Assembly: GCF_003289645.1 (NCBI RefSeq)
Contig: NZ_QLYX01000025.1
Location: forward strand, 1-64,000
Length of the DNA: 64,000 nt
Origin: Actinomadura craniellae
GTDB taxonomy: Bacteria; Actinomycetota; Actinomycetes; Streptosporangiales; Streptosporangiaceae
Reading direction: 5' to 3'
A program made the translations under genes and the position numbers. The notes beneath the pieces were generated by a model. It had not been told where the DNA came from. It did not search any database and saw nothing but the letters and a program-made list of their open reading frames with translations. Shown here piece after piece: positions 1 to 64,000 of the stretch (position 1 is its first letter; each line of letters begins with the position of its first letter).

Positions 1-57
1 ATACAGCCGCACGGCTCGTTCACGCAGCTCATCGGGGTACTTACGGGGTGGTGCCAC
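1..57 (-). CDS. IS3-family transposase OrfA, N-terminal fragment
   Basis: Nineteen codons are visible from a GTG at 57, giving VAPPRKYPDELRERAVRLY, the characteristic start of actinobacterial IS3-family OrfA helix-turn-helix proteins. A purine-rich ribosome binding site (GGAAGGAAAG) lies a few bases upstream. The rest of OrfA and the OrfB integrase would lie left of the window. OrfA binds the IS ends and, with OrfB through programmed frameshifting, makes the active transposase in this family. Confidence 0.7.
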   Translation of the reverse strand, partial: MAPPRKYPDELRERAVRLY

Positions 58-111
58 GAAAACTTTCCTTCCAGGTCTGAACGATCAGACCAGGTCTGGA
101 ACTCTCCGGCA
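1..111 (-). mobile_element. IS3-family insertion sequence, end fragment
   Basis: The window opens inside an IS3-like element read on the minus strand. The likely terminus is near position 111, where the minus strand begins TGCCGGAGAGTTCCAGACC, similar to actinomycete IS3 ends. A short inverted repeat (GGTCTG/CAGACC, 74-89) lies inside it. The other end is outside the window. The exact terminus is inferred, not proven. Confidence 0.5.
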
Positions 112-585
112 AAACGGGGGAAGCTCACCGAGTACGACTACCTGGACGAGGACTCGTTCGAAGACAGGGAGACGAACTTCTACGGGCTCACGTACCGCCC
201 TGCGTACGCACGCTTGAACGTCGGGTGGCTGGAGGCTGGCAGACTCTACCCGACAGGTCCGGTCCCCGAAGCGTTCGTGGAGAAGCTCAAGGCCGTCCAG
301 GCGGTCCAGTGGATGAACGTCTGCCGGGGACTGCACGCCTGTGACCTGTGCCCGCCGGAAGAGGCCCCGAAAGGCAACGGAGAGGTCCGGATCCCCGGAG
401 CGCCCGAGATCGCGTACGCCGCCCCGTTCCTGGTCACCCACTACATCACCGCGCACGGCTACCGGCCGCCCCAGGTCTTCATCAACGCCGTCCTCGCCGT
501 CGACCTCGCCGCGTGGACCGCCGCCCGCTGGCCTCAAGTCCCCTTCCCCTGGGTCCCCGAGGACGCAGAGCGTATGGAGGAGTAG
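112..585 (+). pseudogene. Hypothetical protein, 5' end removed by the IS
   Basis: An open frame runs from the inferred IS terminus through KLTEYDYLDED at about 121 to the stop at 585, with no credible start codon of its own. The readable part is about 158 residues, acidic and aromatic near its start. It contains a Cys pair (RGLHACDLC) and a later segment VTHYITAHGYRPPQ resembling small conserved actinomycete proteins of unknown function. The first in-frame start (TTG at 214) has no ribosome binding site. I read it as the 3' part of a gene cut by the adjacent IS3 element. No function is proposed. Confidence 0.5.
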
Positions 586-795
586 CCACAGCCTGCCCGC
601 TCCGCGCGGATCGCGACTGTCATAACGGTGCCTAGAGCGCCCTCCATGACGAGTTGCTCTCCACCCGGCCGGAAACCTGAGCCGGTCGACTCCGTGAGCC
701 TTCGCATGTCTGCGCGCACGACCATCACGCCCAAGGCGGCCGCCAAGTCCGACCCACCGTAGACAGACGTTGATCGAGCAGCCCGCCTTGGGATG

Positions 796-1086
796 TCAAT
801 CGGCCGACGGGTCTTGGTCCACCACTTCGAACCCCAGGCCGGTGAGCAACTTTTGCACGGTCTGGCGGCCGCCGGAGAACTCACTGGCCTTCAGCGGGTT
901 GCCCGCCACATAGCGGTAGGCCACTCCGGTGATGGCCTTGGAGTCGTAGTGGGAACCGTCGTGGATCAGCACGTACCGCCGCGCCCGCTCGAAACCATAT
1001 CGCTCCAGGAATTCGTCCCGGCCGAGCCGATCGCACTCGGCGATCGCCTGGAGTATGGCTTCCCGGGTGATGGGCGACAGATCCAT
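796..1086 (-). CDS. Stand-alone ScoMcrA-like head-domain protein
   Basis: A 96-residue protein starts MDLSPITREAILQAI and ends in GLGFEVVDQDPSAD. It contains the conserved YDSKAI and SGG..TV..LL..LGFEV signatures of the N-terminal head domain seen in ScoMcrA-like modification-dependent HNH endonucleases. Those enzymes continue into SRA-like and HNH domains; here the chain stops after the head domain. ATG 1086 is preceded by AGGAG at a fair distance and lies 3 nt behind the relaxase stop, so the gene is probably co-transcribed with mobC and the relaxase. A longer frame back to 1185 only overlaps the relaxase. The role is unknown; an adaptor or an anti-restriction decoy are both guesses. Confidence 0.65.
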   Translation of the reverse strand: MDLSPITREAILQAIAECDRLGRDEFLERYGFERARRYVLIHDGSHYDSKAITGVAYRYVAGNPLKASEFSGGRQTVQKLLTGLGFEVVDQDPSAD

Positions 1087-1088
1087 TA

Positions 1089-2978
1089 TCAGGGGGCTCC
1101 TGGACGTCTGCTCGAGCCGGTCTTCCGCTGAGGACGGACCGGTTCCGGGACTCTGGACGACTTGTCGGCGGGGGTCGCAGACCACGGTACCGGGAAGCCG
1201 GCCAGCGCAAGATCTACTGGCGATAGAGCCTGATCAAGTGAGGACAGCCACGGTGTCGAGTTGCCCGGCCCGCCGCCGACACGGTGAAGGTGCGCGCAGG
1301 TCGTGCGGGCGGCGTCGGCTTGGGCGTGCCGGTGCCGGTCTTGGTGGAGCCGGCCGATCGTGTCCACGAGGGCGATGAGGTCGGCGACCAGGATCGTGAC
1401 CATCTGGGTGCTCTGGTCGCCGAAGACGCCGGTCATGGCCAGCAGCCGGGCAGCCGTGCGCAGACCTGTACCCGCCGAAGTGGGTCTGGGAATGCGGCCG
1501 TAGGGGGCTCGGGCCGCGCGGTCGTAGGTATCGGCCGCAGCCCGCAAGTGGGGGTTGCCGGTGGCCTGGGCCACGATATGCAAGGTGTCGGAGGCCGCCC
1601 AGATCGCGTCCTGGGCGGTATGCGGGTCCACGGCCATGCAGCGACGGATCTGCGCAGTGGCGTACTCGGCGGCCCGGGCGGCGTCTTCGTAGAACGCTCG
1701 GCGTTCTTCTGCCGTCAGGTCCGAGCGGATCTCGGGTTCCAGGTGTCCAGGGGACTTGGAACTCCAGCGGTGTGCGAGACGCTGCCAGGACAGCTCGTCG
1801 GACAGGCGACCGCCGCCGTACCAGCAGGGCTGTCCGTCAGGGTCCGTGTGGTCGGGCAGGGTGACGGAGTAGCCGGTGATCTGGCCGGGGGGGAACTCGC
1901 TGAACCGCTGCTTGCTCAGGACGCCGTTCCGAGCGAGGTGGTCGAAGAACTCCTCAGGCGTTCAGGCCTGGTCGGCGGCCTGGCGGACGATCGTCCGCAG
2001 TACGGCTCGGGTGGAGCTGGCGGACAGGTGGCGGCCGGATACCGGATGGTAGCCCTCGGCCGGCGACCTGCCGACCGGTCCCTCGGCCGGACGTGCGGCC
2101 AGCTCGGACGTAGAGCGCGACCGGAGCACGGTTGGTGAGGCCCAACGGTGGCGGAGCTTGGGCAGGGTCAGATCCGCAGCGAGCTTGCCCCCGCCGTACC
2201 AGACGGGCCGGCCGTCCGCAGTTCGGTCTGCGGGGAGAGCCACCGCGTACCCGGTCATCTCGCCCGAGTCCTGGCGGCTGAACCTCATTCGGACCAACAC
2301 GCCCTGCTCCTGCAGGCGAGCGAAGAACTCCGCCTCGTCCCGTGCTCCGGCCACGGCGGTGGCCACGTGGCGGCGCAGCGCGGTACGAGGCGGTTCGGAC
2401 CAGCCACGGCGGCGGGCCTTCTCCGTCTCCCCACGTTTAGGCCGCTTGGCCGCGGTCCGGTCGGCCGGAGCGGTCCGCCGCAGTCCGAACCGCTCCTCGA
2501 TCACCCGGCAGGCTTCCCGGACCTGGTAGCCGTCGTTCCACACCTCCGGACGGTCGCCGTCGGTACGGGCCAGCGTGGCGACGATGTGGATGTGGTCAGG
2601 TGCGTGGCGGACCGCGATCCACCGGACCGCGTCATCGTTCTCGGGGCGGGCCAGCCCGGTCCGAGTCATCACTTCCCACGCGGCCTGCGCCCACTGGGCA
2701 TCGGTCAGCACCGGGTCCTCCGGCGCCGCGCGCAGGGACAGATGCCAGACCGGCTTGCGGTAGTTGCGCTCCCCCAACCGCGCCAGCGGCTGGGTCAGCA
2801 GCCCCTCCAACCGCCGGAAATCCCGGCCGCCGTCTGATAACAACGCCGGCTCCAGTTCCTCTGGACCCCGAAAGCCGGCGACGATATGCGGGTCACGGTG
2901 CTCACCACACCGGCCCGAACCGTACAAGTAGCGGATCAGTCCCTGCACCCGCGCACCGCGCAGGATTTTCCCGATCAC
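1089..2978 (-). pseudogene. Relaxase/mobilization nuclease, interrupted by in-frame TGA
   Basis: GTG 2978 follows GAGGGGG and begins VIGKILRGARVQGL, the usual start of actinobacterial relaxases. The metal-binding histidine motif HAPDHIHIV is present. The frame meets TGA at 1962-1964, directly after VRQAADQA. Reading continues in the same frame to 1089 with typical relaxase C-terminal sequence (EEFFDHLARNGVL, CWYGGGRL, then DAIWAASDTLHIVAQATGN). Only this codon separates the halves, so a CGA-to-TGA change is the simplest explanation. The N-terminal product would be 338 residues and keeps the nicking domain, so it may retain some activity. The intact family nicks oriT and pilots DNA during mobilization. 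Confidence 0.85.
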
Positions 2979-3125
2979 GGGCCCCCTCTGCGCCGTTGTC
3001 CGAACGGCAGGTGGTGGAGATGCATTTCCTGTGACACCGCGGCATCGGGCGACGGGTGAATCCTCACCGCCCGGATCGCCCCCACCTCTGCAACAGTTCA
3101 TGGTTTCGCCCTGCCGGAAAAGCGG

Positions 3126-3530
3126 TCACGGTAGACGCAGTCGCACCTCGTCCGCGATCTCGTCCAGCTTCCGCACGCTCCGGTACGTCGCATCGGCGTA
3201 CCACCGCAGCGCCGACGACAGCTCACCGGCGTGCAGCGCCACGACCGCCTGATTCAGGTTCACTCCGGCCCGTCTCACCTGCCCGGACGCCTGCATCAAC
3301 GCACCCAGCAGCTCCCGTAACGGGGCGCTTTCGGATCTGCAGTCCCCCTGCGCGGCGGCCAACGCCGCCTGTGCGGCGTACGCCCCGTTCGCCAGCCCCT
3401 CCCGTTCGGCCGCCACGGTCAGCACCGTGTACTCCTCCGCCGACAACACGAACCGCACTGATCGGCTCCGCGGCGGATCCTGATGCGCCCGCCGACCCCG
3501 TCTCCTCGTCGTGTTCTCTTCGGCTTCCAT
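3126..3530 (-). CDS. mobC: MobC-like relaxosome accessory protein
   Basis: A 134-residue basic protein starts at ATG 3530 after a near-perfect AAGGAGG ribosome binding site 6-7 nt upstream. An in-frame extension to 3647 runs across a palindrome and is rejected. After an arginine-rich start, the segment VRFVLSAEEYTVLTVAAERE resembles the ribbon-helix-helix region of MobC. It is followed by GQVRRAGVNLNQAV, the hallmark MobC motif. MobC proteins bind oriT and help the relaxase open the nic region. The gene precedes the relaxase, and the 40-bp palindrome sits 38 bp upstream of its start. Confidence 0.85.
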   Translation of the reverse strand: MEAEENTTRRRGRRAHQDPPRSRSVRFVLSAEEYTVLTVAAEREGLANGAYAAQAALAAAQGDCRSESAPLRELLGALMQASGQVRRAGVNLNQAVVALHAGELSSALRWYADATYRSVRKLDEIADEVRLRLP

Positions 3531-3567
3531 GACCGAACCTCCTTCCCCGGGACCGTGTCCGGCCCCG

Positions 3568-3607
3568 CTGTTCGTCTCCGCCGCTTCGAAGTGGCGGAGA
3601 CGAACAG
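3568..3607. promoter_or_regulatory. 40-bp near-perfect palindrome; candidate oriT or mob operator
   Basis: Arms CTGTTCGTCTCCGCC (3568-3582) and GGCGGAGACGAACAG (3593-3607) are perfect complements. The 10-nt centre holds a second palindrome, CTTCGAAG. Only one of the 20 base pairs is mismatched. The position just ahead of mobC is where oriT or an autoregulatory operator is expected. A terminator for something upstream is possible but no gene is seen there and no T-run follows. Confidence 0.6.
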
Positions 3608-4295
3608 TTTCAAGCATGGACCGCGCCCGGTCCAGCTTTAATTGCACGTTTTACATTTCTTGCCCGGCGCCAGCCGTACTTACTCTCCCACCTCGACGAG
3701 AGGTTCATATCACTACGTCACCGACTGCTCTCATTAGTGCTTAGGGCTGTTTTTCAAAGGTGCACAGTGCCGTTAAATCCGGTAATGGATGTCGGCGAGC
3801 GTCCGACAGCGAATTCTCGCCGACAGATGGTGTCCAAAGTGCGTATCGAAGTGGCTGTTCGGGTCAACGCCCGTCACCGCGCCCGTACGGCAGGAACCAG
3901 CGAGTGGATGCCGAGCCGGAATACCTTGGAGTCGCACGTCCGGCTCATCCGGCGGCCCGGCCTCGACAGTGGGGCGAAGGGTGCATCTCCGGAATCGTGA
4001 TCGATCATCGCCCATCACCTCCGGGTGGCTGGCCCTTACCAGACCGCCACGAATGGGACCCGCTGCTGCAGAGCACGTTGAGCGGTCGCCACGCCGACGG
4101 ACACGAGGTTCTCCACACCGTCGACGGAATTCACCCTCCACTTCACCGGCAGGGGCGGTCTCACTGCCTACGGCGAGAGCCTGGTAAGGCTCTCAGCGGT
4201 CCTGTGATCTTCATGGTCGTCGGTCGAGATCGACGAACCGCTCGGCCTTAGACGAGTGGGCGATCCATGAGCCCGGCAGGTGTCGTCCGGTGACG
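3608..4295. other. Region without a convincing gene
   Basis: The region is less GC-rich than its surroundings, especially at 3630-3780. It holds a hairpin at 3790-3825 with 10-bp arms TGTCGGCGAG and CTCGCCGACA. Short frames (3737-4000 plus, 4168-4368 minus) have arginine/serine/proline-rich translations without ribosome binding sites or recognisable domains. It may carry the mob promoter and decayed cargo; I see nothing else that can be supported. Confidence 0.4.
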
Positions 4296-4775
4296 TCAAG
4301 TCGGGGAGTTCGCCCGAGTCAAGATCTCCTCTGCCCATGAGGAAGGTCCGGCTTTGGCCTCTCGCCACGGTCCCACGGAACGGATGATGCCTTCCGCAGG
4401 CTCGACGTCTGCGATCTTCGCCGTGCGGATCCCGTACCGTGCCGAGAACAGTTGCACCGCCAGGATCCGTCGGTAGGCACCGCCCAGCCGCCCGGTGAGG
4501 GCGGATCCTCCCAGGAGTACGGCCTCCGGCTTCAACGTCACGGCTTTGGCGATCAGTTGTTCCGTCTGCTCGGCGAACGGCACACCGGAGTCGTTGACGA
4601 AGGCGAGGACCCCGCCGTCCTCGTAGACGTCGATGCCCTCGGGATGCACCACCGAAGCGGTGTCGCCGGCCACCACGACCAGTCGTTCGGGAACCTCGGT
4701 TGAGTCCACTGCCTTGTCCCGGACGTCCGCGCAGACGCGATCCATGACCTCCAGCAGTCGTTCGCGCGGCCTCAT
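4296..4775 (-). CDS. Conserved-looking hypothetical protein
   Basis: A 159-residue protein starts MRPRERLLEVMDRV. Its balanced composition and regular alternation of hydrophobic stretches (RLVVVAGDTASVV, KPEAVLLGGSALTG, RRILAVQLFSARYG) suggest an alpha/beta fold, unlike the shadow frames nearby. No motif was recognised. The ATG has no clear ribosome binding site. It is divergent from the endonuclease gene at 4905, sharing a 129-bp intergenic space, and may belong to the defence cargo by position. Function unknown. Confidence 0.55.
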   Translation of the reverse strand: MRPRERLLEVMDRVCADVRDKAVDSTEVPERLVVVAGDTASVVHPEGIDVYEDGGVLAFVNDSGVPFAEQTEQLIAKAVTLKPEAVLLGGSALTGRLGGAYRRILAVQLFSARYGIRTAKIADVEPAEGIIRSVGPWREAKAGPSSWAEEILTRANSPT

Positions 4776-4904
4776 GGTGGTAAGGCTACGCGCTGATCAT
4801 CGGCCTGCGCCAAGGCTCTCACGCGTTCCGACGAAGCATCGCGTGCGCACCGCAGAGCTCGTCGACCGAGAACACCTTGTCCCGCATGCGCGGCTTAGCC
4901 TGAT

Positions 4905-6239
4905 ATGTCGCACCTCGATGGAATAGTCGGCACTGTGACCGAGTGGGGCGTGCTGAAAGTCGGACAGGTGTACCGGTACGCGCGCGGCAAGAACTCCGAA
5001 AGCCCCGTGCTGGACGGCCACCCGAACTTCCATCACGTCACCCGGACTCCCGGCCTTCCCACCGTCCAGTTGGAGAGCGGCATCGACGGCCCTGCGGCAA
5101 TCAAGGCTCCTGAGGGACGTCGCAGACCCGCCGTTCTGATCCGATCGAGTCCGTGGAAGGCCGGCAGCGAACAGACACCGTGGCATGACGTCTTCGACAT
5201 GGACGACGGTCACCTTCGATACTTCGGCGATCACAAGTTCACCACGGACAAACCCCTCGGCCGGACTCCCGGGAACAAAGCCCTGCTCGAAGAGTTCGCT
5301 CATCACCTGGGCGGTTCTCCAGCAGACCGGGCCCGGGCCGCCCCGCTGCTCCTCTTCCGGTCCGTCACCCGAGGCGGGAAGCCGAAGGGACATGTCGAGT
5401 TCTGCGGCCTGGGCGTGCTCGAACGCGCAGAGCGGGTGCTCCAACGCGATCGAGAAGCCCGAACATTCGTCAACTACGTCTTCGACATCACCATCCTCGA
5501 TCTGAACGACGAAGAGGATCGGCTCCCCTGGCAATGGATCGCGGCACGCCGTGACGGCTCGACGGCGCTGGACGCCACTCAAGAACTGGCGCCGGCTGTC
5601 TGGCACCGGTGGATCCAGGAAGGGCAACAGGCGCTTCCACGACTCCGGCGACGGGTGGCCGCCAGGTCGGTGCACAAGTTGCGCGATCAACGGCCGACTC
5701 CGCGCAGCGCCGAAGAACGCGATCTCCAGGAGATCTACGACGCCTTCCACGACCGCAAGCACGACTTCGAACATCTCGCCGCGGCGGTCGCGGCGAGAGT
5801 GATCCGAGGTCGCGGCGCCGAGTACCGGGAGGGCTGGCTGACCCGGCAGTCCGGAGACGGCGGAGCCGACTTCATCGGCCGCCTCGACATCGGCACGGGC
5901 ATCGCCGTCACCAAACTCATCGTGCTCGGCCAGGCGAAATGCATCGCACCGGCCTCCACCGTGTCCGCCGACCAGGTCGCCCGCGTCGTCGCACGGCTTC
6001 AACGAGGCTGGATCGGCGTGTACGTCACGACGGGCTCCTTCTCCGAAGCCGCACAGCTGGAGATCGTCGAAGACCGATACCCGATCATCCTGGTCAACGG
6101 ATCGACGCTCGCCCAGCAGGTACGCCACATGGCGAACGAATCGCACGGCGGCGACCTGAAAGCCTGCATCACGAAACTGGTGGACGACTCACCGGCCGAA
6201 GTGCTCCAGCGCCGCCCTGAAGAGATCCTGCTCCTCTGA
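4905..6239 (+). CDS. Mrr-fold restriction endonuclease, AspBHI-like
   Basis: A 444-residue protein. The N-terminal half (VLKVGQVYRYARGK, later GNKALLEEF and VEFCGLGV) resembles the recognition region of AspBHI-type modification-dependent enzymes. The C-terminal domain from about residue 305 has the Mrr-type catalytic signature: GDGGADF with Asp322, then LGQAKC with Gln343 and Lys345, a QxK variant of PD-(D/E)XK. Such enzymes cut DNA carrying modified cytosine, or act as the nuclease of an R-M pair. It converges on vsr and dcm, so it could be the partner endonuclease of this methyltransferase. ATG 4905 lacks a clear ribosome binding site; GTG 4935 is the alternative start. Confidence 0.65.
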   Translation: MSHLDGIVGTVTEWGVLKVGQVYRYARGKNSESPVLDGHPNFHHVTRTPGLPTVQLESGIDGPAAIKAPEGRRRPAVLIRSSPWKAGSEQTPWHDVFDMDDGHLRYFGDHKFTTDKPLGRTPGNKALLEEFAHHLGGSPADRARAAPLLLFRSVTRGGKPKGHVEFCGLGVLERAERVLQRDREARTFVNYVFDITILDLNDEEDRLPWQWIAARRDGSTALDATQELAPAVWHRWIQEGQQALPRLRRRVAARSVHKLRDQRPTPRSAEERDLQEIYDAFHDRKHDFEHLAAAVAARVIRGRGAEYREGWLTRQSGDGGADFIGRLDIGTGIAVTKLIVLGQAKCIAPASTVSADQVARVVARLQRGWIGVYVTTGSFSEAAQLEIVEDRYPIILVNGSTLAQQVRHMANESHGGDLKACITKLVDDSPAEVLQRRPEEILLL

Positions 6240-6252
6240 ACCCGGCGCATGG

Positions 6253-6681
6253 TCAGGCCCTGCGAGCCCGTACCTCCTTGGCGATCTGCTCTGCGGCGAC
6301 GAGAGGGTCCTCGTGCTCCCAGACGCGGATGACGAGCCACCCTTCCTCGGCCAACAGGCGATCGATCTCCTCGTCCCGTTCACGATTGCGGCGGACCTTC
6401 TCGGCCCAGTACTCGGCGTTGGTCGCGGACTTGGTGTGGTGAGTCGGACAGCCGTGCCAGAAGCAGCCATCGAGGAAGACCGCGACCTTCGCTCGGGTGA
6501 AGAGCATGTCCGCAGTTCGCCGTAGTGACGGCAACGGCCGAGCCGACACTCGGTAGCGGAGGCCGAGCGCGTGAGTCGCCCGCCGAAGCTTCAGCTCGGG
6601 CTTGGTGTCACGGCCCTTGTTGGACCGCATGCTCTTCCGCACGCCCGGGCTGGATGCCCGGCTCGGTCGTTCGACAGTCAC
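6253..6681 (-). CDS. vsr: Very-short-patch repair endonuclease Vsr
   Basis: The protein shows the Vsr signatures in order: MRSNKGRDTKPELKLRRA, then ADMLF with the catalytic Asp, then VAVFLDGCFWHGCP and the C-terminal GWLVIRVWEHED. Vsr nicks 5' of T in T:G mismatches created by deamination of 5-methylcytosine, protecting the genome from its own Dcm-type enzyme. The gene follows dcm on the same strand. The frame runs back to 6846 through dcm. GTG 6681 gives about 142 residues, the normal family size, but no strong ribosome binding site decides the start. Confidence 0.85.
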   Translation of the reverse strand: MTVERPSRASSPGVRKSMRSNKGRDTKPELKLRRATHALGLRYRVSARPLPSLRRTADMLFTRAKVAVFLDGCFWHGCPTHHTKSATNAEYWAEKVRRNRERDEEIDRLLAEEGWLVIRVWEHEDPLVAAEQIAKEVRARRA

Positions 6682-6737
6682 GATGAACACATTAATGATG
6701 TTCGCCGCATCTTGCACGGGCAACCATACTGATTGGT

Positions 6738-7871
6738 TCAAGAATTTCGGAGATGCTCTTCGATGTGATTGGCCAGAGCCGCTGCGAACTCGACGGGCAC
6801 TGCATTTCCGATCTGACGAGCGATCTCCAGTTTGGATCCGCACCACTTGAAGTCGTCCGAGAACCCCTGCAAGCGAGCCGCTTCGAGATGCGATAGCGCC
6901 CGATCCTCATCGGGGTGCAGGTAACGGCCCTTCTCGGGTTTGAAGAATTCGGTCCGGATCGTCACCGACGGCTTGTCCCAGACGAGCCTGCCCATGACGT
7001 CTCCTGCGCCGCTCGTGTGCTTTCTCCAGCACGGAGCCTTGAGCTCGTCCGGGAGGTTGAATCGATTCCCGCCGGTGGGAATTGCACTGAAGCGTTGCTG
7101 GGACAGCGGAGTGTAGCTCCGGGTGATGTGCAGCTCGCGCGCCGTATAGACACCGGGCACGGTTTCACCGAAGACGGAGCACTCCCTGCCTTTCGGCAGA
7201 TCGACGTGACCTTGAGGTATTCTCGGTTCGAGATCGCCCAGTGCGTGCTTGACGGTTCTCCAGGCCGCGGCCGAGACTCTCGTCGATGGAACCGGGATCT
7301 TCTCGATGTCCCTGTGAGTTCCGATGACGATTGCCCGCTTGCGCAACTGAGCGGATCCGAAGTCGGTGGCTCTCAGGACGTCCACGTCGATTTCGTAATC
7401 GGAGAGCCTGCCTCCCTTTCCGAACTGCGCTCGGAACTCGCCGAACTGACGGGTCTTGAGAAATCGATCGACGTTCTCCAGCAGGAACGCCTTCGGACGA
7501 ACCTTCACGAGCGTGTCGACGTACCGCGCCCACAACTCGTTGCGCAGGTCGTCCTCCCGCTTCGCCCCTAGATTGGAGAATCCTTGGCAGGGCGGCCCGC
7601 CGACCACCACGTCGGCTTCCGGCAGATCTCCCTGAACCCAATCCGCGATGTCTCCGTGGTAGACATGATCTTCACCGAAGTTCGCGGCATAGGTGGCCGC
7701 AGCGAAGAGGTCCTGCTCGACGGCGACCGTCGGCTCGTACAAGCCAGTGGAACGGAAACCCTCTGAGAGTCCACCGCATCCGGCGAAAAGATCGATCACG
7801 CGAAGTGGAGACACGGGCGGCGGATCAAGGCGATCGGACACCGACTGCCAGCACCGCCCTCCACATGTCAT
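6738..7871 (-). CDS. dcm: DNA (cytosine-5-)-methyltransferase
   Basis: All main C5-methyltransferase motifs are present: I (VIDLFAGCGGLSEGF), IV (GGPPCQGFS, catalytic Cys95), VI (ENV), VIII (QLRKRAIVIG), IX (RLQGF) and X (IGNAVPVEFA). At up to 377 residues it is a compact single-chain enzyme. The recognition region lies between VIII and IX and does not reveal the target site. GTG codons at 7841 and 7814 are possible starts; none has a strong ribosome binding site. It modifies host DNA to protect it from the partner nuclease(s) and is divergent from the Z1 operon. Confidence 0.9.
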   Translation of the reverse strand: MTCGGRCWQSVSDRLDPPPVSPLRVIDLFAGCGGLSEGFRSTGLYEPTVAVEQDLFAAATYAANFGEDHVYHGDIADWVQGDLPEADVVVGGPPCQGFSNLGAKREDDLRNELWARYVDTLVKVRPKAFLLENVDRFLKTRQFGEFRAQFGKGGRLSDYEIDVDVLRATDFGSAQLRKRAIVIGTHRDIEKIPVPSTRVSAAAWRTVKHALGDLEPRIPQGHVDLPKGRECSVFGETVPGVYTARELHITRSYTPLSQQRFSAIPTGGNRFNLPDELKAPCWRKHTSGAGDVMGRLVWDKPSVTIRTEFFKPEKGRYLHPDEDRALSHLEAARLQGFSDDFKWCGSKLEIARQIGNAVPVEFAAALANHIEEHLRNS

Positions 7872-8306
7872 CTTCGAACTTGCGTTCGCATGTTACAGAC
7901 CCGCACGAGCAAAGATCCACATCGACGGCCGAACGAGCCCAGATCCTACTCGCGGTGATCGGGCGGCGCAGCCCGACCGCGGAGACCGGCAGCCGAACGT
8001 CTCCGCTCAGATGGAGCTTCGAGCCCGGACATCGCTTCATGACGAAGTAGACGCTTCGAAAGCCTTTAAACGGCTCTGACGCTACGGTCGGCCCCGTACA
8101 GGCCAGCCCGTTTTCCTTCCACCTGTTCGCAACACCTGTGAACCCCAGAATCGGCTATCGCCAAATCCTGAACGCAACTAGATCCTCACCGGTATGAACT
8201 GATTTGACGGACACTTGTCGTAACGTGGCAACTCTCCGGCCGATCAGAAGTCATAGCGAGACGAGCGTCCGGTGGTTCACGCCCGATCCGACAATCCAGC
8301 GGGTCC
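7872..8306. promoter_or_regulatory. Divergent control region between dcm and the Z1 operon
   Basis: This 435-bp non-coding stretch must hold the promoters for both arms of the locus. A small inverted repeat (CGAAC-TTGC-GTTCG) lies just upstream of dcm, and a TTGACG hexamer at 8204-8209 could serve as a -35 box for the Z1 side, though no -10 box sits at the ideal distance. Frames inside it are shadows. No RNA structure was recognised. Confidence 0.4.
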
Positions 8307-10922
8307 ATGACACGTGATCCGGCCGGAGCCTCCTCCTGCCGGATCGACGATGGGGACGACGTGGGCGACGACATCGACCAGAAGTACGAGGTTTTCAAGG
8401 ATCTGCTCGACTCGGGAACGCCCGAGGAAGCGGTCAAGAAGCTGGAGATCCTCGGTCTCGACGATGACGTCGTCCAGAAGATCATCGAGCGTCACGAACA
8501 GCGCATCATCCAGATCAGGGAGCTCGAGGAGCCCCATTCCGTAGTCCTCGGCAACCGGGACACCTGGTACACGGGCCCGCGTCCCAAGGACAAGTGCTGG
8601 CCCGCCGTCGCCGAGCTGCTCGAGAAGGCCGGCTGGCCGCGCGACCCCGCCATCGACAGCTTGGACACCGCGTCGACCAGGATCGTGTCCCTGCTGAACC
8701 ACCCCAAGGAGAAGGCGTTCTCCACGCGTGGACTCGTCGTCGGTTACGTGCAATCCGGGAAGACGACGAACTTCACCGCGGTCATGGCCAAGGCCGCCGA
8801 CCGCGACTACAAGTTGTTCATCGTTCTCGCGGGCATCCACAACGGTCTTCGACGCCAGACCCAGGCGAGGCTGGTCAAGCAGCTCGTCGAGCCCAATCCG
8901 ACCAGATGGTCGCAGTTGACCGACCTGGACAAGGATTTCGTACCGACGGCCAACGCCGCCTCGTTTTTCGGCAAGAGCAATAAGACTCACGTCCTCTGTG
9001 TCGTCAAGAAGAACGCGACCGTGCTGCGCAAGTTCGCCAAGTGGCTCGCCTCGGCGTCGGCCTACCTCAAGGACAGCCCTGCGCTGATCATCGACGACGA
9101 GGCGGACCAGGCGACCGTCGCCACGAAGTCGATCAATCCTCTGATCAGGGAGATCATCGATCAGCTCCCGAGGTGCGCCTATGTGGGATATACGGCCTCG
9201 CCGTTCGCGAACCTGCTCATCGATCCCAGCGCCGACGATCTCTACCCCGAACACTTCATCGTCAATCTGCCCAAGCCGCATGGACACTTCGGCACGGAGG
9301 TGCTGTTCGGTCGCTATGCCCTCGACGGAGAGGAGCCCGAGGAGGTCGACGACGGCTACGACATGATCCGTGAGGTGCCGAAGGATGACATCGAGTGCGT
9401 TCGTCCGCTCAAGCGGTCCGACACCGAGGGGTTCGTCCCAGAGATCACCGAGACGCTGATAGACGCGATCCGTTACTTCTGGCTCAGCACCGCGGCCCGG
9501 AAGGTGCGGGGCACCGGCAACCCGCACAGCACCATGTTGATCCACACCAGTGTCAACACGGCCGTCCACAACAGCTTCCGCACTCCGCTGGAGCACATTC
9601 GCTCCTGGATGCAGGATCGTCTCGACGATCCGCACCTGTTGCAGGAGCTGCGATCCCTGTGGGACTCGGAGACCGACCGCGTACCCGCCGAGGACTTCGG
9701 CGAGACGAAGGTCGCATTCGACGAATTGCTACCCCGATTGCCGGGAGTGATCGACGACTGCCGGATCATCATGGACAACTCCAGCAGTGAGGATCGGCTC
9801 GATTACGAGAACGGCCCGGTGATCGCGATCGCGGTCGGGGGCAACACCCTTTCCAGGGGTCTGACTCTCGAAGGCCTGTCCGTCAGCTATTTCGTCCGCG
9901 CCGTGTCGGCCTACGACACCCTGCTGCAGATGGGTCGCTGGTTCGGTTACCGGAACGGGTACGCCGATCTGCCACGCATCTGGATGACGACCGAATTGAA
10001 GGAGTGGTTCCGCCACCTGGCCACGGTCGAGACCGAGATGCGACGGGACATCGACGTCTACATGACCGAGGACAAGACACCGATGACCTTCGCGGTCAGG
10101 CTGCGCACCCATCCGGCCCTGCGTGTGACGGCCGCCGCCAAGATGAAGGCCGCGGTGAGGGCCGCCTCCGCGTACGGTGGGCAGCGGGTTCAGACGCGGT
10201 ACTTCCATACCAACGCCGAGTGGCTTCGCGCGAACCAGGACGCCGCACGCACCCTCATCACCAAGGCCGCGCAGAGCGCGACGAAGCGCGAGAGCCGGCC
10301 GGAGGCGGGTCGCCACCTTTTCCGAGGCGTACCCCACGACCATGTCATCGACTTCCTGGAAGGCTACGGCTTCCACGCCAAGTCCCAGGAATGCGACGCG
10401 GGCCTCCTGATCCGCTACATCGAGAAGCGAGTGCAGAGCGCCGGCGCACTGAAGAGATGGAACGTCGCGATCGTCGGCAACCCGGTGGGCTCGAAATCAG
10501 GAGACTTCGCCTTCGCTCCCGATGTGACAGTAGGAAGGATCATCCGAGCCCGACTCGTGCCGACCGAGCCCGACTTCGCGGACATCAAGACCCTCATGAG
10601 TCGCAAGGACGCCGCCGTCGACCTGGCGGGTGACACCGGCGGACTACAGGAACAACAGATCAAGGCCGAGCGGCGTAGGCAGCTTCCCGACACTGGGCTG
10701 TTGGTGCTCTACCCGATCGACAAGACCTCCGAGCCCGACCCCCCGAAGCCGAGCCGTCAGGCGATGAGTGCGGAGGACCACGTCATCGGCGTGGGCCTGG
10801 TGTTCCCTCAACCTGCAGGCGACGACAGCACGGTCGAGTGGGACTACGTCTCCGCCGACCTCTCCGGTGTGGAGATCGAGGAGGAGGATCTGACTCCGAT
10901 CGAATCCGAGGATCTCGGTTGA
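8307..10922 (+). CDS. Z1-domain superfamily 2 helicase-like ATPase
   Basis: An 871-residue protein with helicase-type motifs in order: Walker A GYVQSGKTT (146-154), Walker B IDDEADQ (262-268), motif III-like TASPFAN (296-302), SRGLTLEG (516-523) and the arginine-finger motif QMGRWFGYR (541-549). The last three are diagnostic of the Z1 family. Z1 proteins occur in predicted MORC-type R-M systems with methyltransferases, Vsr, PD-(D/E)XK proteins and GHKL ATPases, as here. The likely role is ATP-driven DNA remodelling or translocation. It heads a five-gene run with overlapping start/stop codons. The acidic C-terminus is probably unstructured. Confidence 0.88.
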   Translation: MTRDPAGASSCRIDDGDDVGDDIDQKYEVFKDLLDSGTPEEAVKKLEILGLDDDVVQKIIERHEQRIIQIRELEEPHSVVLGNRDTWYTGPRPKDKCWPAVAELLEKAGWPRDPAIDSLDTASTRIVSLLNHPKEKAFSTRGLVVGYVQSGKTTNFTAVMAKAADRDYKLFIVLAGIHNGLRRQTQARLVKQLVEPNPTRWSQLTDLDKDFVPTANAASFFGKSNKTHVLCVVKKNATVLRKFAKWLASASAYLKDSPALIIDDEADQATVATKSINPLIREIIDQLPRCAYVGYTASPFANLLIDPSADDLYPEHFIVNLPKPHGHFGTEVLFGRYALDGEEPEEVDDGYDMIREVPKDDIECVRPLKRSDTEGFVPEITETLIDAIRYFWLSTAARKVRGTGNPHSTMLIHTSVNTAVHNSFRTPLEHIRSWMQDRLDDPHLLQELRSLWDSETDRVPAEDFGETKVAFDELLPRLPGVIDDCRIIMDNSSSEDRLDYENGPVIAIAVGGNTLSRGLTLEGLSVSYFVRAVSAYDTLLQMGRWFGYRNGYADLPRIWMTTELKEWFRHLATVETEMRRDIDVYMTEDKTPMTFAVRLRTHPALRVTAAAKMKAAVRAASAYGGQRVQTRYFHTNAEWLRANQDAARTLITKAAQSATKRESRPEAGRHLFRGVPHDHVIDFLEGYGFHAKSQECDAGLLIRYIEKRVQSAGALKRWNVAIVGNPVGSKSGDFAFAPDVTVGRIIRARLVPTEPDFADIKTLMSRKDAAVDLAGDTGGLQEQQIKAERRRQLPDTGLLVLYPIDKTSEPDPPKPSRQAMSAEDHVIGVGLVFPQPAGDDSTVEWDYVSADLSGVEIEEEDLTPIESEDLG

Positions 10923-11938
10923 CCGAGCGACCGTGGCGAGACGTCCTCGACGTTCACTGGAACCGGTTGGAGACGGAACGTCCGTCGAACGCACGAAGAC
11001 TGCGCGTGTCCGACCTGCCGGTCGATTCGGCGAAGGGCAACCTCGCCGCCGCGATCGATCTCGACGGCTTCCGCCATCTCCTCGTGCCCGTGGACTCCCG
11101 TCAAAAGGTCCGGCCGGGTCTGAACGGCCCTGTGCTGCTCCTGAGGCGGCGTTCTCTCGAGGGAATCGACACCTTCCAGACCTACGCGGACCTGGCATGC
11201 CTCCGCGCGGACCTCAACGACCTCTTCACCGGCCTGTGCGCGGACGTGCTCAAGCGCGCCGAGGCATCCACCGACAACCCCGTCAAGGCGTTGTACACGG
11301 AACTCGATCGGTGGAAGTCGCTCTTCCAGGCCAAGAGCGGCCCACTGGGAGCCGAGCAGCAGTCTGGTCTGTTCGCGGAATTGACCGTGCTGGTCCGCCT
11401 CCTCGAACGAGACTCCGGTGCGCACCGTCTCTGGACCGGCCCCGAAGGACATCGACACGACTTCGCCGCCGGGCGATGCGCGATCGAGGTGAAGTCGTCC
11501 CTGAGCTCCGAGGGACGCCGGATGCGGATCCACGGACTCGATCAACTCGCCCCGCCGGCGAACGGGACCCTCCAACTGGCGTGGTTCCGGCTGGAACGCA
11601 CCTCGGGCGACGGTACGGGCCTCGTGGAACTCGCCGAACGAGTCGCTCGGCTCTGTGAGGACGAGAGCGCACTGCGCACGCGCCTTTCGCAGGCCGGCTA
11701 CAGCTCTGCGGACACCGAGGCCTACCGCAACGTCCGCTTCGTCGTCTCGGAGGAGCGGTGGTACGAGGTGAACGCGGACTTTCCGAAGCTCGTCGGTAAC
11801 GATCTGAGAGCGGCCGGCATCCCGATCGCCGTGTCCGACGTCCACTACACGATCGACATCACCAACGAACCGCCGATCCCCCTGGACGTCCAACACATGA
11901 ACGACGCTCTGTCCCGCTTGATCGAGGAGCCTGCATGA
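10919..11938 (+). CDS. PD-(D/E)XK motif protein, DUF4420 family
   Basis: TTG 10919 overlaps the Z1 stop (TTGA) and is preceded by GAGG seven nt upstream, which decides the start; a longer frame to 10838 lies inside Z1. The 339-residue product begins LTERPWRDVLDVHWNRL. It has a nuclease core with HDF (Asp181) followed by AIEVKSS (Glu190, Lys192), the D-ExK pattern of the DUF4420 putative restriction-endonuclease fold. It is the likely DNA-cutting subunit of the Z1/MORC system. Tight coupling to Z1 and to the GHKL gene suggests a complex made in fixed ratio. Confidence 0.82.
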   Translation: MTERPWRDVLDVHWNRLETERPSNARRLRVSDLPVDSAKGNLAAAIDLDGFRHLLVPVDSRQKVRPGLNGPVLLLRRRSLEGIDTFQTYADLACLRADLNDLFTGLCADVLKRAEASTDNPVKALYTELDRWKSLFQAKSGPLGAEQQSGLFAELTVLVRLLERDSGAHRLWTGPEGHRHDFAAGRCAIEVKSSLSSEGRRMRIHGLDQLAPPANGTLQLAWFRLERTSGDGTGLVELAERVARLCEDESALRTRLSQAGYSSADTEAYRNVRFVVSEERWYEVNADFPKLVGNDLRAAGIPIAVSDVHYTIDITNEPPIPLDVQHMNDALSRLIEEPA

Positions 11939-13860
11939 GCGAGCCCTCCTGGTGGTCACAGCCTTATCCCCCGGACGGCGCCAGTGCCGCCGAGGGGATC
12001 CGCAACCAACTCGGCCGCCCCGAGCTGGACCTGCTGACCATCCTGGTCCGCGAATCCGCGCAGAACAGTTGGGACGCACGCCTTCGTGAGGGCGGTGGGC
12101 CGGTCGAGTACGGCATCGACCTGCGGACCGTCGGCCCCGCACACGTCCAGGCCTGGCGCAGCCTGCTGCAACGCAACGCCCCCCTCGACGAGCATCTTCC
12201 CCTTCGCAGGTCGTTGCGACGTCCCAACATCCGGATCATGACCGTTTCGGATCGAGGCACCAGAGGGCTCGGTGGACCAACACGAGCGGACAAGGCCGTC
12301 ACGAGTGATCGCGATTTCGTGTCCTTCGTGCGCAACATCGGCGAGCCGCGCGACATGAAGCTCGGAGGCGGCACGTACGGCTTCGGTAAAGGGATCTTCT
12401 ATCTGGTCTCCGACCCGGGCACGATCCTCGTCCACACGCGCTGCCGCACCGCCCACGGGCTGGAGACCCGGCTGATCGGTTGCGCCCTCTGGAAGAAGTA
12501 CGTCGCGAAGAACCCGGAAGGCGAGAGAGGGTTCACAGGCCGACACTGGTGGGGTGTCACGACGGGTGAGGTCGTCGAACCCCTGATCGGAGCCGAGGCG
12601 GATGCGATGGCCCGTCGACTCGGCCTGGCACCTTTCAAGGCCGACGAGACCGGCACCTCCGTCGTCATGATCGATCCAGTGCTGGAAGACCGTGAGCCGA
12701 TCGACGCGGCAACGTACCTCGCAGAGACGATCATGTGGCATCTCTGGCCCAAGATGCTGGGCGACCCCACCGAATCGCCCGCGATGACGTTCTCCGTGAC
12801 GTGCGACGGCAGGAACGTCCCCGTCCCGGATCCTCGAGAGACCAGGCCGCTGAACCTGTTCGTCGACGCGTACCAGGCCTTGAAGGGACAAGAGGGCAAG
12901 GATCTTAGATGCGGCAATCCGAAGCAGTTCCTAGGCCGCCTGGGGCTGAAGAAAACGGTCGCCCCCGTGTTCGAGCCGACGGACGCGGGACGCATGGTGG
13001 GTATCGAAACGACGGCCCACCACGTATGCCTCATGCGCCCGGCCGAGCTCGTGGTGACTTACCACCAAGGCCCGAAGCCTCCGGCCGAACTTCTCTCGTA
13101 TGCCGGCGTCTTCCGAGCCGATGAAGCGATGGACGGCGTCTATGCCAAGGCCGAGCCGCCTACCCACGACGCCTGGAATCCGCACTCGTTGCAGTATCCC
13201 GAGAGCACGTTCGTGCGCACGACCTTCACACGCATCAACGAGGCACTGACCGACCTCCTGGACTTGGGCGGTGGAGCCCGGGCCGGATCGGCCCGGGTCC
13301 CCCTCGGCGCCGCGAGCAACAGGTTCTCCCCTCTCATGGGGGGTGCATGGGGCATCGGTGGCGCCACCGACTACCGCACGGCCGGAACCAGCGGCTCCAC
13401 CGGCACCTCCCCCTCTTCATCGGACGAAAGGAGTCGTTCCAAGCCGACCAACGTCGGTGCTCCTGCTCCTTCGGCCGGCGGCAAGAGCGCTGGAGCCGGG
13501 ACCGGGTCCGGTGCGACGAAGCAGCGTCGCCTGCGTGTGGACTACGTCGGCGACGCCTATCTGGACGAGCGTGCCGGTCACGCCGTGATCGTGCAGCCTT
13601 TCCGGCTGCCCGTCCCCGGCCTCCAACGCGTGAGCGCCGAGCTCGCCGTCGCGCTCAAAGGCGCCAGCGAGACGGAACCGCCGGTCGGTGCGGAGATGCC
13701 CGGACTGGTCGGTTGGGAAGATGCTTCGGGCGGCCTTTCCGCCACCGCCTCGTACGTCATCGAGGGCGGTGACGGTGCAATCTGGCACGCGATCATTCGC
13801 CCGGCGCCCGACACGGTGACGGACGTCACCGTGGCGACTCAGGCGGTGCAGGCGCCATGA
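11935..13860 (+). CDS. MORC/Hsp90-like GHKL ATPase
   Basis: A 641-residue protein overlapping its upstream neighbour by ATGA. The GHKL ATP-binding signature is clear: N box RESAQNSWDARL (Glu40, Asn44, Asp47), G1 box VSDRGTRGLGG (Asp106, Gly108) and G2 box LGGGTYGFGKG (143-153). The catalytic Glu is conserved. The middle (about 180-440) would correspond to an S5-like transducer domain. A Ser/Thr/Gly-rich linker at about 475-530 joins a C-terminal beta-rich domain. Bacterial MORC-like ATPases of predicted R-M systems are thought to act as ATP-gated DNA clamps or loop-trappers, like GyrB, MutL and eukaryotic MORC. Confidence 0.82.
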   Translation: MSEPSWWSQPYPPDGASAAEGIRNQLGRPELDLLTILVRESAQNSWDARLREGGGPVEYGIDLRTVGPAHVQAWRSLLQRNAPLDEHLPLRRSLRRPNIRIMTVSDRGTRGLGGPTRADKAVTSDRDFVSFVRNIGEPRDMKLGGGTYGFGKGIFYLVSDPGTILVHTRCRTAHGLETRLIGCALWKKYVAKNPEGERGFTGRHWWGVTTGEVVEPLIGAEADAMARRLGLAPFKADETGTSVVMIDPVLEDREPIDAATYLAETIMWHLWPKMLGDPTESPAMTFSVTCDGRNVPVPDPRETRPLNLFVDAYQALKGQEGKDLRCGNPKQFLGRLGLKKTVAPVFEPTDAGRMVGIETTAHHVCLMRPAELVVTYHQGPKPPAELLSYAGVFRADEAMDGVYAKAEPPTHDAWNPHSLQYPESTFVRTTFTRINEALTDLLDLGGGARAGSARVPLGAASNRFSPLMGGAWGIGGATDYRTAGTSGSTGTSPSSSDERSRSKPTNVGAPAPSAGGKSAGAGTGSGATKQRRLRVDYVGDAYLDERAGHAVIVQPFRLPVPGLQRVSAELAVALKGASETEPPVGAEMPGLVGWEDASGGLSATASYVIEGGDGAIWHAIIRPAPDTVTDVTVATQAVQAP

Positions 13861-14753
13861 GCAGGCTGATTCTCCCGTACAAGCTTCCGAGCGACACGTC
13901 GGTACAGGCCTCCGATTGGACACTGCTCCTCAAGGAGGGCCCGATCCCACTGCCCGAAGCGTTGCCTGATTGGGACTATCAGACGGACTTGGCCCTCCGC
14001 CGACGTGTCCGGGTGGACGTGGATCGAGTCCGCACCGAAACGGGCCTGCCTACTTCGGCCGTCCTCAATCTCACGGTCGTCTGGACGGCCACCGGATCCA
14101 ACCTGCGGGCCTCCGCCGAACGGATCACCATCCGTGAGCCCAGGGTCTCGGACGTCGAGGTCTCGGTGGACCTTCGAGGTACGGACCTCGGTGGGCTGCT
14201 CACTTTGGAGACCGTCCTCGTTCTGGGTGAACCCTGCAAGAACGGCAGGCCGACGGCGCCTCGACGCGCCGGCTCGGTCCTTTGGAGCGATCGGCATGGT
14301 CTGCGCCTTCAAGGCGACGCTCCACAATTCCCCATGGCCGTCATCGACTTCGCCAAGACCTCATTTCCCGACGGCGCCGGCTGGCACCTGCAGATCGGCG
14401 ACAACCTCGACGCCGCCGCAATGGGTGCGCTGTTGCTCCTGGTGAACGAACGGAACAAGCCGGCGGCCACGGCGTTTCAGAACGCCTCGGCTCCTCGGCA
14501 GGTCGACCGGCTGGTCCTCTCCGCCGTATACGGCGACGTGGCCAGGGTCATGATCGAGCACGCCCTGCGCAAGGACGACTTCGTCGATGGACACCCCTTT
14601 CCGGAAGAGACTCTGGGAGCAACGCTGATGGCCTTGTTCCACAGACTTTTTCCGGGATCTTCGATCAACGACGTCCGGCTTCGCCTCGAACACTCCCCGG
14701 CCCTGTTCACATCAGACCTCCAGGCCGCAGTCAAGATCTTCGAGGACTTCTGA
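13857..14753 (+). CDS. Uncharacterised protein of the Z1/MORC operon
   Basis: A 298-residue protein overlapping the GHKL gene by ATGA. It was not recognised. The first 150 residues look beta-rich with alternating polar/hydrophobic strands (LNLTVVWTATGSNLRASAERITI). The second half is mostly helical (AAAMGALLLLVNERNK, VARVMIEHALRKDDFV). No nuclease, ATPase or zinc motif is visible. Position and coupling make it a probable structural subunit or recognition factor. Confidence 0.75.
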   Translation: MSRLILPYKLPSDTSVQASDWTLLLKEGPIPLPEALPDWDYQTDLALRRRVRVDVDRVRTETGLPTSAVLNLTVVWTATGSNLRASAERITIREPRVSDVEVSVDLRGTDLGGLLTLETVLVLGEPCKNGRPTAPRRAGSVLWSDRHGLRLQGDAPQFPMAVIDFAKTSFPDGAGWHLQIGDNLDAAAMGALLLLVNERNKPAATAFQNASAPRQVDRLVLSAVYGDVARVMIEHALRKDDFVDGHPFPEETLGATLMALFHRLFPGSSINDVRLRLEHSPALFTSDLQAAVKIFEDF

Positions 14754-16189
14754 TGGGCTTCTTGTACCCGAGACTTCTGAGCGGCCAGGCCAAGCCGCTG
14801 CATGAGGCTTATCAGACGATGGCACCCGCAGAGCTGACCGATCGCGTGGGCGGGACCCACGACTCCGCCGTATTCGCAGCGACAGGCGGCGACAGGACCT
14901 CTGAGAAGGACCTGCGACGGCTGAGGGAGAAGGTCGTCGCGCTGGCCCAGGGATCGAACTTTCCGGAAGAGTCCACTCGGGAGCTGCGCAGCACCTTCGA
15001 CCTGAAACTCGCCAAGTTGCTGCATACGGAGATGGGGATCGTTCCCGCCGAGGCGGCATCGGGCGACGTCTGGGCCTTCCTGGCTCTCGTCCTGCTTCCG
15101 GACGTCGCCTACTGGCGCTACCCCAGCCCTCCAGGCGACCGCGTCCTCGGCACCGACCTCACTCGACACGTGTTCGGACGTCTGTGGTGGCGCGCTCATC
15201 TGGTCCACTCACCCGGCGATCCGGACCCGTACTCCGCGCTCTCCATCCTGGGTGAAGCCGCCTTCGATCAGATCTACGCTCGCCGCAAGGCACTGGGGGG
15301 CAGTCCGTACCTGGTCAAAGCGATTCTCCGGGTATGGGACTCTCTGAACCTGCACGAATTCAAAGAACGTCAGGTTCTGATCGACTTTCTCATGCGGCTT
15401 CTACGACTCGGGCCGTTCGTCGCCTTTGAGGCTCTGAATACAGATGCATTGGACGCCGAGCTCCGTTCCGTAGTCGAAGAATCCGTACGCGCAATACTGA
15501 AGGCCACCTCGGCGAGTCCCCAGGAGATCGACGCTCGGGTAAAGATCGTTCTTTCTGGTTCTGCACTCGGCCACGCTCCGAGCGTCTCTCCCCGGAAGGG
15601 TCCGACTGTCATCCGCACGAGTCTCCCTGCGGCCACCACGGACGAGGCCTCTCGTCGCCAGGACGAAAGAACCGGTCTCCGGGTCAGTCCTGCTCCCTAT
15701 TCGGCGTACGAGGGTCCGAGCTTCGGAGATCCCCGGGTTCTCGGTCTCAAGGAGCGGGCCGAGGCCGTGGAGACCGTGGTTCGCGCCGAGGGGCCCGTGA
15801 CCGCGTTGCGGGTCTTCCGGATCATCACCGGGCTTGCGGGCACCAGACTTCGGGAGAGCGCCGCCAGGCACCTCGTTGAGGCGACCAAGTACGCGGTCCG
15901 CAGGAACATGCTGGCTGTGGAGAATCAGGTCGGGCGCCGCGGATACCTGGGGGCGACCCTGCACATGCCGGACGGCCCCTCCTGTGTACTGCGCACCCGA
16001 GGCCCTCGCGCACTCGACGAGATCCCCGATCGCGAGCTCGTGGCCGCGGCGAACCTTGCACAGGCGGCCTCCACCACCCTCGACCTCGAAGAGCTCGCGA
16101 AGCGGACCTCCCAGATCTTCGGCTACGAACGGTCTACGGCGCCGTTCAAGGAGTGCCTGTTCGACGCCCTACAGAAGCACGGCAGGTGA
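14753..16189 (+). CDS. Uncharacterised protein, DUF6339-like
   Basis: ATG 14753 shares its A with the stop of the previous gene (TGATG), so translation is coupled. The 478-residue product starts MGFLYPRLLSGQAK and carries DVWAFLALVLLPDVAYWRYP in the first half. I associate this with the DUF6339 family from memory and not firmly. The first 200 residues are helical. The C-terminal part contains a helical repeat-like segment (about 325-380) that could be a winged-helix or HEAT-like unit. No catalytic motif was seen. It closes the five-gene coupled run that starts with Z1. Confidence 0.7.
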   Translation: MGFLYPRLLSGQAKPLHEAYQTMAPAELTDRVGGTHDSAVFAATGGDRTSEKDLRRLREKVVALAQGSNFPEESTRELRSTFDLKLAKLLHTEMGIVPAEAASGDVWAFLALVLLPDVAYWRYPSPPGDRVLGTDLTRHVFGRLWWRAHLVHSPGDPDPYSALSILGEAAFDQIYARRKALGGSPYLVKAILRVWDSLNLHEFKERQVLIDFLMRLLRLGPFVAFEALNTDALDAELRSVVEESVRAILKATSASPQEIDARVKIVLSGSALGHAPSVSPRKGPTVIRTSLPAATTDEASRRQDERTGLRVSPAPYSAYEGPSFGDPRVLGLKERAEAVETVVRAEGPVTALRVFRIITGLAGTRLRESAARHLVEATKYAVRRNMLAVENQVGRRGYLGATLHMPDGPSCVLRTRGPRALDEIPDRELVAAANLAQAASTTLDLEELAKRTSQIFGYERSTAPFKECLFDALQKHGR

Positions 16190-16323
16190 CATATCCCCCA
16201 TTTCGAACAAAATATCGATATTTCCAAGCTTTGCACCGTCGGCCGGTTCACTCCTCTTAAAATGTCGGCGCCTCTGGATAGCCTGCATCTGCATCATTGA
16301 ACGGCCCCGAGGAGGATGCAGGC
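16190..16323. promoter_or_regulatory. AT-rich spacer before the helicase-nuclease gene
   Basis: The first half of this 134-bp spacer is clearly AT-rich for the region (ACAAAATATCGATATTTCC) and breaks the run of overlapping genes. It could contain a separate promoter for the downstream helicase. TATCGATA is a small palindrome. No terminator hairpin with a T-run is visible. Confidence 0.35.
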
Positions 16324-19300
16324 ATGGCGATCACCGCCGAGGTGCTCGATCAACTACTGAGCGGCTTGAGCGACGAGGCCCGCGACATCGTCACCTCCGA
16401 TGCGCGACGCCTTTTGGTGATCGCGGGAGCGGGTGCAGGTAAGACCGAGGCCATGGCTCGAAGGATCGCATGGTGGCACGGCCGGGACGGAATTCCCAAA
16501 GAGCAGATCGTCGCCTTCACCTTCACCGAGCAGGCCGCGGAAGAGATGAAGTTCCGGATCCGGAAGTACATCCAGGTGGTGGAAGAACCCGGCGTGGATC
16601 CGAGCCTGGGCGGCATGTACGTCGGCACGATCCACGGTTTCTGCCTGAACACGCTGCGGAAGACCTGGCCTGACGAATACCACAACGACGATGTGATCGA
16701 CGATGTCGCTCGATACTCGCTCGTCCAGGAGGGCTACAACTTTCTGCTCGGGCTCAAGGCCTTGGAGAACGCGCTCAAGGAGACATCGGGAAGGTCGTAC
16801 CAGTCCCGTGGGCAGACGATCAACCATTTCCTCAACGCCTACGATCTGCTGAACGAGTACGACCAACTCGACGTCGAACTCAGCGACGAGCCTCGGCCGC
16901 AGATCGGAGCCGAGCAGGAGTGGTGTCGGCAGGCTCGTCTTAGGACTCATGTCGGCGACGGTCCGGTGGCTCAGGCGTTCGCCACCGCCGCGGCCCGCTA
17001 CTACGCCTACTTGCGTTGCAGGCACTTCCTGGACTTCAGCACCGCTCAGTCGGAGCTCACTCGCAGGCTCCGGTCCGACGAGTCGGCTCGCTCTCGGCTG
17101 CGCAGTTCGATCACCCACCTGGTCGTCGACGAAGTTCAGGACATCAACCCGGTTCAAGATGAGATCCGGAGAATGCTCGTCGATGAGACCGACGGATGGC
17201 TGACGGCCGTCGGTGACCATAGACAAGCGATCTACGGTTGGCGCGGCGGTCGTATCGACATCATGGCCGGCCTGTCCGCAGAACTCCGTCGTGCCGAAGA
17301 CGGCGATGTCCTCGAGCTGACCGCCAATTACCGGTCCACTCCGAGGATCATCGACGTCTCCAACCGGTGGAACACCACCATCAACGTGCCGGGAGAAATG
17401 CCCAGCCCTGACATGACTCACGGCCGAGCTCAGCGCATAGACGCCGATCCATGTCATGTCGGGATCCTGGACTTCGGTGGTGAAGAACGTGCGGATGAAG
17501 CGCTGTGGATCGCCGAAACGGTCAAGGGGCTCGTCCCCAACGGGGAGTCCGGCGCTGCGCACGACACACCGGACGGCGAACGAGGAATCACCTACGCGGA
17601 CATCGCCGTACTGGTCCGCACGACCACGGATGCACGCACTTACATGCAGGCTCTACGGAATGCAGGCGTCCCGGCGGTGGTGAAGGCGGGTCCAGATCTC
17701 TTCGCTCAGGCGGAGGTCCTCCTGTTCGCAGCGGCCTTGTCCCTGTCCGGTGGACGCGACACCTTCTACGGCGCGGACTGGAACCCACGGTCGCTGCCCA
17801 ACCGCCTCGACACCGTGCTCGGCATCACGGACGCAGGTGTGCAGGGAACTGCTCAACGCGCCGTTCGCGCCGCATTCGCTGCGCTCTCTTCGGAAGGACT
17901 GCGCGTCGAGCCGGGCGCAGCCGACCGCGTGATCGCAGCCGCCGAGGCCATGAACGCTCGTCTCAACGGCAATGCCGTGGACCCATCGGTGGTCCGCACC
18001 GTCCGCACATCCGAACTCCGCCGATGGCTTTCAGGCCGTGACGAGGTGCGACGAGTCTTCCCGCAGACGATGCTGCAGTGGTTGATGGCGGAAGGCGGCG
18101 TGTCTGCCTGGGACTCGCCGGACAACCGAGCCGTCACCGCCATGTACCACTTGGGTCAGCTCAGCTCGCTCATTACGGGCATCGAAACACCCGGCTGGAC
18201 GCGAGCGAAGTCCTATACTCACCAGATCACCAGCCTGCTCCTATGGGCCACGGAATCAGCGCGTCCGCAGGAGGCACCCCTCCTCGCCACACCGGACGCC
18301 GTGACCGTCACGACGATCCACAGCGTCAAGGGCCTCCAATATGCCGCGGTCTTCGTGGCGGACGTGTGCAGTTACCGGTTCCCCAGCAGCAACGCCAAGA
18401 AGAAGCCTTCGCTGCCCTTCGAGGGGGAGCTGGCCGAAGTGATCGCTGCGGAGAACCTGGCGGACAATGCCAACAACGACGACGAGAGGCGGCTGATGTA
18501 CGTCGCCCTGACGCGCGCGGAGCGCTTCCTTTTCGTCTCCGCCTCGAAGCCGTCGAAGTTCTTCAAGGAGCTCACTTCGATCATCGCGGGCGCCGGTGGC
18601 ACCGTCCAAAGCTCTGATGAATCCACAGCCCTTCCGGGCCTCCGTCTGCTGCCGAGTGAGCGGAGCAGAGAAGATCGACTGATCACCTCCTTCTCTGATC
18701 TGCGGTACTACCTGGAGTGTCCACACGACTTCTACCTTCGCAAGGTGCTCGGCTTCACGCCCACCGTCGACCAGGCGTTCGGCTACGGACGAGGCATCCA
18801 CAACCTCATGCGCGCCGTCCATTCGAACCCTGCCTTCTGGGCCGGTCTCGCCACGGATCCTCCTGCACTCAAGCAGGCGGTCCAGGCGTTGATAGATCGG
18901 GGGCTCTTCTACCTGCGCCACACGACCGGCGAACCCGCCGCGAACATGCATCGGCGCGGTGTGGAGATCGTGACCGACTACGTCCGCACCTACGCCAAAG
19001 AGCTGGAGACGCTCTCCTTCGAGCCGGAACGGGAGTTCGAAGTGCTCGTGCCCGGCGAGAACGTCCTCATCGCCGGCGCCATCGACGTGGTCCGCCTCGA
19101 CTCACCGCCCAGAGTCACGATCATCGACTTCAAATCAGGCGAGCGCGAGACCGACAAGCACGATGCGCTCGACGAGGATGAGATGCGCCTCCAGGTCTCG
19201 CTTTACGCCGTCGCCGCCCGCCAGGAGCTGGAGTACGAGCCCGAACGCGGTCTCGTCCGCTACCTGGGCGAGAGAGATCGCTCCCGCAAAGAGCTCGCAG

Positions 19301-19485
19301 TCCCCCTGGACGAGGAGACGATCTCCGACAGCATCGCCGCTGTGTCGTCGCTCGCAGGCGGCATCCAACGCCGCCAGTTTCGCATCGGTCCCCGCAAACC
19401 CGATAAGAACGGCGACCACCGCTGTACAACTTGCGATTGGTCTCGAATCTGTGGACTCAAGAACAGCACACCGCTCGGCGAATAA
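16324..19485 (+). CDS. UvrD-type helicase with C-terminal AddB-like Fe-S nuclease
   Basis: ATG 16324 follows GAGGAGG; a TTG at 16297 is less likely. The 1053-residue protein has superfamily 1A motifs: Walker A AGAGAGKT (34-41), DEVQD (269-273), GDHRQAIYGWRGG (from 297), IHSVKGLQYAAVFV and YVALTRAERFL (from 726). The last 250 residues form a PD-(D/E)XK nuclease with Asp921 and DFK (Asp935, Lys937). Cys799 (YLECPHDF) together with CTTCDWSRIC (Cys1034, 1037, 1043) gives the C...C-x2-C-x5-C set that ligates 4Fe-4S in AddB. It is likely an end-processing helicase-nuclease recruited into the defence locus. Confidence 0.85.
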   Translation: MAITAEVLDQLLSGLSDEARDIVTSDARRLLVIAGAGAGKTEAMARRIAWWHGRDGIPKEQIVAFTFTEQAAEEMKFRIRKYIQVVEEPGVDPSLGGMYVGTIHGFCLNTLRKTWPDEYHNDDVIDDVARYSLVQEGYNFLLGLKALENALKETSGRSYQSRGQTINHFLNAYDLLNEYDQLDVELSDEPRPQIGAEQEWCRQARLRTHVGDGPVAQAFATAAARYYAYLRCRHFLDFSTAQSELTRRLRSDESARSRLRSSITHLVVDEVQDINPVQDEIRRMLVDETDGWLTAVGDHRQAIYGWRGGRIDIMAGLSAELRRAEDGDVLELTANYRSTPRIIDVSNRWNTTINVPGEMPSPDMTHGRAQRIDADPCHVGILDFGGEERADEALWIAETVKGLVPNGESGAAHDTPDGERGITYADIAVLVRTTTDARTYMQALRNAGVPAVVKAGPDLFAQAEVLLFAAALSLSGGRDTFYGADWNPRSLPNRLDTVLGITDAGVQGTAQRAVRAAFAALSSEGLRVEPGAADRVIAAAEAMNARLNGNAVDPSVVRTVRTSELRRWLSGRDEVRRVFPQTMLQWLMAEGGVSAWDSPDNRAVTAMYHLGQLSSLITGIETPGWTRAKSYTHQITSLLLWATESARPQEAPLLATPDAVTVTTIHSVKGLQYAAVFVADVCSYRFPSSNAKKKPSLPFEGELAEVIAAENLADNANNDDERRLMYVALTRAERFLFVSASKPSKFFKELTSIIAGAGGTVQSSDESTALPGLRLLPSERSREDRLITSFSDLRYYLECPHDFYLRKVLGFTPTVDQAFGYGRGIHNLMRAVHSNPAFWAGLATDPPALKQAVQALIDRGLFYLRHTTGEPAANMHRRGVEIVTDYVRTYAKELETLSFEPEREFEVLVPGENVLIAGAIDVVRLDSPPRVTIIDFKSGERETDKHDALDEDEMRLQVSLYAVAARQELEYEPERGLVRYLGERDRSRKELAVPLDEETISDSIAAVSSLAGGIQRRQFRIGPRKPDKNGDHRCTTCDWSRICGLKNSTPLGE

Positions 19486-19615
19486 AGATGATGCGCAGGC
19501 GATAATTTCCACCTGCCTTCACCACAGCATGGCACACGACGGCCACAAGATCGCCTGCCGGAATGCCCTACAGTTCAAGAAATTGATAGGAGATATCTCG
19601 GCATCGTCTGATTAA

Positions 19616-21076
19616 CTAAACCGATCGCAAGTTCGGTCGATTGTTTGCGTTTTGGGCCAGCAGTTGATCAGCAAGGGCCGCTTGGAGCTCGGCGATCTTG
19701 GTTTGCGCTTCTTCAAGTTGTTGTTCGAGATGAGGGGTGGAGTCCTGGACGGTGTGGGGGCTACGGATCTTGTCGAGGGCTTCAAGAGCCGTCTCGTCGG
19801 CGGTGGGGAGGGTGTGGAGGTAGCGCTCGGTGGTGGAGAGCTTGCGGTGGCCGAGGCGTTCCTTGACGACCTGGAGGTCGGCGCCGCCGGCCAGTAGCCA
19901 GGAGGCGTGGGCGTGACGGAGGTCGTGGATGCGGGGCTTGAAGTCCAGGCCAGCGGCTTCGCGGGCCGGGTACCAGCAGTGCTTGCGGAACCAGTTGGCG
20001 GAGAGGTGCGGGTCGGTATCGACGAGACGGGGCTTACGGGGGTTGTCCCTGCCCTTGGCACGGCGCTTGGCTCGGTAGTCGGCGTAGGCGCGGCGGCAGC
20101 GATCACACTTGCACTTGCCGAGGTTGTAGGCGGTGATGGTGCCGTGGGTGTAGGTGCGACCGTTGGGGGCGGTGAAGGTGAGGGAGGCCGGGTCGGCCAG
20201 TTCGAGCCGCGGCTTGGGCGGGTCCTCCCAGCGGCGGCTGAAGAAGAGGTCGTCGGGGCCGAGGTCCTCCGCCTCCGCGTAGGCCTTGAGCTTGGTGACG
20301 ATCTGGGCACTGAGTTTGATGCGGCGCGAACGCTTGCCCTTGGGGTAGTCCTTGACCAGGAAGCGCTTGCCCTCAGGGTGGTGTTCGGGGACCAGTTCGA
20401 CGACCGCGCGACTGACGGTGAGAATGCGGGTGGCGAAGTCGAGGTCCTTGACCCGCAGTTCGGTGAGTTCGCCCCAGCGCAGGCCGCTCTCGATGTCGGT
20501 CTCCACGAGGAGTTTCGCGACCGGGTCGGGCAGGGCGTTGTAGATGAGGCTGAACTGCTCGGCGGTGATGACCGCTCGGGGCTTTTCGGGAATGGGGTCG
20601 GTCTTCACCCCCCTGCTCGGGTGATTGACGATGACGTCGTCGTTCAGGGCGGTGGTGAAGACGGAATTGAGGATCGCCGTCTTGCAGTACTTGATGCGGT
20701 GGGCCGAGACGCCCTTCCTCTTGAGCTTGGTGATCCAGTCGCGGACGTGCTCCGAGGTGATCTCGCTCATCTTGAGGTTCGCGAAGTACGGCATGACGTG
20801 CGCGTTGATCGCGTACGTGTAGTCCTGGCGGGTGGTGGCCTCCATCCGATGGTTGGGCAGCCAGGTCTTCTCGACGTAGGCGTGGAAGGTCTGCCTGCCT
20901 CGGCGAGCGTCCCCCGGTTTGCCCGATATGACCCGCCCCTCCGCTTCACGTAATGCTCGTCGCGCTTCCTTTTTTGTGTCGTATATGCCAGCCGACTGCT
21001 GGCGCCCCTGGGCGTCCTTGTAGAGCGCCTGGTAGCGGGTCGCCGTCTTGTTCTTGTAGGTGCGGACGAAGCCCAT
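19616..21076 (-). CDS. int: Tyrosine-type site-specific integrase with zinc-knuckle insert
   Basis: ATG 21076 follows GAGGTGAT; the frame extends to 21109 without need. The 486-residue protein has an AP2-like arm-binding start (ATRYQALYKDAQGRQ), a SAM-like core-binding domain, and catalytic residues Arg200 (GLRWGEL), HDLR (His384, Arg387), GH (409-410) and nucleophile Tyr419. A segment at 311-342 inside the catalytic domain reads HGTITAYNLGKCKC-DRCRRAYADY. This HGT..AY..G.C.C..C module is common in actinophage proteins and probably binds zinc. A coiled-coil tail (from about 445) ends the chain. It would catalyse integration at the adjacent tRNA-Gly site. Confidence 0.92.
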   Translation of the reverse strand: MGFVRTYKNKTATRYQALYKDAQGRQQSAGIYDTKKEARRALREAEGRVISGKPGDARRGRQTFHAYVEKTWLPNHRMEATTRQDYTYAINAHVMPYFANLKMSEITSEHVRDWITKLKRKGVSAHRIKYCKTAILNSVFTTALNDDVIVNHPSRGVKTDPIPEKPRAVITAEQFSLIYNALPDPVAKLLVETDIESGLRWGELTELRVKDLDFATRILTVSRAVVELVPEHHPEGKRFLVKDYPKGKRSRRIKLSAQIVTKLKAYAEAEDLGPDDLFFSRRWEDPPKPRLELADPASLTFTAPNGRTYTHGTITAYNLGKCKCDRCRRAYADYRAKRRAKGRDNPRKPRLVDTDPHLSANWFRKHCWYPAREAAGLDFKPRIHDLRHAHASWLLAGGADLQVVKERLGHRKLSTTERYLHTLPTADETALEALDKIRSPHTVQDSTPHLEQQLEEAQTKIAELQAALADQLLAQNANNRPNLRSV

Positions 21077-21101
21077 GCCGATCACCTCAGCAGCTTGATC
21101 A

Positions 21102-21146
21102 TCTATCACCCATCTATCACCGGACTCGGTGTAATCGGGTGATAGA
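21102..21146. repeat. Three TCTATCACC iterons upstream of int
   Basis: TCTATCACC occurs at 21102-21110 and 21113-21121 as direct repeats and inverted (GGTGATAGA) at 21138-21146. They lie 26-70 bp upstream of the integrase start and inside the attP arm, where arm-type integrase or excisionase sites and the int operator are expected. Confidence 0.55.
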
Positions 21147-21240
21147 AACTGTGACCGCCCGTCAGAGCGGCACCCCTTCCGACCTGCACCTTAGCTGAAA
21201 ATATCCGAATTCCCAAACCCTCGAATTGGACGCAAATAAA

Positions 21241-21286
21241 AACTTCCAAACTGGCTACGCGGGTTCGATTCCCGTCGCCCGCTCCA
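21241..21286 (+). other. attR: 3' part of tRNA-Gly(TCC)
   Basis: The sequence from CTTCCAA (anticodon loop with TCC) through the T-arm GCGGG-TTCGATT-CCCGT to CGCCCGC-T-CCA matches the 3' half of an actinomycete tRNA-Gly. The bases to the left (CGCAAATAAAAA) cannot form the 5' half. It is therefore a duplicated tRNA tail, the typical right att site of an element using tRNA 3' ends. The crossover lies somewhere in this stretch. Confidence 0.85.
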
Positions 21287-21291
21287 CCCCG

Positions 21292-21327
21292 AAGCCCAGG
21301 TCAACCCGCATGCGGGGACCTGGGCTT
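21292..21327. terminator. Rho-independent-like terminator behind tRNA-Gly
   Basis: Arms AAGCCCAGGTC (21292-21302) and GACCTGGGCTT (21317-21327) enclose a second palindrome CCCGCATGCGGG. The hairpin directly follows the tRNA tail and probably terminated the original tRNA. It also overlaps the last codons of the convergent DUF397 gene. Confidence 0.7.
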
Positions 21328-21615
21328 TCGATCTTCACCGGACCTACTTGCTCCTGCGCGCCCGATGATGGGCCCTTTCTCTCTCAACTCGCCGGACACC
21401 GATGTATCACCCAAACCATCTCCCCGGCCTTTGAGCTCCGCGAGGAAAGCATCAGCTTCGCCCGGGGTGAGGTGGAGGAGTGGCCCTTCTGGGTTCTTGG
21501 AGTCGCGGATGGCGATGGTGTCGCCCAGGTCGGCGAGTTCGATGCATTCGTTGCCGCCGCCGCTGTGGGTGCTCTTGCGCCAGGTGGGCTGGGCGGGGTC
21601 TGGCTGGTTGATCAC
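21301..21615 (-). CDS. DUF397 protein
   Basis: A 104-residue protein with the DUF397 signature: WRKSTHSGGGNECIELAD, then IAIRDSKNPEGPLLHLTP and ADAFLAELK. GTG 21615 overlaps the stop of the upstream XRE gene by 4 nt. Family members are small partners of XRE/DUF5753 regulators in actinomycete developmental clusters (BldB/WhiJ type) and can act as antitoxin-like or accessory regulators. The tail after LKGRG is longer than usual. It runs into the tRNA terminator, so its last 30 residues may have arisen by stop-codon loss. Confidence 0.85.
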   Translation of the reverse strand: MINQPDPAQPTWRKSTHSGGGNECIELADLGDTIAIRDSKNPEGPLLHLTPGEADAFLAELKGRGDGLGDTSVSGELREKGPIIGRAGASRSGEDRKPRSPHAG

Positions 21616-22451
21616 CTGAGCTCCTTCACCGCCTCGGTGATCATGGTGTGGGAGTTGCGGACGGGGATCGCCGAGGCTCGTATGTGATCGAATGCCAGGG
21701 TATACCGGGTGGTATCGACTGGTTCTTCGATATAGAGGTCACCGTAGAGGCCTTCGGTGTAGGCGACGGGCGGGTCGGTGGGCTCGGGGAAGCTCAGCAG
21801 GACGAACATGCCTTCCAAGCCGGCATGGGCCCCGGCGTCGAAGCTGAGGATCTGCACGGTGATGTTGGGGCGCCGGCCGAGTTCGGCCAGATGTTCGAGT
21901 TGGGCGCGCATGACGTCTTGGCCGCCGATGCGGCGGCGGATGACCGCTTCGTCGATCACGGCCCAGATGGTGGGCGGGTCGGGTTGCTCCAGCAGAGTTT
22001 GGCGGGCGGTGCGGGCTTCGATACGGCGGTCGACTTCTTCGTCCGGGGCGTCGGGGCGGACGGCATGGATGACCGCGCGGGCGTAGTCGGGGGTCTGGAG
22101 CAGGCCAGGGACGAGTTGCGGGGCGAAGAAGCGAAGCTCGCGGGCGTCGGCCTCCAGTCCGATGTAGGAGCCGGTGAAGACGTCGTTGTAGGAGGACCAC
22201 CAGCCGCGCTTACGAGCATCGCGGCCCAATTGGACCAGTTCGGGCCGGTCCTGTTCGGGCACCTCGTACAGGTCGAGCAGGAGGCGCAGGTCTCCGGCGC
22301 CGATGCTGGACTGGGCCTTCTCGATACGGATGACCTTGGACTTGGAAAAGCCCACCTGCTGCGCGACCTCTTCCTGCGACAGGCCACTCTCCTGCCGCAG
22401 AGCGCGCAATCTAGCGGCCAGTCTGCGGCGCAGGACGGTCGGACTGTTCAC
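21612..22451 (-). CDS. XRE-family regulator with DUF5753 domain
   Basis: A 279-residue protein starting at GTG 22451 after GGGAGAC. An N-terminal helix-turn-helix (SGLSQEEVAQQVGFSKSKVIRIE) is followed by the DUF5753 sensor-like domain, recognisable by YIGLEADARELRFFAPQLVPGLLQTPDYARAV and the later LSFDAGAHAGLEGMFVLLSF. These regulators work with DUF397 and ATP-binding partners, both adjacent here, in whiJ/abaA-type loci that affect differentiation and antibiotic production. A perfect 24-bp palindrome lies 85 bp upstream and is the probable operator. Confidence 0.9.
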   Translation of the reverse strand: MNSPTVLRRRLAARLRALRQESGLSQEEVAQQVGFSKSKVIRIEKAQSSIGAGDLRLLLDLYEVPEQDRPELVQLGRDARKRGWWSSYNDVFTGSYIGLEADARELRFFAPQLVPGLLQTPDYARAVIHAVRPDAPDEEVDRRIEARTARQTLLEQPDPPTIWAVIDEAVIRRRIGGQDVMRAQLEHLAELGRRPNITVQILSFDAGAHAGLEGMFVLLSFPEPTDPPVAYTEGLYGDLYIEEPVDTTRYTLAFDHIRASAIPVRNSHTMITEAVKELR

Positions 22452-22535
22452 CGGGTCTCCCTTTCCGCGAAGTCGATCTCACCCAGTGTCGCGAACCCCT
22501 GACACGGATCGCAGGTGATGTCTAGATTGGGCAGT

Positions 22536-22559
22536 CTAATCTGCGACGTCGCAGATTAG
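22536..22559. promoter_or_regulatory. 24-bp perfect palindrome, operator of the divergent regulator pair
   Basis: CTAATCTGCGAC followed immediately by its reverse complement. A related half-site (TCTAGATT) lies just upstream. It sits between the divergent XRE gene and the ATP-binding protein gene and could repress both. Confidence 0.7.
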
Positions 22560-22624
22560 GTCGACGCCAGTCGTTCGGTGCGGCACCCGCACGCCCCGAG
22601 CCCCTCACGAAGGGTGGTCCTACG

Positions 22625-23041
22625 ATGACGGACCCACGACGAAGCCCGCACACCCACCGACGCCGCTTCCCCGGCACCTTCGAACAGGTGAGCGCCGCAC
22701 GCCGGTTCATCGCCGCACACCTGAACGGCTGCCCACGGCTCGATGACGTCCTGCTCATGATCGGAGAGATCGCAGCCAACGCCGTCGAGCACACCGACAC
22801 CGGCAACAACGGGTCCTTCGAGGTCACCCTGCTCCACGACGCCACCGGATGGCTGCGCATCGAAGTCCGCGACGACGGCTCACCCGTACGCCCGCAGATC
22901 TGCCCACTCGGCCACGTAGAAGATCGCGAAAGCGGCTACGGACTCCAGATCGTCGACACCCTCTCCGACAACTGGGGCCACAAAGACGAACTCCGCGGAC
23001 ACTTCGTCTTCTTCGAAGTCGCATGGGACTCCGAGACCTGA
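22625..23041 (+). CDS. HATPase_c_2 anti-sigma-factor-like ATP-binding protein
   Basis: A 138-residue protein with the RsbW/SpoIIAB-type GHKL fold: N box EIAANAVEHTD, G1 box VRDDGSPV and G2-region GYGLQIVDTLSDNWG. Actinomycetes encode many such single-domain ATPases beside XRE/DUF397 pairs. They may act as anti-sigma kinases or, in whiJ-like clusters, as modulators of the regulator. The start at ATG 22625 has AAGGGTGG upstream. It is divergent from the XRE gene across the 24-bp palindrome. Confidence 0.88.
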   Translation: MTDPRRSPHTHRRRFPGTFEQVSAARRFIAAHLNGCPRLDDVLLMIGEIAANAVEHTDTGNNGSFEVTLLHDATGWLRIEVRDDGSPVRPQICPLGHVEDRESGYGLQIVDTLSDNWGHKDELRGHFVFFEVAWDSET

Positions 23042-23159
23042 ACACAGAGCCCCGCGCTCGACTACCCGGGCCGAACCCGTCTACCTGAAGCGGTCGGGAC
23101 AGACCAGAGCCTCCATCTAACCCGCCCCGCTTCAATCTGGCGTGCGCATCGAGTAGTGG

Positions 23160-23519
23160 TTACCAGGTGCCAAGGGGCATGGCGTTCCAGGAGAGCCGTA
23201 TGGCCGGCCGGGTTTGTAGCCACAACGGCTCATGCCGATCCTCGGTGAACCGTAGGGCCAGGCCCTCGCAGTCCTCGTGCTTTTCAACGGACACGCTTTC
23301 AAGCCTTCGAAGCCGCCCGATCGACACGACCTCGTCGCCGGCTTCGGCGATGGTCACGTATGCCTCGCCGGATGTGGGATCGAGAGAGAAGAGCACTTCC
23401 CGATTACCACGCTGAAGCCTGAAGGAGTGAAGTCCCACGGGCCAGTCCATGTCTTCGTACTCCGTGGCCGGGTCGTCCTCGAAGAGCCAGATCAAGTCCG
23501 CCAGTTCAGGGATCTCCAT
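23160..23519 (-). CDS. Hypothetical protein
   Basis: About 119 residues from ATG 23519 (MEIPELADLIWLFEDDPATEYEDMDWPVG). The longer frame to 23786 is rejected because its first 89 residues are proline/arginine-rich and cross the AbiE promoter. The composition, acidic with many Trp and a beta-strand pattern (SFRLQRGNREVLFSLDPTSGEAYVTIAEA), looks like a real small folded protein of the kind found as immunity or scaffold proteins in actinomycetes, but no family was recognised. The ribosome binding site is weak. Confidence 0.6.
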   Translation of the reverse strand: MEIPELADLIWLFEDDPATEYEDMDWPVGLHSFRLQRGNREVLFSLDPTSGEAYVTIAEAGDEVVSIGRLRRLESVSVEKHEDCEGLALRFTEDRHEPLWLQTRPAIRLSWNAMPLGTW

Positions 23520-23587
23520 AGCCGGACGGTACGGCAAGCTCGCTCCCCCGCCTGGACTCCCCCGACAACCCGCAGCAAGATTGCTAC

Positions 23588-23618
23588 GATGAACGTAGGG
23601 TCTCAACCTACGCTCATC
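23588..23618. promoter_or_regulatory. Inverted repeat, likely AbiEi operator
   Basis: Arms GATGAACGTAGG (23588-23599) and CCTACGCTCATC (23607-23618) match at 11 of 12 positions around a 7-nt spacer. They lie 39 bp ahead of the abiEi start, overlapping the expected promoter. AbiEi antitoxins are known to bind inverted repeats at their own promoter. Confidence 0.6.
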
Positions 23619-23656
23619 GTTACAGTAGACCCCAGGGCTCTCTCGGGGGTGGGGAC

Positions 23657-24325
23657 TTGCCGAACACGCCGAAGACGGCAGTGGGGTTGCCACCGAAGCT
23701 CGCCCGTCGACGTAACGCGGTGCTTCGCCCCCGAGACGCCGCCGATGTCTACGCGCACCCTCGTCCGGAGCTGGCACGGCTCGCACGTCGAGGTGCGTTG
23801 CGGCAGGTCGCGCACGGTTATTACGTCGTGGTGCCGCAGCGACGACTGGCCGACCCGCGTTGGCGGCCCGAACTGCACGCCACGGCGCTGGGCATCGCAG
23901 TCACCGACTACGGGATCGACGACGCGGCACTGATGGGAACCAGCGCCGCCCGGCATCACGGAGCGCTGCCGCGGGCGGTCGCGGTCGCGGTCGTCGCGAT
24001 ACCGCGACAGCGGGCCGCCTTGCGTCTGGACATCGGCCAAGTCACATTCGTCAAACGGAAAGTGGGGCGGCTCGATGTGGAGAGGTACGAGCACGACCTC
24101 GTCACCGGCTGGGTCACCACCGTGGAACAGACTCTTCTCGATGTGGCCGACCGGCCGGCACTCGGCGGGCTGACCGAGGACTCGGCCCGCGAGGTCGTCC
24201 GGGCCCTGGCGCTACGGGCCGACTGGGGCCGCGTCGCCGAACTCGCCCGCGAACAACGCAGACCACGTGCCCACCGCACCGCCCTCGAACTCAGCGAACA
24301 GGACCCGGATGCTCGACCCCGATGA
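23657..24325 (+). CDS. abiEi: AbiEi-type antitoxin (type IV TA)
   Basis: A 222-residue protein with an N-terminal winged-helix region (RPRDAADVYAHPRPELARLARRGALRQVAHGYYVV), the pattern of AbiEi_4/AbiEi antitoxins. It continues with an alpha/beta domain (MGTSAARHHGALPRA, TVEQTLLDVADRP). AbiEi represses the operon through the N-terminal domain and neutralises the nucleotidyltransferase toxin through the C-terminal domain. The TTG start at 23657 has a G-rich ribosome binding site (GGGGTGGGG). It overlaps the toxin gene by 17 nt. Confidence 0.85.
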   Translation: MPNTPKTAVGLPPKLARRRNAVLRPRDAADVYAHPRPELARLARRGALRQVAHGYYVVVPQRRLADPRWRPELHATALGIAVTDYGIDDAALMGTSAARHHGALPRAVAVAVVAIPRQRAALRLDIGQVTFVKRKVGRLDVERYEHDLVTGWVTTVEQTLLDVADRPALGGLTEDSAREVVRALALRADWGRVAELAREQRRPRAHRTALELSEQDPDARPR

Positions 24326-25058
24326 GCTCGCCGATGTCGCCGACGCGTTCGGCGTGGACGACGCCCAGGTGCAACGCGACCATCTCATCAGTCACCTCAT
24401 TCACGCACTGTCCATCCTTGAGGTCGACGGACTGCTGTTCTTCGGCGGAACGGCCCTCGCCCGCACCCACGTGCCCAACGGCCGGCTGTCCGAGGACATC
24501 GATCTCAGCGTCCCAGACCGCGCGACCGCCGCGAAGATCCTCCACAACGCGCTGCCGCGTGCGCTCCGCCGCGAATTCCCCACTCTCGGCTGGCAGGTGC
24601 CGCTGACCGCGATACGGGATACCGACCCGGCCCTCCTCGGAACCGACAACGGCATCCAGGTACGCATTCAACTCCTCTCGGCAGAGCACATGTTCAGATG
24701 GCCCGCCGAGACACGATCAATCGAGGTCCGCTACGCCGACGTTCCCGCCGCAGCCCTCCGCGTGCCGGCACTGCCCGCCTTCGTCGCCATGAAGACCACC
24801 GCCTGGGCCGATCGCCACGCCGAACGCGACCTCTACGACCTCAATGCCCTCGCCCGCCTCGGCGCCATCGACCGGCAAGCAGCCGACCTCGTCAAAGCCG
24901 CCACCGGCGTCCGCGTCGCGCCCCACATGTTCGACCGGCTTCCCGACGAACGGCAATGGAAAGATCAGCTCGCCCACCAGACCCGCGATCTCCCCAGCCC
25001 CGGAGACTGCCTGAACACAGTACGAACGGCATACGCCCGCATCATGCATTGGGAGTGA
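24309..25058 (+). CDS. abiEii: AbiEii-type nucleotidyltransferase toxin
   Basis: ATG 24309 follows AGGACC and overlaps the antitoxin gene, which is favoured over a start at 24267. The 249-residue protein has the DNA polymerase beta-like nucleotidyltransferase signature GLLFFGGTALAR followed by RLSEDIDLSV (paired Asp) and the later KTTAWADRHAERDLYDL, characteristic of AbiEii/AbiGii toxins. These toxins transfer nucleotides to tRNA or other targets and block growth during phage attack. The complete motif set suggests an active toxin. Confidence 0.9.
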   Translation: MLDPDELADVADAFGVDDAQVQRDHLISHLIHALSILEVDGLLFFGGTALARTHVPNGRLSEDIDLSVPDRATAAKILHNALPRALRREFPTLGWQVPLTAIRDTDPALLGTDNGIQVRIQLLSAEHMFRWPAETRSIEVRYADVPAAALRVPALPAFVAMKTTAWADRHAERDLYDLNALARLGAIDRQAADLVKAATGVRVAPHMFDRLPDERQWKDQLAHQTRDLPSPGDCLNTVRTAYARIMHWE

Positions 25059-25203
25059 CCAGAGGGTTTCCCAGCGCGGGCATGGTCCCGCTTCCGGCCT
25101 TATCTGTCGGCGTCCAGGCCGGCCGCCAGGTGACCGGGTTCGGCCGGGCTCGTGGTAAGTAAACCGCCGCGAAGGGTGACATGCCGTCTTTACGCTTCCG
25201 GTT

Positions 25204-26733
25204 GTGAGCAGTGACGACAACGACCCGCCGGAGGTGCACCCGGCCAAGGATGCACGGGGAGAGCGGGAACTGTGGCCGATGCGCCGGGCGCTGACCGTGG
25301 CGTTCACCGGGGCCGCACTGCTGCTGGTCGCCGCGTGGTTCCTGGTGCCGCTGCTGGTCGGCTCACCGCCGCGTAAACAGACCGAGCTGGACACCGCCGC
25401 GCAACTGGATCTGCTCAAGCTCATCTTCGCCTTGGTCGCCGGCATCGGCGCGCTCGTCGCCCTGGTCACCACCTACCGGCGCCAGCGCATCGACGAGGTC
25501 AACGCCAAGCTCGCCCAGCGTGTCGCCCGCGACAACGCCCACGACGCCACCGAACGCCGCGTCACCGACCTGTACGGCCAGGCCGTCGAACAACTCGGCC
25601 ACGACAAAGCGGCCGTCCGACTCGGCGGCCTGTACTCCCTCGAACGCCTCGCCCAAGACCACCCCCAACACCGCCAAACCGTGACCGACGTCGTCTGCGC
25701 CTACCTGCGCATGCCCTACCAACCACCCCCGCCGGCCCCCACCGACCCGCAACCAGCCGAACCCACCAGCGACGCCGACGGCAACGATCGGCAGGAACTC
25801 CAGGTCCGCCTCGCCGCGCAGGAACTCCTGTACCGCCACCTCACCACCCCGCCGGGCCACAGCCCCCCACTCACCTACTGGGACAACATCCGCATCAACC
25901 TCACCGGCGCGTACCTCATCAACTTCGACTTCACCCACTGCCGCACCACCAATGCCACCTTCACCCACGCCCACTTCACCGGGGACGCCAAGTTCGGTGG
26001 CGTGCAGTTCAACGGAGACGCCAGGTTCGACAGGGTGCGGTTCCGTGGGGACGCCGGGTTTGACGGTGCGCAATTCAACGGAGACACCTGGTTCGAGGCG
26101 GCGCAGTTCAACGGGAGCACCGGGTTCGGCGGGGTGCGGTTCGGCGGAGACGCCTGGTTCGAGGCGGCGCAGTTCAACGGATACGCCGGGTTCGGCGACG
26201 CGCGGTTCAGCGGATACGCCAGGTTCGTCAAGGCGCAGTTCGACGGGAACGCCAGGTTCGGCGACGCGCGATTCAAAGGGAACGCCGGGTTCGAAGCGGC
26301 ACAGTTCACCGTGGGCGCCATGTTCGGCGGGGCGCGGTTCGGCAGGGACGCCAGGTTCGGCGAAGCTCAGTTCAGCAGATATGCCGGGTTCGGCGGGGTG
26401 CGGTTCGGCGGTTACACCGGGTTCGTCAAGGCGCAATTCAGCGGGTACACCGGGTTCGACGGTGCACAGTTCAACGCGGACACCGAATTCGCCGGTGCGC
26501 AGTTCGGTGGATACACCGGGTTCGACGGTGCGCAGTTCAGCGGGAACGTCGGGTTCAGCGAGGCGCAGTTCAACGGGAGCGCCAGGTTCGGCGAGGCACG
26601 GTTCAGGGTCGAGCCTGATTTCACCCAGGCCATGGCCAGCCATCCCGACGACAACCATGTATGGCCGGACCCATGGCACGCGGAACCGGTATCTCCCGAG
26701 AACACGACCGCCCGGCTCATCCGCCACGACTGA
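25204..26733 (+). CDS. Membrane-anchored pentapeptide-repeat protein
   Basis: A 509-residue protein. Two transmembrane helices at about 29-52 and 70-87 are followed by a cytoplasmic helical segment (TDLYGQAVEQLGHDKAAVRLGGLYSLERLAQ) often seen in actinobacterial membrane pentapeptide proteins. From about residue 257 to 468 there is a right-handed beta-helix of Phe-spaced repeats. The Phe spacing alternates 5 and 6, giving an 11-residue unit such as NGDARFDRVRF repeated about 19 times. Long repeats of this kind may scaffold or mimic DNA; the function is unknown. The start is GTG 25204. Confidence 0.85.
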   Translation: MSSDDNDPPEVHPAKDARGERELWPMRRALTVAFTGAALLLVAAWFLVPLLVGSPPRKQTELDTAAQLDLLKLIFALVAGIGALVALVTTYRRQRIDEVNAKLAQRVARDNAHDATERRVTDLYGQAVEQLGHDKAAVRLGGLYSLERLAQDHPQHRQTVTDVVCAYLRMPYQPPPPAPTDPQPAEPTSDADGNDRQELQVRLAAQELLYRHLTTPPGHSPPLTYWDNIRINLTGAYLINFDFTHCRTTNATFTHAHFTGDAKFGGVQFNGDARFDRVRFRGDAGFDGAQFNGDTWFEAAQFNGSTGFGGVRFGGDAWFEAAQFNGYAGFGDARFSGYARFVKAQFDGNARFGDARFKGNAGFEAAQFTVGAMFGGARFGRDARFGEAQFSRYAGFGGVRFGGYTGFVKAQFSGYTGFDGAQFNADTEFAGAQFGGYTGFDGAQFSGNVGFSEAQFNGSARFGEARFRVEPDFTQAMASHPDDNHVWPDPWHAEPVSPENTTARLIRHD

Positions 26734-26763
26734 CGGCAACACCCACGAACGTCACCCGACCCC

Positions 26764-26886
26764 ATGGAACTGGCCGAACGAGCCGGTAGTGCCCCCTTCG
26801 AGTCCTGCCTGGACGACCCGCACTCCTACGCGCCGGTCCTCGGCCCGAAGGCCACCACCAGGTTCCGCAAGCTCACCGGGCGGTAA
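26764..26886 (+). CDS. Possible 40-residue ORF or gene remnant
   Basis: ATG 26764 opens MELAERAGSAPFESCLDDP and closes at TAA 26886 after TTRFRKLTGR. It has no clear ribosome binding site and looks like the C-terminal tail of a larger lost protein. Included because it is the only readable frame in the 200-bp gap before the CPBP gene. Confidence 0.25.
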   Translation: MELAERAGSAPFESCLDDPHSYAPVLGPKATTRFRKLTGR

Positions 26887-26934
26887 GGCGTCACAGGGGT
26901 GCTCCGGTCCGATGGCGGCACGCGCCGTAAGGGT

Positions 26935-27639
26935 TCAGCGCAGGCCGATGACCAGGTAGGCCGTGACGAACCCGAGCCCGTTGGCCGCCCAGTGCAGCGC
27001 CGCGGGGGCGAGCAGGCTGCCGCTGCGGCGTCGCAGCTCGCACAGGACCGTGCCGGCGAGGGTGGTGGCCGCCACCGCCGCCGCCACGGCGGCCAGCTTG
27101 CCGGGTGAACCCGCGCCGAAGGTCCGGGTGAAGAGCGGGTTGGCCGTGCTGAGGCCGGCGGCGGGCAGGAGGTGCCAGAGGCCGAAGAGCGCCGAGGACA
27201 CCGCGGTCGCCCACGCCGTGCCGTGCTCGGATCGGACCAGGGCGTACAGCACGCCGCGGAAGGCCACCTCCTCCAGCAGGACGGTGCCCACGGGGATGCG
27301 CACCAGGACTTCGAAGGCCAGCCTGCCGGGGCCCGCGTCCCCGACCCGGCGGTCGAGGAAGAGGTCCCGGGTCGCGGGGAGCAGCGCGCACACCAGGTAG
27401 CAGACCGCCACCGCAACGATGAGGGGCAGCGCCCAGGCCAGCCCGCGGCGCACCGCGGCACGGCCGAGCCCGGCCTGCTCCCAGCCCAGGCCGGCCGACC
27501 TGAGCAGGACCAGCAGCGCTCCGGTCGTGACGAGCGAGGTGAGCACGTAGGCGGCGGGCAGCAGGTGGTTGTTCAGCACGTTGGCCAATGCCAGCACGGC
27601 GACGGTCGCCACCACCGCGGCGTGCGACGCGACAGGCAT
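26935..27639 (-). CDS. CPBP-family intramembrane metalloprotease-like protein
   Basis: ATG 27639 follows GGAGG at 7 nt, which is preferred over the longer frame to 27762. The 234-residue protein is almost entirely transmembrane (6-8 helices). It carries the CPBP/Abi motifs: LLEEVAFRGVL (EExxxR), ALFGLWHLLP (FxxxH) and ALHWAANGLGFV (HxxxN). The family includes Rce1-type CAAX proteases and bacteriocin self-immunity proteins. The catalytic residues are intact. It is isolated between the pentapeptide gene and the catabolic island. Confidence 0.85.
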   Translation of the reverse strand: MPVASHAAVVATVAVLALANVLNNHLLPAAYVLTSLVTTGALLVLLRSAGLGWEQAGLGRAAVRRGLAWALPLIVAVAVCYLVCALLPATRDLFLDRRVGDAGPGRLAFEVLVRIPVGTVLLEEVAFRGVLYALVRSEHGTAWATAVSSALFGLWHLLPAAGLSTANPLFTRTFGAGSPGKLAAVAAAVAATTLAGTVLCELRRRSGSLLAPAALHWAANGLGFVTAYLVIGLR

Positions 27640-27866
27640 GACCGCCTCCAAGCTCGTCGGCCGTGGAACGGGGACGGCGGCTCCTCCCTCCCACGGCGGA
27701 ACCGTCGTGGACCACCGCCCTACCCGGACGCGGCGACGCCAAGGGCGGAAGATCCATGCCACGGGAGCGGACGATCTTGGATCTCGGTGAACGGGTTCGG
27801 ACAGACCTCAGGCCAGCGGTCCGGTGTGCGGGCTGATCCGGACGGCACCAGTAGCCGCTGGGGAAG

Positions 27867-28937
27867 CTACGGTCGCTCCGTGACGGCGTCCGCGATCTTC
27901 CGTAGGTGGGCGAACTGGCGGGCCCGCTCGGCGTTGTCGGTCGACACGGGCGACAGGTTCAGCTGGTCCACGCCTGCCGCGGCGTAGGCCGCCACCCGCT
28001 GCTCGATGTGGTCGGGTCCCCCGACGAGTGAGATGCGCTCGATGAGCGTGTCGGGGACGGCCGCGGCCGCCGCGTCCTTGGAGCCGCCGAGGTAGCGGTC
28101 CTGGATCTCGTTCGCAGCGGTGCCGAAGCCGAGGCGGGTGACCAGCTGGTGGTAGAAGTTCTTGCCGCGGGCGCCCATTCCGCCGAGGTAGAGGGCGAGG
28201 CTGGCGCGGACCTTGGCACGGGCCGCCTCGAGTGCGTGCTCGTCGCCGCTGAGGAAGAACTTGGCGTCCGCGATGACCCGGAGGTCGGGCAGGAGCGGGT
28301 CGCGCCTGGCACGGCCCTCCGCGAGCGGCTCGCCGAAGACCTCGCCGGCGAGCTCGGGGTGGTAGAAGATCGGCTGCCACGCCTCGAACAGTTCCGCGGC
28401 CAGGGCGATGTTCTTCGGCCCGAGGGCCGCGAGGGTCATCGGGATGTTCGGTCGTACCGGCTGGTTGATGAGCTTGAGTGACTTGCCGAGGCCGCTGCCG
28501 CCGCGCTCGGGTGTGAGCGGCACGTCGTAGTGGCGGCCGTGCAGTTCGACCTTCTCCCGGGCCCACACCTGCCGGCAGATCGCCACGACCTCCCGGGTGC
28601 GTCCGAGCGGCGCGTGGAACGGGACGCCGTGGAAGCCCTCGATGACCTGGGGGCCGCTCGACCCGATGCCGAGGGAGAACCGGCCGTCGGAGACGTGGTC
28701 GAGGCCCGCGGCCGTCATCGCGAGGAGCGCGGGCGTGCGCGAGTAGATGTTGAGGATCGAGGTGGCGAGCTCGACCCTGCTGGTCCGTGCGGCGATGTAG
28801 CCGAGGTGGCTGACGGCGTCGAAGGTGTACGCCTCGGGGACGGTGACGACGTCGAGGCCCGCGTCCTCCAGCGCCTGGAGCCCTTCGACCGACTGCTTGA
28901 AGCCGGCGGCGTACGGGATCGGCATTCCGAACTTCAT
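27867..28937 (-). CDS. LLM-class F420-dependent oxidoreductase
   Basis: A 356-residue luciferase-like TIM-barrel protein starting MKFGMPIPYAAGF. Typical features are VVTVPEAYTFDA, MTAAGLDHVSDGRFSLGIGSSG and the C-terminal DTLIERISLVGGPDHIEQRV. F420-type LLM enzymes oxidise or reduce CoA-linked and aromatic substrates; FMN-type LLM enzymes are monooxygenases. It is downstream of and codirectional with the SsuA-like binding protein, which might suggest a sulfonate monooxygenase, but the sequence looks more F420-like. It is the last gene of that strand before the chromosomal backbone. Confidence 0.85.
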   Translation of the reverse strand: MKFGMPIPYAAGFKQSVEGLQALEDAGLDVVTVPEAYTFDAVSHLGYIAARTSRVELATSILNIYSRTPALLAMTAAGLDHVSDGRFSLGIGSSGPQVIEGFHGVPFHAPLGRTREVVAICRQVWAREKVELHGRHYDVPLTPERGGSGLGKSLKLINQPVRPNIPMTLAALGPKNIALAAELFEAWQPIFYHPELAGEVFGEPLAEGRARRDPLLPDLRVIADAKFFLSGDEHALEAARAKVRASLALYLGGMGARGKNFYHQLVTRLGFGTAANEIQDRYLGGSKDAAAAAVPDTLIERISLVGGPDHIEQRVAAYAAAGVDQLNLSPVSTDNAERARQFAHLRKIADAVTERP

Positions 28938-29104
28938 CGGGCATCAACTTTCTGCAGAGCGGGGTCCCGTGGTGCGTCGGGTTCGCGCCGCCGGCCGGGA
29001 GGTGGGTTCGAGGCGGTCAGGTACGGCGCCTCGGCGCCGGGGCCGGGCCGGCCATGCCCGAGGCCCTCGAGCGTGGCCTGGTGGCAGGCGGGCTCGAGGG
29101 CGCC

Positions 29105-29122
29105 GGCGGCCGTCCGGCCGCC
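29105..29122 (-). terminator. GC-rich hairpin after the binding-protein gene
   Basis: GGCGGCC (29105-29111) and GGCCGCC (29116-29122) form a 7-bp stem with a GTCC loop just after the stop of the minus-strand gene at 29139. A second stem, GCCCTCGAG/CTCGAGGGC, lies a little further downstream. There is no T-run. Confidence 0.45.
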
Positions 29123-29138
29123 GCCCGGGCATCGGGGC

Positions 29139-30233
29139 TTACTTGACGGCGGGGGTGCAGCTCGCCGCGGCTTTGGTGAACCGGGTGTCGATGAGGTTCG
29201 CGGAGTCGAGCGGCTTGTCGTATTCCAGTTCGCCGCGCTTGAGGGCGAACGCCTGCAGGTCGTCCGCGAACTTCTCCGTTCCGTCCATCGTGAACGTCGG
29301 GTCGAAGACGAGGAGGGCCGAATCCTTGATCGTGGATTCCTTGACCTCCTCGGCGGCCGCGAGCAGGCGCACCGAGTTGGGGTTCTGGCGGTAGTCGCCG
29401 CTGAGGTGCTGCTTGGTGACCTTGCTGAGCACCTGGATGAACTTGACGGCGACCTCGGGCCGGTCGAGGAGCGTCCGGCCGGCCATGATGGCGGTGCCGG
29501 TCACGCCCGGCGCGTAGCCCGCGATCGGGACGAGGTCGGGGTCCTTGGCGGCCTCGACTTCGAGGGGGGCGGAGATCCAGGCGGCCGAGACCGCGCCGTT
29601 CGCGAGCGCGTTCAGCGCGTCGGGGCCGACCAGTGGCGCGGAGAGCTTGACGTCTTTGATGCCCAGACCCACCTTGCTCAGGGCGTTGTCGAGGATCAGG
29701 CCGCTCACGCCGGTGCCGCCGGTGGGGGTGCTGACGGTGGCGCCCTTGAGCTTGGAGAGGTCGGGTGAAGTGGCACTGCCGACGACGTTCTTGCGGGACC
29801 AGTAGCCGGGCACCGGGGTGCCGGCCGGGATCTGCTGCTGCTTGTCCATTGGCATGATCCAGCGGACGTTGACCCCGTCCTTCAGGGTGTTGAAGTGGGA
29901 CGAGCTCAGCGAGGTCATCTGCGCGTCGAGCTGACCGCGGGCGACCAGTGGCAGCGACTCGGCGCTCGGGATCTTCTCGATCTTGACGTCGATGCCGGCG
30001 GCGCTGAACGCCCCGGTCTCGATTCCCAGCAGGAGCGGCGCGAACACGGCGAGCGGGGAGCTCATGCCGATCTTGATCGTGCCCTTGGTGTCAGCGGTCG
30101 GGCAGATCTCCGCCGCCGACTTCTTGTCCGCCCCACTGTCACCGGCCGGGGAGCCGCAGGCGGCCAGGGTGCCCGACAGCACCAGCAGTGCGGCAGCGGT
30201 GCCGGTCGCCGAACGGGCGGGAACTCGACGCAT
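29139..30233 (-). CDS. SsuA/TauA-like ABC transporter substrate-binding lipoprotein
   Basis: A 364-residue protein with a lipoprotein signal (RSATGTAAALLVLSGTLAAC, lipobox LAAC with Cys26). It is followed by an NMT1/SsuA-type periplasmic-binding fold: IGMSSPLAVFAPLLLGIETGAF, later VSTPTGGTGVSGLILDNAL. The family binds sulfonates, taurine, nitrate, pyrimidine precursors or aromatic acids. Its permease and ATPase are probably those at 44931-46624, 15 kb away. ATG 30233 follows AAGGAGATG. The upstream TGGAA palindrome is a likely operator. Confidence 0.88.
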   Translation of the reverse strand: MRRVPARSATGTAAALLVLSGTLAACGSPAGDSGADKKSAAEICPTADTKGTIKIGMSSPLAVFAPLLLGIETGAFSAAGIDVKIEKIPSAESLPLVARGQLDAQMTSLSSSHFNTLKDGVNVRWIMPMDKQQQIPAGTPVPGYWSRKNVVGSATSPDLSKLKGATVSTPTGGTGVSGLILDNALSKVGLGIKDVKLSAPLVGPDALNALANGAVSAAWISAPLEVEAAKDPDLVPIAGYAPGVTGTAIMAGRTLLDRPEVAVKFIQVLSKVTKQHLSGDYRQNPNSVRLLAAAEEVKESTIKDSALLVFDPTFTMDGTEKFADDLQAFALKRGELEYDKPLDSANLIDTRFTKAAASCTPAVK

Positions 30234-30268
30234 CGTGGCCCATCTCCTTGCTCATCAATCATTTCCTA

Positions 30269-30297
30269 CAATGGAAGCTTGTTCCACTGGATGTAAC
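30269..30297. promoter_or_regulatory. TGGAA palindrome plus TGGATGTAAC box
   Basis: CAATGGAA-GCTTG-TTCCACTG (30269-30289) is an inverted repeat with 7 of 8 matches, like IclR-family operators. It overlaps TGGATGTAAC (30288-30297), a 10-mer repeated exactly inside the TetR operator at 62069-62078. It lies between the divergent binding-protein and crotonase genes. Confidence 0.5.
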
Positions 30298-30371
30298 TCT
30301 GTGACCGTGGTCACTGGTCTGTCAAGGCCTGTGCCGACATTCGGCCGCATTCACCCAAGAGGAGGTCACCC

Positions 30372-31187
30372 GTGAGCGACACCCACGACACCGCGCCCCC
30401 AGCCGCGACGACCGACGCCCGCGAAGCACCCGAGGTGCTCGTCGAGGACCGGGAAGGAGTGCTGGTCATCACCCTCAACCGGCCGCAGGCGAAGAACGCC
30501 ATGACCCTGACCATGGCGCGGCTCATCGCGGCCGCCCTCGACCGGCTCGACGACGAACCGGCCCTGCGGCTCGCCGTGATCACCGGCGGCGGGGGCAGCT
30601 TCTGCGCGGGCATGGACCTCAAGGGCTTCCTCCGCGGCGAGCGACCGAGCATCCCGGGACGCGGCTTCGGCGGAGTGACGGAGGCACCGCCCCGCAAGCC
30701 GCTCATCGCCGCAGTGGAGGGCTGGGCGCTGGCCGGTGGCTTCGAGCTCGTGCTCGCCTGCGACCTGGTCGTCGCGGCGTCCACGGCACGGTTCGGCATC
30801 CCCGAGGTGAAGCGCGGCCTGGTCGCCGCGGCCGGTGGCCTGCACCGCCTGCCGGACCGGCTGCCCGAGGTCGTCGCCATGGAGCTGGCGCTGACCGGCG
30901 ACCCGGTGGGCGCCGAGCGGCTGCACGCCCTCGGCCTGGTCAACACGCTGACGGACGAGGGAGGAGCACTCGACGCCGCCCTCGCCCTCGCCCGGACGAT
31001 CGTCGCCAACGGGCCGCTGGCGGTCGCCACGAGCAAGCAGATCATCGTCGAGTCCCGCACCTGGCCCCGCGAGCAGCGGTTCACCCGCCAGCGGCCCTAC
31101 GTCGACGAGGTGCTCGCCTCGAGCGACGCCCAGGAAGGCGCTCGCGCCTTCGCCGAGAAGCGGCCGGCCAACTGGACCGGCGGCTGA
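30372..31187 (+). CDS. Enoyl-CoA hydratase/isomerase (crotonase)
   Basis: A 271-residue crotonase starting at GTG 30372 behind AGGAGG. It has the oxyanion-hole loop GGGSFCAGMDLKGFL, the second hole ALAGGFELVLACDLVVA and the active-site region FGIPEVKRGLVAAAGGL; the Glu of IPEVKRG is at the usual position of the first catalytic Glu. It hydrates 2-enoyl-CoA or carries out a related reaction in beta-oxidation of a CoA-activated substrate. It is followed 16 bp later by a LysR gene on the same strand. Confidence 0.88.
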   Translation: MSDTHDTAPPAATTDAREAPEVLVEDREGVLVITLNRPQAKNAMTLTMARLIAAALDRLDDEPALRLAVITGGGGSFCAGMDLKGFLRGERPSIPGRGFGGVTEAPPRKPLIAAVEGWALAGGFELVLACDLVVAASTARFGIPEVKRGLVAAAGGLHRLPDRLPEVVAMELALTGDPVGAERLHALGLVNTLTDEGGALDAALALARTIVANGPLAVATSKQIIVESRTWPREQRFTRQRPYVDEVLASSDAQEGARAFAEKRPANWTGG

Positions 31188-31203
31188 GCCCTAGGCTGCT
31201 GCC

Positions 31204-32088
31204 GTGGAGCTCCACCAGCTGCGGGCCTTCCTGAGCGTCCGCGACACCGGCAGCGCGACGGCCGCCGCCGCACGGCTCGGCGTCCGGCAGTCGACGGTGT
31301 CGGCCGCGATCCGCGCCCTGGAGCAGGAGCTCTCGGCACAGCTGTTCCACCGCGTCGGTCGCGGGATGTCACCGACGCCGGCGGGCCACGCACTGGTCGG
31401 GCCGGCCCGCCGGATCCTCCGCGACTGCGCGCAGGCCGGGGAGACCCTGGCCGCGGCCGGCCAGGGCGGCCGGCTGGAGCTCGCGGCCCTGTCGACCGTG
31501 GTCAGCGGCCCGTTCTCGGCGCTCGTCTCGGCGTGGCTCGGCGCCGCGCCGGGACGGGTGGTCCGGGTGCACGACCTCGACCGCGAGGACGCGGTGGCCG
31601 AGGTCCTGGCCGGAGGCACCGCGGAGATCGTCTGCACCCGGCTGCCCGTGCCCCCACCGGTGAACGGCGTGCTGACGGTGCTGCCGATCGGTTCGTGGGG
31701 GTGGCGGGTCGCCTTCCCCCCGCAGTCCGGAACCGTCCCGGACGGTGCGGTGACGATGCGGGAGCTGTCCGCCGTGCCGACCGTGCTCGTCGCGGCGGGC
31801 CGCGGCTCGGCCCTCGAGCGTGCCACGGCCCGGACTCCCCTGTCGGCCGCCGTGGTCGCCGACCAGCGCGAGGCCCGCACCTCGTTGATGCTGGCCGGGG
31901 TGGGCGCCACGATCGTCGGCCCTCGGCTCGCCGTGGACGCGGCGGCCGCCGGCGCGCACGTGCGACCGCTGGACCCGCCGTTCACCCAGTCGGTCGGGCT
32001 GGTCTTCGACCCGGCCCGCCTCTCACCGGCCGCCCAGGGGTTCGTCGCGGCCGCGGGCGAGCTCGACGAGGGCGGCGCCGGCGGGTGA
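31204..32088 (+). CDS. LysR-family regulator (pair A, forward)
   Basis: A 294-residue LysR protein beginning MELHQLRAFLSVRDTGSATAA with a full helix-turn-helix (RQSTVSAAIRALEQELSAQLFHRVGRGM) and a periplasmic-binding-like effector domain (LELAALSTVVSGPFSALVSAWL). Its 3' end overlaps the convergent LysR gene by 66 bp. The closest relative in the window is the LysR at 49754, which sits in the same arrangement. It probably controls the crotonase upstream or the divergent operon beyond its partner. Confidence 0.9.
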   Translation: MELHQLRAFLSVRDTGSATAAAARLGVRQSTVSAAIRALEQELSAQLFHRVGRGMSPTPAGHALVGPARRILRDCAQAGETLAAAGQGGRLELAALSTVVSGPFSALVSAWLGAAPGRVVRVHDLDREDAVAEVLAGGTAEIVCTRLPVPPPVNGVLTVLPIGSWGWRVAFPPQSGTVPDGAVTMRELSAVPTVLVAAGRGSALERATARTPLSAAVVADQREARTSLMLAGVGATIVGPRLAVDAAAAGAHVRPLDPPFTQSVGLVFDPARLSPAAQGFVAAAGELDEGGAGG

Positions 32089-32907
32089 CAGCGCCTCCTC
32101 GCGCCAGACCAGGTGGGCGTCCCGCCACAGCGGCGGGTCGAGCGAGCGGAGCGCCGCCCAGGGCATGACGGCCCGCGCCGTGTCCCGGCCGGCGAACGTC
32201 GCGACCGTGCCGTCCCTGACCAGCTCCCACAGCATCGCCCGGTGGGCGCACTGGGCCCGGACCCGGCCCGCCATCGCCGCCACGGCCGTCGCGGCGGCGC
32301 TCGCGGGGTCGAGGTCCGCGGGAATCACCCCGAGGTCGAGGTCCGCGACCCGGGCCCGCGCGACCGGTTCCGCCAGCCCCGCGGCGAACTCCGGGCTCGC
32401 CACCAGCACGATCTCCTCGGTACCGAGGTCGCACCGGCCCCATCCCGGGTCCGGGGGCATGACGTCGACCACGCCCAGCTCGGCCTCGCCCGAGCGCACC
32501 AGGCCGAGGGCTCCGGCCGCGGTGCTCCCGTCCCGGACGTGGACCTCGAGTCCGGGATACCGCCCGCGAAGCGCCGCGACGAGCGGGGTCAGCGGGTGCA
32601 CCGCGAGCGTGGTCGACGTCGCGACGACCAGCCGGCCGACCTCGAGAGCGGTCACCTGCCGGACCCGTTCCCTGGCGCCGTCGGCCTCGGCGATCACCTG
32701 GCGCGCCAGGCCGACCAGCCGCGCGCCGTCGGCCGTGGGCACGGCACGCCGCCCGGACCGGTCGAAGAGCCGGACGCCGAGTTCGTCCTCGAGCCGGCGC
32801 ATCGCCAGGGAGAGCGACGGCTGGCTCACGAACAGCGCGTGTGCGGCCTGGGTCATGCCGCCCTCGTCGACGACCGCGACGAAGTAGCGCAGCGTCCGGA
32901 GGTCCAT
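32023..32907 (-). CDS. LysR-family regulator (pair A, reverse)
   Basis: ATG 32907 follows AGGGTGGG and starts MDLRTLRYFVAVVDEGGMTQAA; the frame to 33042 is an extension into the intergenic region. The 294-residue product has a classic LysR N-terminus (FVSQPSLSLAMRRLEDELGVRLF) and an effector domain (GRLVVATSTTLAVHPLTPLVAAL). It is divergent from the crotonase/acyl-CoA-ligase operon at 33045, with the two-block promoter motif in between. It is paralogous to the LysR at 50574-51512. Confidence 0.9.
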   Translation of the reverse strand: MDLRTLRYFVAVVDEGGMTQAAHALFVSQPSLSLAMRRLEDELGVRLFDRSGRRAVPTADGARLVGLARQVIAEADGARERVRQVTALEVGRLVVATSTTLAVHPLTPLVAALRGRYPGLEVHVRDGSTAAGALGLVRSGEAELGVVDVMPPDPGWGRCDLGTEEIVLVASPEFAAGLAEPVARARVADLDLGVIPADLDPASAAATAVAAMAGRVRAQCAHRAMLWELVRDGTVATFAGRDTARAVMPWAALRSLDPPLWRDAHLVWREEALSPAGAALVELARGRDEPLGGR

Positions 32908-32922
32908 GGCTGCCCACCCTAG

Positions 32923-32965
32923 CCATAGGGAGGACCGATGGGACCTGCGAAAAAGAGGTCTTTGT
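32923..32965 (+). promoter_or_regulatory. Two-block promoter motif, copy 1
   Basis: CCATAGG (32923-32929) and AGGTCTTTGT (32956-32965), start-to-start distance 33 bp. It lies between the divergent LysR gene and the crotonase operon at 33045. The first block is part of the inverted repeat CCCTA-GCCA-TAGGG. The second block overlaps a possible -35 region. Confidence 0.6.
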
Positions 32966-33044
32966 ACGTATGCCTCCCGCGGCGCGACAGTATGAACCGA
33001 GGCACCCGTACCACGCCACACGCTTGCAGAACACCGGAGCACCC

Positions 33045-33851
33045 ATGACCGAACGTCACGTCACCGTCGAGCAGCAGGGCCGCGTCGGCCTGGTCTTCCT
33101 GGACCGCCCGGACCGGCGCAACTCCTACACCCCGCTGATGGCCCTCCAACTCCAGGAGGCGCTGGTCGACTTCGACGCCGACCCGGAGGTGTCGGTGATC
33201 GTGGTGAGCGGGCGCGGCAAGCACTTCGGCGTCGGCGCGGACCTGGACATGAACTGGCGCGACGAGAAGACCCACGGCGTCGAGACCCTGACCGAGCCGG
33301 AGAAGGCGCCGTGGAACCTGAACACGCCGATCGTCGCGGCCATCAACGGTGACGCCATCGGCGTGAGCCTCACCTGGGCGATGCAAGCCGACATCCGCGT
33401 CGTGGCCGACTCGGCCCGCCTGGCCTTCTCGTTCAACCGGGTCGGCATCATGCCCGACCGCGGCTCGACCTGGCTCCTCCCCCGGCTGGCGGGCTTCGGC
33501 GTCGCGATGGACCTACTGCTGACCGGCCGCACGATCGACGGCACCGAGTTCGAGCGCCGCGGCCTGGCGACCCACATCGCCACACCGGAGGACGTGCTCA
33601 AGGTCGCCGTCGAGCTCGCGACCGACATGGCCGAGCACTGCGCGCCGGTGTCGATGACCGCGACCAAGCGGCTCATGTACGAGTTCCTGGAGTCGACCGA
33701 CCGGGTCGCGGCGTACAACCGCGAGCGCCGCACCCTGACCTGGATCCGCACCTGCGGCGAGACCCTGCGCGGCATCGCGGCCTTCAAGGAGAAGCGCGCA
33801 CCCGAGTGGGGCACCACCAAGCACACCCGCATCCCGGCCGAGCTCCGATGA
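33045..33851 (+). CDS. Enoyl-CoA hydratase/isomerase (crotonase)
   Basis: ATG 33045 follows GGAG at 7 nt. The 268-residue crotonase has oxyanion loop SGRGKHFGVGADLDMNW and second hole GDAIGVSLTWAMQADIRVVA, followed by FNRVGIMPDRGSTWLLPRL. The FGVGADL loop shows the Asp of isomerase-like members, and the usual Glu positions are changed (RVGIMPDRG). It could be an isomerase or a ring-opening hydrolase instead of a standard hydratase. First gene of a four-gene run joined by ATGA overlaps. Confidence 0.85.
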   Translation: MTERHVTVEQQGRVGLVFLDRPDRRNSYTPLMALQLQEALVDFDADPEVSVIVVSGRGKHFGVGADLDMNWRDEKTHGVETLTEPEKAPWNLNTPIVAAINGDAIGVSLTWAMQADIRVVADSARLAFSFNRVGIMPDRGSTWLLPRLAGFGVAMDLLLTGRTIDGTEFERRGLATHIATPEDVLKVAVELATDMAEHCAPVSMTATKRLMYEFLESTDRVAAYNRERRTLTWIRTCGETLRGIAAFKEKRAPEWGTTKHTRIPAELR

Positions 33852-35848
33852 GGCCGGACATGACGGACCAGCCCGACCCGCAGGTCCCCGACCTGCGCCC
33901 CCTGCTCTCCCCCGCCACCGTCGCCGTCATCGGCGGTACGTCGCGGGAGACCGGCCTCGGCGCCCGTACCCTGCGGCACCTGCGCGCGGCGCGGTTCGGC
34001 GGCGAGGTGCTGACGCCCGACCCGCGGGACGGTCTCGACCGGGACGTGGACGTCGCGCTGCTCTGCGTGCCGGCCGCGGCCGCCCAGGAGGTGCTCGACC
34101 GGATCGACGGGCGGGCCACGTTCGCGGTCGTGTTCGCCTCCGGCTTCGAGGAGACCGGTGGCAGCCCGCTGACCACCACCAAGGGCACCATCGTCCTGGG
34201 CCCGAACACCGTCGGGCTCTACCACGCACCCGACCGGGCGCTGCTGACCTTCGCCCAGGCCTTCGACAGCCTCGTCGACTGCCGGCACGGGAGCGGCGCC
34301 TTCCTCGTCTCCCAGAGCGGCGCCTTCGGCGCCCGCGTCGTCACGGCGGCCGCCCGGTACGGCCTGCACCTCGACGGCTTCATCGGCAGCGGCAACGAGG
34401 TCCACCTGGACGCCTGCACCCTGGCCCGAGGCGTCCTCGCCGCGGCCGAGCCCCGGGTCCTGCTGCTCTACCTGGAGGGAATCCGCGACGCGGGCGCACT
34501 GCAGGCCCTGCTGGCCGACGCGGGGCGCCGCGGCGTGCCGGTCGTGTGCCTGCTCGGCGGCCTCTCCGCGGCCGGCGCCACCGCGGCCGCCTCCCACACC
34601 GCGGCGGTGAGCACGGACACCGCGGTGACCCGCGAACTGTTCGAGGCGTACGGCGCCACGCTCGTCGGCTCCGATCGCGAGCTCGTGCTCGCCGGGCTGG
34701 GCCTCTCCCTGATGGGCCGCGCGGCCGGGCGCCGTACCGGCATCGTGACGGGCTCCGGCGGAGCGGGCGTCGTCGCCGCCGACCTGCTCAGCAGCGTCGG
34801 CCTCGAGGTCCCGGTCCTCGGCTCCGACCTCCAGGAGCGGTTGATGGCGCACCTGCCGGACATCGCCTCCGCGCGCAACCCCGTCGACGTGACCGCGCAG
34901 ACGATCGGCGACGACGCGACGCTCGAGAAGGTCTGCACGGCGCTGCGCGAGAGCGGCGAGGTCGATCTCGTCGTCGTGATCGGCCGCGAGAACCAGGCCG
35001 CCGCCGCGGGCGCGCACGCCGGCGCCGCGCCGCCCACGGTCGTCGCCACGCTCGACCGGGAGCCGGCCGTCGTCAGACCGCGCATCGAGGCCGGCGAGGT
35101 CGTCCTCCCCGACCTCGACTCGGCGTGCCGGGTCCTCGCGTCCTGCGCGCCACCGAGGTGGAGCGTCACCGCCGGTCCCGGCTCCCCCGGCTCCGACCCG
35201 ACCGCGCCCGAAAGCCCCCGGCCCCCCGCCGGCCCCGGCTCCCTCGACTCCGACCCGACCGCGTCCGGGAGCCTCCGGCTCGTCGCCGGCGCCGGTGTGG
35301 AGGTGGCCGGCTGGGGCGCCGCGACCACGGTCGCCGAGGTGCTGGCCCACGGCGAGGATCTCGGCTGGCCGGTCGTCCTCAAGTCCGACGTCGCGGCCGG
35401 CGTCCACAAGGCGCGCGCCGGCGGGGTCCGGCTCGACGTCACCGCAGCCACCGCTCGCGAGGTCGCCACCGAGCTCCTCGCGAGCGGTGTCCCACTCATC
35501 GTGGCGCGCCAGCTCCGCGCGTCGATGGAGCTGTTCGCCGGCGTCCGGCGCGACCCCCAATGGGGACTGGTCGTCTCGGCGGGCCTCGGCGGCGCCCACG
35601 TCGAGCTGCTGGACCGTACGGTCGCCATGCCGGCGACCCTCGGAGCCGGGCACTTCACCCGGCGGCTCGCGGCCGAGCTGTTCGACCGCGTGCCGGGACG
35701 GTACGACGGGCTGGCGGCGGAGCTCGCCGCGGCGGCGTTCGCCCTCGCCGACCTCGCCGACCGCACCGGTGCCGCGCTCGTCGAGTGCAACCCGCTCGGG
35801 GTCGTCGACGGCCGGATCGTCGCCCTCGACGCCAGGGTCGTGCGATGA
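33848..35848 (+). CDS. NDP-forming acyl-CoA synthetase (ACD-type)
   Basis: A 666-residue fusion of the alpha and beta parts of ADP-forming acyl-CoA synthetases. It has a CoA-binding Rossmann domain (TVAVIGGTSRETGLGARTL), a succinyl-CoA-ligase-like domain with the phospho-His region AASHTAAVSTD, and a C-terminal ATP-grasp domain (GWPVVLKSDVAAGVHKARAGG, then ALVECNPLGVVDGRIVALDARV). It activates a carboxylic acid to its CoA thioester. A proline/glycine-rich linker around residues 443-476 carries an imperfect internal duplication. ATG 33848 overlaps the crotonase stop. Confidence 0.88.
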   Translation: MRPDMTDQPDPQVPDLRPLLSPATVAVIGGTSRETGLGARTLRHLRAARFGGEVLTPDPRDGLDRDVDVALLCVPAAAAQEVLDRIDGRATFAVVFASGFEETGGSPLTTTKGTIVLGPNTVGLYHAPDRALLTFAQAFDSLVDCRHGSGAFLVSQSGAFGARVVTAAARYGLHLDGFIGSGNEVHLDACTLARGVLAAAEPRVLLLYLEGIRDAGALQALLADAGRRGVPVVCLLGGLSAAGATAAASHTAAVSTDTAVTRELFEAYGATLVGSDRELVLAGLGLSLMGRAAGRRTGIVTGSGGAGVVAADLLSSVGLEVPVLGSDLQERLMAHLPDIASARNPVDVTAQTIGDDATLEKVCTALRESGEVDLVVVIGRENQAAAAGAHAGAAPPTVVATLDREPAVVRPRIEAGEVVLPDLDSACRVLASCAPPRWSVTAGPGSPGSDPTAPESPRPPAGPGSLDSDPTASGSLRLVAGAGVEVAGWGAATTVAEVLAHGEDLGWPVVLKSDVAAGVHKARAGGVRLDVTAATAREVATELLASGVPLIVARQLRASMELFAGVRRDPQWGLVVSAGLGGAHVELLDRTVAMPATLGAGHFTRRLAAELFDRVPGRYDGLAAELAAAAFALADLADRTGAALVECNPLGVVDGRIVALDARVVR

Positions 35849-37074
35849 GCGCCGCGCTGCAGCTCGAGGAGCTGCTGCGGCAGGTGCTGCCGGCACGCTG
35901 GACCGAGCTGGTCGACAGCGACGACCGCGCGGGCCTGGCCGACCACCTCGCCGGCCTCGACGCCGGCCTGACCGCCGATCTCGTCCGCACCGTCGCGGCC
36001 GACGGCTGGCTCGTCCCGGAGTGGCCGACCCACCTGGGCGGACGCGCGCTGTCCGCCGACGAGACGGTCGACGTCCGCCGGACCCTCGCCCGCTGGCGGG
36101 TGGGCACGGTGGAGAGCGCCATCGGCACCGGCTGGGTCGGGCCCGCGATCCTCAAGTTCGCCGGCGACGACGTCGCCGCCGAACTGCTCCCCCCGATCGC
36201 CCGCAACGACGTGCTCTGGTGCCAGCTGTTCAGCGAGCCGGAGGCCGGTTCCGACCTGGCCTCGGTCCGGACCCGCGCCCGCCGCGACGGCGACCGGTGG
36301 CACCTCACCGGCCGCAAGACCTGGACCAGCCGCGCCGACCGGGCCGGCTGGGGCCTCGCGGTCGCCCGCACCGACATCGACGTGCCCAAGCACGCCGGCC
36401 TGACCTGCTTCCTCGTGGACCTCTCGACGCCCGGCGTCCAGGTCCGGCCGATCCTCCAGATGACCGGCGACGCAGAGTTCTTCGAGGTCACCCTCGACGA
36501 CGTCGCGGTGCCCGACCGGTACCGCCTCGGTGCGACCGGCCAGGGCTGGGAGGTCGTGCGCACGGTGCTCCAGTTCGAGCGCATGGCCGGCTCGGGGGCG
36601 GGCGCCGCCACCCCCGGCTCCGTCGTCGGCCGCACCGTCGGCGAGCTCGTCGCCGAACGCCTGCCAGGAGCCGACCCCGTCCAGGCCGACGCGATCGTGC
36701 GGCTGTACGTCGAGGCCCAGGCGATCGCGCTGAACAACCGGCGCAACGCCCTGCACCGTTCGGAAGGGCTGCCTCCGGTGGCGAACGGCACGCCGTACAA
36801 CAAGGTCCTGCAGGCCGAGCACACCAAGCGCCTCCAGCGCGGCGTCCTCGGCGGCGCCGGCCTCGGCACGGTCGCCCACGCCCCCGGCGACCGCGCCCGC
36901 GCCTACGACGCCTGGGCCTTCCTGCGGGTGCAACCGAAGACCATCGCCGGCGGCACCTCGGAGGTGCTCCGCGACCAGATCGCCGAGCGCGCCCTCGGCA
37001 TGCCGCGCGGAGCGGACCCGAGCAAGACCGTCTCCTGGCGCGAGTTCACCGGCTCCCGGGGAGGGAACGCATGA
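35845..37074 (+). CDS. Acyl-CoA dehydrogenase (FadE-type, pair subunit 1)
   Basis: A 409-residue ACAD starting MSAALQLEELLRQVLP, with QLFSEPEAGSDLASVRTRA for FAD/substrate contacts, GRKTWTSRADRAGWGLAVARTD and a C-terminal IAGGTSEVLRDQIAERALG. The YEGT catalytic-Glu motif is replaced by AGGT, as in CaiA/FadE28-29 relatives. Adjacent ACAD genes of this kind often make alpha2beta2 heteromers with only one active site set, especially on bulky CoA substrates. The start overlaps the ligase stop (ATGA), and its own stop overlaps the next ACAD. Confidence 0.88.
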   Translation: MSAALQLEELLRQVLPARWTELVDSDDRAGLADHLAGLDAGLTADLVRTVAADGWLVPEWPTHLGGRALSADETVDVRRTLARWRVGTVESAIGTGWVGPAILKFAGDDVAAELLPPIARNDVLWCQLFSEPEAGSDLASVRTRARRDGDRWHLTGRKTWTSRADRAGWGLAVARTDIDVPKHAGLTCFLVDLSTPGVQVRPILQMTGDAEFFEVTLDDVAVPDRYRLGATGQGWEVVRTVLQFERMAGSGAGAATPGSVVGRTVGELVAERLPGADPVQADAIVRLYVEAQAIALNNRRNALHRSEGLPPVANGTPYNKVLQAEHTKRLQRGVLGGAGLGTVAHAPGDRARAYDAWAFLRVQPKTIAGGTSEVLRDQIAERALGMPRGADPSKTVSWREFTGSRGGNA

Positions 37075-38096
37075 AGCTGGCGTCCACCGAGCAGGCGGAT
37101 TTCGCCGGGAGCGTCAGCGCCCTGCTGCGCAAGCGCGACCCGCTGGAGCGGATGCGCCACGCGCCGGGGCCCCGGAGGTTCGACGCGGGGCTCTGGTCCG
37201 AGCTGGTGGCCAACGGGCTCCTCGAACCGGCCGAGGCCGGTGACGTGGTCACCGCGTGCCTGGTCGCCGAGGCCCTGGGCCGGGCCGCCGCCCCCCTGCC
37301 GTTCCTGAGCGCTTCGGCCGCGGGTGCCCTCGTCGTGGCGGCCGGTGGCGAGGTCACCGGCCTGGCGACGTACGGGCTGCTGGCCGAGGACGGCACCTGG
37401 TCCGCCCCCGCGCTCGAGATCCGCGACGGCCTGGTCCACGGCACCCTTCCGTTCGTGCCGGACGCGGACGTCGCCGAGGTCGTCGTGGCGGCCGTGCGGG
37501 CGCCGGAGGGCCGCCGGCTCGCGCTGGTCCGGACGAGCGACACCACCGTCGACCTGCTGGAGAACCTCGACGCCACCCAACCGCTCGCCCGGGTGGTCTG
37601 CCGGGCCTCCCCCGCCACCCTGCTGCCGGCCGGCGGCGACGCCCTGACCGCCGCGATCGGGGAGGCGCGCCTGCTCGCGCTGGCCCTGCACAGCGCGACG
37701 CTGCTGGGACTGGCGACCTGGCTGCTCGACACCACCGTCGAGTACGCCGGCCAGCGGGTCCAGTTCGGCCTGCCGATCGCCGCCCGGCAGGCCGTCAAGC
37801 ACCGGTGCGCGAACATGCTGGTCCAGGTCGAGTCCATCCGTTCGATGGTGCTCGAGCTGGCCGACGCCCTTGCGGCCGGCGCCGATGACCGCGCCCTCGT
37901 CGCCGCGACCACGATGGCCTGGACGACGGAGGCAGCCGAGGAGGTCGCCGGCGGAGCCTTCCAGTTGCACGGCGGCATCGGCTTCACCTGGGAGCACGAC
38001 CTGCACCACTACTTCAAGCGCTGCACCGTCGGCGCCCTGCTGCTGGGCACGGCCGGCCACCACCGCGCGCAGGTCGCGGCCGCACTCACCGCCTGA
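37071..38096 (+). CDS. Acyl-CoA dehydrogenase (FadE-type, pair subunit 2)
   Basis: A short 341-residue ACAD-like protein starting MKLASTEQADFAGSVSALL. The conserved C-terminal core QFGLPIAARQAVKHRCANMLVQVES is present, and GGAFQLHGGIGFTWEHDLHHYFKR matches the ACAD helix with Arg. The middle beta domain is reduced and the usual catalytic Glu is not seen. Small partners like this one complete heteromeric ACADs such as ChsE1-ChsE2. It ends the ligase operon; the IclR gene follows after 78 bp. Confidence 0.85.
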   Translation: MKLASTEQADFAGSVSALLRKRDPLERMRHAPGPRRFDAGLWSELVANGLLEPAEAGDVVTACLVAEALGRAAAPLPFLSASAAGALVVAAGGEVTGLATYGLLAEDGTWSAPALEIRDGLVHGTLPFVPDADVAEVVVAAVRAPEGRRLALVRTSDTTVDLLENLDATQPLARVVCRASPATLLPAGGDALTAAIGEARLLALALHSATLLGLATWLLDTTVEYAGQRVQFGLPIAARQAVKHRCANMLVQVESIRSMVLELADALAAGADDRALVAATTMAWTTEAAEEVAGGAFQLHGGIGFTWEHDLHHYFKRCTVGALLLGTAGHHRAQVAAALTA

Positions 38097-38100
38097 CCTG

Positions 38101-38149
38101 CAATTCAATTCGACTGAGTAAAACCCTGGTAGGCTCCAGTGGAATTCTG
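38101..38149. promoter_or_regulatory. TGGAA-type boxes upstream of iclR
   Basis: CAGTGGAATTCTG (38137-38149) and, 20 bp upstream, CAATTCAATTCGACTG (38101-38116) resemble the boxes at 30269, 46670 and 55825. They lie between the ACAD stop and the iclR start and would suit autoregulation. Confidence 0.4.
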
Positions 38150-38174
38150 CCCCGGAGACTCAGGAGGCCGAGCG

Positions 38175-38924
38175 GTGGCCGAGGGTTCGATCGCACGGAC
38201 GCTGCGAGTACTCGAGGCGGTCTGCGACCACGGTCCGGAGACCCTCAAAGCGCTCAGCGAGCGCACCGAGCTGGCGCCGCCCACGCTGCTGCGGATCCTG
38301 CGCCTGATGGCGGACGAGGGCTACGTCGTGCAGCAGGCCGACCGGACCTGGCGCGGGACGATGCTGGTCTGGCGGCTCGGCTGCGCGGTCAACACGTCGG
38401 TCGGTCTCCTGGCCATCTCCCGCGAGCACACCGACCGGCTGACCGCCGAGCTGGACGAGACCTCGGTGTACGCCGTCTACGAGCAGGGCGCGGTGACCTA
38501 CGCGGCCCACTCGGAGCCGATCAAGCCGGTCCGGGCGCACGTGCGCCTCGGTCAGCGCTACCGGCTCCTCGCGGTCACCACCGGCCAGGCCGTGCTGGCC
38601 CAGCTCGACGAGCCGTCCGTCGAGCAGGCCCTGGCCGAGCAGGCCGCGAGCGGCGACCCCCGCGACCCCGAGCAGGTCGAGACCATGCTGGCCGAGATCC
38701 GGCGGCGCGGCTACGCGGCCGGCCCCGGGGTGCGCTGGCCCGAACTGTGGGGGTGCGCCGCACCCGTCTTCGACGCCACCGGGGACGTCGTGGGCGCCCT
38801 CGGCGTGTCCATCCCGACCGCGCGCGCCGAGGAGATCAGCGACCAGGTCACCGCCGGCGTGCTGCAGGAGGCGGAGGCCATGAGCACCCGCCTCGGCCGG
38901 CCGGCCGTCGTCCGGGAGGTCTGA
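38175..38924 (+). CDS. IclR-family transcriptional regulator
   Basis: GTG 38175 after AGGAGG (8 nt) sets the start; the frame to 38139 is only an extension. The 249-residue protein has an N-terminal winged helix (GSIARTLRVLEAVCDHG, LAPPTLLRILRLMADEGYV) and an IclR effector domain (SVYAVYEQGAVTYAAH; GVRWPELWGCAAPVFDATGDVVGALGVS). IclR proteins commonly regulate aromatic and fatty-acid catabolism and recognise TGGAA-type palindromes. It is positioned between two catabolic operons and is a good candidate for the regulator of the TGGAA boxes. Confidence 0.9.
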   Translation: MAEGSIARTLRVLEAVCDHGPETLKALSERTELAPPTLLRILRLMADEGYVVQQADRTWRGTMLVWRLGCAVNTSVGLLAISREHTDRLTAELDETSVYAVYEQGAVTYAAHSEPIKPVRAHVRLGQRYRLLAVTTGQAVLAQLDEPSVEQALAEQAASGDPRDPEQVETMLAEIRRRGYAAGPGVRWPELWGCAAPVFDATGDVVGALGVSIPTARAEEISDQVTAGVLQEAEAMSTRLGRPAVVREV

Positions 38925-38993
38925 CCGGACCGGGCGGTGATCGCGGCGCGCAACGCGCCGGCCCGCCCGTCGTCGTCCGGGAGGTCCGACCGG
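38906..38993. repeat. 23-bp near-identical direct repeat at the iclR 3' end
   Basis: CGTCGTCCGGGAGGTC-YGACCGG occurs at 38906-38928, where the Y is T and makes the iclR stop TGA, and at 38971-38993, where it is C. The copies differ at this one base. The second copy is non-coding. Confidence 0.6.
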
Positions 38994-39000
38994 GCCGCAC

Positions 39001-39044
39001 GAAAGCCCTGCCGCACCGTCCCCGGACGGTACGACAGGGCTTTC
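39001..39044. terminator. Bidirectional terminator between iclR and the ACAD operon
   Basis: Outer stem GAAAGCCCTG (39001-39010) with CAGGGCTTTC (39035-39044); inner stem ACCGTCC with GGACGGT. It sits between convergent genes with TTTC on one side and GAAA on the other, which suits both directions. Confidence 0.8.
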
Positions 39045-39063
39045 CTGTGGGGCCCTGGTCGAA

Positions 39064-40233
39064 TCAGGTCAGCCGGAGCGTCCGGGCGATGATGCCCTTC
39101 ATCACCTCGCTGGTCCCGCCGTAGATGCGGGCGACCCGCGCGTCGGCGTACAACCGGCAGATGTCCTGCTCCCGGACGTAGCCGTAGCCGCCGTGCAACT
39201 GGAGGCAGGCATCGACCACCCGGCCGTGGAGCTCGGTGCAGAACAGTTTGGCCTGGGCCGCCGCCGCCGGGGCGAGCTCGCGCCGCTCGTGCCGGGCCAT
39301 GGCCTGGTCGACCAGTGCCTGGCCCGCCGCGATCTGCGTCGCCTGCTCGGCGAGGACGAACTTGGTGTTCTGGAACCCGCCGAGCCGCTGGCCGAACACC
39401 TCCCGGTCGCGGACGTAGTCGCAGGTCAGATCCAGCGCCGCGACGGACTGGGCCTGCGAGTTGACCGCGATGGACAGCCGCTCCTGGGCCAGGTGGGAGG
39501 ACAGGTAGCGGAACGCCTGGCCCTCCTCACCCAGCACGTTGGCCGCGGGTATGCGCACGTCGTCGAAGAAGAGCTCGGTCGTGTCCTGCGCCTTGAGGCC
39601 GAGCTTGTCGAGCATGGCGCCGCGGGTGAAGCCCGGCATGCCCGCCTCGATCACGACGATGGTCAGCCCGGCGCGGCGGTCGTCGTCGGACGACGAGGAG
39701 CGGGCGACCACGAGGACCAGGTCCGACTGCGCACCACCGGTGATGAAGGTCTTCGCACCGTTGAGGATCCAGTCGGACCCGGCACGGCGCAGCGTGGTGC
39801 GCATACCGGCCAGGTCGGAGCCCGTGCCCGGCTCGGTCATGGCGATCGACGTCATCAGCTCGCCGCTCGCCATCCCGGGGAGCCAGCGGCGTTTCTGCTC
39901 GTCGGTCGCGAGGGACAGCACGTACGGCGTGACCACGTCGGTGTGCACGCGCAGGGAGCCCAGGGTCACCCGTTCGTAGGCGACCTGCTCGGTCACGACG
40001 CAGTTGAAGAGGAAGCCGTCCTGGCCGCCGCCGCCGTACTCCTCCGGGATCTGCAGGCCGGCCAGGCCGAGCTTCCCGGCGGACCGGTAGACGTCCCGGC
40101 CCACCATCCCCGCGGCCTCGAACTCGGCGACGCGCGGTGCCACCTCGTTGCGCAGGAAGGCACCGACCATGGCGCCGAAGTCCCGGTGCTCGGCACCGTA
40201 GACCGTGCGGTCCAGTTGGGGTCGCAGGGACAC
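39064..40233 (-). CDS. Acyl-CoA dehydrogenase
   Basis: A 389-residue full-length ACAD. Signatures: EYGGGGQDGFLFN, SIAMTEPGTGSDLAGMRTT, NGAKTFITGGAQSDLVLVVAR, QAFRYLSSHLAQERLSIAVN and QLHGGYGYVREQDICRLYAD, then RIYGGTSEVMKGIIAR. YGGT in place of YEGT together with the QERL Glu is the arrangement of isovaleryl-CoA/long-chain-type ACADs. It is very similar in layout to the ACAD at 48587. GTG 40233 follows GGAGG and begins 1 nt after the previous stop. Last gene of the minus-strand operon. Confidence 0.9.
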   Translation of the reverse strand: MSLRPQLDRTVYGAEHRDFGAMVGAFLRNEVAPRVAEFEAAGMVGRDVYRSAGKLGLAGLQIPEEYGGGGQDGFLFNCVVTEQVAYERVTLGSLRVHTDVVTPYVLSLATDEQKRRWLPGMASGELMTSIAMTEPGTGSDLAGMRTTLRRAGSDWILNGAKTFITGGAQSDLVLVVARSSSSDDDRRAGLTIVVIEAGMPGFTRGAMLDKLGLKAQDTTELFFDDVRIPAANVLGEEGQAFRYLSSHLAQERLSIAVNSQAQSVAALDLTCDYVRDREVFGQRLGGFQNTKFVLAEQATQIAAGQALVDQAMARHERRELAPAAAAQAKLFCTELHGRVVDACLQLHGGYGYVREQDICRLYADARVARIYGGTSEVMKGIIARTLRLT

Positions 40234-40234
40234 G

Positions 40235-41527
40235 TCACTTCCTCCGCTGGCTGCCGCTGACGCCGAGCACCTGGGCGCCGAGCACGTTGCGCATCACCTC
40301 GGGCGTCCCGCCGCCCATCGCGAGGCCGCGCCCGTCGCGGAAGTAGCGCTCCACCGGCCAGCGGCGCGAGTAGCCGCGGGCGCCGTGGATGCCGATGGCC
40401 GTGTTGGTGACCCGCTGCACCATCTCGCTGCTGTGGAGCTTGGCCATGAGGGTCTCCGTCTGGTCCGGGAAGCCCCCGTCCCCGCTGCGGGCGGCCCGCC
40501 ACAGCAACATCCGCGAGACGTGCACGTCCAGCGCCATGTCGGCGACTTTCCACTGCAGTCCCTGGAACTCCGCGAGCGAGCGACCGAACTGGTGGCGGGC
40601 GTTGAGGTGGCCGACGCTCGCGTCGAGGGCGGCCTGGCCGAGCCCCGTGCACATGGCGGCGTTGCCGCACCGCTCGGGGTTGAACTGGTTGACCAGGATG
40701 CCGGTGCCCTTCTTGGAGTGCTCCTCGGGCAGGACCAGGACGTCCTCCGGGTCGATGCGCACGTCGTCGAAGTGCACCAGGCACTCGGCGACGCCCCGGA
40801 TCCCCATCTTCGGGTCGATGTGGAACTCGCCCATCCCGTCGGGCCGCCCGGTGAGCACCACGGCACCGATGCCGTAGGGGCCGGCGGTACCGGCCAGGCG
40901 GGCGAACACGATGATGGTGTCGGCGACGTGACCACCGGTGATCCAGCACTTGGTGCCGGTCAGCCGGAACCCGTCACCGTCCGGGGTCAGGGTGGCCCGC
41001 AGGTCGGTGCCGGCGCTGCCGGCGGCCGGCTCGCTCATGGCGATCGCGAAGTGGTTCGTGCCGGCGGCCACCCCGGGGAGCAGGCGGTTCTTCATCTCCT
41101 CGGTGCCGAGCACGTTGATCGCGCGCCACGGGCCGTTCAGGAACGGCTGGACCGACATCGCGGTGCTCAGGCAGGCGCGCGCCAGCTCCTCGACCACGAT
41201 GCATCCCTCGAGCAGGCTCTCGCCCTGGCCGCCGTACTGCCGCGGGATCGTGAGCCCGACGAGCCCGGTCTCGAGGACGGCCTCGAAGGTCCTGCGCGGG
41301 AACTCCTCGGTCTCGTCCCAGTGGGCGGCCATGGGGCGGAGCTCGCGGACGGCCACCTCGCGGGCCAGTTCCCGGATCTCGCGCTGCCGTGGCGTGAGCT
41401 CCGCCCACATGCCGTCGTACGTCGGCTCCGGGTCGAGCGCGGCCGGCTCCCAGACGTCGCGGGCGACGTCGAACATCGGCTCCTGGCCCGGCACGTCGGC
41501 TGTGGGGGTCGTGGTGTCGACGCTCAT
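40235..41527 (-). CDS. Acyl-CoA dehydrogenase
   Basis: A 430-residue ACAD from ATG 41527 (MSVDTTTPTADVPGQEPM). Motifs: IPRQYGGQGESLLEG, FAIAMSEPAAGSAGTDLRAT, GTKCWITGGHVADTIIVFAR, FGRSLAEFQGLQWKVADMAL and the C-terminal AMGGGTPEVMRNVLGAQVLG. The Glu of NPERCGNA may be the base. The N-terminus carries about 35 extra residues. The middle of a seven-gene minus-strand run (ATPase, permease, ACAD, thiolase, SDR, ACAD, ACAD). Confidence 0.88.
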   Translation of the reverse strand: MSVDTTTPTADVPGQEPMFDVARDVWEPAALDPEPTYDGMWAELTPRQREIRELAREVAVRELRPMAAHWDETEEFPRRTFEAVLETGLVGLTIPRQYGGQGESLLEGCIVVEELARACLSTAMSVQPFLNGPWRAINVLGTEEMKNRLLPGVAAGTNHFAIAMSEPAAGSAGTDLRATLTPDGDGFRLTGTKCWITGGHVADTIIVFARLAGTAGPYGIGAVVLTGRPDGMGEFHIDPKMGIRGVAECLVHFDDVRIDPEDVLVLPEEHSKKGTGILVNQFNPERCGNAAMCTGLGQAALDASVGHLNARHQFGRSLAEFQGLQWKVADMALDVHVSRMLLWRAARSGDGGFPDQTETLMAKLHSSEMVQRVTNTAIGIHGARGYSRRWPVERYFRDGRGLAMGGGTPEVMRNVLGAQVLGVSGSQRRK

Positions 41528-41571
41528 GGAGGGTTGCCTTTCAGCGGGAAGGGGCGAGGACTCGGTCCGTG

Positions 41572-42351
41572 TCATCGGGGGGCCATCCGGATGGCGCCGT
41601 CGAGCCGGATCGTCTCGCCGTTGAGCATGGGGTTGGCGATGACGTGGGCGGCCAGGAAGGCGAACTCCGCGGAGTCGCCCAGGCGCGCCGGGTGCGGGAT
41701 CGAGGCGGCCAGGCGGTCCCGGACCTCCTCCGGCACGCGGGAGAGGATCGGGGTGTCGAACAGGCCCGGTGCGATCGTGTTGACGCGGACGTGGTTCCGG
41801 GCCAGGTCGCGGGCCGCGACGATGGTCATGCCGACCACGCCGGCCTTGGACGCGGCGTACGGCAGCTGCCCGATCTGCCCCTCCCAGGCCGCGACCGAAG
41901 CGGTGAGCACGCACACGCCGCGCTCGCCGTCGGGCAGGTCGTCGAGGGCGACCATCGCCGCGGCCGCGTGGCGCAGCACGTTGAAGGTCCCGATCAGGTT
42001 GGTCTGGATCACGCCCTGGAACTGCTCCATGGAGCCTGGCGTGCCGTCCTTCTCGACCACCCGGACGGGCCCGCCCCGGCCGGCGCAGTGTACGAGCGCG
42101 CGGAGCTCACCGAGTTCGGTCGCGGCCCGCACGGCCGCGTCGACCTGGTCGGAGTCCGTCACGTCGGCCGCGGCGAACCGCACCTGTCCCGCGGCGGTCT
42201 CGCCGAGTTCCTTGGCGACGGACTCGCCGTCGCTGGTCTCCAGGTCGAGGAGGACGACGTGCGCTCCGTCGGTGACCAGCCGCCGTGCGGTCGCCCGGCC
42301 CAGGCCGGACGCCGCCCCGGTGACGAGTGCCACCTTGCCCCGGATGTCCAT
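41572..42351 (-). CDS. Short-chain dehydrogenase (3-hydroxyacyl-CoA dehydrogenase type)
   Basis: A 259-residue classical SDR: cofactor loop TGAASGLGRATARRL, Asp in LLDLET favouring NAD, catalytic YAASKAG, and PGLFDTPILSRVPEEV. The last motif is typical of HSD17B10-like type II 3-hydroxyacyl-CoA dehydrogenases, fitting the beta-oxidation operon between ACAD and thiolase. The product would oxidise a 3-hydroxyacyl-CoA made by one of the crotonases. ATG 42351. Confidence 0.9.
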   Translation of the reverse strand: MDIRGKVALVTGAASGLGRATARRLVTDGAHVVLLDLETSDGESVAKELGETAAGQVRFAAADVTDSDQVDAAVRAATELGELRALVHCAGRGGPVRVVEKDGTPGSMEQFQGVIQTNLIGTFNVLRHAAAAMVALDDLPDGERGVCVLTASVAAWEGQIGQLPYAASKAGVVGMTIVAARDLARNHVRVNTIAPGLFDTPILSRVPEEVRDRLAASIPHPARLGDSAEFAFLAAHVIANPMLNGETIRLDGAIRMAPR

Positions 42352-42387
42352 TCGTTGTGCCTTTCGTGTCGTCGGGGGCGTGCGCCG

Positions 42388-43575
42388 TCAGGCGATCCGT
42401 TCGAGGACGGTCGCGTTCGCGAGGCCGCCGGCTTCGCACATGGTCTGGAGACCGCGGGTGCCACCGGTCTGCTCCAGGTGGTTGAGGAGGGTGACGAAGA
42501 TGCGGCACCCGCTCGCGCCGAGCGGGTGGCCGAGCGCGATCGCGCCGCCGCGCGGGTTCAGGCGGTCGAGGTCGGCTCCGAGTTCCTTGGCCCAGGCGAG
42601 CGGGACGGAGGCGAACGCCTCGTTGACCTCGAAGGCGTCGAAGTCGTCGAGCCCGAGGCCGGTGCGTTCCAGGACCCGCCGGGTCGCCGGGATCGGGCCG
42701 GTCAGCATCATCTCGGGGTCCTCGCCGACGACGGACGAGCCGGTGATCCGTGCCCGCGGGGTGAGGCCGAGTCGCTCGGCCTGCTCCGCGCTCATCAGCA
42801 GCACGGCCGCCGCTCCGTCGGTGAGCTGGGAGCTGTTCCCGGCGGTGACCGACCAGGTGCGTCCCGGCAGGAGGTCGGCGTAGTCCGGGGACTCGAAGAC
42901 GGCCCTGAGCCCGGCGAGGCCCTCGACCGTGGTGGTCGGGCGGATGGTCTCGTCGGCGGTCACCTTGGTGCCGTCGGGAAGGGTGATCGGGACGATCTCG
43001 TCGTCGAAGCGGCCGGACTCGGCGGTGGCCTGGGCCCGCTGGTGGGAGGCCGCGGCGAGCCGGTCCTGCTCCTCGCGGGTGATGCCCCAGGTCTCGGCGA
43101 CCCGTTCGGCGGCGACGCCCTGCGGGACCAGGCGGAAGCGCCCGGCGACGCCGGGACCCCAGGGGTCCTGCTCGATGCGGGCGATCCCCATCGGGACACG
43201 GCTCATCGACTCGACCCCCGCGGCGATGACGACGTCGTGCATGCCCGTCGCAATGCCCTGGGCGGCGAACTCGATCGCCTGCTGCCCCGAGCCGCACTTG
43301 CGCTCGACGGTGGTGGACGGGACGTGGACGGGGAAGCCCGCGGAGAGCCAGGCCATCCGGCCGGGTGTCGCGGACTGCTCACCGGCCTGGCTGACGCAGC
43401 CCACGATGACGTCGCCGACGATGCCCGGGTCGATGGACGTCCGCGCGACGAGGTGGGTGAGGGTCTGGGCGAGGAGTTCGACGGGGTGGAGGCCGCTCAG
43501 CGCGCCCCCTGGTTTGCCCTTGCCCATCGGGGTGCGGCACCCGTCGACGATGACGACCTCACGAAGCTCGGCCAT
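42388..43575 (-). CDS. Thiolase (acetyl-CoA C-acyltransferase)
   Basis: A 395-residue thiolase II: N-terminal VIVDGCRTPMGKGKPGGAL, nucleophile Cys in VERKCGSGQQAIEFAAQ, MSRVPMG, NPRGGAIALGHPLGASGCR with the active His, and TMCEAGGLANATVLERIA at the C-terminus. It performs thiolytic cleavage of 3-ketoacyl-CoA. The start, ATG 43575, is 3 nt downstream of the ACAD stop. All catalytic residues are present. Confidence 0.93.
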   Translation of the reverse strand: MAELREVVIVDGCRTPMGKGKPGGALSGLHPVELLAQTLTHLVARTSIDPGIVGDVIVGCVSQAGEQSATPGRMAWLSAGFPVHVPSTTVERKCGSGQQAIEFAAQGIATGMHDVVIAAGVESMSRVPMGIARIEQDPWGPGVAGRFRLVPQGVAAERVAETWGITREEQDRLAAASHQRAQATAESGRFDDEIVPITLPDGTKVTADETIRPTTTVEGLAGLRAVFESPDYADLLPGRTWSVTAGNSSQLTDGAAAVLLMSAEQAERLGLTPRARITGSSVVGEDPEMMLTGPIPATRRVLERTGLGLDDFDAFEVNEAFASVPLAWAKELGADLDRLNPRGGAIALGHPLGASGCRIFVTLLNHLEQTGGTRGLQTMCEAGGLANATVLERIA

Positions 43576-43578
43576 GAC

Positions 43579-44811
43579 TCACGCCTCCCCTCCGCCGGCG
43601 GCGGCCCTGCGCGCCGGACGCTGGTCGAAGGAGCGCCCGAGCAGTTCGGAGGCGATGCGGGTGCGCTGGATGTTGGGGGTGCCGCCGGCGAGCGCCCAGC
43701 CGTGCGCGTCCCGGTGCATCCGCTCCAGGCCGTACTCCTCGGTGTAACCGTTCGCGCCGTGCAGCATCATCGCCATGTCGGTGACCCGCTTGGCCATCTC
43801 GTTGGCGGCGAGCTTGGCGAGCGAGACGTGCAGGGTGCTCGGGGTGCCGGCGTCGAGCCCGGCCACCGCGCGGTCGCGGAGCATGCGCGCCGACTCGACG
43901 TCCAGGAGCATGTCCGCGAGGCTGACCTGGACGGCCTGGAACTCCGCGATGGGCCGGCCGAACTGCTCGCGCTGCTGGACGTAGGCGATGGTCTTGTCCA
44001 GGGCGGCCTGCCCCAGGGCGAGGCTCATCGTGGTGTTGCCCAGCCGTTCGATGGAGAACATCGAGAAGAGGGCGCGGAAGCCGTCGGGGGGCCGGACGAC
44101 GATGTTCTCGACCGGGACCTCCACGTCGTCGAGGATCACGTCCGCGGACGGCAGGCCCCGGAAGCCCATCAGCCGCTCGCGGGCCCCGAACGAGACGCCC
44201 TTGCGGTCGGCCTCGACGATCACGGCTCCGATGCCCTTGGCGCCCGGGGTGTCGTTCATCCGGCAGTAGACGAGGTAGCGGTCCGCGTCCCCGCCGTTGG
44301 AGATCCAGCGCTTCAGGCCGCGCACCACGACGGTGTCGCCCCTGATCTCCGCGCGGGTGACCATGTCGGTGGCGGCCGATCCGGCGTCCGGCTCGGAGAT
44401 GCCGATGGCCATCGCGTTGTCGCCGCTGATCACCCCGGGCAGGAACCGCCGCTTCTGGTCTTCGGTGCCGAGCCGCACCAGGTGCTGCGCCGGTCCGACG
44501 TTGGCCTCGAAGACCTGGAAGGCCGCCGGTGGCCAGACCTTCGCCAGTTCCTCGACCACGGTCAGGGCTTCGGCGAACGTTCCTCCGGCGCCGCCGTACT
44601 CCTCGGGGAGAGCGATGCCCAGCCAGCCGAGGGACCCCAGGTAGCGCCGTTCGTCATGCGTGATGGCGGTCCGGTCGCGGTCCCACTGTTCGGCGTGCGG
44701 CGCGTAGCGTTTCTCCGCGACCTGGCGGGCTATCTCCCGCAGTTCGGACACTTCGGTCGGCTGGGCGGCGGGGCCCGGGTCGGCCGGCCGCGGCTCGGGT
44801 GGTGTGGTCAT
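43579..44811 (-). CDS. Acyl-CoA dehydrogenase
   Basis: ATG 44811 gives 410 residues; the frame to 44871 has a weak leader. Motifs: LPEEYGGAGGTFAEAL, MAIGISEPDAGSAATDMVTR, GLKRWISNGGDADRYLVYCR, FGRPIAEFQAVQVSLADML and HGANGYTEEYGLERMHRDA. The segment near the active site, ALAGGTPNIQRTRIA, lacks the YEGT Glu; IERLGN may provide the base. It is the first metabolic gene after the transporter, 119 bp downstream of the permease stop. Confidence 0.88.
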   Translation of the reverse strand: MTTPPEPRPADPGPAAQPTEVSELREIARQVAEKRYAPHAEQWDRDRTAITHDERRYLGSLGWLGIALPEEYGGAGGTFAEALTVVEELAKVWPPAAFQVFEANVGPAQHLVRLGTEDQKRRFLPGVISGDNAMAIGISEPDAGSAATDMVTRAEIRGDTVVVRGLKRWISNGGDADRYLVYCRMNDTPGAKGIGAVIVEADRKGVSFGARERLMGFRGLPSADVILDDVEVPVENIVVRPPDGFRALFSMFSIERLGNTTMSLALGQAALDKTIAYVQQREQFGRPIAEFQAVQVSLADMLLDVESARMLRDRAVAGLDAGTPSTLHVSLAKLAANEMAKRVTDMAMMLHGANGYTEEYGLERMHRDAHGWALAGGTPNIQRTRIASELLGRSFDQRPARRAAAGGGEA

Positions 44812-44930
44812 GCGCTGTGCTGCTCCCGTCTGTGGGGAGTGCAGGTCTTCCCGGCGCTCGCCGTCAAGCATCGTCGAGCGCGGGCGGGTCCTGCGTGATG
44901 GATGGATGTGCGGTGCGACGGTGGTCCGGG

Positions 44931-45803
44931 TCAGCGGCTCTGGGCGTACTCGCTGTCCGCCCAGTGCGCCACGCGGGAGCCGAGCAGCCCGACCAGCCCG
45001 CTGAACAGGACACCGACGATCGAGATGGTCACGATGCCGACGTACATCCGGTCGGGGACGAAGATCTGCCAGGCATGCCAGGTGTAGTAACCGAGTCCTT
45101 CACGGGCGTTGACGAACTCGACGGCGATGACCAGCAGCATGGAGATGCCCGAGGCGAGCTTGAGGCTGGAGACGATCTGCGGCGTGATCGCCGGGACGAT
45201 CATCCAGCGGAACCGCTGGCTGGGCGACAGGCCGTAGGACCGCGCGATCTCGTGGAACGGGGTGGGGATCAGCATCGCGGCGGACAGCGTCGTGAAGGCG
45301 ACGATGTAGAACGTGCCGAGGGAGATGAAGACCAGCTTCGGTATCTCGCCGAGCCCGAAGAGCAGCAGGAACAGCGGCAGCAGCGCGAGCTTCGGAATGA
45401 CGTAGAGCGCGCGGATGATGGGCTCGAGCATCCAGCGCAGGATCTTCACCTGGCTCATCAGGAGGCCGATGAATATTCCGGCCAGCGATCCGATGATGTA
45501 GCCCGCCAGCAGCCGGACGATGGTGATCTTGAACTCGGACCAGAGCATTCCGCTCTGCAGGTCCTCCTGAGCCTTCGCCGCCACCGCACTCGGCTGGCTG
45601 AAGAAGCGGGCGTCGATCCAGCCTGACCGGGCCGAGATCTCCCAGGCGACGAGCATGCCGACCGGGATCACGAGGCCGAGCACGAGCCGCAGGACGCCGT
45701 CGCGCCTCGCCTGGTGCGCCGTCGATCGCTGCTTGGGGTCGGGCCGGCGCTCGACCCAGCCGCCCTCGTCTTGGGAGACGCTCCGGTCCATCTGCACGGT
45801 CAT
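44931..45803 (-). CDS. ABC transporter permease, SsuC/TauC type
   Basis: A 290-residue protein with about six transmembrane helices after a basic, soluble N-terminus (MTVQMDRSVSQDEGGWVERR). The EAA-loop sequence EIARSYGLSPSQRFRWMIVPAITP contacts the ATPase. It belongs to the nitrate/sulfonate/taurine permease group. ATG 45803 overlaps the ATPase stop (ATGA), so the two subunits are coupled. No binding-protein gene is next to it; the one at 29139 is the likely partner. Confidence 0.9.
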   Translation of the reverse strand: MTVQMDRSVSQDEGGWVERRPDPKQRSTAHQARRDGVLRLVLGLVIPVGMLVAWEISARSGWIDARFFSQPSAVAAKAQEDLQSGMLWSEFKITIVRLLAGYIIGSLAGIFIGLLMSQVKILRWMLEPIIRALYVIPKLALLPLFLLLFGLGEIPKLVFISLGTFYIVAFTTLSAAMLIPTPFHEIARSYGLSPSQRFRWMIVPAITPQIVSSLKLASGISMLLVIAVEFVNAREGLGYYTWHAWQIFVPDRMYVGIVTISIVGVLFSGLVGLLGSRVAHWADSEYAQSR

Positions 45804-46624
45804 TGGACGACCTCCTCGACGTCACCTTTGAGGTCGGCCCAGAGGTCCTCCTCGAGCCGGCTGAATTCCGGGTCCTTCCTCAGCTCCGCCGTCCGCGGGC
45901 GCGCGAACGGGACGTCGACGATGCGCCGTATGCGTCCCGGGCGGGCCGACATCAGGGCGATCCGGTCGGAGAGGAGGATCGCCTCGTCGAGGTTGTGGGT
46001 GACGAAGAAGACCGTGTGGTTGTGCTCGCGGACGATGGCGAGGAGTTCCTCCTGGAGCACCTTGCGCAGTTGCGCGTCGAGCGCCGCGAAGGGCTCGTCC
46101 ATCAGCAGGATCTCGGGCTCGACGACGAACGCGCGCGCCAGGGCGACGCGCTGTTTCATGCCACCGGACAGGTTGCCCGGAAGCGCCTTCTCGAACCCGG
46201 TGAGGCCGACCCGCTCGATCCACTCCTGCGCGCGACGGCGCGCTTCGGAGCGGTCCACACCGGCGGCGTCGAGCCCCAGGCGCACGTTCGCCTCGACCGT
46301 GTGCCAGGGAAAGATCGAGTACTCCTGGAACACCGGGGCGACGAGCGGCCGGTCCCGGTGCTGGTGGTGGATCCGGACGACTCCGTCCGTGGGCTTCTGC
46401 AGCCCCGCGAGTACCCGCAGCAGCGTCGACTTCCCGCAACCCGACGGGCCGACGACCGAAAGGAACTCGCCGCGCCCGACGGTCAGGTCGACGTCGTCGA
46501 GGGCGACGACGTCTTCCCGGCGGCGACGGCGGTACCGGTAGGACACCCCCTCGACGCGGATCTTGTCAGTGATCGGCGCAACGTCGCCCGTCAGGGGCGA
46601 CTCCGAGCGCACGGCCTCAGTCAT
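45800..46624 (-). CDS. ABC transporter ATPase, SsuB/TauB type
   Basis: ATG 46624 follows GAGAGGGG; a longer frame to 46672 is possible. The 274-residue ATPase has Walker A VVGPSGCGKSTLLR, Q-loop PVFQEYSIFPWHTV, signature LSGGMKQRVALARAF, Walker B ILLMDEPFAALDA and H-loop FVTHNLDEAI. The sequence after Walker A matches nitrate/sulfonate ATPases. It heads the transporter-beta-oxidation operon. The TGGAA box at 46670-46690 lies just upstream. Confidence 0.92.
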   Translation of the reverse strand: MTEAVRSESPLTGDVAPITDKIRVEGVSYRYRRRRREDVVALDDVDLTVGRGEFLSVVGPSGCGKSTLLRVLAGLQKPTDGVVRIHHQHRDRPLVAPVFQEYSIFPWHTVEANVRLGLDAAGVDRSEARRRAQEWIERVGLTGFEKALPGNLSGGMKQRVALARAFVVEPEILLMDEPFAALDAQLRKVLQEELLAIVREHNHTVFFVTHNLDEAILLSDRIALMSARPGRIRRIVDVPFARPRTAELRKDPEFSRLEEDLWADLKGDVEEVVQ

Positions 46625-46669
46625 CTGGCCCCTCTCGGCATCGTCACGGTCAAACCTTCCGATTCGATT

Positions 46670-46690
46670 CAATGGAATTCAATTCACCTG
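46670..46690. promoter_or_regulatory. TGGAA box with 8-5-8 spacing
   Basis: CAATGGAA-TTCAA-TTCACCTG has the same left arm, the same 5-nt gap and a similar right arm as the palindrome at 30269-30289. It lies between the ABC ATPase and the divergent LLM oxidoreductase and is inferred to be an IclR-type operator. Confidence 0.5.
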
Positions 46691-46754
46691 GTATGAATCA
46701 TCCGAGTGATCCGAGACTATGTCAAGGGTCGCAACCCGACGGAGAGGAACGACC

Positions 46755-47696
46755 ATGCGCCTGTGCGCCAACTGGCTCCCGCTTTCCCCCGGCCTGACCC
46801 GGGAGGTCGCCGCCCGGTGCGAGGCGGCCGGCCTGTGGGGCATCGGGATCGGCGACTCCCCCAACTACGGCGAGCTCTACTCCGCCTGCACCGACGCGCT
46901 CGGCGCGACGTCCTCGCTGGTCGTGAGCACCAGCGTGACCAACCCCGTGACCCGGCACTGGTCGGTGCACGCCAGCGCCGTGCGCGCCCTGACCTCCGCC
47001 CACCCCGGCCGGTTCCGCCTGGGGTTCGGCCGAGGAGACTCGGCCGTGCACACCTTCGGCCTCCGGCCCGCGCCCCTGGCCGACCTCGAGCGCTTCGGGC
47101 GTTCGGTGGCGGACTCCGCGCGGGCGGCCGGCGTCGACCCCTTCCTGCTCGTCGCGGCCAGCGGCCCCGCGACCGCGCGCGTCGCCGGGCGCGTGGCCGA
47201 CGGCGTCATCGCCGGCGTCGGCGGGGACCCCGTCGCGCTCCGCACGATCCGCGAGCGCGCGCACGCCGCCCGCGACGACGCTCCTTTCGAGGTCTGGGCA
47301 TCGGTGCGGATCGCCATCGGACGGGACGACGACGAGGTGCGCGACCTGCGGCGACGCCTCGTCCCGCGCGCGGTGAGCGCGTCACACTTCGCCTTCGCGT
47401 CGACCTTCGAGGGCAAGAACGTGCCCGCGGAGTACGCCGGCGTGCTGGCCGAGCGCTACGCGACCTACGACTACGGCTCGCACGGCCGCTCCGGAGCGAC
47501 CTCGAACGCGACGATGTTCTCGGACCGGCCCGACATCGAGGACTACCTGCTCGACCGCTTCGCCGTCGTGGGACGCGCGGACGACTGCCGGGCCCGGCTG
47601 GCGGAGCTCTCGACGCACGTCGACGGCATCTACCTGTCGCTGCTCTTCGAAGACGCCCTCCCCCAGATCGACCGGATCGGTGCGATGCTCGCATAG
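46755..47696 (+). CDS. LLM-class flavin-dependent oxidoreductase
   Basis: ATG 46755 with GGAGAGG upstream. The 313-residue TIM-barrel protein starts MRLCANWLPLSPGLTREVAA and has LVVSTSVTNPVTRHWSVHASAV, HPGRFRLGFGRGDSAVHTFGL and FLLVAASGPATARVAGRVADGV. It resembles F420-dependent mer/LLM enzymes of the 5,10-methylene-H4MPT reductase type, used in actinomycetes for oxidoreduction of xenobiotics. It is divergent from the ABC ATPase gene. Its stop overlaps the first block of promoter-motif copy 2. Confidence 0.85.
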   Translation: MRLCANWLPLSPGLTREVAARCEAAGLWGIGIGDSPNYGELYSACTDALGATSSLVVSTSVTNPVTRHWSVHASAVRALTSAHPGRFRLGFGRGDSAVHTFGLRPAPLADLERFGRSVADSARAAGVDPFLLVAASGPATARVAGRVADGVIAGVGGDPVALRTIRERAHAARDDAPFEVWASVRIAIGRDDDEVRDLRRRLVPRAVSASHFAFASTFEGKNVPAEYAGVLAERYATYDYGSHGRSGATSNATMFSDRPDIEDYLLDRFAVVGRADDCRARLAELSTHVDGIYLSLLFEDALPQIDRIGAMLA

Positions 47697-47733
47697 GCAG
47701 GGGACTCCCCCGGGTTCGGCACCAGGTCTTGGT
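47691..47733 (+). promoter_or_regulatory. Two-block promoter motif, copy 2
   Basis: GCATAGG (47691-47697) and AGGTCTTGGT (47724-47733), again 33 bp apart. Each block differs from the other copies at one position. A possible -10 TTGAAT at 47754-47759 would give a leaderless transcript from GTG 47766 of the crotonase gene. Confidence 0.5.
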
Positions 47734-47753
47734 CTTCGAGCGCCGCGGCGCCC

Positions 47754-48560
47754 TTGAATGACGGCGTGAAGCAGCAGAGCAGTCCCGGCGACGAGGTCCG
47801 ACTCGCCTTCGAGGGTTCCGTGGCCACCATCACGATCGACCGCCCGGCCGTCCGCAACGCGATGAACCGGGATACCTGGACCGTCCTGGCCGACCACCTG
47901 GGAACGGTCACCCGGTCAGAGGCGCGCGTGCTGGTGCTCACCGGAACGGGCGGCCACTTCTGCGCGGGAGCCGACACCTCGGCGCGGCGGCGCACCGACC
48001 TCCACCCCCTGGACCGCCTCGGCCACGTCACCGCACCGCTGGTCGCCCTGCAAGAGCTACCGCTCCCGGTCGTGGCGAAGGTCGACGGTCCCGCCGTGGG
48101 CGCCGGCCTGAGCCTGGCGCTGTCGGCCGACCTCGTCGTGGCCACGACCCGGGCCCGGTTCGGGACCGCGTTCTCGCGCCGCGGGCTCTCGCTCGACACC
48201 GGGTCGTCGTGGCTGCTTCCCCGGGTCGTCGGCCTGCAGACGGCCAAGCGGCTCGCCTACCTGGCCGAGACGCTCGACGCGGCGGAAGCCCACCGGCTCG
48301 GCCTGGTGACCTGGCTCGTCCCACCCGACGAGATCGACCCGTTCACCGCCGACCTGGCGCTGCGCCTCGCCGCGGCCCCGCCCGTCGCCGTACGGCTCGA
48401 CAAGGAGCTGCTCAACCATTCCCACGAGCGGTCGTTCCGGGAGGCCGTCGCGGCCGAGAACGTCGCCCAGGTGGTCAACATGGGGACCGATTCCCCGACC
48501 GCCCGGGAGGCGCTCGCCCGGGGCGAACGCCCCACCTTCACCGGCCGCTGGCGCGGTTGA
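47754..48560 (+). CDS. Enoyl-CoA hydratase/isomerase (crotonase)
   Basis: About 265-268 residues, with TTG 47754 or GTG 47766 as start; neither has a ribosome binding site and GTG could be leaderless. Oxyanion motifs TGTGGHFCAGADTSARRRT and GPAVGAGLSLALSADLVVA are present, then FGTAFSRRGLSLDTGSSWLLPRV. The usual catalytic Glu pair is replaced, with Asp in LSLDTG, a pattern of isomerase or dehydratase-like crotonases. It is followed by an ACAD 26 bp downstream. Confidence 0.85.
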   Translation: MNDGVKQQSSPGDEVRLAFEGSVATITIDRPAVRNAMNRDTWTVLADHLGTVTRSEARVLVLTGTGGHFCAGADTSARRRTDLHPLDRLGHVTAPLVALQELPLPVVAKVDGPAVGAGLSLALSADLVVATTRARFGTAFSRRGLSLDTGSSWLLPRVVGLQTAKRLAYLAETLDAAEAHRLGLVTWLVPPDEIDPFTADLALRLAAAPPVAVRLDKELLNHSHERSFREAVAAENVAQVVNMGTDSPTAREALARGERPTFTGRWRG

Positions 48561-48586
48561 CCCCCGAGCGACCAAGGAGACACGCG

Positions 48587-49732
48587 ATGCAGACGTCGAT
48601 CTACCACGAGGAGCACGAGGCGTTCCGGCAGTCGGTGCGGGCCTTCCTCCAGAAGCAGGTCGTCCCGCACTTCCCCGACTGGGAGGCGGCCGGGCTCGTC
48701 CCGCACGAGGTCTACCAGAAGCTGGGGGACCTCGGAATGCTCGGCCTCCGCGTGCCGACGGAGTACGGCGGTGGCGGCGAGGACGGCTTCCTCTACTCGT
48801 CGGTGTGGTCGGAGGAGTGCAGCAGGGCGGGCGTCTCGCTCGGTGGCGCGGCGACGCACATGAACCTCGTCATCCCCTACATCCTGCGCCAGGGAACCGA
48901 GGAGCAGAAGAAGCGCTGGCTGCCCGACATGGTCGCGGGCCGGCGGATGGGCGCCATCGCGATGACCGAGCCGGGCACCGGCTCGGACCTGGCCGGCATC
49001 CGCACGACGGCGCGGCTCGAAGGCGACCACTGGGTGCTGTCCGGCGGCAAGACCTTCATCAGCGGCGGCATCAACGCCGACCTGGTGGTCGTCGTGGCGC
49101 GCACCAGCGAGAACGCCGACCGGCGGGTGGGCCTCTCCCTCCTCGTCGTCGACGCCAACAGCGAAGGCTTCAGCCGGGGCCGCAACCTGGAGAAGATCGG
49201 GCTCAAGGCCACCGACACGGCCGAACTCTTCTTCGACGACGTCATCGTCCCCGCGGACCACCTCCTCGGCAAGGAGGGCCAGGCCTTCCGCTACCTCGCG
49301 CACAACCTGGTGCAGGAGCGGCTCGGCATCGCCCTCGGCGCCCAGGTCTCGGCCGAGAAGGCACTGCGGATCACGGTCTCCTACGTCAAGGACCGCAAGG
49401 CGTTCGGCCAGCCCGTGTCGTCCTTCCAGAACACGAAGTTCAAGCTCGCCTCCTGCCACGTGGAGGTGACCGCCGGGCGCGCCCTGCTCGACCAGGCCAT
49501 GCGCGCGCACGAGGCCGGCGAGCTCGCCGCCGCCGAGGCGTCAACGGTCAAGGTCTACTGCACCGAGATGCAGAACCGGGTGATCGACCGGTGCCTGCAG
49601 CTGCACGGCGGGTACGGGTTCATGCGGGAGTACGAGATCGCCCGGATGTACACCGATGCGCGCATCTCCCGAATCTACGGTGGCACCAACGAGGTCCAGC
49701 GCGTCATCATCGCCAAGGCACTGGGACTGTAG
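48587..49732 (+). CDS. Acyl-CoA dehydrogenase
   Basis: ATG 48587 follows AAGGAGA. The 381-residue ACAD has VPTEYGGGGEDGFLYSSVW, AIAMTEPGTGSDLAGIRTTA, GGKTFISGGINADLVVVVAR, AHNLVQERLGIALGAQ and QLHGGYGFMREYEIARMYTDA, then RIYGGTNEVQR. It shares gene layout and motif order with the ACAD at 39064, suggesting duplication within the island. The QERL Glu is the probable base. It probably forms an operon with the crotonase at 47754 and the LysR at 49754. Confidence 0.92.
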   Translation: MQTSIYHEEHEAFRQSVRAFLQKQVVPHFPDWEAAGLVPHEVYQKLGDLGMLGLRVPTEYGGGGEDGFLYSSVWSEECSRAGVSLGGAATHMNLVIPYILRQGTEEQKKRWLPDMVAGRRMGAIAMTEPGTGSDLAGIRTTARLEGDHWVLSGGKTFISGGINADLVVVVARTSENADRRVGLSLLVVDANSEGFSRGRNLEKIGLKATDTAELFFDDVIVPADHLLGKEGQAFRYLAHNLVQERLGIALGAQVSAEKALRITVSYVKDRKAFGQPVSSFQNTKFKLASCHVEVTAGRALLDQAMRAHEAGELAAAEASTVKVYCTEMQNRVIDRCLQLHGGYGFMREYEIARMYTDARISRIYGGTNEVQRVIIAKALGL

Positions 49733-49753
49733 GGGCGAGCGGGAGGTCCGACC

Positions 49754-50749
49754 ATCGAGCTGCAGCAACTCCGCTACTTCGTCGCGGTCGCCGAGGCGCG
49801 AAGCATCAGCGGCGCGGGGACGACGCTCGACGTGACCCAGTCGACCATCTCCCAGTCGGTGCACGCGCTCGAGAAGGAGCTCGGCGCCGTCCTGTTCCAC
49901 CGGACCGGCCGGGGCATAACGCTGACCTCGGCCGGCCACGGCCTGCTCGGTCCCGCACGCAGGATCCTGCGCGAGACCCGGCAGGCCGAGGCCGCGGTCT
50001 CCGCCGATCCGCGCCGCGGCGCGCCGCGGCTCGACATCGCGGCCCTGCCTCCGGCGCTCAACGGTCCGCTGGCCGAGGTCCTCGCGGCGTTCCTGCGGTC
50101 GAACCCCGGGACGGTCGTGCACGTCCACGACCTCGGCTCGGACCAGGAAGCCGTCGAGGTGCTCGCCTCCGGCACGGCGGAGATCGTCGCGACCCGCCTC
50201 CCGCTCAACGTCGGACGCACCGGCGACCGGCTCGCGACGTTGCCCCTCGGTGCGTACGACGTCTACGTCGCCCACCCCCCAAGCCCCGGGGAGGAACCGG
50301 CCGCCGCCGGCCATGAGCCACCGATCGGCCTCACCGAGTTGCACGACGTACCGCTCGTCCTGATGCCGCCGCGGCCGATCCTGTCCGCCAGCATGGAGGC
50401 GATGATCGAGGAGAGCGGCCCGCATCTCGTCCGGCGGGCGGTCGTCGGGCAGCGGGAGACCCGCACCGCCTGGATGCTGGAGGGCATCGCGGCGACGCTG
50501 CTCGGTTCACGGCGGGCGGCGGAGGCGGCACGGTGCGGCGCACGCCTGGCCCCGTTGCGGGGGGCCACCGGTCTCACGGTCGGTCTGGCGTGGGATCCCC
50601 GGACGGCGTCGCCGGTGGCGCGCCTCTTCGTGGCCTCCGCGTACGCGGCGACAGCGCGATCTCCAGCAGCGCCCGCGCCGCCGGCGCCGGCGGCTCCGGC
50701 CGATGGGCCAGCCCGATCCGGCGGAACACCGGCGGATCCAGGGACCTGA
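49754..50749 (+). CDS. LysR-family regulator (pair B, forward), probable ATC start
   Basis: A LysR N-terminus (IELQQLRYFVAVAEARSISGAG) is encoded in frame from ATC 49754, preceded by GGGAGG at a normal 7-nt spacing. No ATG, GTG or TTG lies between the upstream TAG (49730-49732) and GTG 49832, and the latter would remove the first 26 residues, including part of the DNA-binding helix set. ATC is a rare initiation codon; alternatively an ATG was lost. The 331-residue chain is a close relative of the LysR at 31204. Its 3' end overlaps the convergent LysR by 176 bp. Confidence 0.75.
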   Translation: MELQQLRYFVAVAEARSISGAGTTLDVTQSTISQSVHALEKELGAVLFHRTGRGITLTSAGHGLLGPARRILRETRQAEAAVSADPRRGAPRLDIAALPPALNGPLAEVLAAFLRSNPGTVVHVHDLGSDQEAVEVLASGTAEIVATRLPLNVGRTGDRLATLPLGAYDVYVAHPPSPGEEPAAAGHEPPIGLTELHDVPLVLMPPRPILSASMEAMIEESGPHLVRRAVVGQRETRTAWMLEGIAATLLGSRRAAEAARCGARLAPLRGATGLTVGLAWDPRTASPVARLFVASAYAATARSPAAPAPPAPAAPADGPARSGGTPADPGT

Positions 50750-51512
50750 GCTCCGCGTCCGGGAGGAGCCGTTCGGCGACGGCCCGCGACACGAAGGTGA
50801 CCAGGACGTCCTGACCCACGAGATCCCACAGCAGCTGGCGCTGCGCGCTGCGCACCCGTGGCTCCCCCAGCACCTCGGCCATGGTCCGCTCGCTGGCCGT
50901 CCGGCCGCCGGGCACCCGTGCGAGCACGCCCGACGGCAGGTCCGGGACCAGCGCGCGCGGCAACGGGTCCGGGAGTCCCGCGGCCAGGCCGGGGCCGGCC
51001 GCGATGACCAGCTCCTCCTGTTCCAGCTCGACGGTCTCGAGGGAGGCCTTGTGGACGGGGAGCTCGACCAGCCCGATCTCGGCCGCACCGTCCCCGATCT
51101 CGGTCAGCACGGCCGGGACCGACCCGGGCTCGGAGACATGCACCTGCAGGCCCGGGTGGGCGTCCAGCAGGCGCTTGACCCAGGGGCCGAGCGGGTGGAT
51201 CGCCAGGGTCGAGGTCGCCGCGACGGTGAGCCGCCCGGCGTCGAGCCGCGCCACCCGGTCGACCCGGGCCCGTGCCTCCTCGACCTCGGCGAGGACGGAC
51301 CGGGCCCGGACCTCGAGCTCGCGGCCGGCGTCGGTGAGCTGGAGCCCCCGCCCGACGCGCTCGAACAGGCTGACCCCGAGACGCTGCTCGAGCGTGCGCA
51401 GCGCCTGCGAGACCGACGGCTGCGCGACGTACAGTGCCTCCGCGGCGCGGGTGACACCGCCGTGGTCGATGATCGCCACAAAGAACCGGAAAAGCCGCAG
51501 ATCAACACCCAT
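50574..51512 (-). CDS. LysR-family regulator (pair B, reverse)
   Basis: ATG 51512 gives a 312-residue LysR protein starting MGVDLRLFRFFVAIIDHGG, with helix-turn-helix VAQPSVSQALRTLEQRLGVSLF and effector domain GRLTVAATSTLAIHPLGPW. It is the counterpart of the reverse LysR of pair A and likewise divergent from a catabolic operon, starting with the SDR at 51742. The tail after about residue 290 lies entirely inside the antisense overlap with pair B forward and is Arg/Pro-rich. Confidence 0.88.
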   Translation of the reverse strand: MGVDLRLFRFFVAIIDHGGVTRAAEALYVAQPSVSQALRTLEQRLGVSLFERVGRGLQLTDAGRELEVRARSVLAEVEEARARVDRVARLDAGRLTVAATSTLAIHPLGPWVKRLLDAHPGLQVHVSEPGSVPAVLTEIGDGAAEIGLVELPVHKASLETVELEQEELVIAAGPGLAAGLPDPLPRALVPDLPSGVLARVPGGRTASERTMAEVLGEPRVRSAQRQLLWDLVGQDVLVTFVSRAVAERLLPDAELRSLDPPVFRRIGLAHRPEPPAPAARALLEIALSPRTRRPRRGAPPATPSGDPTPDRP

Positions 51513-51549
51513 ACGGCAGCATAAGTCACCCGGTGGCACCGCGAAGAAC

Positions 51550-51592
51550 CCATAGGTTCCGGCAATCGCGGCGACCGGGATCAGGTCTTTGT
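51550..51592 (+). promoter_or_regulatory. Two-block promoter motif, copy 3, with leader region
   Basis: CCATAGG (51550-51556) and AGGTCTTTGT (51583-51592), 33 bp apart, as in copies 1 and 2. The first block lies in the inverted repeat GAACC-CATA-GGTTC. TTGTCA (51589-51594) and CAGAGT (51612-51617) with a 17-bp spacer form a plausible promoter. A 19-codon ORF begins at 51624, close to the expected transcription start. Confidence 0.55.
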
Positions 51593-51741
51593 CACCGATC
51601 GCCACCGGCGACAGAGTGCAGCCATGAGCCTCGTGCCCAGCAGCTCCGGGACCTGGCCGGCCTGCGCCGCGCAGGCCGGGTGACCACCCACGACCCCGCT
51701 GTCGCCACGTCCCGGCACGGCGGCGAGAGGACCACGCCCTG

Positions 51742-52644
51742 ATGACCACTCCGCTCTCCACCGACGGATCCTGCTCCGGCCGGGTCGCCATCGTGACCGG
51801 TGCTGGTCGCGGTCTCGGCGCCGAGTACGCCCGCCGCCTCGCCCGCGCGGGCGCCGCCGTCGTCGTGAACGACCTGGGGGTCGGCCTCGACGGCGCGGCC
51901 GACGGTACGGCGCCCGCCGACGAGGTGGTCGCCGAGATCCGCGCAGCCGGTGGGCAGGCCGTCGCCAGCGGCCACGACATCTCCTCCTGGAAAGAGGCCG
52001 AGCAGCTCGTCGGGCTGGCCGTCGGCACCTTCGGCGATCTCGACATCCTGGTCAACAACGCCGGGGTGCTGCGCGACCGGACGATCACCCGCATGACGGA
52101 GGCCGAGTGGGACTCGGTGATCCAGGTGCACCTCAAGGGCACCTTCGCCACCACCCACCACGCCGCGAACCACTGGCGCAAGCGGCACGGCGCGCACCCC
52201 GAGCGCGCGGGCCGCCTGATCAACACGACCTCCGTCTCCGGCCTTTTCGGCAACGTCGGCCAGGCCAACTACTCGGCCGCCAAGGCCGGCATCGCCGCCA
52301 TGACGATCGTCGCCTCCCTCGAACTGGGCCGCTACGGCGTCACCGCGAACTGCGTCTCGCCGGGTGCCGCGACCCGGATGACCGCCACGCTCGGTGGTGA
52401 CCGCGACCCCGACGACCCGACCCGCTCCCCCGGCTTCCCCGCCGCGGTGGTCGAGTGGCTCGCGTCGCGCCACTCCGACGGCGTGACCGGCCGGGTGTTC
52501 CTGACCTCCGGCAAGCGCCTGTCGGTGGCCGAGGGCTGGGAGCACGGCACCCCCGCAACGCCGAGCGAGGACCTCACCGAGCTCGACGCGACCCTGCGCG
52601 GCCTCCTGGCGGCGGCCCGGCCCAACGCCGGCATGCGGGGCTGA
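51742..52644 (+). CDS. Short-chain dehydrogenase (MFE-2/17beta-HSD4-like)
   Basis: A 300-residue SDR: VAIVTGAGRGLGAEYARRLARAG, then NDLGVGLDG (an Asp suited to NAD), DILVNNAGVLRDRT, and catalytic Ser in TTSVSGLFGNVGQANYSAAK with Tyr and Lys. The NYSAAKAGI segment and C-terminal extension resemble the dehydrogenase part of peroxisomal multifunctional enzyme type 2 and bacterial steroid/bile-acid (R)-3-hydroxyacyl-CoA dehydrogenases. First gene of the operon SDR-DUF35-thiolase-like-ligase. Confidence 0.88.
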   Translation: MTTPLSTDGSCSGRVAIVTGAGRGLGAEYARRLARAGAAVVVNDLGVGLDGAADGTAPADEVVAEIRAAGGQAVASGHDISSWKEAEQLVGLAVGTFGDLDILVNNAGVLRDRTITRMTEAEWDSVIQVHLKGTFATTHHAANHWRKRHGAHPERAGRLINTTSVSGLFGNVGQANYSAAKAGIAAMTIVASLELGRYGVTANCVSPGAATRMTATLGGDRDPDDPTRSPGFPAAVVEWLASRHSDGVTGRVFLTSGKRLSVAEGWEHGTPATPSEDLTELDATLRGLLAAARPNAGMRG

Positions 52645-52725
52645 GCCGATGCTCGACCGCACTGCGCCCGGCGCGCGCACCGCCGCCGACCGCGGCGAGC
52701 CGCTGCCGCACCCGCGGGTGGCCGG

Positions 52726-53145
52726 ATGAGCGGCGAACCCAAGCCCGTCCCCCGGCCGACGCCCGAGACGCGGCCCTACTGGGAGGCGACCCGGCGCCGT
52801 GAGCTGGTCCACCACCGCTGCGACGGCTGCGGTGCCGGCTCGCAGCATCCGCGGGCGGTCTGCGCCTGCGGTTCGACGGACCTGACCTGGACTTCCTGCA
52901 CCGGGCGCGGCCGGCTGTTCTCCTACGTCGTGGTGCACCGGCTCGAGCCGGTCTTCGCCGACGAGGCGCCCTTCGTGCTGGCCATCGTGGAGCTCGAGGA
53001 AGGCGTTCGGCTGACCACCCGCCTCGTGGACGTGCCGGCCGACCCGGCCGCTCTCCCCCTCGACATGGACGTCGAGCTCCGCTGGCTCGAGCGCGGGGAC
53101 GTGAACCTTCCGGTGTTCGCACCGGCCGGACCGGCGGGAGCGTGA
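52726..53145 (+). CDS. Zn-ribbon/OB-fold DUF35 protein
   Basis: A 139-residue protein: N-terminal helix plus zinc ribbon (CDGCGAGSQHPRAVCAC) and OB-fold (GRGRLFSYVVVHRLEP; PFVLAIVELEEGVRL). DUF35 proteins such as ChsH2 pair with thiolase-like Ltp2 to form aldolases or hydratases acting on sterol side-chain CoA esters. The partner thiolase-like gene overlaps its stop (GTGATG). ATG 52726 overlaps the end of a preceding 26-codon ORF (52649-52729). Confidence 0.88.
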   Translation: MSGEPKPVPRPTPETRPYWEATRRRELVHHRCDGCGAGSQHPRAVCACGSTDLTWTSCTGRGRLFSYVVVHRLEPVFADEAPFVLAIVELEEGVRLTTRLVDVPADPAALPLDMDVELRWLERGDVNLPVFAPAGPAGA

Positions 53146-54272
53146 TGGACGCGATCATCATCGGCGCGGCGGAGACCGACGTGCTCGGCCGCAACCCCGA
53201 CCAGTCCGTGCTGGGCCTGAACGTCGAGGGCGGCCTGCGCGCGCTCTCCGACGCCGGCCTGGAGCCGGGCCAGATCGACGGCGTCGCCGGCGCCTACTCC
53301 CCCCACGGTGTCGCCCACGCCCTCGGGATCACGCCTCGCTGGGTCGACTCCACCAATGTCGGTGGCTGCTCCTTCCTGATGCACGTGCGCCACGCCGCGG
53401 CGGCGATCGCCGCGGGGCACGCCACCCGGGTGCTGGTCACCCACGGCGAGTCCGGCCGGTCACGGGCCGGCACGGTGCCGCGGCCTCGGGACCCGCGGTC
53501 GTGGACCGGCCAGTTCGAGGAGCCGTACGGCGCCAGGCCGCCGTACACCCGTTTCACCCTTCCCGCCCTGCGCTACCTCCACGACAACGGTCTCGACGAG
53601 ACCGCGCTGGCGCAGGTCGTCGTTGCACAACGTGGCTGGTCCTCCCGGGTACCGCGGGCCGGGCGGCGGGCCCTGATGACCGTCGGCGAAGTGCTGGCGG
53701 CACCGGTCCTCGCGTGGCCGTTCACCGTCCCGATGGTCTGCATGCTGACCGACGGCGGCGGCGGGCTGGTCGTCACCGCGTCCCGGCACGCCACGCCGGA
53801 GCAGCTCCGGCGGTCCGTGCGGGTGCTCGGCACCGGTGAGAGCTCCGACCCTCTCCTGGTGGCCCAGGTGCCCGACCCGGCCGGCGACTCCGCGGCCCGG
53901 CGCGCCGCCGACGACGCCTTCGCGGAGGCGCGGATCGAGCGGTCCGAGATCGGCCACGTCATGGTGTACGACGCCTTCGCGCACCTGCCGCTGATCGGGC
54001 TGGAATGCCTCGGGCTGGCACCGGTGGGCAGGGCGGCCGAGCTGGTCGCCGCCGGCGAGACCGCTCCGGGCGGCTCCCTCCCGCTCAACACCAACGGAGG
54101 CGGCCTGGCCTACACCCACACCGGGATGTACGGCATGTTCGCCATCCAGGAAGCCGTCCGCCAGCTGCGCCACGAGGCCGCGGCCCAGGTGCCCGGCGTG
54201 AGCACGAGCGCCGTCCTCGGGTACGGCGGGATGTTCACGGCCTCCTCCGTCCTCATCCTCGCGCGAGACTGA
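53142..54272 (+). CDS. Thiolase-like (Ltp2/SCP-x family) protein
   Basis: A 376-residue protein (GTG 53142 or ATG 53145) of the sterol-carrier-protein-x thiolase group: VLGRNPDQSVLGLNVEGG, TNVGGCSFLMHVRHAAAAIAAGHATRVLV and LPLNTNGGGLAYTHTGMYGM. The classical nucleophile region differs from degradative thiolases; a Cys in GGCSF may or may not correspond. Overlap with the DUF35 gene makes an Ltp2-DUF35-like retro-aldolase or acyltransferase complex the best guess. Confidence 0.85.
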   Translation: MMDAIIIGAAETDVLGRNPDQSVLGLNVEGGLRALSDAGLEPGQIDGVAGAYSPHGVAHALGITPRWVDSTNVGGCSFLMHVRHAAAAIAAGHATRVLVTHGESGRSRAGTVPRPRDPRSWTGQFEEPYGARPPYTRFTLPALRYLHDNGLDETALAQVVVAQRGWSSRVPRAGRRALMTVGEVLAAPVLAWPFTVPMVCMLTDGGGGLVVTASRHATPEQLRRSVRVLGTGESSDPLLVAQVPDPAGDSAARRAADDAFAEARIERSEIGHVMVYDAFAHLPLIGLECLGLAPVGRAAELVAAGETAPGGSLPLNTNGGGLAYTHTGMYGMFAIQEAVRQLRHEAAAQVPGVSTSAVLGYGGMFTASSVLILARD

Positions 54273-54293
54273 AACCACTACGGGAGGCCCACG

Positions 54294-55823
54294 GTGCGCA
54301 GCTTCTTCGAGTACGCCGGCAACGACCCGGCCCGGGTCGCCGTCGTCCACACCGACGGTCAGCAGGTCACCTACGGCGAGCTGGGGGACGACGCCAACCG
54401 GATCGGCAACTTCCTCTGGGACCGCGGGCTCTCTTCCGGGGACACCGTCGCCTGCCTCCTGCCGAACTCCTACCAGCTGATGGCGGTGGTCCGGGGCGCG
54501 ACGCAGCTCCCGCTCTACCTCACTCCCGTCAACTGGCACCTGACGGCGGCGGAGATCGCCTACATCCTGGGCGACTCCGGGGCGAAGGTCCTCTTCACCG
54601 CCGATCCGTTCGTCGAGCTCGCCGGGAAGGCCGCCGCCGAGGCCGGGCTGCCGGCCGAGGCGGTCGTCGTCCTCGCGGTCGCGCCGGCGGGCGGCGCGTC
54701 GCGCCTGACCGGCCCGGTCGCCGCGGCGCCCGCGACGCCCCCGCGCGACCGGGGGGCCGGCAACCGCATGCTCTACACCTCCGGCACGACCGGCCGTCCC
54801 AAGGGCGTACGACGCCCGCTGCGCGGGATCAGTCCGGCCGAGGCCGCCGGTGCGGCCCTGGCCCGGGCCCGTCGCTACGGCGCGGACCATGAGGACGGGG
54901 TGTTCCTCGGGCTGGCCCCGATGTATCACGCCTCGCCGCTCGCCTACGCCGACCAGGCGCTCGACGTCGGTCACCGGGTGGTGCTGCTCGAGCGATGGAA
55001 CCGCGAGCGGGTGCTCGAGGCGATCGCCGAGCACGGCGTGACGTGGCTCTACCTCGTCCCGCTGATGATGCAGGAACTCGTCGCCCTGCCCGAGGACGAG
55101 CGCGCCGCGCTCCGGATGGGGAGCATCCGGTCCATCGTGCACACCGCCGCGCCGTGCCCCCCGCACGTCAAGCAGGCCATGATCGACTGGCTCGGTCCGG
55201 TGCTGGTCGAGATCTACGGCGGCACCGAGGGGTCGGCCACGGTGATCACATCGGAGGAGTGGCTCACCCACGTCGGCAGTGTCGGGCGCCCGCTGCCCCA
55301 CGTGAGCCTGCGGATCCTGGACGAGGACCGCAACGAGGTGCCGGTCGGCCAGGTCGGCACCGTGTACTTCAAGAACGAGGAGCTCGCGTTCGTCTACCTC
55401 GGTGATCCCGAGAAGACGGCCACGTCACGCCTGGACGGGCACGTCACGCTCGGCGACCTCGGCCGGCTCGACGAGGACGGTTACCTGTACCTCTCGGACC
55501 GGGCGGTCGACCTGATCATCAGCGGGGGCGTGAACATCTATCCCGCGGAGATCGAGCACGCGCTGCTGGAGCTCCCGGGGGTGACCGACGCGTGCGTCGT
55601 CGGCCGGCCGGACGAGAAGTGGGGCGAGAGCGTGCACGCGGTCGTGGTCGTCGACCGCTCAGGCACCCACGACGAGGTCGCGGCGTCGCTGGCGGCCGAG
55701 CTCCGCGCCCGCATCGCCGGCTACAAGATCCCGCGCAGCTGGGCGTTCGTGGAGGCGCTTCCGCGGTCGGCGGCGGGAAAGCTGCTGCGCCGCGAGGTAC
55801 GGGAGAGCGCCGCGCGGCGGTAG
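54294..55823 (+). CDS. AMP-forming acyl-CoA synthetase
   Basis: A 509-residue adenylate-forming enzyme starting at GTG 54294 after GGGAGG. Motifs: MLYTSGTTGRPKGVRRP (P-loop), LAPMYHASPLAYADQ, EIYGGTEGSATV, GDLGRLDEDGYLYLSDR and the C-terminal Lys in LPRSAAGKLLRREV. It activates a carboxylate to CoA thioester through an acyl-AMP. It is similar to FadD-like ligases of bile-acid and aromatic-acid pathways. Ends the SDR-DUF35-thiolase operon. Confidence 0.93.
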   Translation: MRSFFEYAGNDPARVAVVHTDGQQVTYGELGDDANRIGNFLWDRGLSSGDTVACLLPNSYQLMAVVRGATQLPLYLTPVNWHLTAAEIAYILGDSGAKVLFTADPFVELAGKAAAEAGLPAEAVVVLAVAPAGGASRLTGPVAAAPATPPRDRGAGNRMLYTSGTTGRPKGVRRPLRGISPAEAAGAALARARRYGADHEDGVFLGLAPMYHASPLAYADQALDVGHRVVLLERWNRERVLEAIAEHGVTWLYLVPLMMQELVALPEDERAALRMGSIRSIVHTAAPCPPHVKQAMIDWLGPVLVEIYGGTEGSATVITSEEWLTHVGSVGRPLPHVSLRILDEDRNEVPVGQVGTVYFKNEELAFVYLGDPEKTATSRLDGHVTLGDLGRLDEDGYLYLSDRAVDLIISGGVNIYPAEIEHALLELPGVTDACVVGRPDEKWGESVHAVVVVDRSGTHDEVAASLAAELRARIAGYKIPRSWAFVEALPRSAAGKLLRREVRESAARR

Positions 55824-55824
55824 A

Positions 55825-55856
55825 TTCCATTCAGCAAAGATAGATTCGAATGAATA
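55825..55856. promoter_or_regulatory. TGGAA-type box upstream of the alcohol dehydrogenase
   Basis: ATTCCATTCAG (55825-55835), whose complement reads CTGAATGGAAT, and GATTCGAATGAAT (about 55843) resemble the other TGGAA boxes. The region is AT-rich. The second half lacks the exact 8-5-8 spacing, so this is the weakest of the set. Confidence 0.35.
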
Positions 55857-55879
55857 GAACAATGATGAGGAAGGTGCCC

Positions 55880-56956
55880 GTGCGCGCGCTGGTCTGGGAC
55901 GGAACAGGTCTCCACGTCGACTCGACCATCGACGTCCGCCCGCCGGGCCCGGGTGAGGTCGCCGTCGACATCACCATGGCCGGCCTGTGCCACAGCGACC
56001 TCAGCCCGATGGAGGGCCGCATCCCCCAGCCCACGCCGGCCATCCTCGGCCACGAGGCCGTCGGCGTGGTCACCGCCGCGGGCCCCGGCACCGACGTACC
56101 CGTGGGGCAGCGGGTCGTGCTCACCGTGCTGCGCCGGTGCGGCGAGTGCCGCCACTGCCGCGAAGGCCGGCCGACCCTCTGCCCCGCTTCCGGCCGGCCC
56201 GTCGCCAGCCCGTTCTCCCGCGACGGCGACGTCGTGCACCAATTCGTCAAGCTCGGCGCCTTCGCCGAACGGATCGTGGTGGCCCAGGAGCAGGTCATCG
56301 CGATGCCCGCGGAGATCCCCGACCCGGTCGCCGCCATGCTCGGATGCGCCACGGTCACCGCATTCGGTGCCGTGGAGGACCGCGCCCGGCTCCGGGCCGG
56401 CGAGTCCGTGCTCGTGACCGGTGCCGGCGGGATCGGCCTGAACACGATCCTCGCCGCCAGGGCGGCCGGCGCGGAACGCATCGTGGCCGTCGACCGCAAC
56501 CCGGCGAAAGAGCAGATCGCCCGCACGTGCGGGGCGACCGACTTCATCGTCCCGAGCGACCCGGCGCAGATCGCCCCGGCCGTGCGGGCGCTGATGCCCG
56601 GTGGCGTGGACACCGCGTTCGAGTGCGCCGGCCACACCGGGCTCCTCGACGCCGCGATCAAGTCCCTCGCCTGGGGCGGACGGGTCGTCGTGCTCGGGCT
56701 GCCGCCGACCGGTGCGACCCTCGACCTCGAGGTGCGCGACCTGTTCCACGACAAGTCCCTGCTCGGCTGCCGCATGGGCTCGGTCGACCCGCACCGGAAG
56801 CTGCCCGACCTCGCCGAGCGCGTCCTTCGCGGCGAGCTCGACCTGACCCCGCTCGTGTCGGCGGTCGTGCCCATGGCGGGCGCGGCCCGGCTCGTCGACG
56901 ACCTCCGCAACGGCCGCATCGACCGCGGCTTCATCCGATTCGGGAGAGCCTCGTGA
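55880..56956 (+). CDS. Zinc-dependent alcohol dehydrogenase
   Basis: GTG 55880 follows AGGAAGG at the ideal distance and gives 358 residues; ATG codons at 55850 and 55862 are upstream alternatives. Class III-type MDR: catalytic zinc Cys in AGLCHSDLSP and GHE, structural zinc CGECRHCREGRPTLC, and cofactor loop VLVTGAGGIGLNTIL with Asp in VAVDRN (NAD). The sequence resembles mycothiol/NDMA-type dehydrogenases of actinomycetes. It is likely to oxidise an alcohol intermediate to an aldehyde; the overlapping ALDH gene would complete the conversion to a carboxylate. Confidence 0.9.
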   Translation: MRALVWDGTGLHVDSTIDVRPPGPGEVAVDITMAGLCHSDLSPMEGRIPQPTPAILGHEAVGVVTAAGPGTDVPVGQRVVLTVLRRCGECRHCREGRPTLCPASGRPVASPFSRDGDVVHQFVKLGAFAERIVVAQEQVIAMPAEIPDPVAAMLGCATVTAFGAVEDRARLRAGESVLVTGAGGIGLNTILAARAAGAERIVAVDRNPAKEQIARTCGATDFIVPSDPAQIAPAVRALMPGGVDTAFECAGHTGLLDAAIKSLAWGGRVVVLGLPPTGATLDLEVRDLFHDKSLLGCRMGSVDPHRKLPDLAERVLRGELDLTPLVSAVVPMAGAARLVDDLRNGRIDRGFIRFGRAS

Positions 56957-58392
56957 CCACGACCACCCACCACCACCTGATCGCCGGCGACCCGCTGAGC
57001 ACCGCCACGACGTACGACGTCACCGACCCCTACACCGAGCAGGTCATCGCCGTCGTCGCCGACGGTGACCGCACCGCGGCCGACGCCGCCGCGGCCGCCG
57101 CCGCCGCGGCCCGCGACGCCTGGGCGGCGACCCCGGTCGAGACCCGCCGCCGGGTGATCGGCCGCGCCGGCGAGCTACTCGAAGACCGGCGCGACGAGCT
57201 CGTCGACCTGGCCATCGCCGACACCGGCGCCCGCCGGGCCGTCGCCGAGGAGACCCAGGTCGACGCGGCGCTGGCCCGGCTCCGGCACTGGTCCACCCGG
57301 TCCGCGGACCTGCTCACCGTCCCGGCGAAGCCCGTGGCGGCCGGCCTCGCGGGGACGGTCACGCGCACGCCGGTCGGCGTGGTCGGCTGCATCAGCCCCT
57401 ACAACTTCCCGCTGCTCGCGATGGTCGGGAAGGTCGCGCCCGCCCTGTTCGCCGGCAACACCGTGGTGATGAAGCCGGCCCCGCAGGACCCGCTGCTCGT
57501 CATCGCGCTCACCGAGGCGCTCAACGCGGCCCTGCGGGCGGAAGGCGCACCGGCGGGTGCGGTCAACCTGGTGACGGGCGCGGGCGCCGAGCCCGGTGCC
57601 GCGCTGGTCGACCACCCCGAGGTCGGTGCGATCAGCTTCACCGGCAGCACGGCGGTCGGCACCGAGATCTACCGGTCGGCGGCACCCGGCATGAAGCGGC
57701 TCCTCCTCGAACTCGGCGGCAAGGGCGCGCTCGTCGTCCGGGCCGACGCGGACCTCGACGCCGTCGTCGCCGCCGCGACGCGGGCGTGGACCGTCCACTC
57801 CGGGCAGATCTGCCTGACGCCCTCCCGCGTCATCGTCGACGCCTCGCTACACGACGAGCTCGTCGGGCGGCTGCGCACCACGCTGGGCGGCCTCGTGCAC
57901 GGCGACCCGCGGGACCCCGCGACGACCACCGTCCCACTGATCAGCGAGGTCCAGCGCGACCGCGTCGCCGCGCTGGTGGCCGGTGCCCGCGCCGACGGCG
58001 GGACGGTGCACACCGCGGCGAACGTCCCGGACCACGGCTACTTCCACCCCGCCACCCTCGTGACGGGCGTCGGCCCGGAAACGACGGTCATGCAGGAGGA
58101 GGCGTTCGGCCCGGTCGTCTGCGTCACCCCGACGTCCTCGGACGACGAGGCGGTCGCCATCGCCAACTCGACGCGCTACGGGCTGACCGACCAGGTCTAC
58201 TCGCGCGACCTGGACGCGGCGCGCCGCGTGGCCGACCGGCTGGCCGCCGCCCAGGTCGGCATCAACACCTGCGCCCGGCGGGGAGACCTCCCGTTCGGCG
58301 GCACCAAGGCCAGCGGCCTCGGACGCAGCGGCGGCACCTACGCCCTCGACTCCTACACCGAACTCCGCGCGACGGTACATCCGGCCGGCTGA
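56953..58392 (+). CDS. Aldehyde dehydrogenase
   Basis: A 479-residue ALDH whose GTG start overlaps the ADH stop (GTGA). Signatures: VVGCISPYNFPLLAMVGKV, SFTGSTAVGTEIY, catalytic Glu in LLLELGGKGAL, catalytic Cys in HSGQICLTPSRV and PFGGTKASGLGRSGG. It oxidises an aldehyde to its acid. With the ADH it forms a two-step alcohol-to-acid module that could feed the acyl-CoA ligase directly upstream. Confidence 0.93.
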   Translation: MTTTTHHHLIAGDPLSTATTYDVTDPYTEQVIAVVADGDRTAADAAAAAAAAARDAWAATPVETRRRVIGRAGELLEDRRDELVDLAIADTGARRAVAEETQVDAALARLRHWSTRSADLLTVPAKPVAAGLAGTVTRTPVGVVGCISPYNFPLLAMVGKVAPALFAGNTVVMKPAPQDPLLVIALTEALNAALRAEGAPAGAVNLVTGAGAEPGAALVDHPEVGAISFTGSTAVGTEIYRSAAPGMKRLLLELGGKGALVVRADADLDAVVAAATRAWTVHSGQICLTPSRVIVDASLHDELVGRLRTTLGGLVHGDPRDPATTTVPLISEVQRDRVAALVAGARADGGTVHTAANVPDHGYFHPATLVTGVGPETTVMQEEAFGPVVCVTPTSSDDEAVAIANSTRYGLTDQVYSRDLDAARRVADRLAAAQVGINTCARRGDLPFGGTKASGLGRSGGTYALDSYTELRATVHPAG

Positions 58393-58465
58393 CGGCGGGC
58401 GGCAAAGGTCGCCCCGAGGGGGTGCGGAGACGAGCCCACGGGGGTACCCGCCCCGGACGCGCGGT

Positions 58466-59410
58466 TCACCGGTCGAGGATCAGGCGTGGTGAGCGGCACC
58501 GGGAGACGCAGGGGAACATCGTCTTCCCGGCGTCGCGCTCGGCCTGGGTCAGGACCGAGTCGCGATGCTCCACCTCCCCCTCGATCACCGCCGTCTCGCA
58601 CGAGCCGCAGACGCCCTCCAGGCAGGAACTGGGGACGGGCACGCCACCTTCCTCCAGGACGGAGAGCACGCTGCGGTCCGCGGGGACGTGCAGCGTGACC
58701 CCGGACCTCTGCAACACGACGTCGAAGGCGCCAGGCTCGGCCGTCGCGGGCGGTGCCAGGGGGCTGAAGCGCTCCAGGTGCAGGCCGGGCACCCGTTCCT
58801 CCATCGCGGTCAGCAGCGGCTCGGGACCACAGCAGTACACGGTGACCGGCCCGTCCGCCCCGGGGATTTCGCGCGCCTCGGCCAGGGCGGCGTCCAGGTC
58901 GAGCGGGCCGTGCTCGTCCTGCGGCCGGACGGTGACGTGCTCGCCGTACCTGGCGAGTTCGGCCAGGAAGGCCATCGACGCCCGGGTGCGCCCGCCGTAC
59001 AGCAGCCGCCACGGTGCGCCGGCCGCGGCGACGGCGTGGACCATGGGCAGTAGCGGTGTGATGCCGATACCGCCCGCCACGAACAGGTAGCGGTCGGCCT
59101 GGACCAGCGGGAAGTTGTTGCGCGGGCCGGCGTAGCGCACGAGCGAGCCGGGCCGCAGCGAGTCGTGCACGTGGGCCGACCCGCCGCGGCTCGGGTCCGC
59201 CCGGAGCACGGCGACCCGCCACCGGAGGCGGTCGGCGGGGTCGCCGCACAGGGAGTACTGCCGGGTGGGGGCGCCGCCGGGGATCAGGTCGATGTGCGCG
59301 CCGGGTGACCAGCGGGGCAGCGCGGAGACGTCGGGTGAGGTCAGCGTGACCGAGAGGACGCCGTCGGCCTCCCAGGTCAGCGACCGTACGAGCAGGGTGC
59401 TGGTGTTCAT
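58466..59410 (-). CDS. Oxygenase reductase: FNR domain plus plant-type ferredoxin
   Basis: A 314-residue phthalate-dioxygenase-reductase-like protein: flavin-binding RQYSLCGDPADR, NAD-binding LFVAGGIGITPLLPMV and VTVYCCGPEPLL, then a C-terminal 2Fe-2S domain with PSSCLEGVCGSCE and later CVSRC. ATG 59410 overlaps the Rieske gene stop (ATGA). It passes electrons from NADH to the adjacent Rieske oxygenase. Electron-transfer residues look complete. Confidence 0.93.
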   Translation of the reverse strand: MNTSTLLVRSLTWEADGVLSVTLTSPDVSALPRWSPGAHIDLIPGGAPTRQYSLCGDPADRLRWRVAVLRADPSRGGSAHVHDSLRPGSLVRYAGPRNNFPLVQADRYLFVAGGIGITPLLPMVHAVAAAGAPWRLLYGGRTRASMAFLAELARYGEHVTVRPQDEHGPLDLDAALAEAREIPGADGPVTVYCCGPEPLLTAMEERVPGLHLERFSPLAPPATAEPGAFDVVLQRSGVTLHVPADRSVLSVLEEGGVPVPSSCLEGVCGSCETAVIEGEVEHRDSVLTQAERDAGKTMFPCVSRCRSPRLILDR

Positions 59411-60573
59411 CCGATCATGAAGGCGGCCGCGTCCAGCCGGATCAACGCCTCTTCCTCGGTGAACGCCACGCCGACCGGGTCCTGGCCGGCCGCCACGGCG
59501 TCGATCTGCCGCTTGAGGAACCGGCGGAGCATGACGATGCCCCGGTCGGTGGTGGCCAGGTGCTCGGCGGCGTGGTCGGTGATGTCGCCCTGGCTCTTCT
59601 GGGCTTCGTAGTCGCCGGGCATGCGCTGGTGCTCCGCCTCGTCGAGGTCGGCCCAGGGGCGGCCCTCGAAGCGGGTGCGGATCTTCGCGATCGCTTCGGG
59701 GTTCCTGGTGCGGAACACCGTGTAGACGCGGAACGCGGTGTCGTCCAGGGGCACGACCCAGCCGATGGAGTCGGCGGGGCCGAACACGTCGAGCAGGGGG
59801 TTGGGGACGATCCGCAGGTTCGGCAGGGCGACCTCGGTGCGGCGGCGGTAGGTCCGCCCGTCGTCGAGCCTGCGGTCCTGGACGCTGCGGACGCCGTGGG
59901 CGGTGAGCTCGAACTCCACCTCGGGCAGGACGCCCATCTCGCTGGCGAGCTGCACGCCGGAGAACGAGCCGTGCAGGACGGGCACGTGGAACGGGTCCAC
60001 CACGTTCTCCCAGTGCTGCAGCCAGTTGAAGTCCACGATGGTGGGGCCGCCGGCGCCGATGCTGCGGTCGTCGGGGTACAGTTCCTCGCCCTCCGCCAGG
60101 TCCTCGAAGATCGAGAAGCGCGGGAAGACGGGCATGCGGTCCGGCGGGCCCATGTAGGCGAAGATCAGCCCGGCCCACTCGTGCAGCGGGTACCACGGCT
60201 GGCGGATGCGGTCGCGGTGGCGTCCGCCCTCCGGTTCGCAGGGCTGGTCGAGGCAGGAGCCGTCGGCGCCGAACAGCCACCCGTGGTAGCAGCACCGGAT
60301 GCCGTCGTCCTCGACCTTGCCGTAGTAGAGCGAGGCGCCGCGGTGCGCGCAGTTGGGGTGGACCAGTCCCGGTACGCCCTTGCGGGTGCGGAACAGGATG
60401 AGGTCCTCGCCGAGAATACTGATCCTGCGCGGGGTGGTCGTGGCGTCGCCCGCCATCCCGACCGGCTGCCAGTAGCGGCGCAGCAGCTCGCCGGCCGGGG
60501 TGCCGGGCCCGACGTGGGTCAGCTCGGAGTTGTGGGAGGGGGCGGGACGGCCATAGGCGGTTTCCGTCGGCAT
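59407..60573 (-). CDS. Rieske non-heme iron oxygenase, alpha subunit
   Basis: A 388-residue protein with a Rieske cluster site CAHRGASL and CCYHGWLF and a mononuclear iron site in NVVDPFHVPVLHGSF (two His, bridging Asp). The C-terminal catalytic domain resembles phthalate 4,5-dioxygenase or 3-ketosteroid hydroxylase-type (class IA) enzymes, which need only a reductase, here encoded by the overlapping next gene. It is a hydroxylase or O-demethylase acting on an aromatic or alicyclic acid; the substrate is unknown. Confidence 0.92.
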   Translation of the reverse strand: MPTETAYGRPAPSHNSELTHVGPGTPAGELLRRYWQPVGMAGDATTTPRRISILGEDLILFRTRKGVPGLVHPNCAHRGASLYYGKVEDDGIRCCYHGWLFGADGSCLDQPCEPEGGRHRDRIRQPWYPLHEWAGLIFAYMGPPDRMPVFPRFSIFEDLAEGEELYPDDRSIGAGGPTIVDFNWLQHWENVVDPFHVPVLHGSFSGVQLASEMGVLPEVEFELTAHGVRSVQDRRLDDGRTYRRRTEVALPNLRIVPNPLLDVFGPADSIGWVVPLDDTAFRVYTVFRTRNPEAIAKIRTRFEGRPWADLDEAEHQRMPGDYEAQKSQGDITDHAAEHLATTDRGIVMLRRFLKRQIDAVAAGQDPVGVAFTEEEALIRLDAAAFMIG

Positions 60574-60683
60574 GCGGGCTCCTTCGTGCCGGTGAAAGAA
60601 CAGAGATCGAGTTCTCGGGGCTCCCCGGACATCGCGATCGCCGGAACGCGTACGTCAGGCGGTCGCGATGCGTCCCCTTGCGT

Positions 60684-60723
60684 CGCCGGGCCCGGTGGCC
60701 CGGCGCACCCCGTGTCCGGGGTG
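60684..60723 (-). terminator. Tandem hairpins downstream of the FMN reductase gene
   Basis: Stem CGCCGGGCC-CGGT-GGCCCGGCG (60684-60705) and stem CACCCCG-TGTC-CGGGGTG (60706-60723) abut each other just past the minus-strand stop at 60727. They could terminate that transcript and separate it from the Rieske genes. Confidence 0.55.
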
Positions 60724-60726
60724 CCG

Positions 60727-61311
60727 TCAGGCCGGTGCGGCGGCCGCGGCGCGCGGAGTGGCCCGGATGAGCCGGGTCAGCCCCGCGAGCAGTTCGCGCA
60801 GCAGCCCTTCGGTCACCTCGTCGTGGCCGAGGGTTCCGGCGGAGTCGAACCGTTCGTGCGAGCGGAACAGCATGATCTCGGGCTGCGCGACGACCGGTGC
60901 CTGGATGCGGTGGAGCACCTGGCGCAGGACCACCTGGGCGCGCGCGGTGCCGAACTGGGACGGGGACGCCCCCAGGATGGCGACGGGCCGGCCGCGGAGG
61001 CTGGAGTCCTCGACGGGGCGGGACAGCCAGTCGAGGGCGTTCATGAGCACCCCGGGGATGGCGGAGTTGTACTCGGGGGTGGCGATGACGATTCCGTCCG
61101 CCGCCCGGACGCGCCGGCGCAGGTCGGCCACCGGGGCGGGGACGTGTTCGCGCTCGTGGTCCTGGTCGAAGGGGGGCAGCGCGCGCAGGCCGTCGTAGAG
61201 GTCGAGGGTGACGCCGGGCGGGGTCAGGGCTTGCAGGGCGCGGAGCAGGCCGGTGTTGTGGGAGGTGCGCCGCAGGCTGCCGGAGATCGCGACGATGGTC
61301 AGGGGGGGCAT
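60727..61311 (-). CDS. NADPH-dependent FMN reductase
   Basis: ATG 61311 follows GAAAGGACC; the frame to 61413 is a low-complexity extension. A 194-residue flavodoxin-like protein with FMN-phosphate loop ISGSLRRTSHNTGLLRAL, TPEYNSAIPGVLMNALDW and GASPSQFGTARAQ, typical of the ChrR/SsuE/azoreductase class. It could supply FMNH2 to an LLM monooxygenase or act as a nitroreductase making a hydroxylamino aromatic for the neighbouring PnbB. It forms a likely operon with pnbB, 98 bp away. Confidence 0.88.
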   Translation of the reverse strand: MPPLTIVAISGSLRRTSHNTGLLRALQALTPPGVTLDLYDGLRALPPFDQDHEREHVPAPVADLRRRVRAADGIVIATPEYNSAIPGVLMNALDWLSRPVEDSSLRGRPVAILGASPSQFGTARAQVVLRQVLHRIQAPVVAQPEIMLFRSHERFDSAGTLGHDEVTEGLLRELLAGLTRLIRATPRAAAAAPA

Positions 61312-61409
61312 GGCTGCCGGTCCTTTCTCGGGGTGCCGCCGCGGTGCCGGGACCCGGGCGGCTCGTTCGCTCGCTCTGCCTCGCGGGTGACGGGTTCGCC
61401 CGGCCGCCG

Positions 61410-61943
61410 TCACGCCGGGTCGCCGGACACCTCCGCGGGGTCGGGTGTGATGTCGTAGGAGATCCGGCCGGCCGGCAGGTAGAACAGGGCGATCAGCGCG
61501 CCCCCGCGGACTTCCGGGTAGTGGTGGCTGCCGGGCCCGGGTGCGGTCCAGCCCGTTCCCTGCCAGCCCCGCGGGCCCATGAGCCGGGCGCCCGGGTCGA
61601 TGGGCACGACCAGGTTCAGCTCTCCGTACGGATGCGCGTGGTATTGGCCGCGATAGCGGTCCACGCTGTCCATGTAAACGGCGGTGATGCTGAAGTAGAA
61701 GGTGTCCTCCGAAGGGTCGGCGATGCGGCTGCGCCGGTAGCGGGGGCCGTCGACTTCGACATTGGCCGCCCAGCCCTCTTCCAGGACACCGATCTTGATC
61801 AGCCGTGCCAGTTCCGCATAGAGCTCGCTGCCCGCCGGGTAGGTGTGGTTGAGCCAGGATTCCAGCTCCTCCCCCGCGGTACGGTTCTTGACCTCGTCCA
61901 GGAACGAGATGCTGTGCTCGATGAGTGCGAGCCTGCTGTTCAT
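61410..61943 (-). CDS. pnbB: 4-hydroxylaminobenzoate lyase-like protein (DUF4863)
   Basis: A 177-residue protein starting MNSRLALIEHSISFLDEVKN. It matches PnbB/DUF4863: YHAHPYGELNLVVPID with metal-binding His pair and Glu, and GWQGTGWTAPGPGSHHYPEVRGGAL. PnbB converts 4-hydroxylaminobenzoate to protocatechuate and ammonia. ATG 61943 follows GAAAGGAC, the same ribosome binding site as the FMN reductase. With the reductase as nitroreductase this would give a 4-nitrobenzoate-type route; the true substrate may be another hydroxylamino or amino acid. Confidence 0.8.
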   Translation of the reverse strand: MNSRLALIEHSISFLDEVKNRTAGEELESWLNHTYPAGSELYAELARLIKIGVLEEGWAANVEVDGPRYRRSRIADPSEDTFYFSITAVYMDSVDRYRGQYHAHPYGELNLVVPIDPGARLMGPRGWQGTGWTAPGPGSHHYPEVRGGALIALFYLPAGRISYDITPDPAEVSGDPA

Positions 61944-62057
61944 CGCTGTCCTTTCCAGGTCCCGGTGGGGCGCGTGAAGAGATGGCCGGAAACGGGTGTG
62001 CGCGCCGGCGGGACGCGGAGATCGGGGTGGTTGCGCATGAGTTTGGCAGTGGGTTTC

Positions 62058-62078
62058 GTTACAGTCAATGGATGTAAC
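62058..62078. promoter_or_regulatory. TetR operator, GTTACA...TGTAAC
   Basis: GTTACA (62058-62063) and TGTAAC (62073-62078) form an inverted repeat between the divergent pnbB and tetR genes. TGGATGTAAC at its right arm is repeated at 30288-30297 upstream of the binding-protein gene, hinting at a second target. Confidence 0.6.
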
Positions 62079-62133
62079 CCAAAAATCTGGGGATGGCCCC
62101 CGCCCCGGCTATCCTTGGCGAGGAGGTTCACAG

Positions 62134-62835
62134 ATGAGCACCAGCGACAAGGGCGACGGCGAGCGTCCGGCGTCCCGTGGTGGGCCGACCGGCACCCGTA
62201 CCCCGCGCGCCGGCGGCCGGCCCCGCGACCCCGCGATCGAGAGCGCGATCATCGAGGCGGCGCGCAACCGGCTGGCCACCGACGGCTACTCGCAGATGAC
62301 CATCGGGGACATCGCGACCGACGCCGGCGTTACCCGCCCGACGCTGTACCGCCGCTGGTCGAACAAGTACGACCTGGTCATCGATGCGCTCAAGTACGGG
62401 TTGCGCATGCAGCGCGAGTCCTATCCCGCCATGGACTGGGATCGGCTGGAGCCGGTCGAGGCCCTCAAGGAGGCCGTCCGCCGCCTGGACCCCCGTTACA
62501 ACAACAAGGCCGCCATGGCCCTCCACGGAAACTTCATGGGAGAGGCCGAGCGGGAACCGGGCCTGCTGGAACAACTGCGCGAGCACGGCGTGCGGCCCCG
62601 CTGCGCCGAACTGCTCACCACGTTGCAGGCACTGCAAGAACGCGGCGCCGTACGCCCGGACGCCGACCTGGACATCGTCGTGACCATGTGCTTCGGCAGC
62701 TTCTTCGCGGACTACCTGCGCACGGGCGAGAGCCCGGGCGCCGATTTCGCCGAGCGCATCGTCGAGACCGTCTGGCCCGTGATAGCCGCCGACGCCAACA
62801 GCGCCCCTCCCGACGACACCGGCGTGGACGGCTGA
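62134..62835 (+). CDS. TetR-family regulator
   Basis: ATG 62134 follows AGGAGG. The 233-residue protein has an unstructured basic N-tail, then a TetR DNA-binding domain: IIEAARNRLATDGYSQMTIGDIATDAGVTRPTLYRRWSNKYDLV (read as two adjoining segments), and an all-helical ligand domain of the TetR_C_16-like type. It is divergent from the pnbB/FMN reductase operon and probably represses it through the GTTACA palindrome until a substrate binds. Confidence 0.9.
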   Translation: MSTSDKGDGERPASRGGPTGTRTPRAGGRPRDPAIESAIIEAARNRLATDGYSQMTIGDIATDAGVTRPTLYRRWSNKYDLVIDALKYGLRMQRESYPAMDWDRLEPVEALKEAVRRLDPRYNNKAAMALHGNFMGEAEREPGLLEQLREHGVRPRCAELLTTLQALQERGAVRPDADLDIVVTMCFGSFFADYLRTGESPGADFAERIVETVWPVIAADANSAPPDDTGVDG

Positions 62836-62943
62836 CCCGCACCGGAACGGATGCGCCGCCGACCCGCGGCCGGTGAGAACGGTCCGCGAGCGGCGGGTCC
62901 AGGAGACCGGTCGCCGAGTGGCGGCGAGGCCCGGAGACCGGTC

Positions 62944-62975
62944 CGTGCCGGCGGGGCATGAGCCCCGCCGGCACG
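62944..62975. terminator. Strong bidirectional hairpin between tetR and the MFS gene
   Basis: CGTGCCGGCGGGGC (62944-62957) pairs perfectly with GCCCCGCCGGCACG (62962-62975) around an ATGA tetraloop. The 14-bp stem lies between convergent genes. It has no T-run but is strong enough to stop both transcripts. Confidence 0.7.
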
Positions 62976-62986
62976 AGCGGCGCCAC

Positions 62987-64000
62987 CTACTCGCCGCTCC
63001 TCGCCGCCGACCGCTCCTGCGGGACGGGCGGCGGCCCGGACGGGGGCCCGGCGGGCCGCCCCTTCCGGCCGGCCGGGTAGGTGTACGGCCCGAGCAGCAG
63101 GAAGAGCGCGGCGGTGACCACCAGGGCACCCCCGCAGATCCAGAACGCCGCGGCGTAGCTGCCGAAGTTGTCGTAACACGCGGCGAACAGGAGTCCCCCC
63201 GCGCTGGCCCCGAGCACGAAGATCGCGAACATGACCCCGTAGATCTGGCCGAAGCTCCGCAGCCCGAAGTACCGGCTGGTGAGGTAGCTGGCCAGGTCGA
63301 CCTCGAGCCCGATGGCCAGGCCGAGGAAGACGGCTCCCAGGATGGGCGAGGCACCGGTACCGATCAGCAGGAACGCCACCACGGGGAGGAGTTGCTGCGC
63401 CAGCGCGACGCTGGGCCCGTGGTACCGGTCCAGCAGCATCCCGGCGACCGGCCGCCCGATGAGCGAGGCGATGCCGACCGGGATGAGCACGGCCGCGGCG
63501 GCGGCGCCCGTCATCCCCAGGTCCGTGAGCATCGGGATGAGGTGCGTCATGCTGCCGTTCAGGGAGACGGAGGCGACGAACGTCGCCACCGCGAGGATCC
63601 AGAACGACCTCATCCGCAGGGCCTGGCGGCGGTCGACACCGGACGGCTCGCCGGCCGCGGCCGTGCCGGGTGCCGTAAGGGAGACGCGCCCGGCGAGGGC
63701 GAGTTGCTGCCGCTCCTGCGCGTTCGGCTCGCGGATGACCAGCAGCCACGGGGGCAGGGCGAGGACCAGGAGGAGCACCGCCAGGCCCACGTAGGCGCCC
63801 CGCCAGCCGACGTGGTCGATGAGGAACTGCGTGTACTGCGGTATCAGCGAGGTGCCCAGCCCGATGCCGCAGACGGCGATGCCGATCGCCAGTCCTCGCC
63901 GCGCGTCGAACCAGCTGGCGACGGCCTTGGTGTAGGCGGGTGGCTGCTGGGCCGCGCCGAGCAGGGAGACCAGGATCGAGAGGGCGTAGAACACCAGCAG
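62987..64000 (-). CDS. MFS transporter, N-terminus outside the window
   Basis: An open frame of about 338 residues continues to the window edge, so its start lies to the right. Several hydrophobic helices typical of a 12-TM major facilitator are visible, with SWFDARRGLAIGIAVCGIGLG (helix 4 motif), REPNAQERQQLAL in the central loop and RYFGLRSFGQIYGVMFAIFVLG in the second half. It resembles oxalate/formate or monocarboxylate MFS porters, which suits uptake of a catabolic acid. It is convergent with the TetR gene. Confidence 0.85.
   Translation of the reverse strand: MLVFYALSILVSLLGAAQQPPAYTKAVASWFDARRGLAIGIAVCGIGLGTSLIPQYTQFLIDHVGWRGAYVGLAVLLLVLALPPWLLVIREPNAQERQQLALAGRVSLTAPGTAAAGEPSGVDRRQALRMRSFWILAVATFVASVSLNGSMTHLIPMLTDLGMTGAAAAAVLIPVGIASLIGRPVAGMLLDRYHGPSVALAQQLLPVVAFLLIGTGASPILGAVFLGLAIGLEVDLASYLTSRYFGLRSFGQIYGVMFAIFVLGASAGGLLFAACYDNFGSYAAAFWICGGALVVTAALFLLLGPYTYPAGRKGRPAGPPSGPPPVPQERSAARSGE

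Follow-up and report, generated by a model that had tools for sequence, protein, structure and literature searches.

The DNA between positions 4905 and 19485 of a 64-kb stretch of Actinomadura craniellae (the whole stretch is hereafter called the window) encodes a dense run of predicted restriction and DNA-processing enzymes, which raises the question of which of them work together and on what DNA. The original prediction described a nine-gene defence system in which a Z1 operon was joined by an “AddB-like” helicase-nuclease and a “Mrr-type” endonuclease. Here, we argue that a smaller, conserved and widespread set of seven genes (Vsr, Dcm, Z1, DUF4420, GHKL, UNK1, and DUF6339) most likely recognizes incoming DNA by its lack of the host's methyl marks and cleaves it, and we put the probability of ATP-dependent restriction-modification by this operon, with DNA cut where the Dcm mark is missing, at roughly 0.6. 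An ORF check of the window recovered all nine named reading frames where they had been placed, and domain searches with Pfam and PADLOC identified seven of the nine proteins:

4905..6239, + strand: AspBHI-like modification-dependent restriction endonuclease (Pfam PF18062, RE_AspBHI_N, 3e-32, and PF04471, Mrr_cat, 5e-10; PADLOC mREase_II, 1e-195)
6253..6846, - strand: Vsr-type mismatch endonuclease (Pfam Vsr, 3e-17)
6738..7871, - strand: C5-cytosine DNA methyltransferase, Dcm (Pfam PF00145, 8e-60; intact motif IV, GGPPCQ)
8307..10922, + strand: DEAD-Z1 ATPase (Pfam Z1, 3e-68; PADLOC MzaC, 2e-97; Walker A GYVQSGKTT, IDDEAD, and YDTLLQMGRWFG)
10919..11938, + strand: DUF4420 PD-(D/E)XK nuclease (TTG start; Pfam PF14390, 3e-58; E...D...EvK)
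11935..13860, + strand: paraMORC2-type GHKL ATPase (GHKL and ExxxH motifs; PADLOC PDC-M33A, 3e-8)
13857..14753, + strand: UNK1, an orphan core subunit without a family
14753..16189, + strand: DUF6339 core subunit (Pfam PF19866, 2e-11)
16324..19485, + strand: UvrD-type helicase with a C-terminal PD-(D/E)XK nuclease, AddA/RecB-like (Pfam UvrD, 5e-46; PDDEXK_1, 4e-26)

Two of the earlier names change with these matches. The helicase-nuclease combines UvrD helicase domains with a nuclease and is UvrD/AddA-like instead of AddB-like, and the endonuclease does carry an Mrr_cat domain but is of the AspBHI-like, modification-dependent type. Next to the AspBHI-like gene lies a small ORF (4296-4775, - strand) without a Pfam match. 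The true start of Vsr is probably near 6670-6690, some 55 codons further in; the first ~55 codons of the called ORF overlap or adjoin dcm.

The central ATPases and the nuclease retain their expected motifs. The YDTLLQMGRWFG stretch of Z1 matches the DThhQXuRhFG motif of Iyer et al. The GHKL protein has no Pfam hit, but the motifs of its fold are nonetheless present (RESAQNSWDAR, DRGTRGLGG, GGGTYGFGK, and EPPTH in the window) and conserved, as VRE.AQNSWDAR, DRGT.GLGGPTRA, and GGGTYGFGK; the residues concerned are E40/N44/D47, D106 to G114, GGGTYGFGK, and E407-P-P-T-H411. E407 and H411 are invariant in 6 aligned sequences, and EPPTH matches the paraMORC2 ExxxH motif of Iyer et al.; this motif and the others of Z1, GHKL, and DUF4420 are conserved in 81 sequences. 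A sequence search against solved structures returned nothing for Z1 or GHKL. In the AlphaFold2 model of UNK1 (pLDDT 86.7), an Ig-like beta sandwich at the N-terminus (about residues 10-152) is followed by a mixed or helical C-terminal part; the structure matches listed for it were only common Ig-like sandwiches (best Z 8.8, VIA-align), so no function is read from the structure, and UNK1 matches no PADLOC model.

Operons of this kind were predicted as paraMORC2 restriction operons by Iyer, Abhiman, and Aravind in 2008 (PMC2292703), a kinship that the original prediction had correctly drawn. The features common to those operons and the window are the ExxxH GHKL protein, an SFII helicase with DThhQXuRhFG, an RE-fold protein, DCM, and Vsr; the available text of that paper makes no mention of UNK1, DUF6339, or the helicase-nuclease, and a figure legend has uncharacterised X and Z domains. 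The composition had also been called unrecognised, yet the kind of the six-gene core was already predicted by Miller et al. in 2022 (PMC9523054), whose Type I, as far as the accessible text describes it, consists of Z1, a PD-(D/E)XK DUF protein, a cytosine methyltransferase, and another three genes, with repair endonucleases associated. The first three are common to both that type and the window, the three additional genes (GHKL, UNK1, and DUF6339 here) and the repair endonuclease (Vsr here) fit the accessible description by number and wording only, and the window adds the helicase-nuclease and the AspBHI-like enzyme. What stands of the claim is that we found no laboratory test of a paraMORC2 or Miller Type I system in the searchable literature, which excludes most subscription journals.

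Other known systems resemble the window in parts. The stress-sensitive restriction systems CglI and NgoAVII (PMC4267653, PMC5737866) share a C5 methyltransferase and a DEAD-Z1 ATPase with it, but they consist of three genes with a PLD-B3 nuclease and are without GHKL, UNK1, and DUF6339; Pfam found no PLD-B3 endonuclease domain among the nine window proteins. In MZA (mzaABCDE), PADLOC matched the window Z1 to MzaC (2e-97) and DUF4420 to MzaD (3e-19), and neither PADLOC nor Pfam matched any other MZA component, including the AIPR protein, among the nine proteins; with only two components matching, we rejected MZA membership. The VcSduA/paraMORC3 Shedu system (PMC12137116) likewise pairs a GHKL ATPase with a PD-(D/E)XK nuclease, but as a single fused protein with a DUF4263 nuclease and without Z1 or a methyltransferase, whereas the window has separate genes. 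The PADLOC candidate PDC-M33 weakly matches the window GHKL (PDC-M33A) and DUF6339 (PDC-M33C, 1e-5). A literature search returned no paper on PDC-M33 and no further papers on Z1-domain defence. The system type was thus already predicted in 2008 and 2022; new, to our knowledge, are UNK1 and DUF6339 as constant parts, a locus-bound helicase-nuclease, and fusions to cysteine-less methyltransferases.

The constancy of UNK1 and DUF6339 emerged from searches with two baits. Of the 396 genomes sampled from the phylum, six have a homologue of UNK1, including the one from which the window comes. Four of the five non-window neighbourhoods hold Z1, GHKL, UNK1, and DUF6339 (DUF4420 was not detected in one of the four, L012), and the fifth, which is the most distant, combines Z1, DUF4420, and GHKL with a weak UNK1 that is not followed by a DUF6339 gene. 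An alignment of GHKL retrieved 333 relatives in species genomes, of which the best 80, all actinobacterial, were taken; these loci are therefore the closest relatives and not a random sample, and many come from Streptomyces, so that the observations are not independent. In profile searches of these best 80 of 333 loci, Z1, GHKL, UNK1, DUF6339, and Dcm were each found in all 80, DUF4420 in 78, Vsr in 64, a UvrD-like protein in 7, and an AspBHI-like protein in 5. Because plain Dcm is matched as well by a DUF6339 profile derived from the fused proteins, the gene was required to follow UNK1. The genes from Z1 through DUF6339, said to be made together, do overlap in the window (by 4, 4, 4, and 1 bp at the Z1/DUF4420, DUF4420/GHKL, GHKL/UNK1, and UNK1/DUF6339 junctions), and when each start was set to the in-frame one closest to the junction, overlaps of 4 or 1 bp recurred at 74/80, 73/80, 75/80, and 70/80 homologous junctions, respectively, which is not chance. 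The proposal that the two unknown proteins belong to the operon is thereby borne out. The flanks of L079, L085, and L093 contain a helicase, a MORC-like HATPase_c_3 plus Hypoth_Ymh protein, and an MZB-domain protein, each in about 6-7 loci, and these recurring genes suggest wider defence islands.

Beyond these relatives, the Z1-GHKL-UNK1-DUF6339 set is also found on plasmids from Synechococcus, Agrobacterium, and Rhizobium. DUF4420 accompanies it on the Synechococcus plasmid and was not detected beside it on the Agrobacterium and Rhizobium plasmids (L098, L121), where a Dcm-Vsr-restriction endonuclease set lies some 9 kb away. Viral contigs gave two GHKL matches, both distant. A search for the Z1 family, in which Corynebacterium glutamicum, the home of CglI, was recovered as a positive control, located 12 places in 10 of the 396 phylum genomes. 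Half of them (6/12) carry the paraMORC2-type set; at the other six, some with DUF4420 and Dcm, none of the GHKL, UNK1, or DUF6339 of that set was seen, the Z1 gene of one (L136) being cut by the edge of the region examined. UNK1 and DUF6339 therefore mark the paraMORC2 type and not Z1 loci generally. One genome (G182; contigs G182:C5 and G182:C9; L007, L135, L136) has three Z1 genes, one in a paraMORC2-type set, one with DUF4420 and Dcm but without a matching GHKL, and one cut by the edge of the region examined.

The two outermost genes behave differently. The original prediction counted them into a single nine-gene system and expected homologues of the genes at 13857, 14753, and 16324 to recur at related loci; the first two did so in 80/80, and the third has an orthologue in only four. 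This orthologue (79% identical, 1053 aa; L015, L016, L027, L067) always lies directly downstream of DUF6339 on the same strand, after a gap of 157-171 bp. Among 250 genomes of the window's order, the helicase-nuclease occurs in 5 and GHKL in 13, and all five helicase-nuclease genes sit directly downstream of the GHKL operon (Fisher p = 1.6e-7, with phylogeny not corrected); in the phylum sample, it was found only in the window's genome at the threshold used. Vsr and Dcm lie downstream of it in L015, L016, and L027 and upstream of Z1 in the window, so the linkage survived rearrangement. The helicase-nuclease is thus a lineage-specific but locus-bound accessory. UvrD matches in L017, L090, and L079 were rejected as orthologues, being 28-37% identical over parts of the protein. 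The AspBHI-like enzyme (58-72% identical) is present in 5/80 loci in varied positions and orientations, and the order sample has just one further match to it (49%, partial), in a genome without a paraMORC2-type GHKL; it is probably a sporadic neighbour and a separate defence gene. The invariable adjacency of the helicase-nuclease, where found, would suit an obligate nine-gene system, but the absence of both add-ons from most of the 80 loci rules obligate membership out, the scattered AspBHI-like enzyme adds to the case, and we regard the nine-gene reading as highly improbable. Only slightly better placed, and still improbable, is a functional pairing in which the Dcm-dependent core would cut unmodified DNA and the AspBHI-like enzyme foreign 5-methylcytosine DNA: the two are neighbours in the window, and five related loci contain both, but the enzyme is sporadic and variably placed, and clustering in defence islands explains enough.

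A different alternative concerns the core itself, which might be a DNA-triggered defence of a non-classical kind, with Z1, paraMORC2, UNK1, and DUF6339 sensing the topology of foreign or replicating DNA, DUF4420 acting as effector (possibly on the host too), and Dcm-Vsr being merely a linked methylation module. A full-length active PCQ methyltransferase is encoded in 78/80 loci, the remaining two being cut near contig ends, and the active Dcm proteins form two deeply separated clades in a tree (30 and 52 rows, the window's in the larger), both of which are paired with a closely related, nearly unchanged core. Such exchangeability speaks for the non-classical reading, as does the Agrobacterium and Rhizobium arrangement, in which Dcm and Vsr stand apart from the core and beside another annotated restriction enzyme. 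Neither any core region nor Vsr tracks the clade swap (largest excess 0.02 in distance), so that this comparison marked no specificity subunit. Two explanations fit: the clades share one methylation site, or the core has no subunit that co-evolves with Dcm and reads the Dcm site. A swap without a tracking region also weighs against the restriction-modification reading, in that the restriction core may lack any direct readout of the Dcm site. Against a merely linked methylation module stand the presence of Dcm in 80/80 loci and the methyltransferase-fold domain fused to DUF6339 in 39 of them, which tie the core to methylation, and we consider the non-classical reading unlikely.

The restriction-modification reading is preferred because of the co-occurrence of Z1, GHKL, UNK1, DUF6339, and Dcm, the overlaps, the intact motifs, an active Dcm, the DNA-binding modules on DUF6339, the recurring core order, carriage on mobile DNA, and the precedents of CglI and VcSduA. 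The DEAD-Z1 subunit of CglI hydrolyses ATP, is needed to cleave unmethylated sites, and shows evidence of translocation (PMC4267653, PMC5737866); in VcSduA, both the GHKL and the PD-(D/E)XK activities are required for phage defence (PMC12137116); and Iyer et al. proposed that MORC-type ATPases join recognition and cleavage sites by looping (PMC2292703). From the observed gene content and order, overlaps, active-site motifs, and co-occurrence, we infer restriction of phage or plasmid DNA, a division of labour, and sensitivity to methylation. Dcm would methylate a cytosine within the recognition sites of the host and so protect self DNA, while Vsr would repair the T:G mismatches arising from deamination of 5-methylcytosine. 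DUF6339, through a DNA-binding C-terminal module, and UNK1 would place the complex on DNA, along which the Z1 ATPase would translocate on the double strand, as proposed for the CglI DEAD-Z1 subunit, and the paraMORC2 GHKL protein would close into a clamp, linking recognition of the site to the action of the nuclease. DUF4420 is the candidate for cleaving foreign DNA without the mark, but because it is missing in 2/80 loci and beside the Agrobacterium and Rhizobium plasmid sets, it may not be the sole nuclease; in the window's lineage, the helicase-nuclease would then degrade the cut ends.

How the complex might find its DNA is suggested by the variable C-terminal part of DUF6339. The model of the window protein (pLDDT 85.9) comprises a helical N-terminal domain (about 1-267), for which no significant covering structure match stood out among those listed and from which no function is read, and a winged helix (about 328-410; match Z 8.2). 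Across the best 80 of 333 loci, DUF6339 ends after about 260 residues in 29 clear cases, to which L092 and L093 with a misplaced start can be added; it has a C-terminal region resembling the winged helix of the window protein in eight, an XRE-type HTH in L064 (above the Pfam cut-off) and L062 (below it), and a fused C5-methyltransferase domain in 39 (among L019-L083, e.g. L020:12888-14735). In place of the PCQ of motif IV, the fused domains have PR[VIL] or a similar sequence, so that the catalytic cysteine is replaced in all 39, and the same loss is seen in seven standalone Nocardia proteins. These 46 cysteine-less domains form one group in a quick tree (support 91), adjoining two standalone proteins that keep the cysteine. 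The latter (L017:17959-19224 and L027:18174-19400) are methyltransferases with an intact PCT motif, each beside a second active Dcm, and likely represent the precursor state of the dead domains. Loci with a dead domain also hold an intact Dcm, except L035 and L044, both near contig ends, with the Dcm of L044 cut by the contig end. The searchable literature yielded nothing further on cysteine-less methyltransferases in restriction systems.

The repeated attachment of DNA-binding modules points to DUF6339 as a DNA-targeting adaptor. We offer tentatively a more specific version of the restriction-modification reading, in which an ATP-dependent restriction machine would be directed to DNA by an exchangeable DUF6339 adaptor that has repeatedly gained winged-helix, XRE, or dead C5-methyltransferase domains, the dead methyltransferase would read host methylation sites, and the window's lineage would have added a dedicated RecB-like helicase-nuclease for resection. 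If the restriction reading is true, a GHKL (MORC/MutL-like) ATPase, a DEAD-Z1 translocase, and a nuclease form one restriction machine from actinobacteria to cyanobacteria and rhizobia, and the operon would provide a bacterial setting for studying the clamp action of MORC-type proteins on DNA. The fusion of a dead methyltransferase to DUF6339 suggests a self/non-self reader derived from a methyltransferase, and the transformation resistance of many Streptomyces may partly stem from such systems.

The operon is carried by an integrative element at tRNA-Gly, as the mobile setting given in the original prediction already implied, with the following features in the window:

1962..3101, - strand: MobA/VirD2-like relaxase (Pfam PF03432, 3e-8)
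3126..3647, - strand: NikA-like protein (element context)
19616..21109, - strand: tyrosine integrase (Pfam PF00589, 2e-21)
21243..21286, + strand: copy of the tRNA-Gly(TCC) 3' end, attachment site (44-bp exact match to the intact tRNA-Gly at G000:C20:19003-19076)

The contig begins at window position 1, and the other end of the element therefore lies outside the window. The first 26 kb or so of the window have a G+C content of 0.62-0.68, and the remainder has 0.69-0.77. The intact tRNA-Gly(TCC) gene sits elsewhere in the genome, on a separate contig (L105), where an IS3-type transposase and a UvrD-like protein are encoded nearby.
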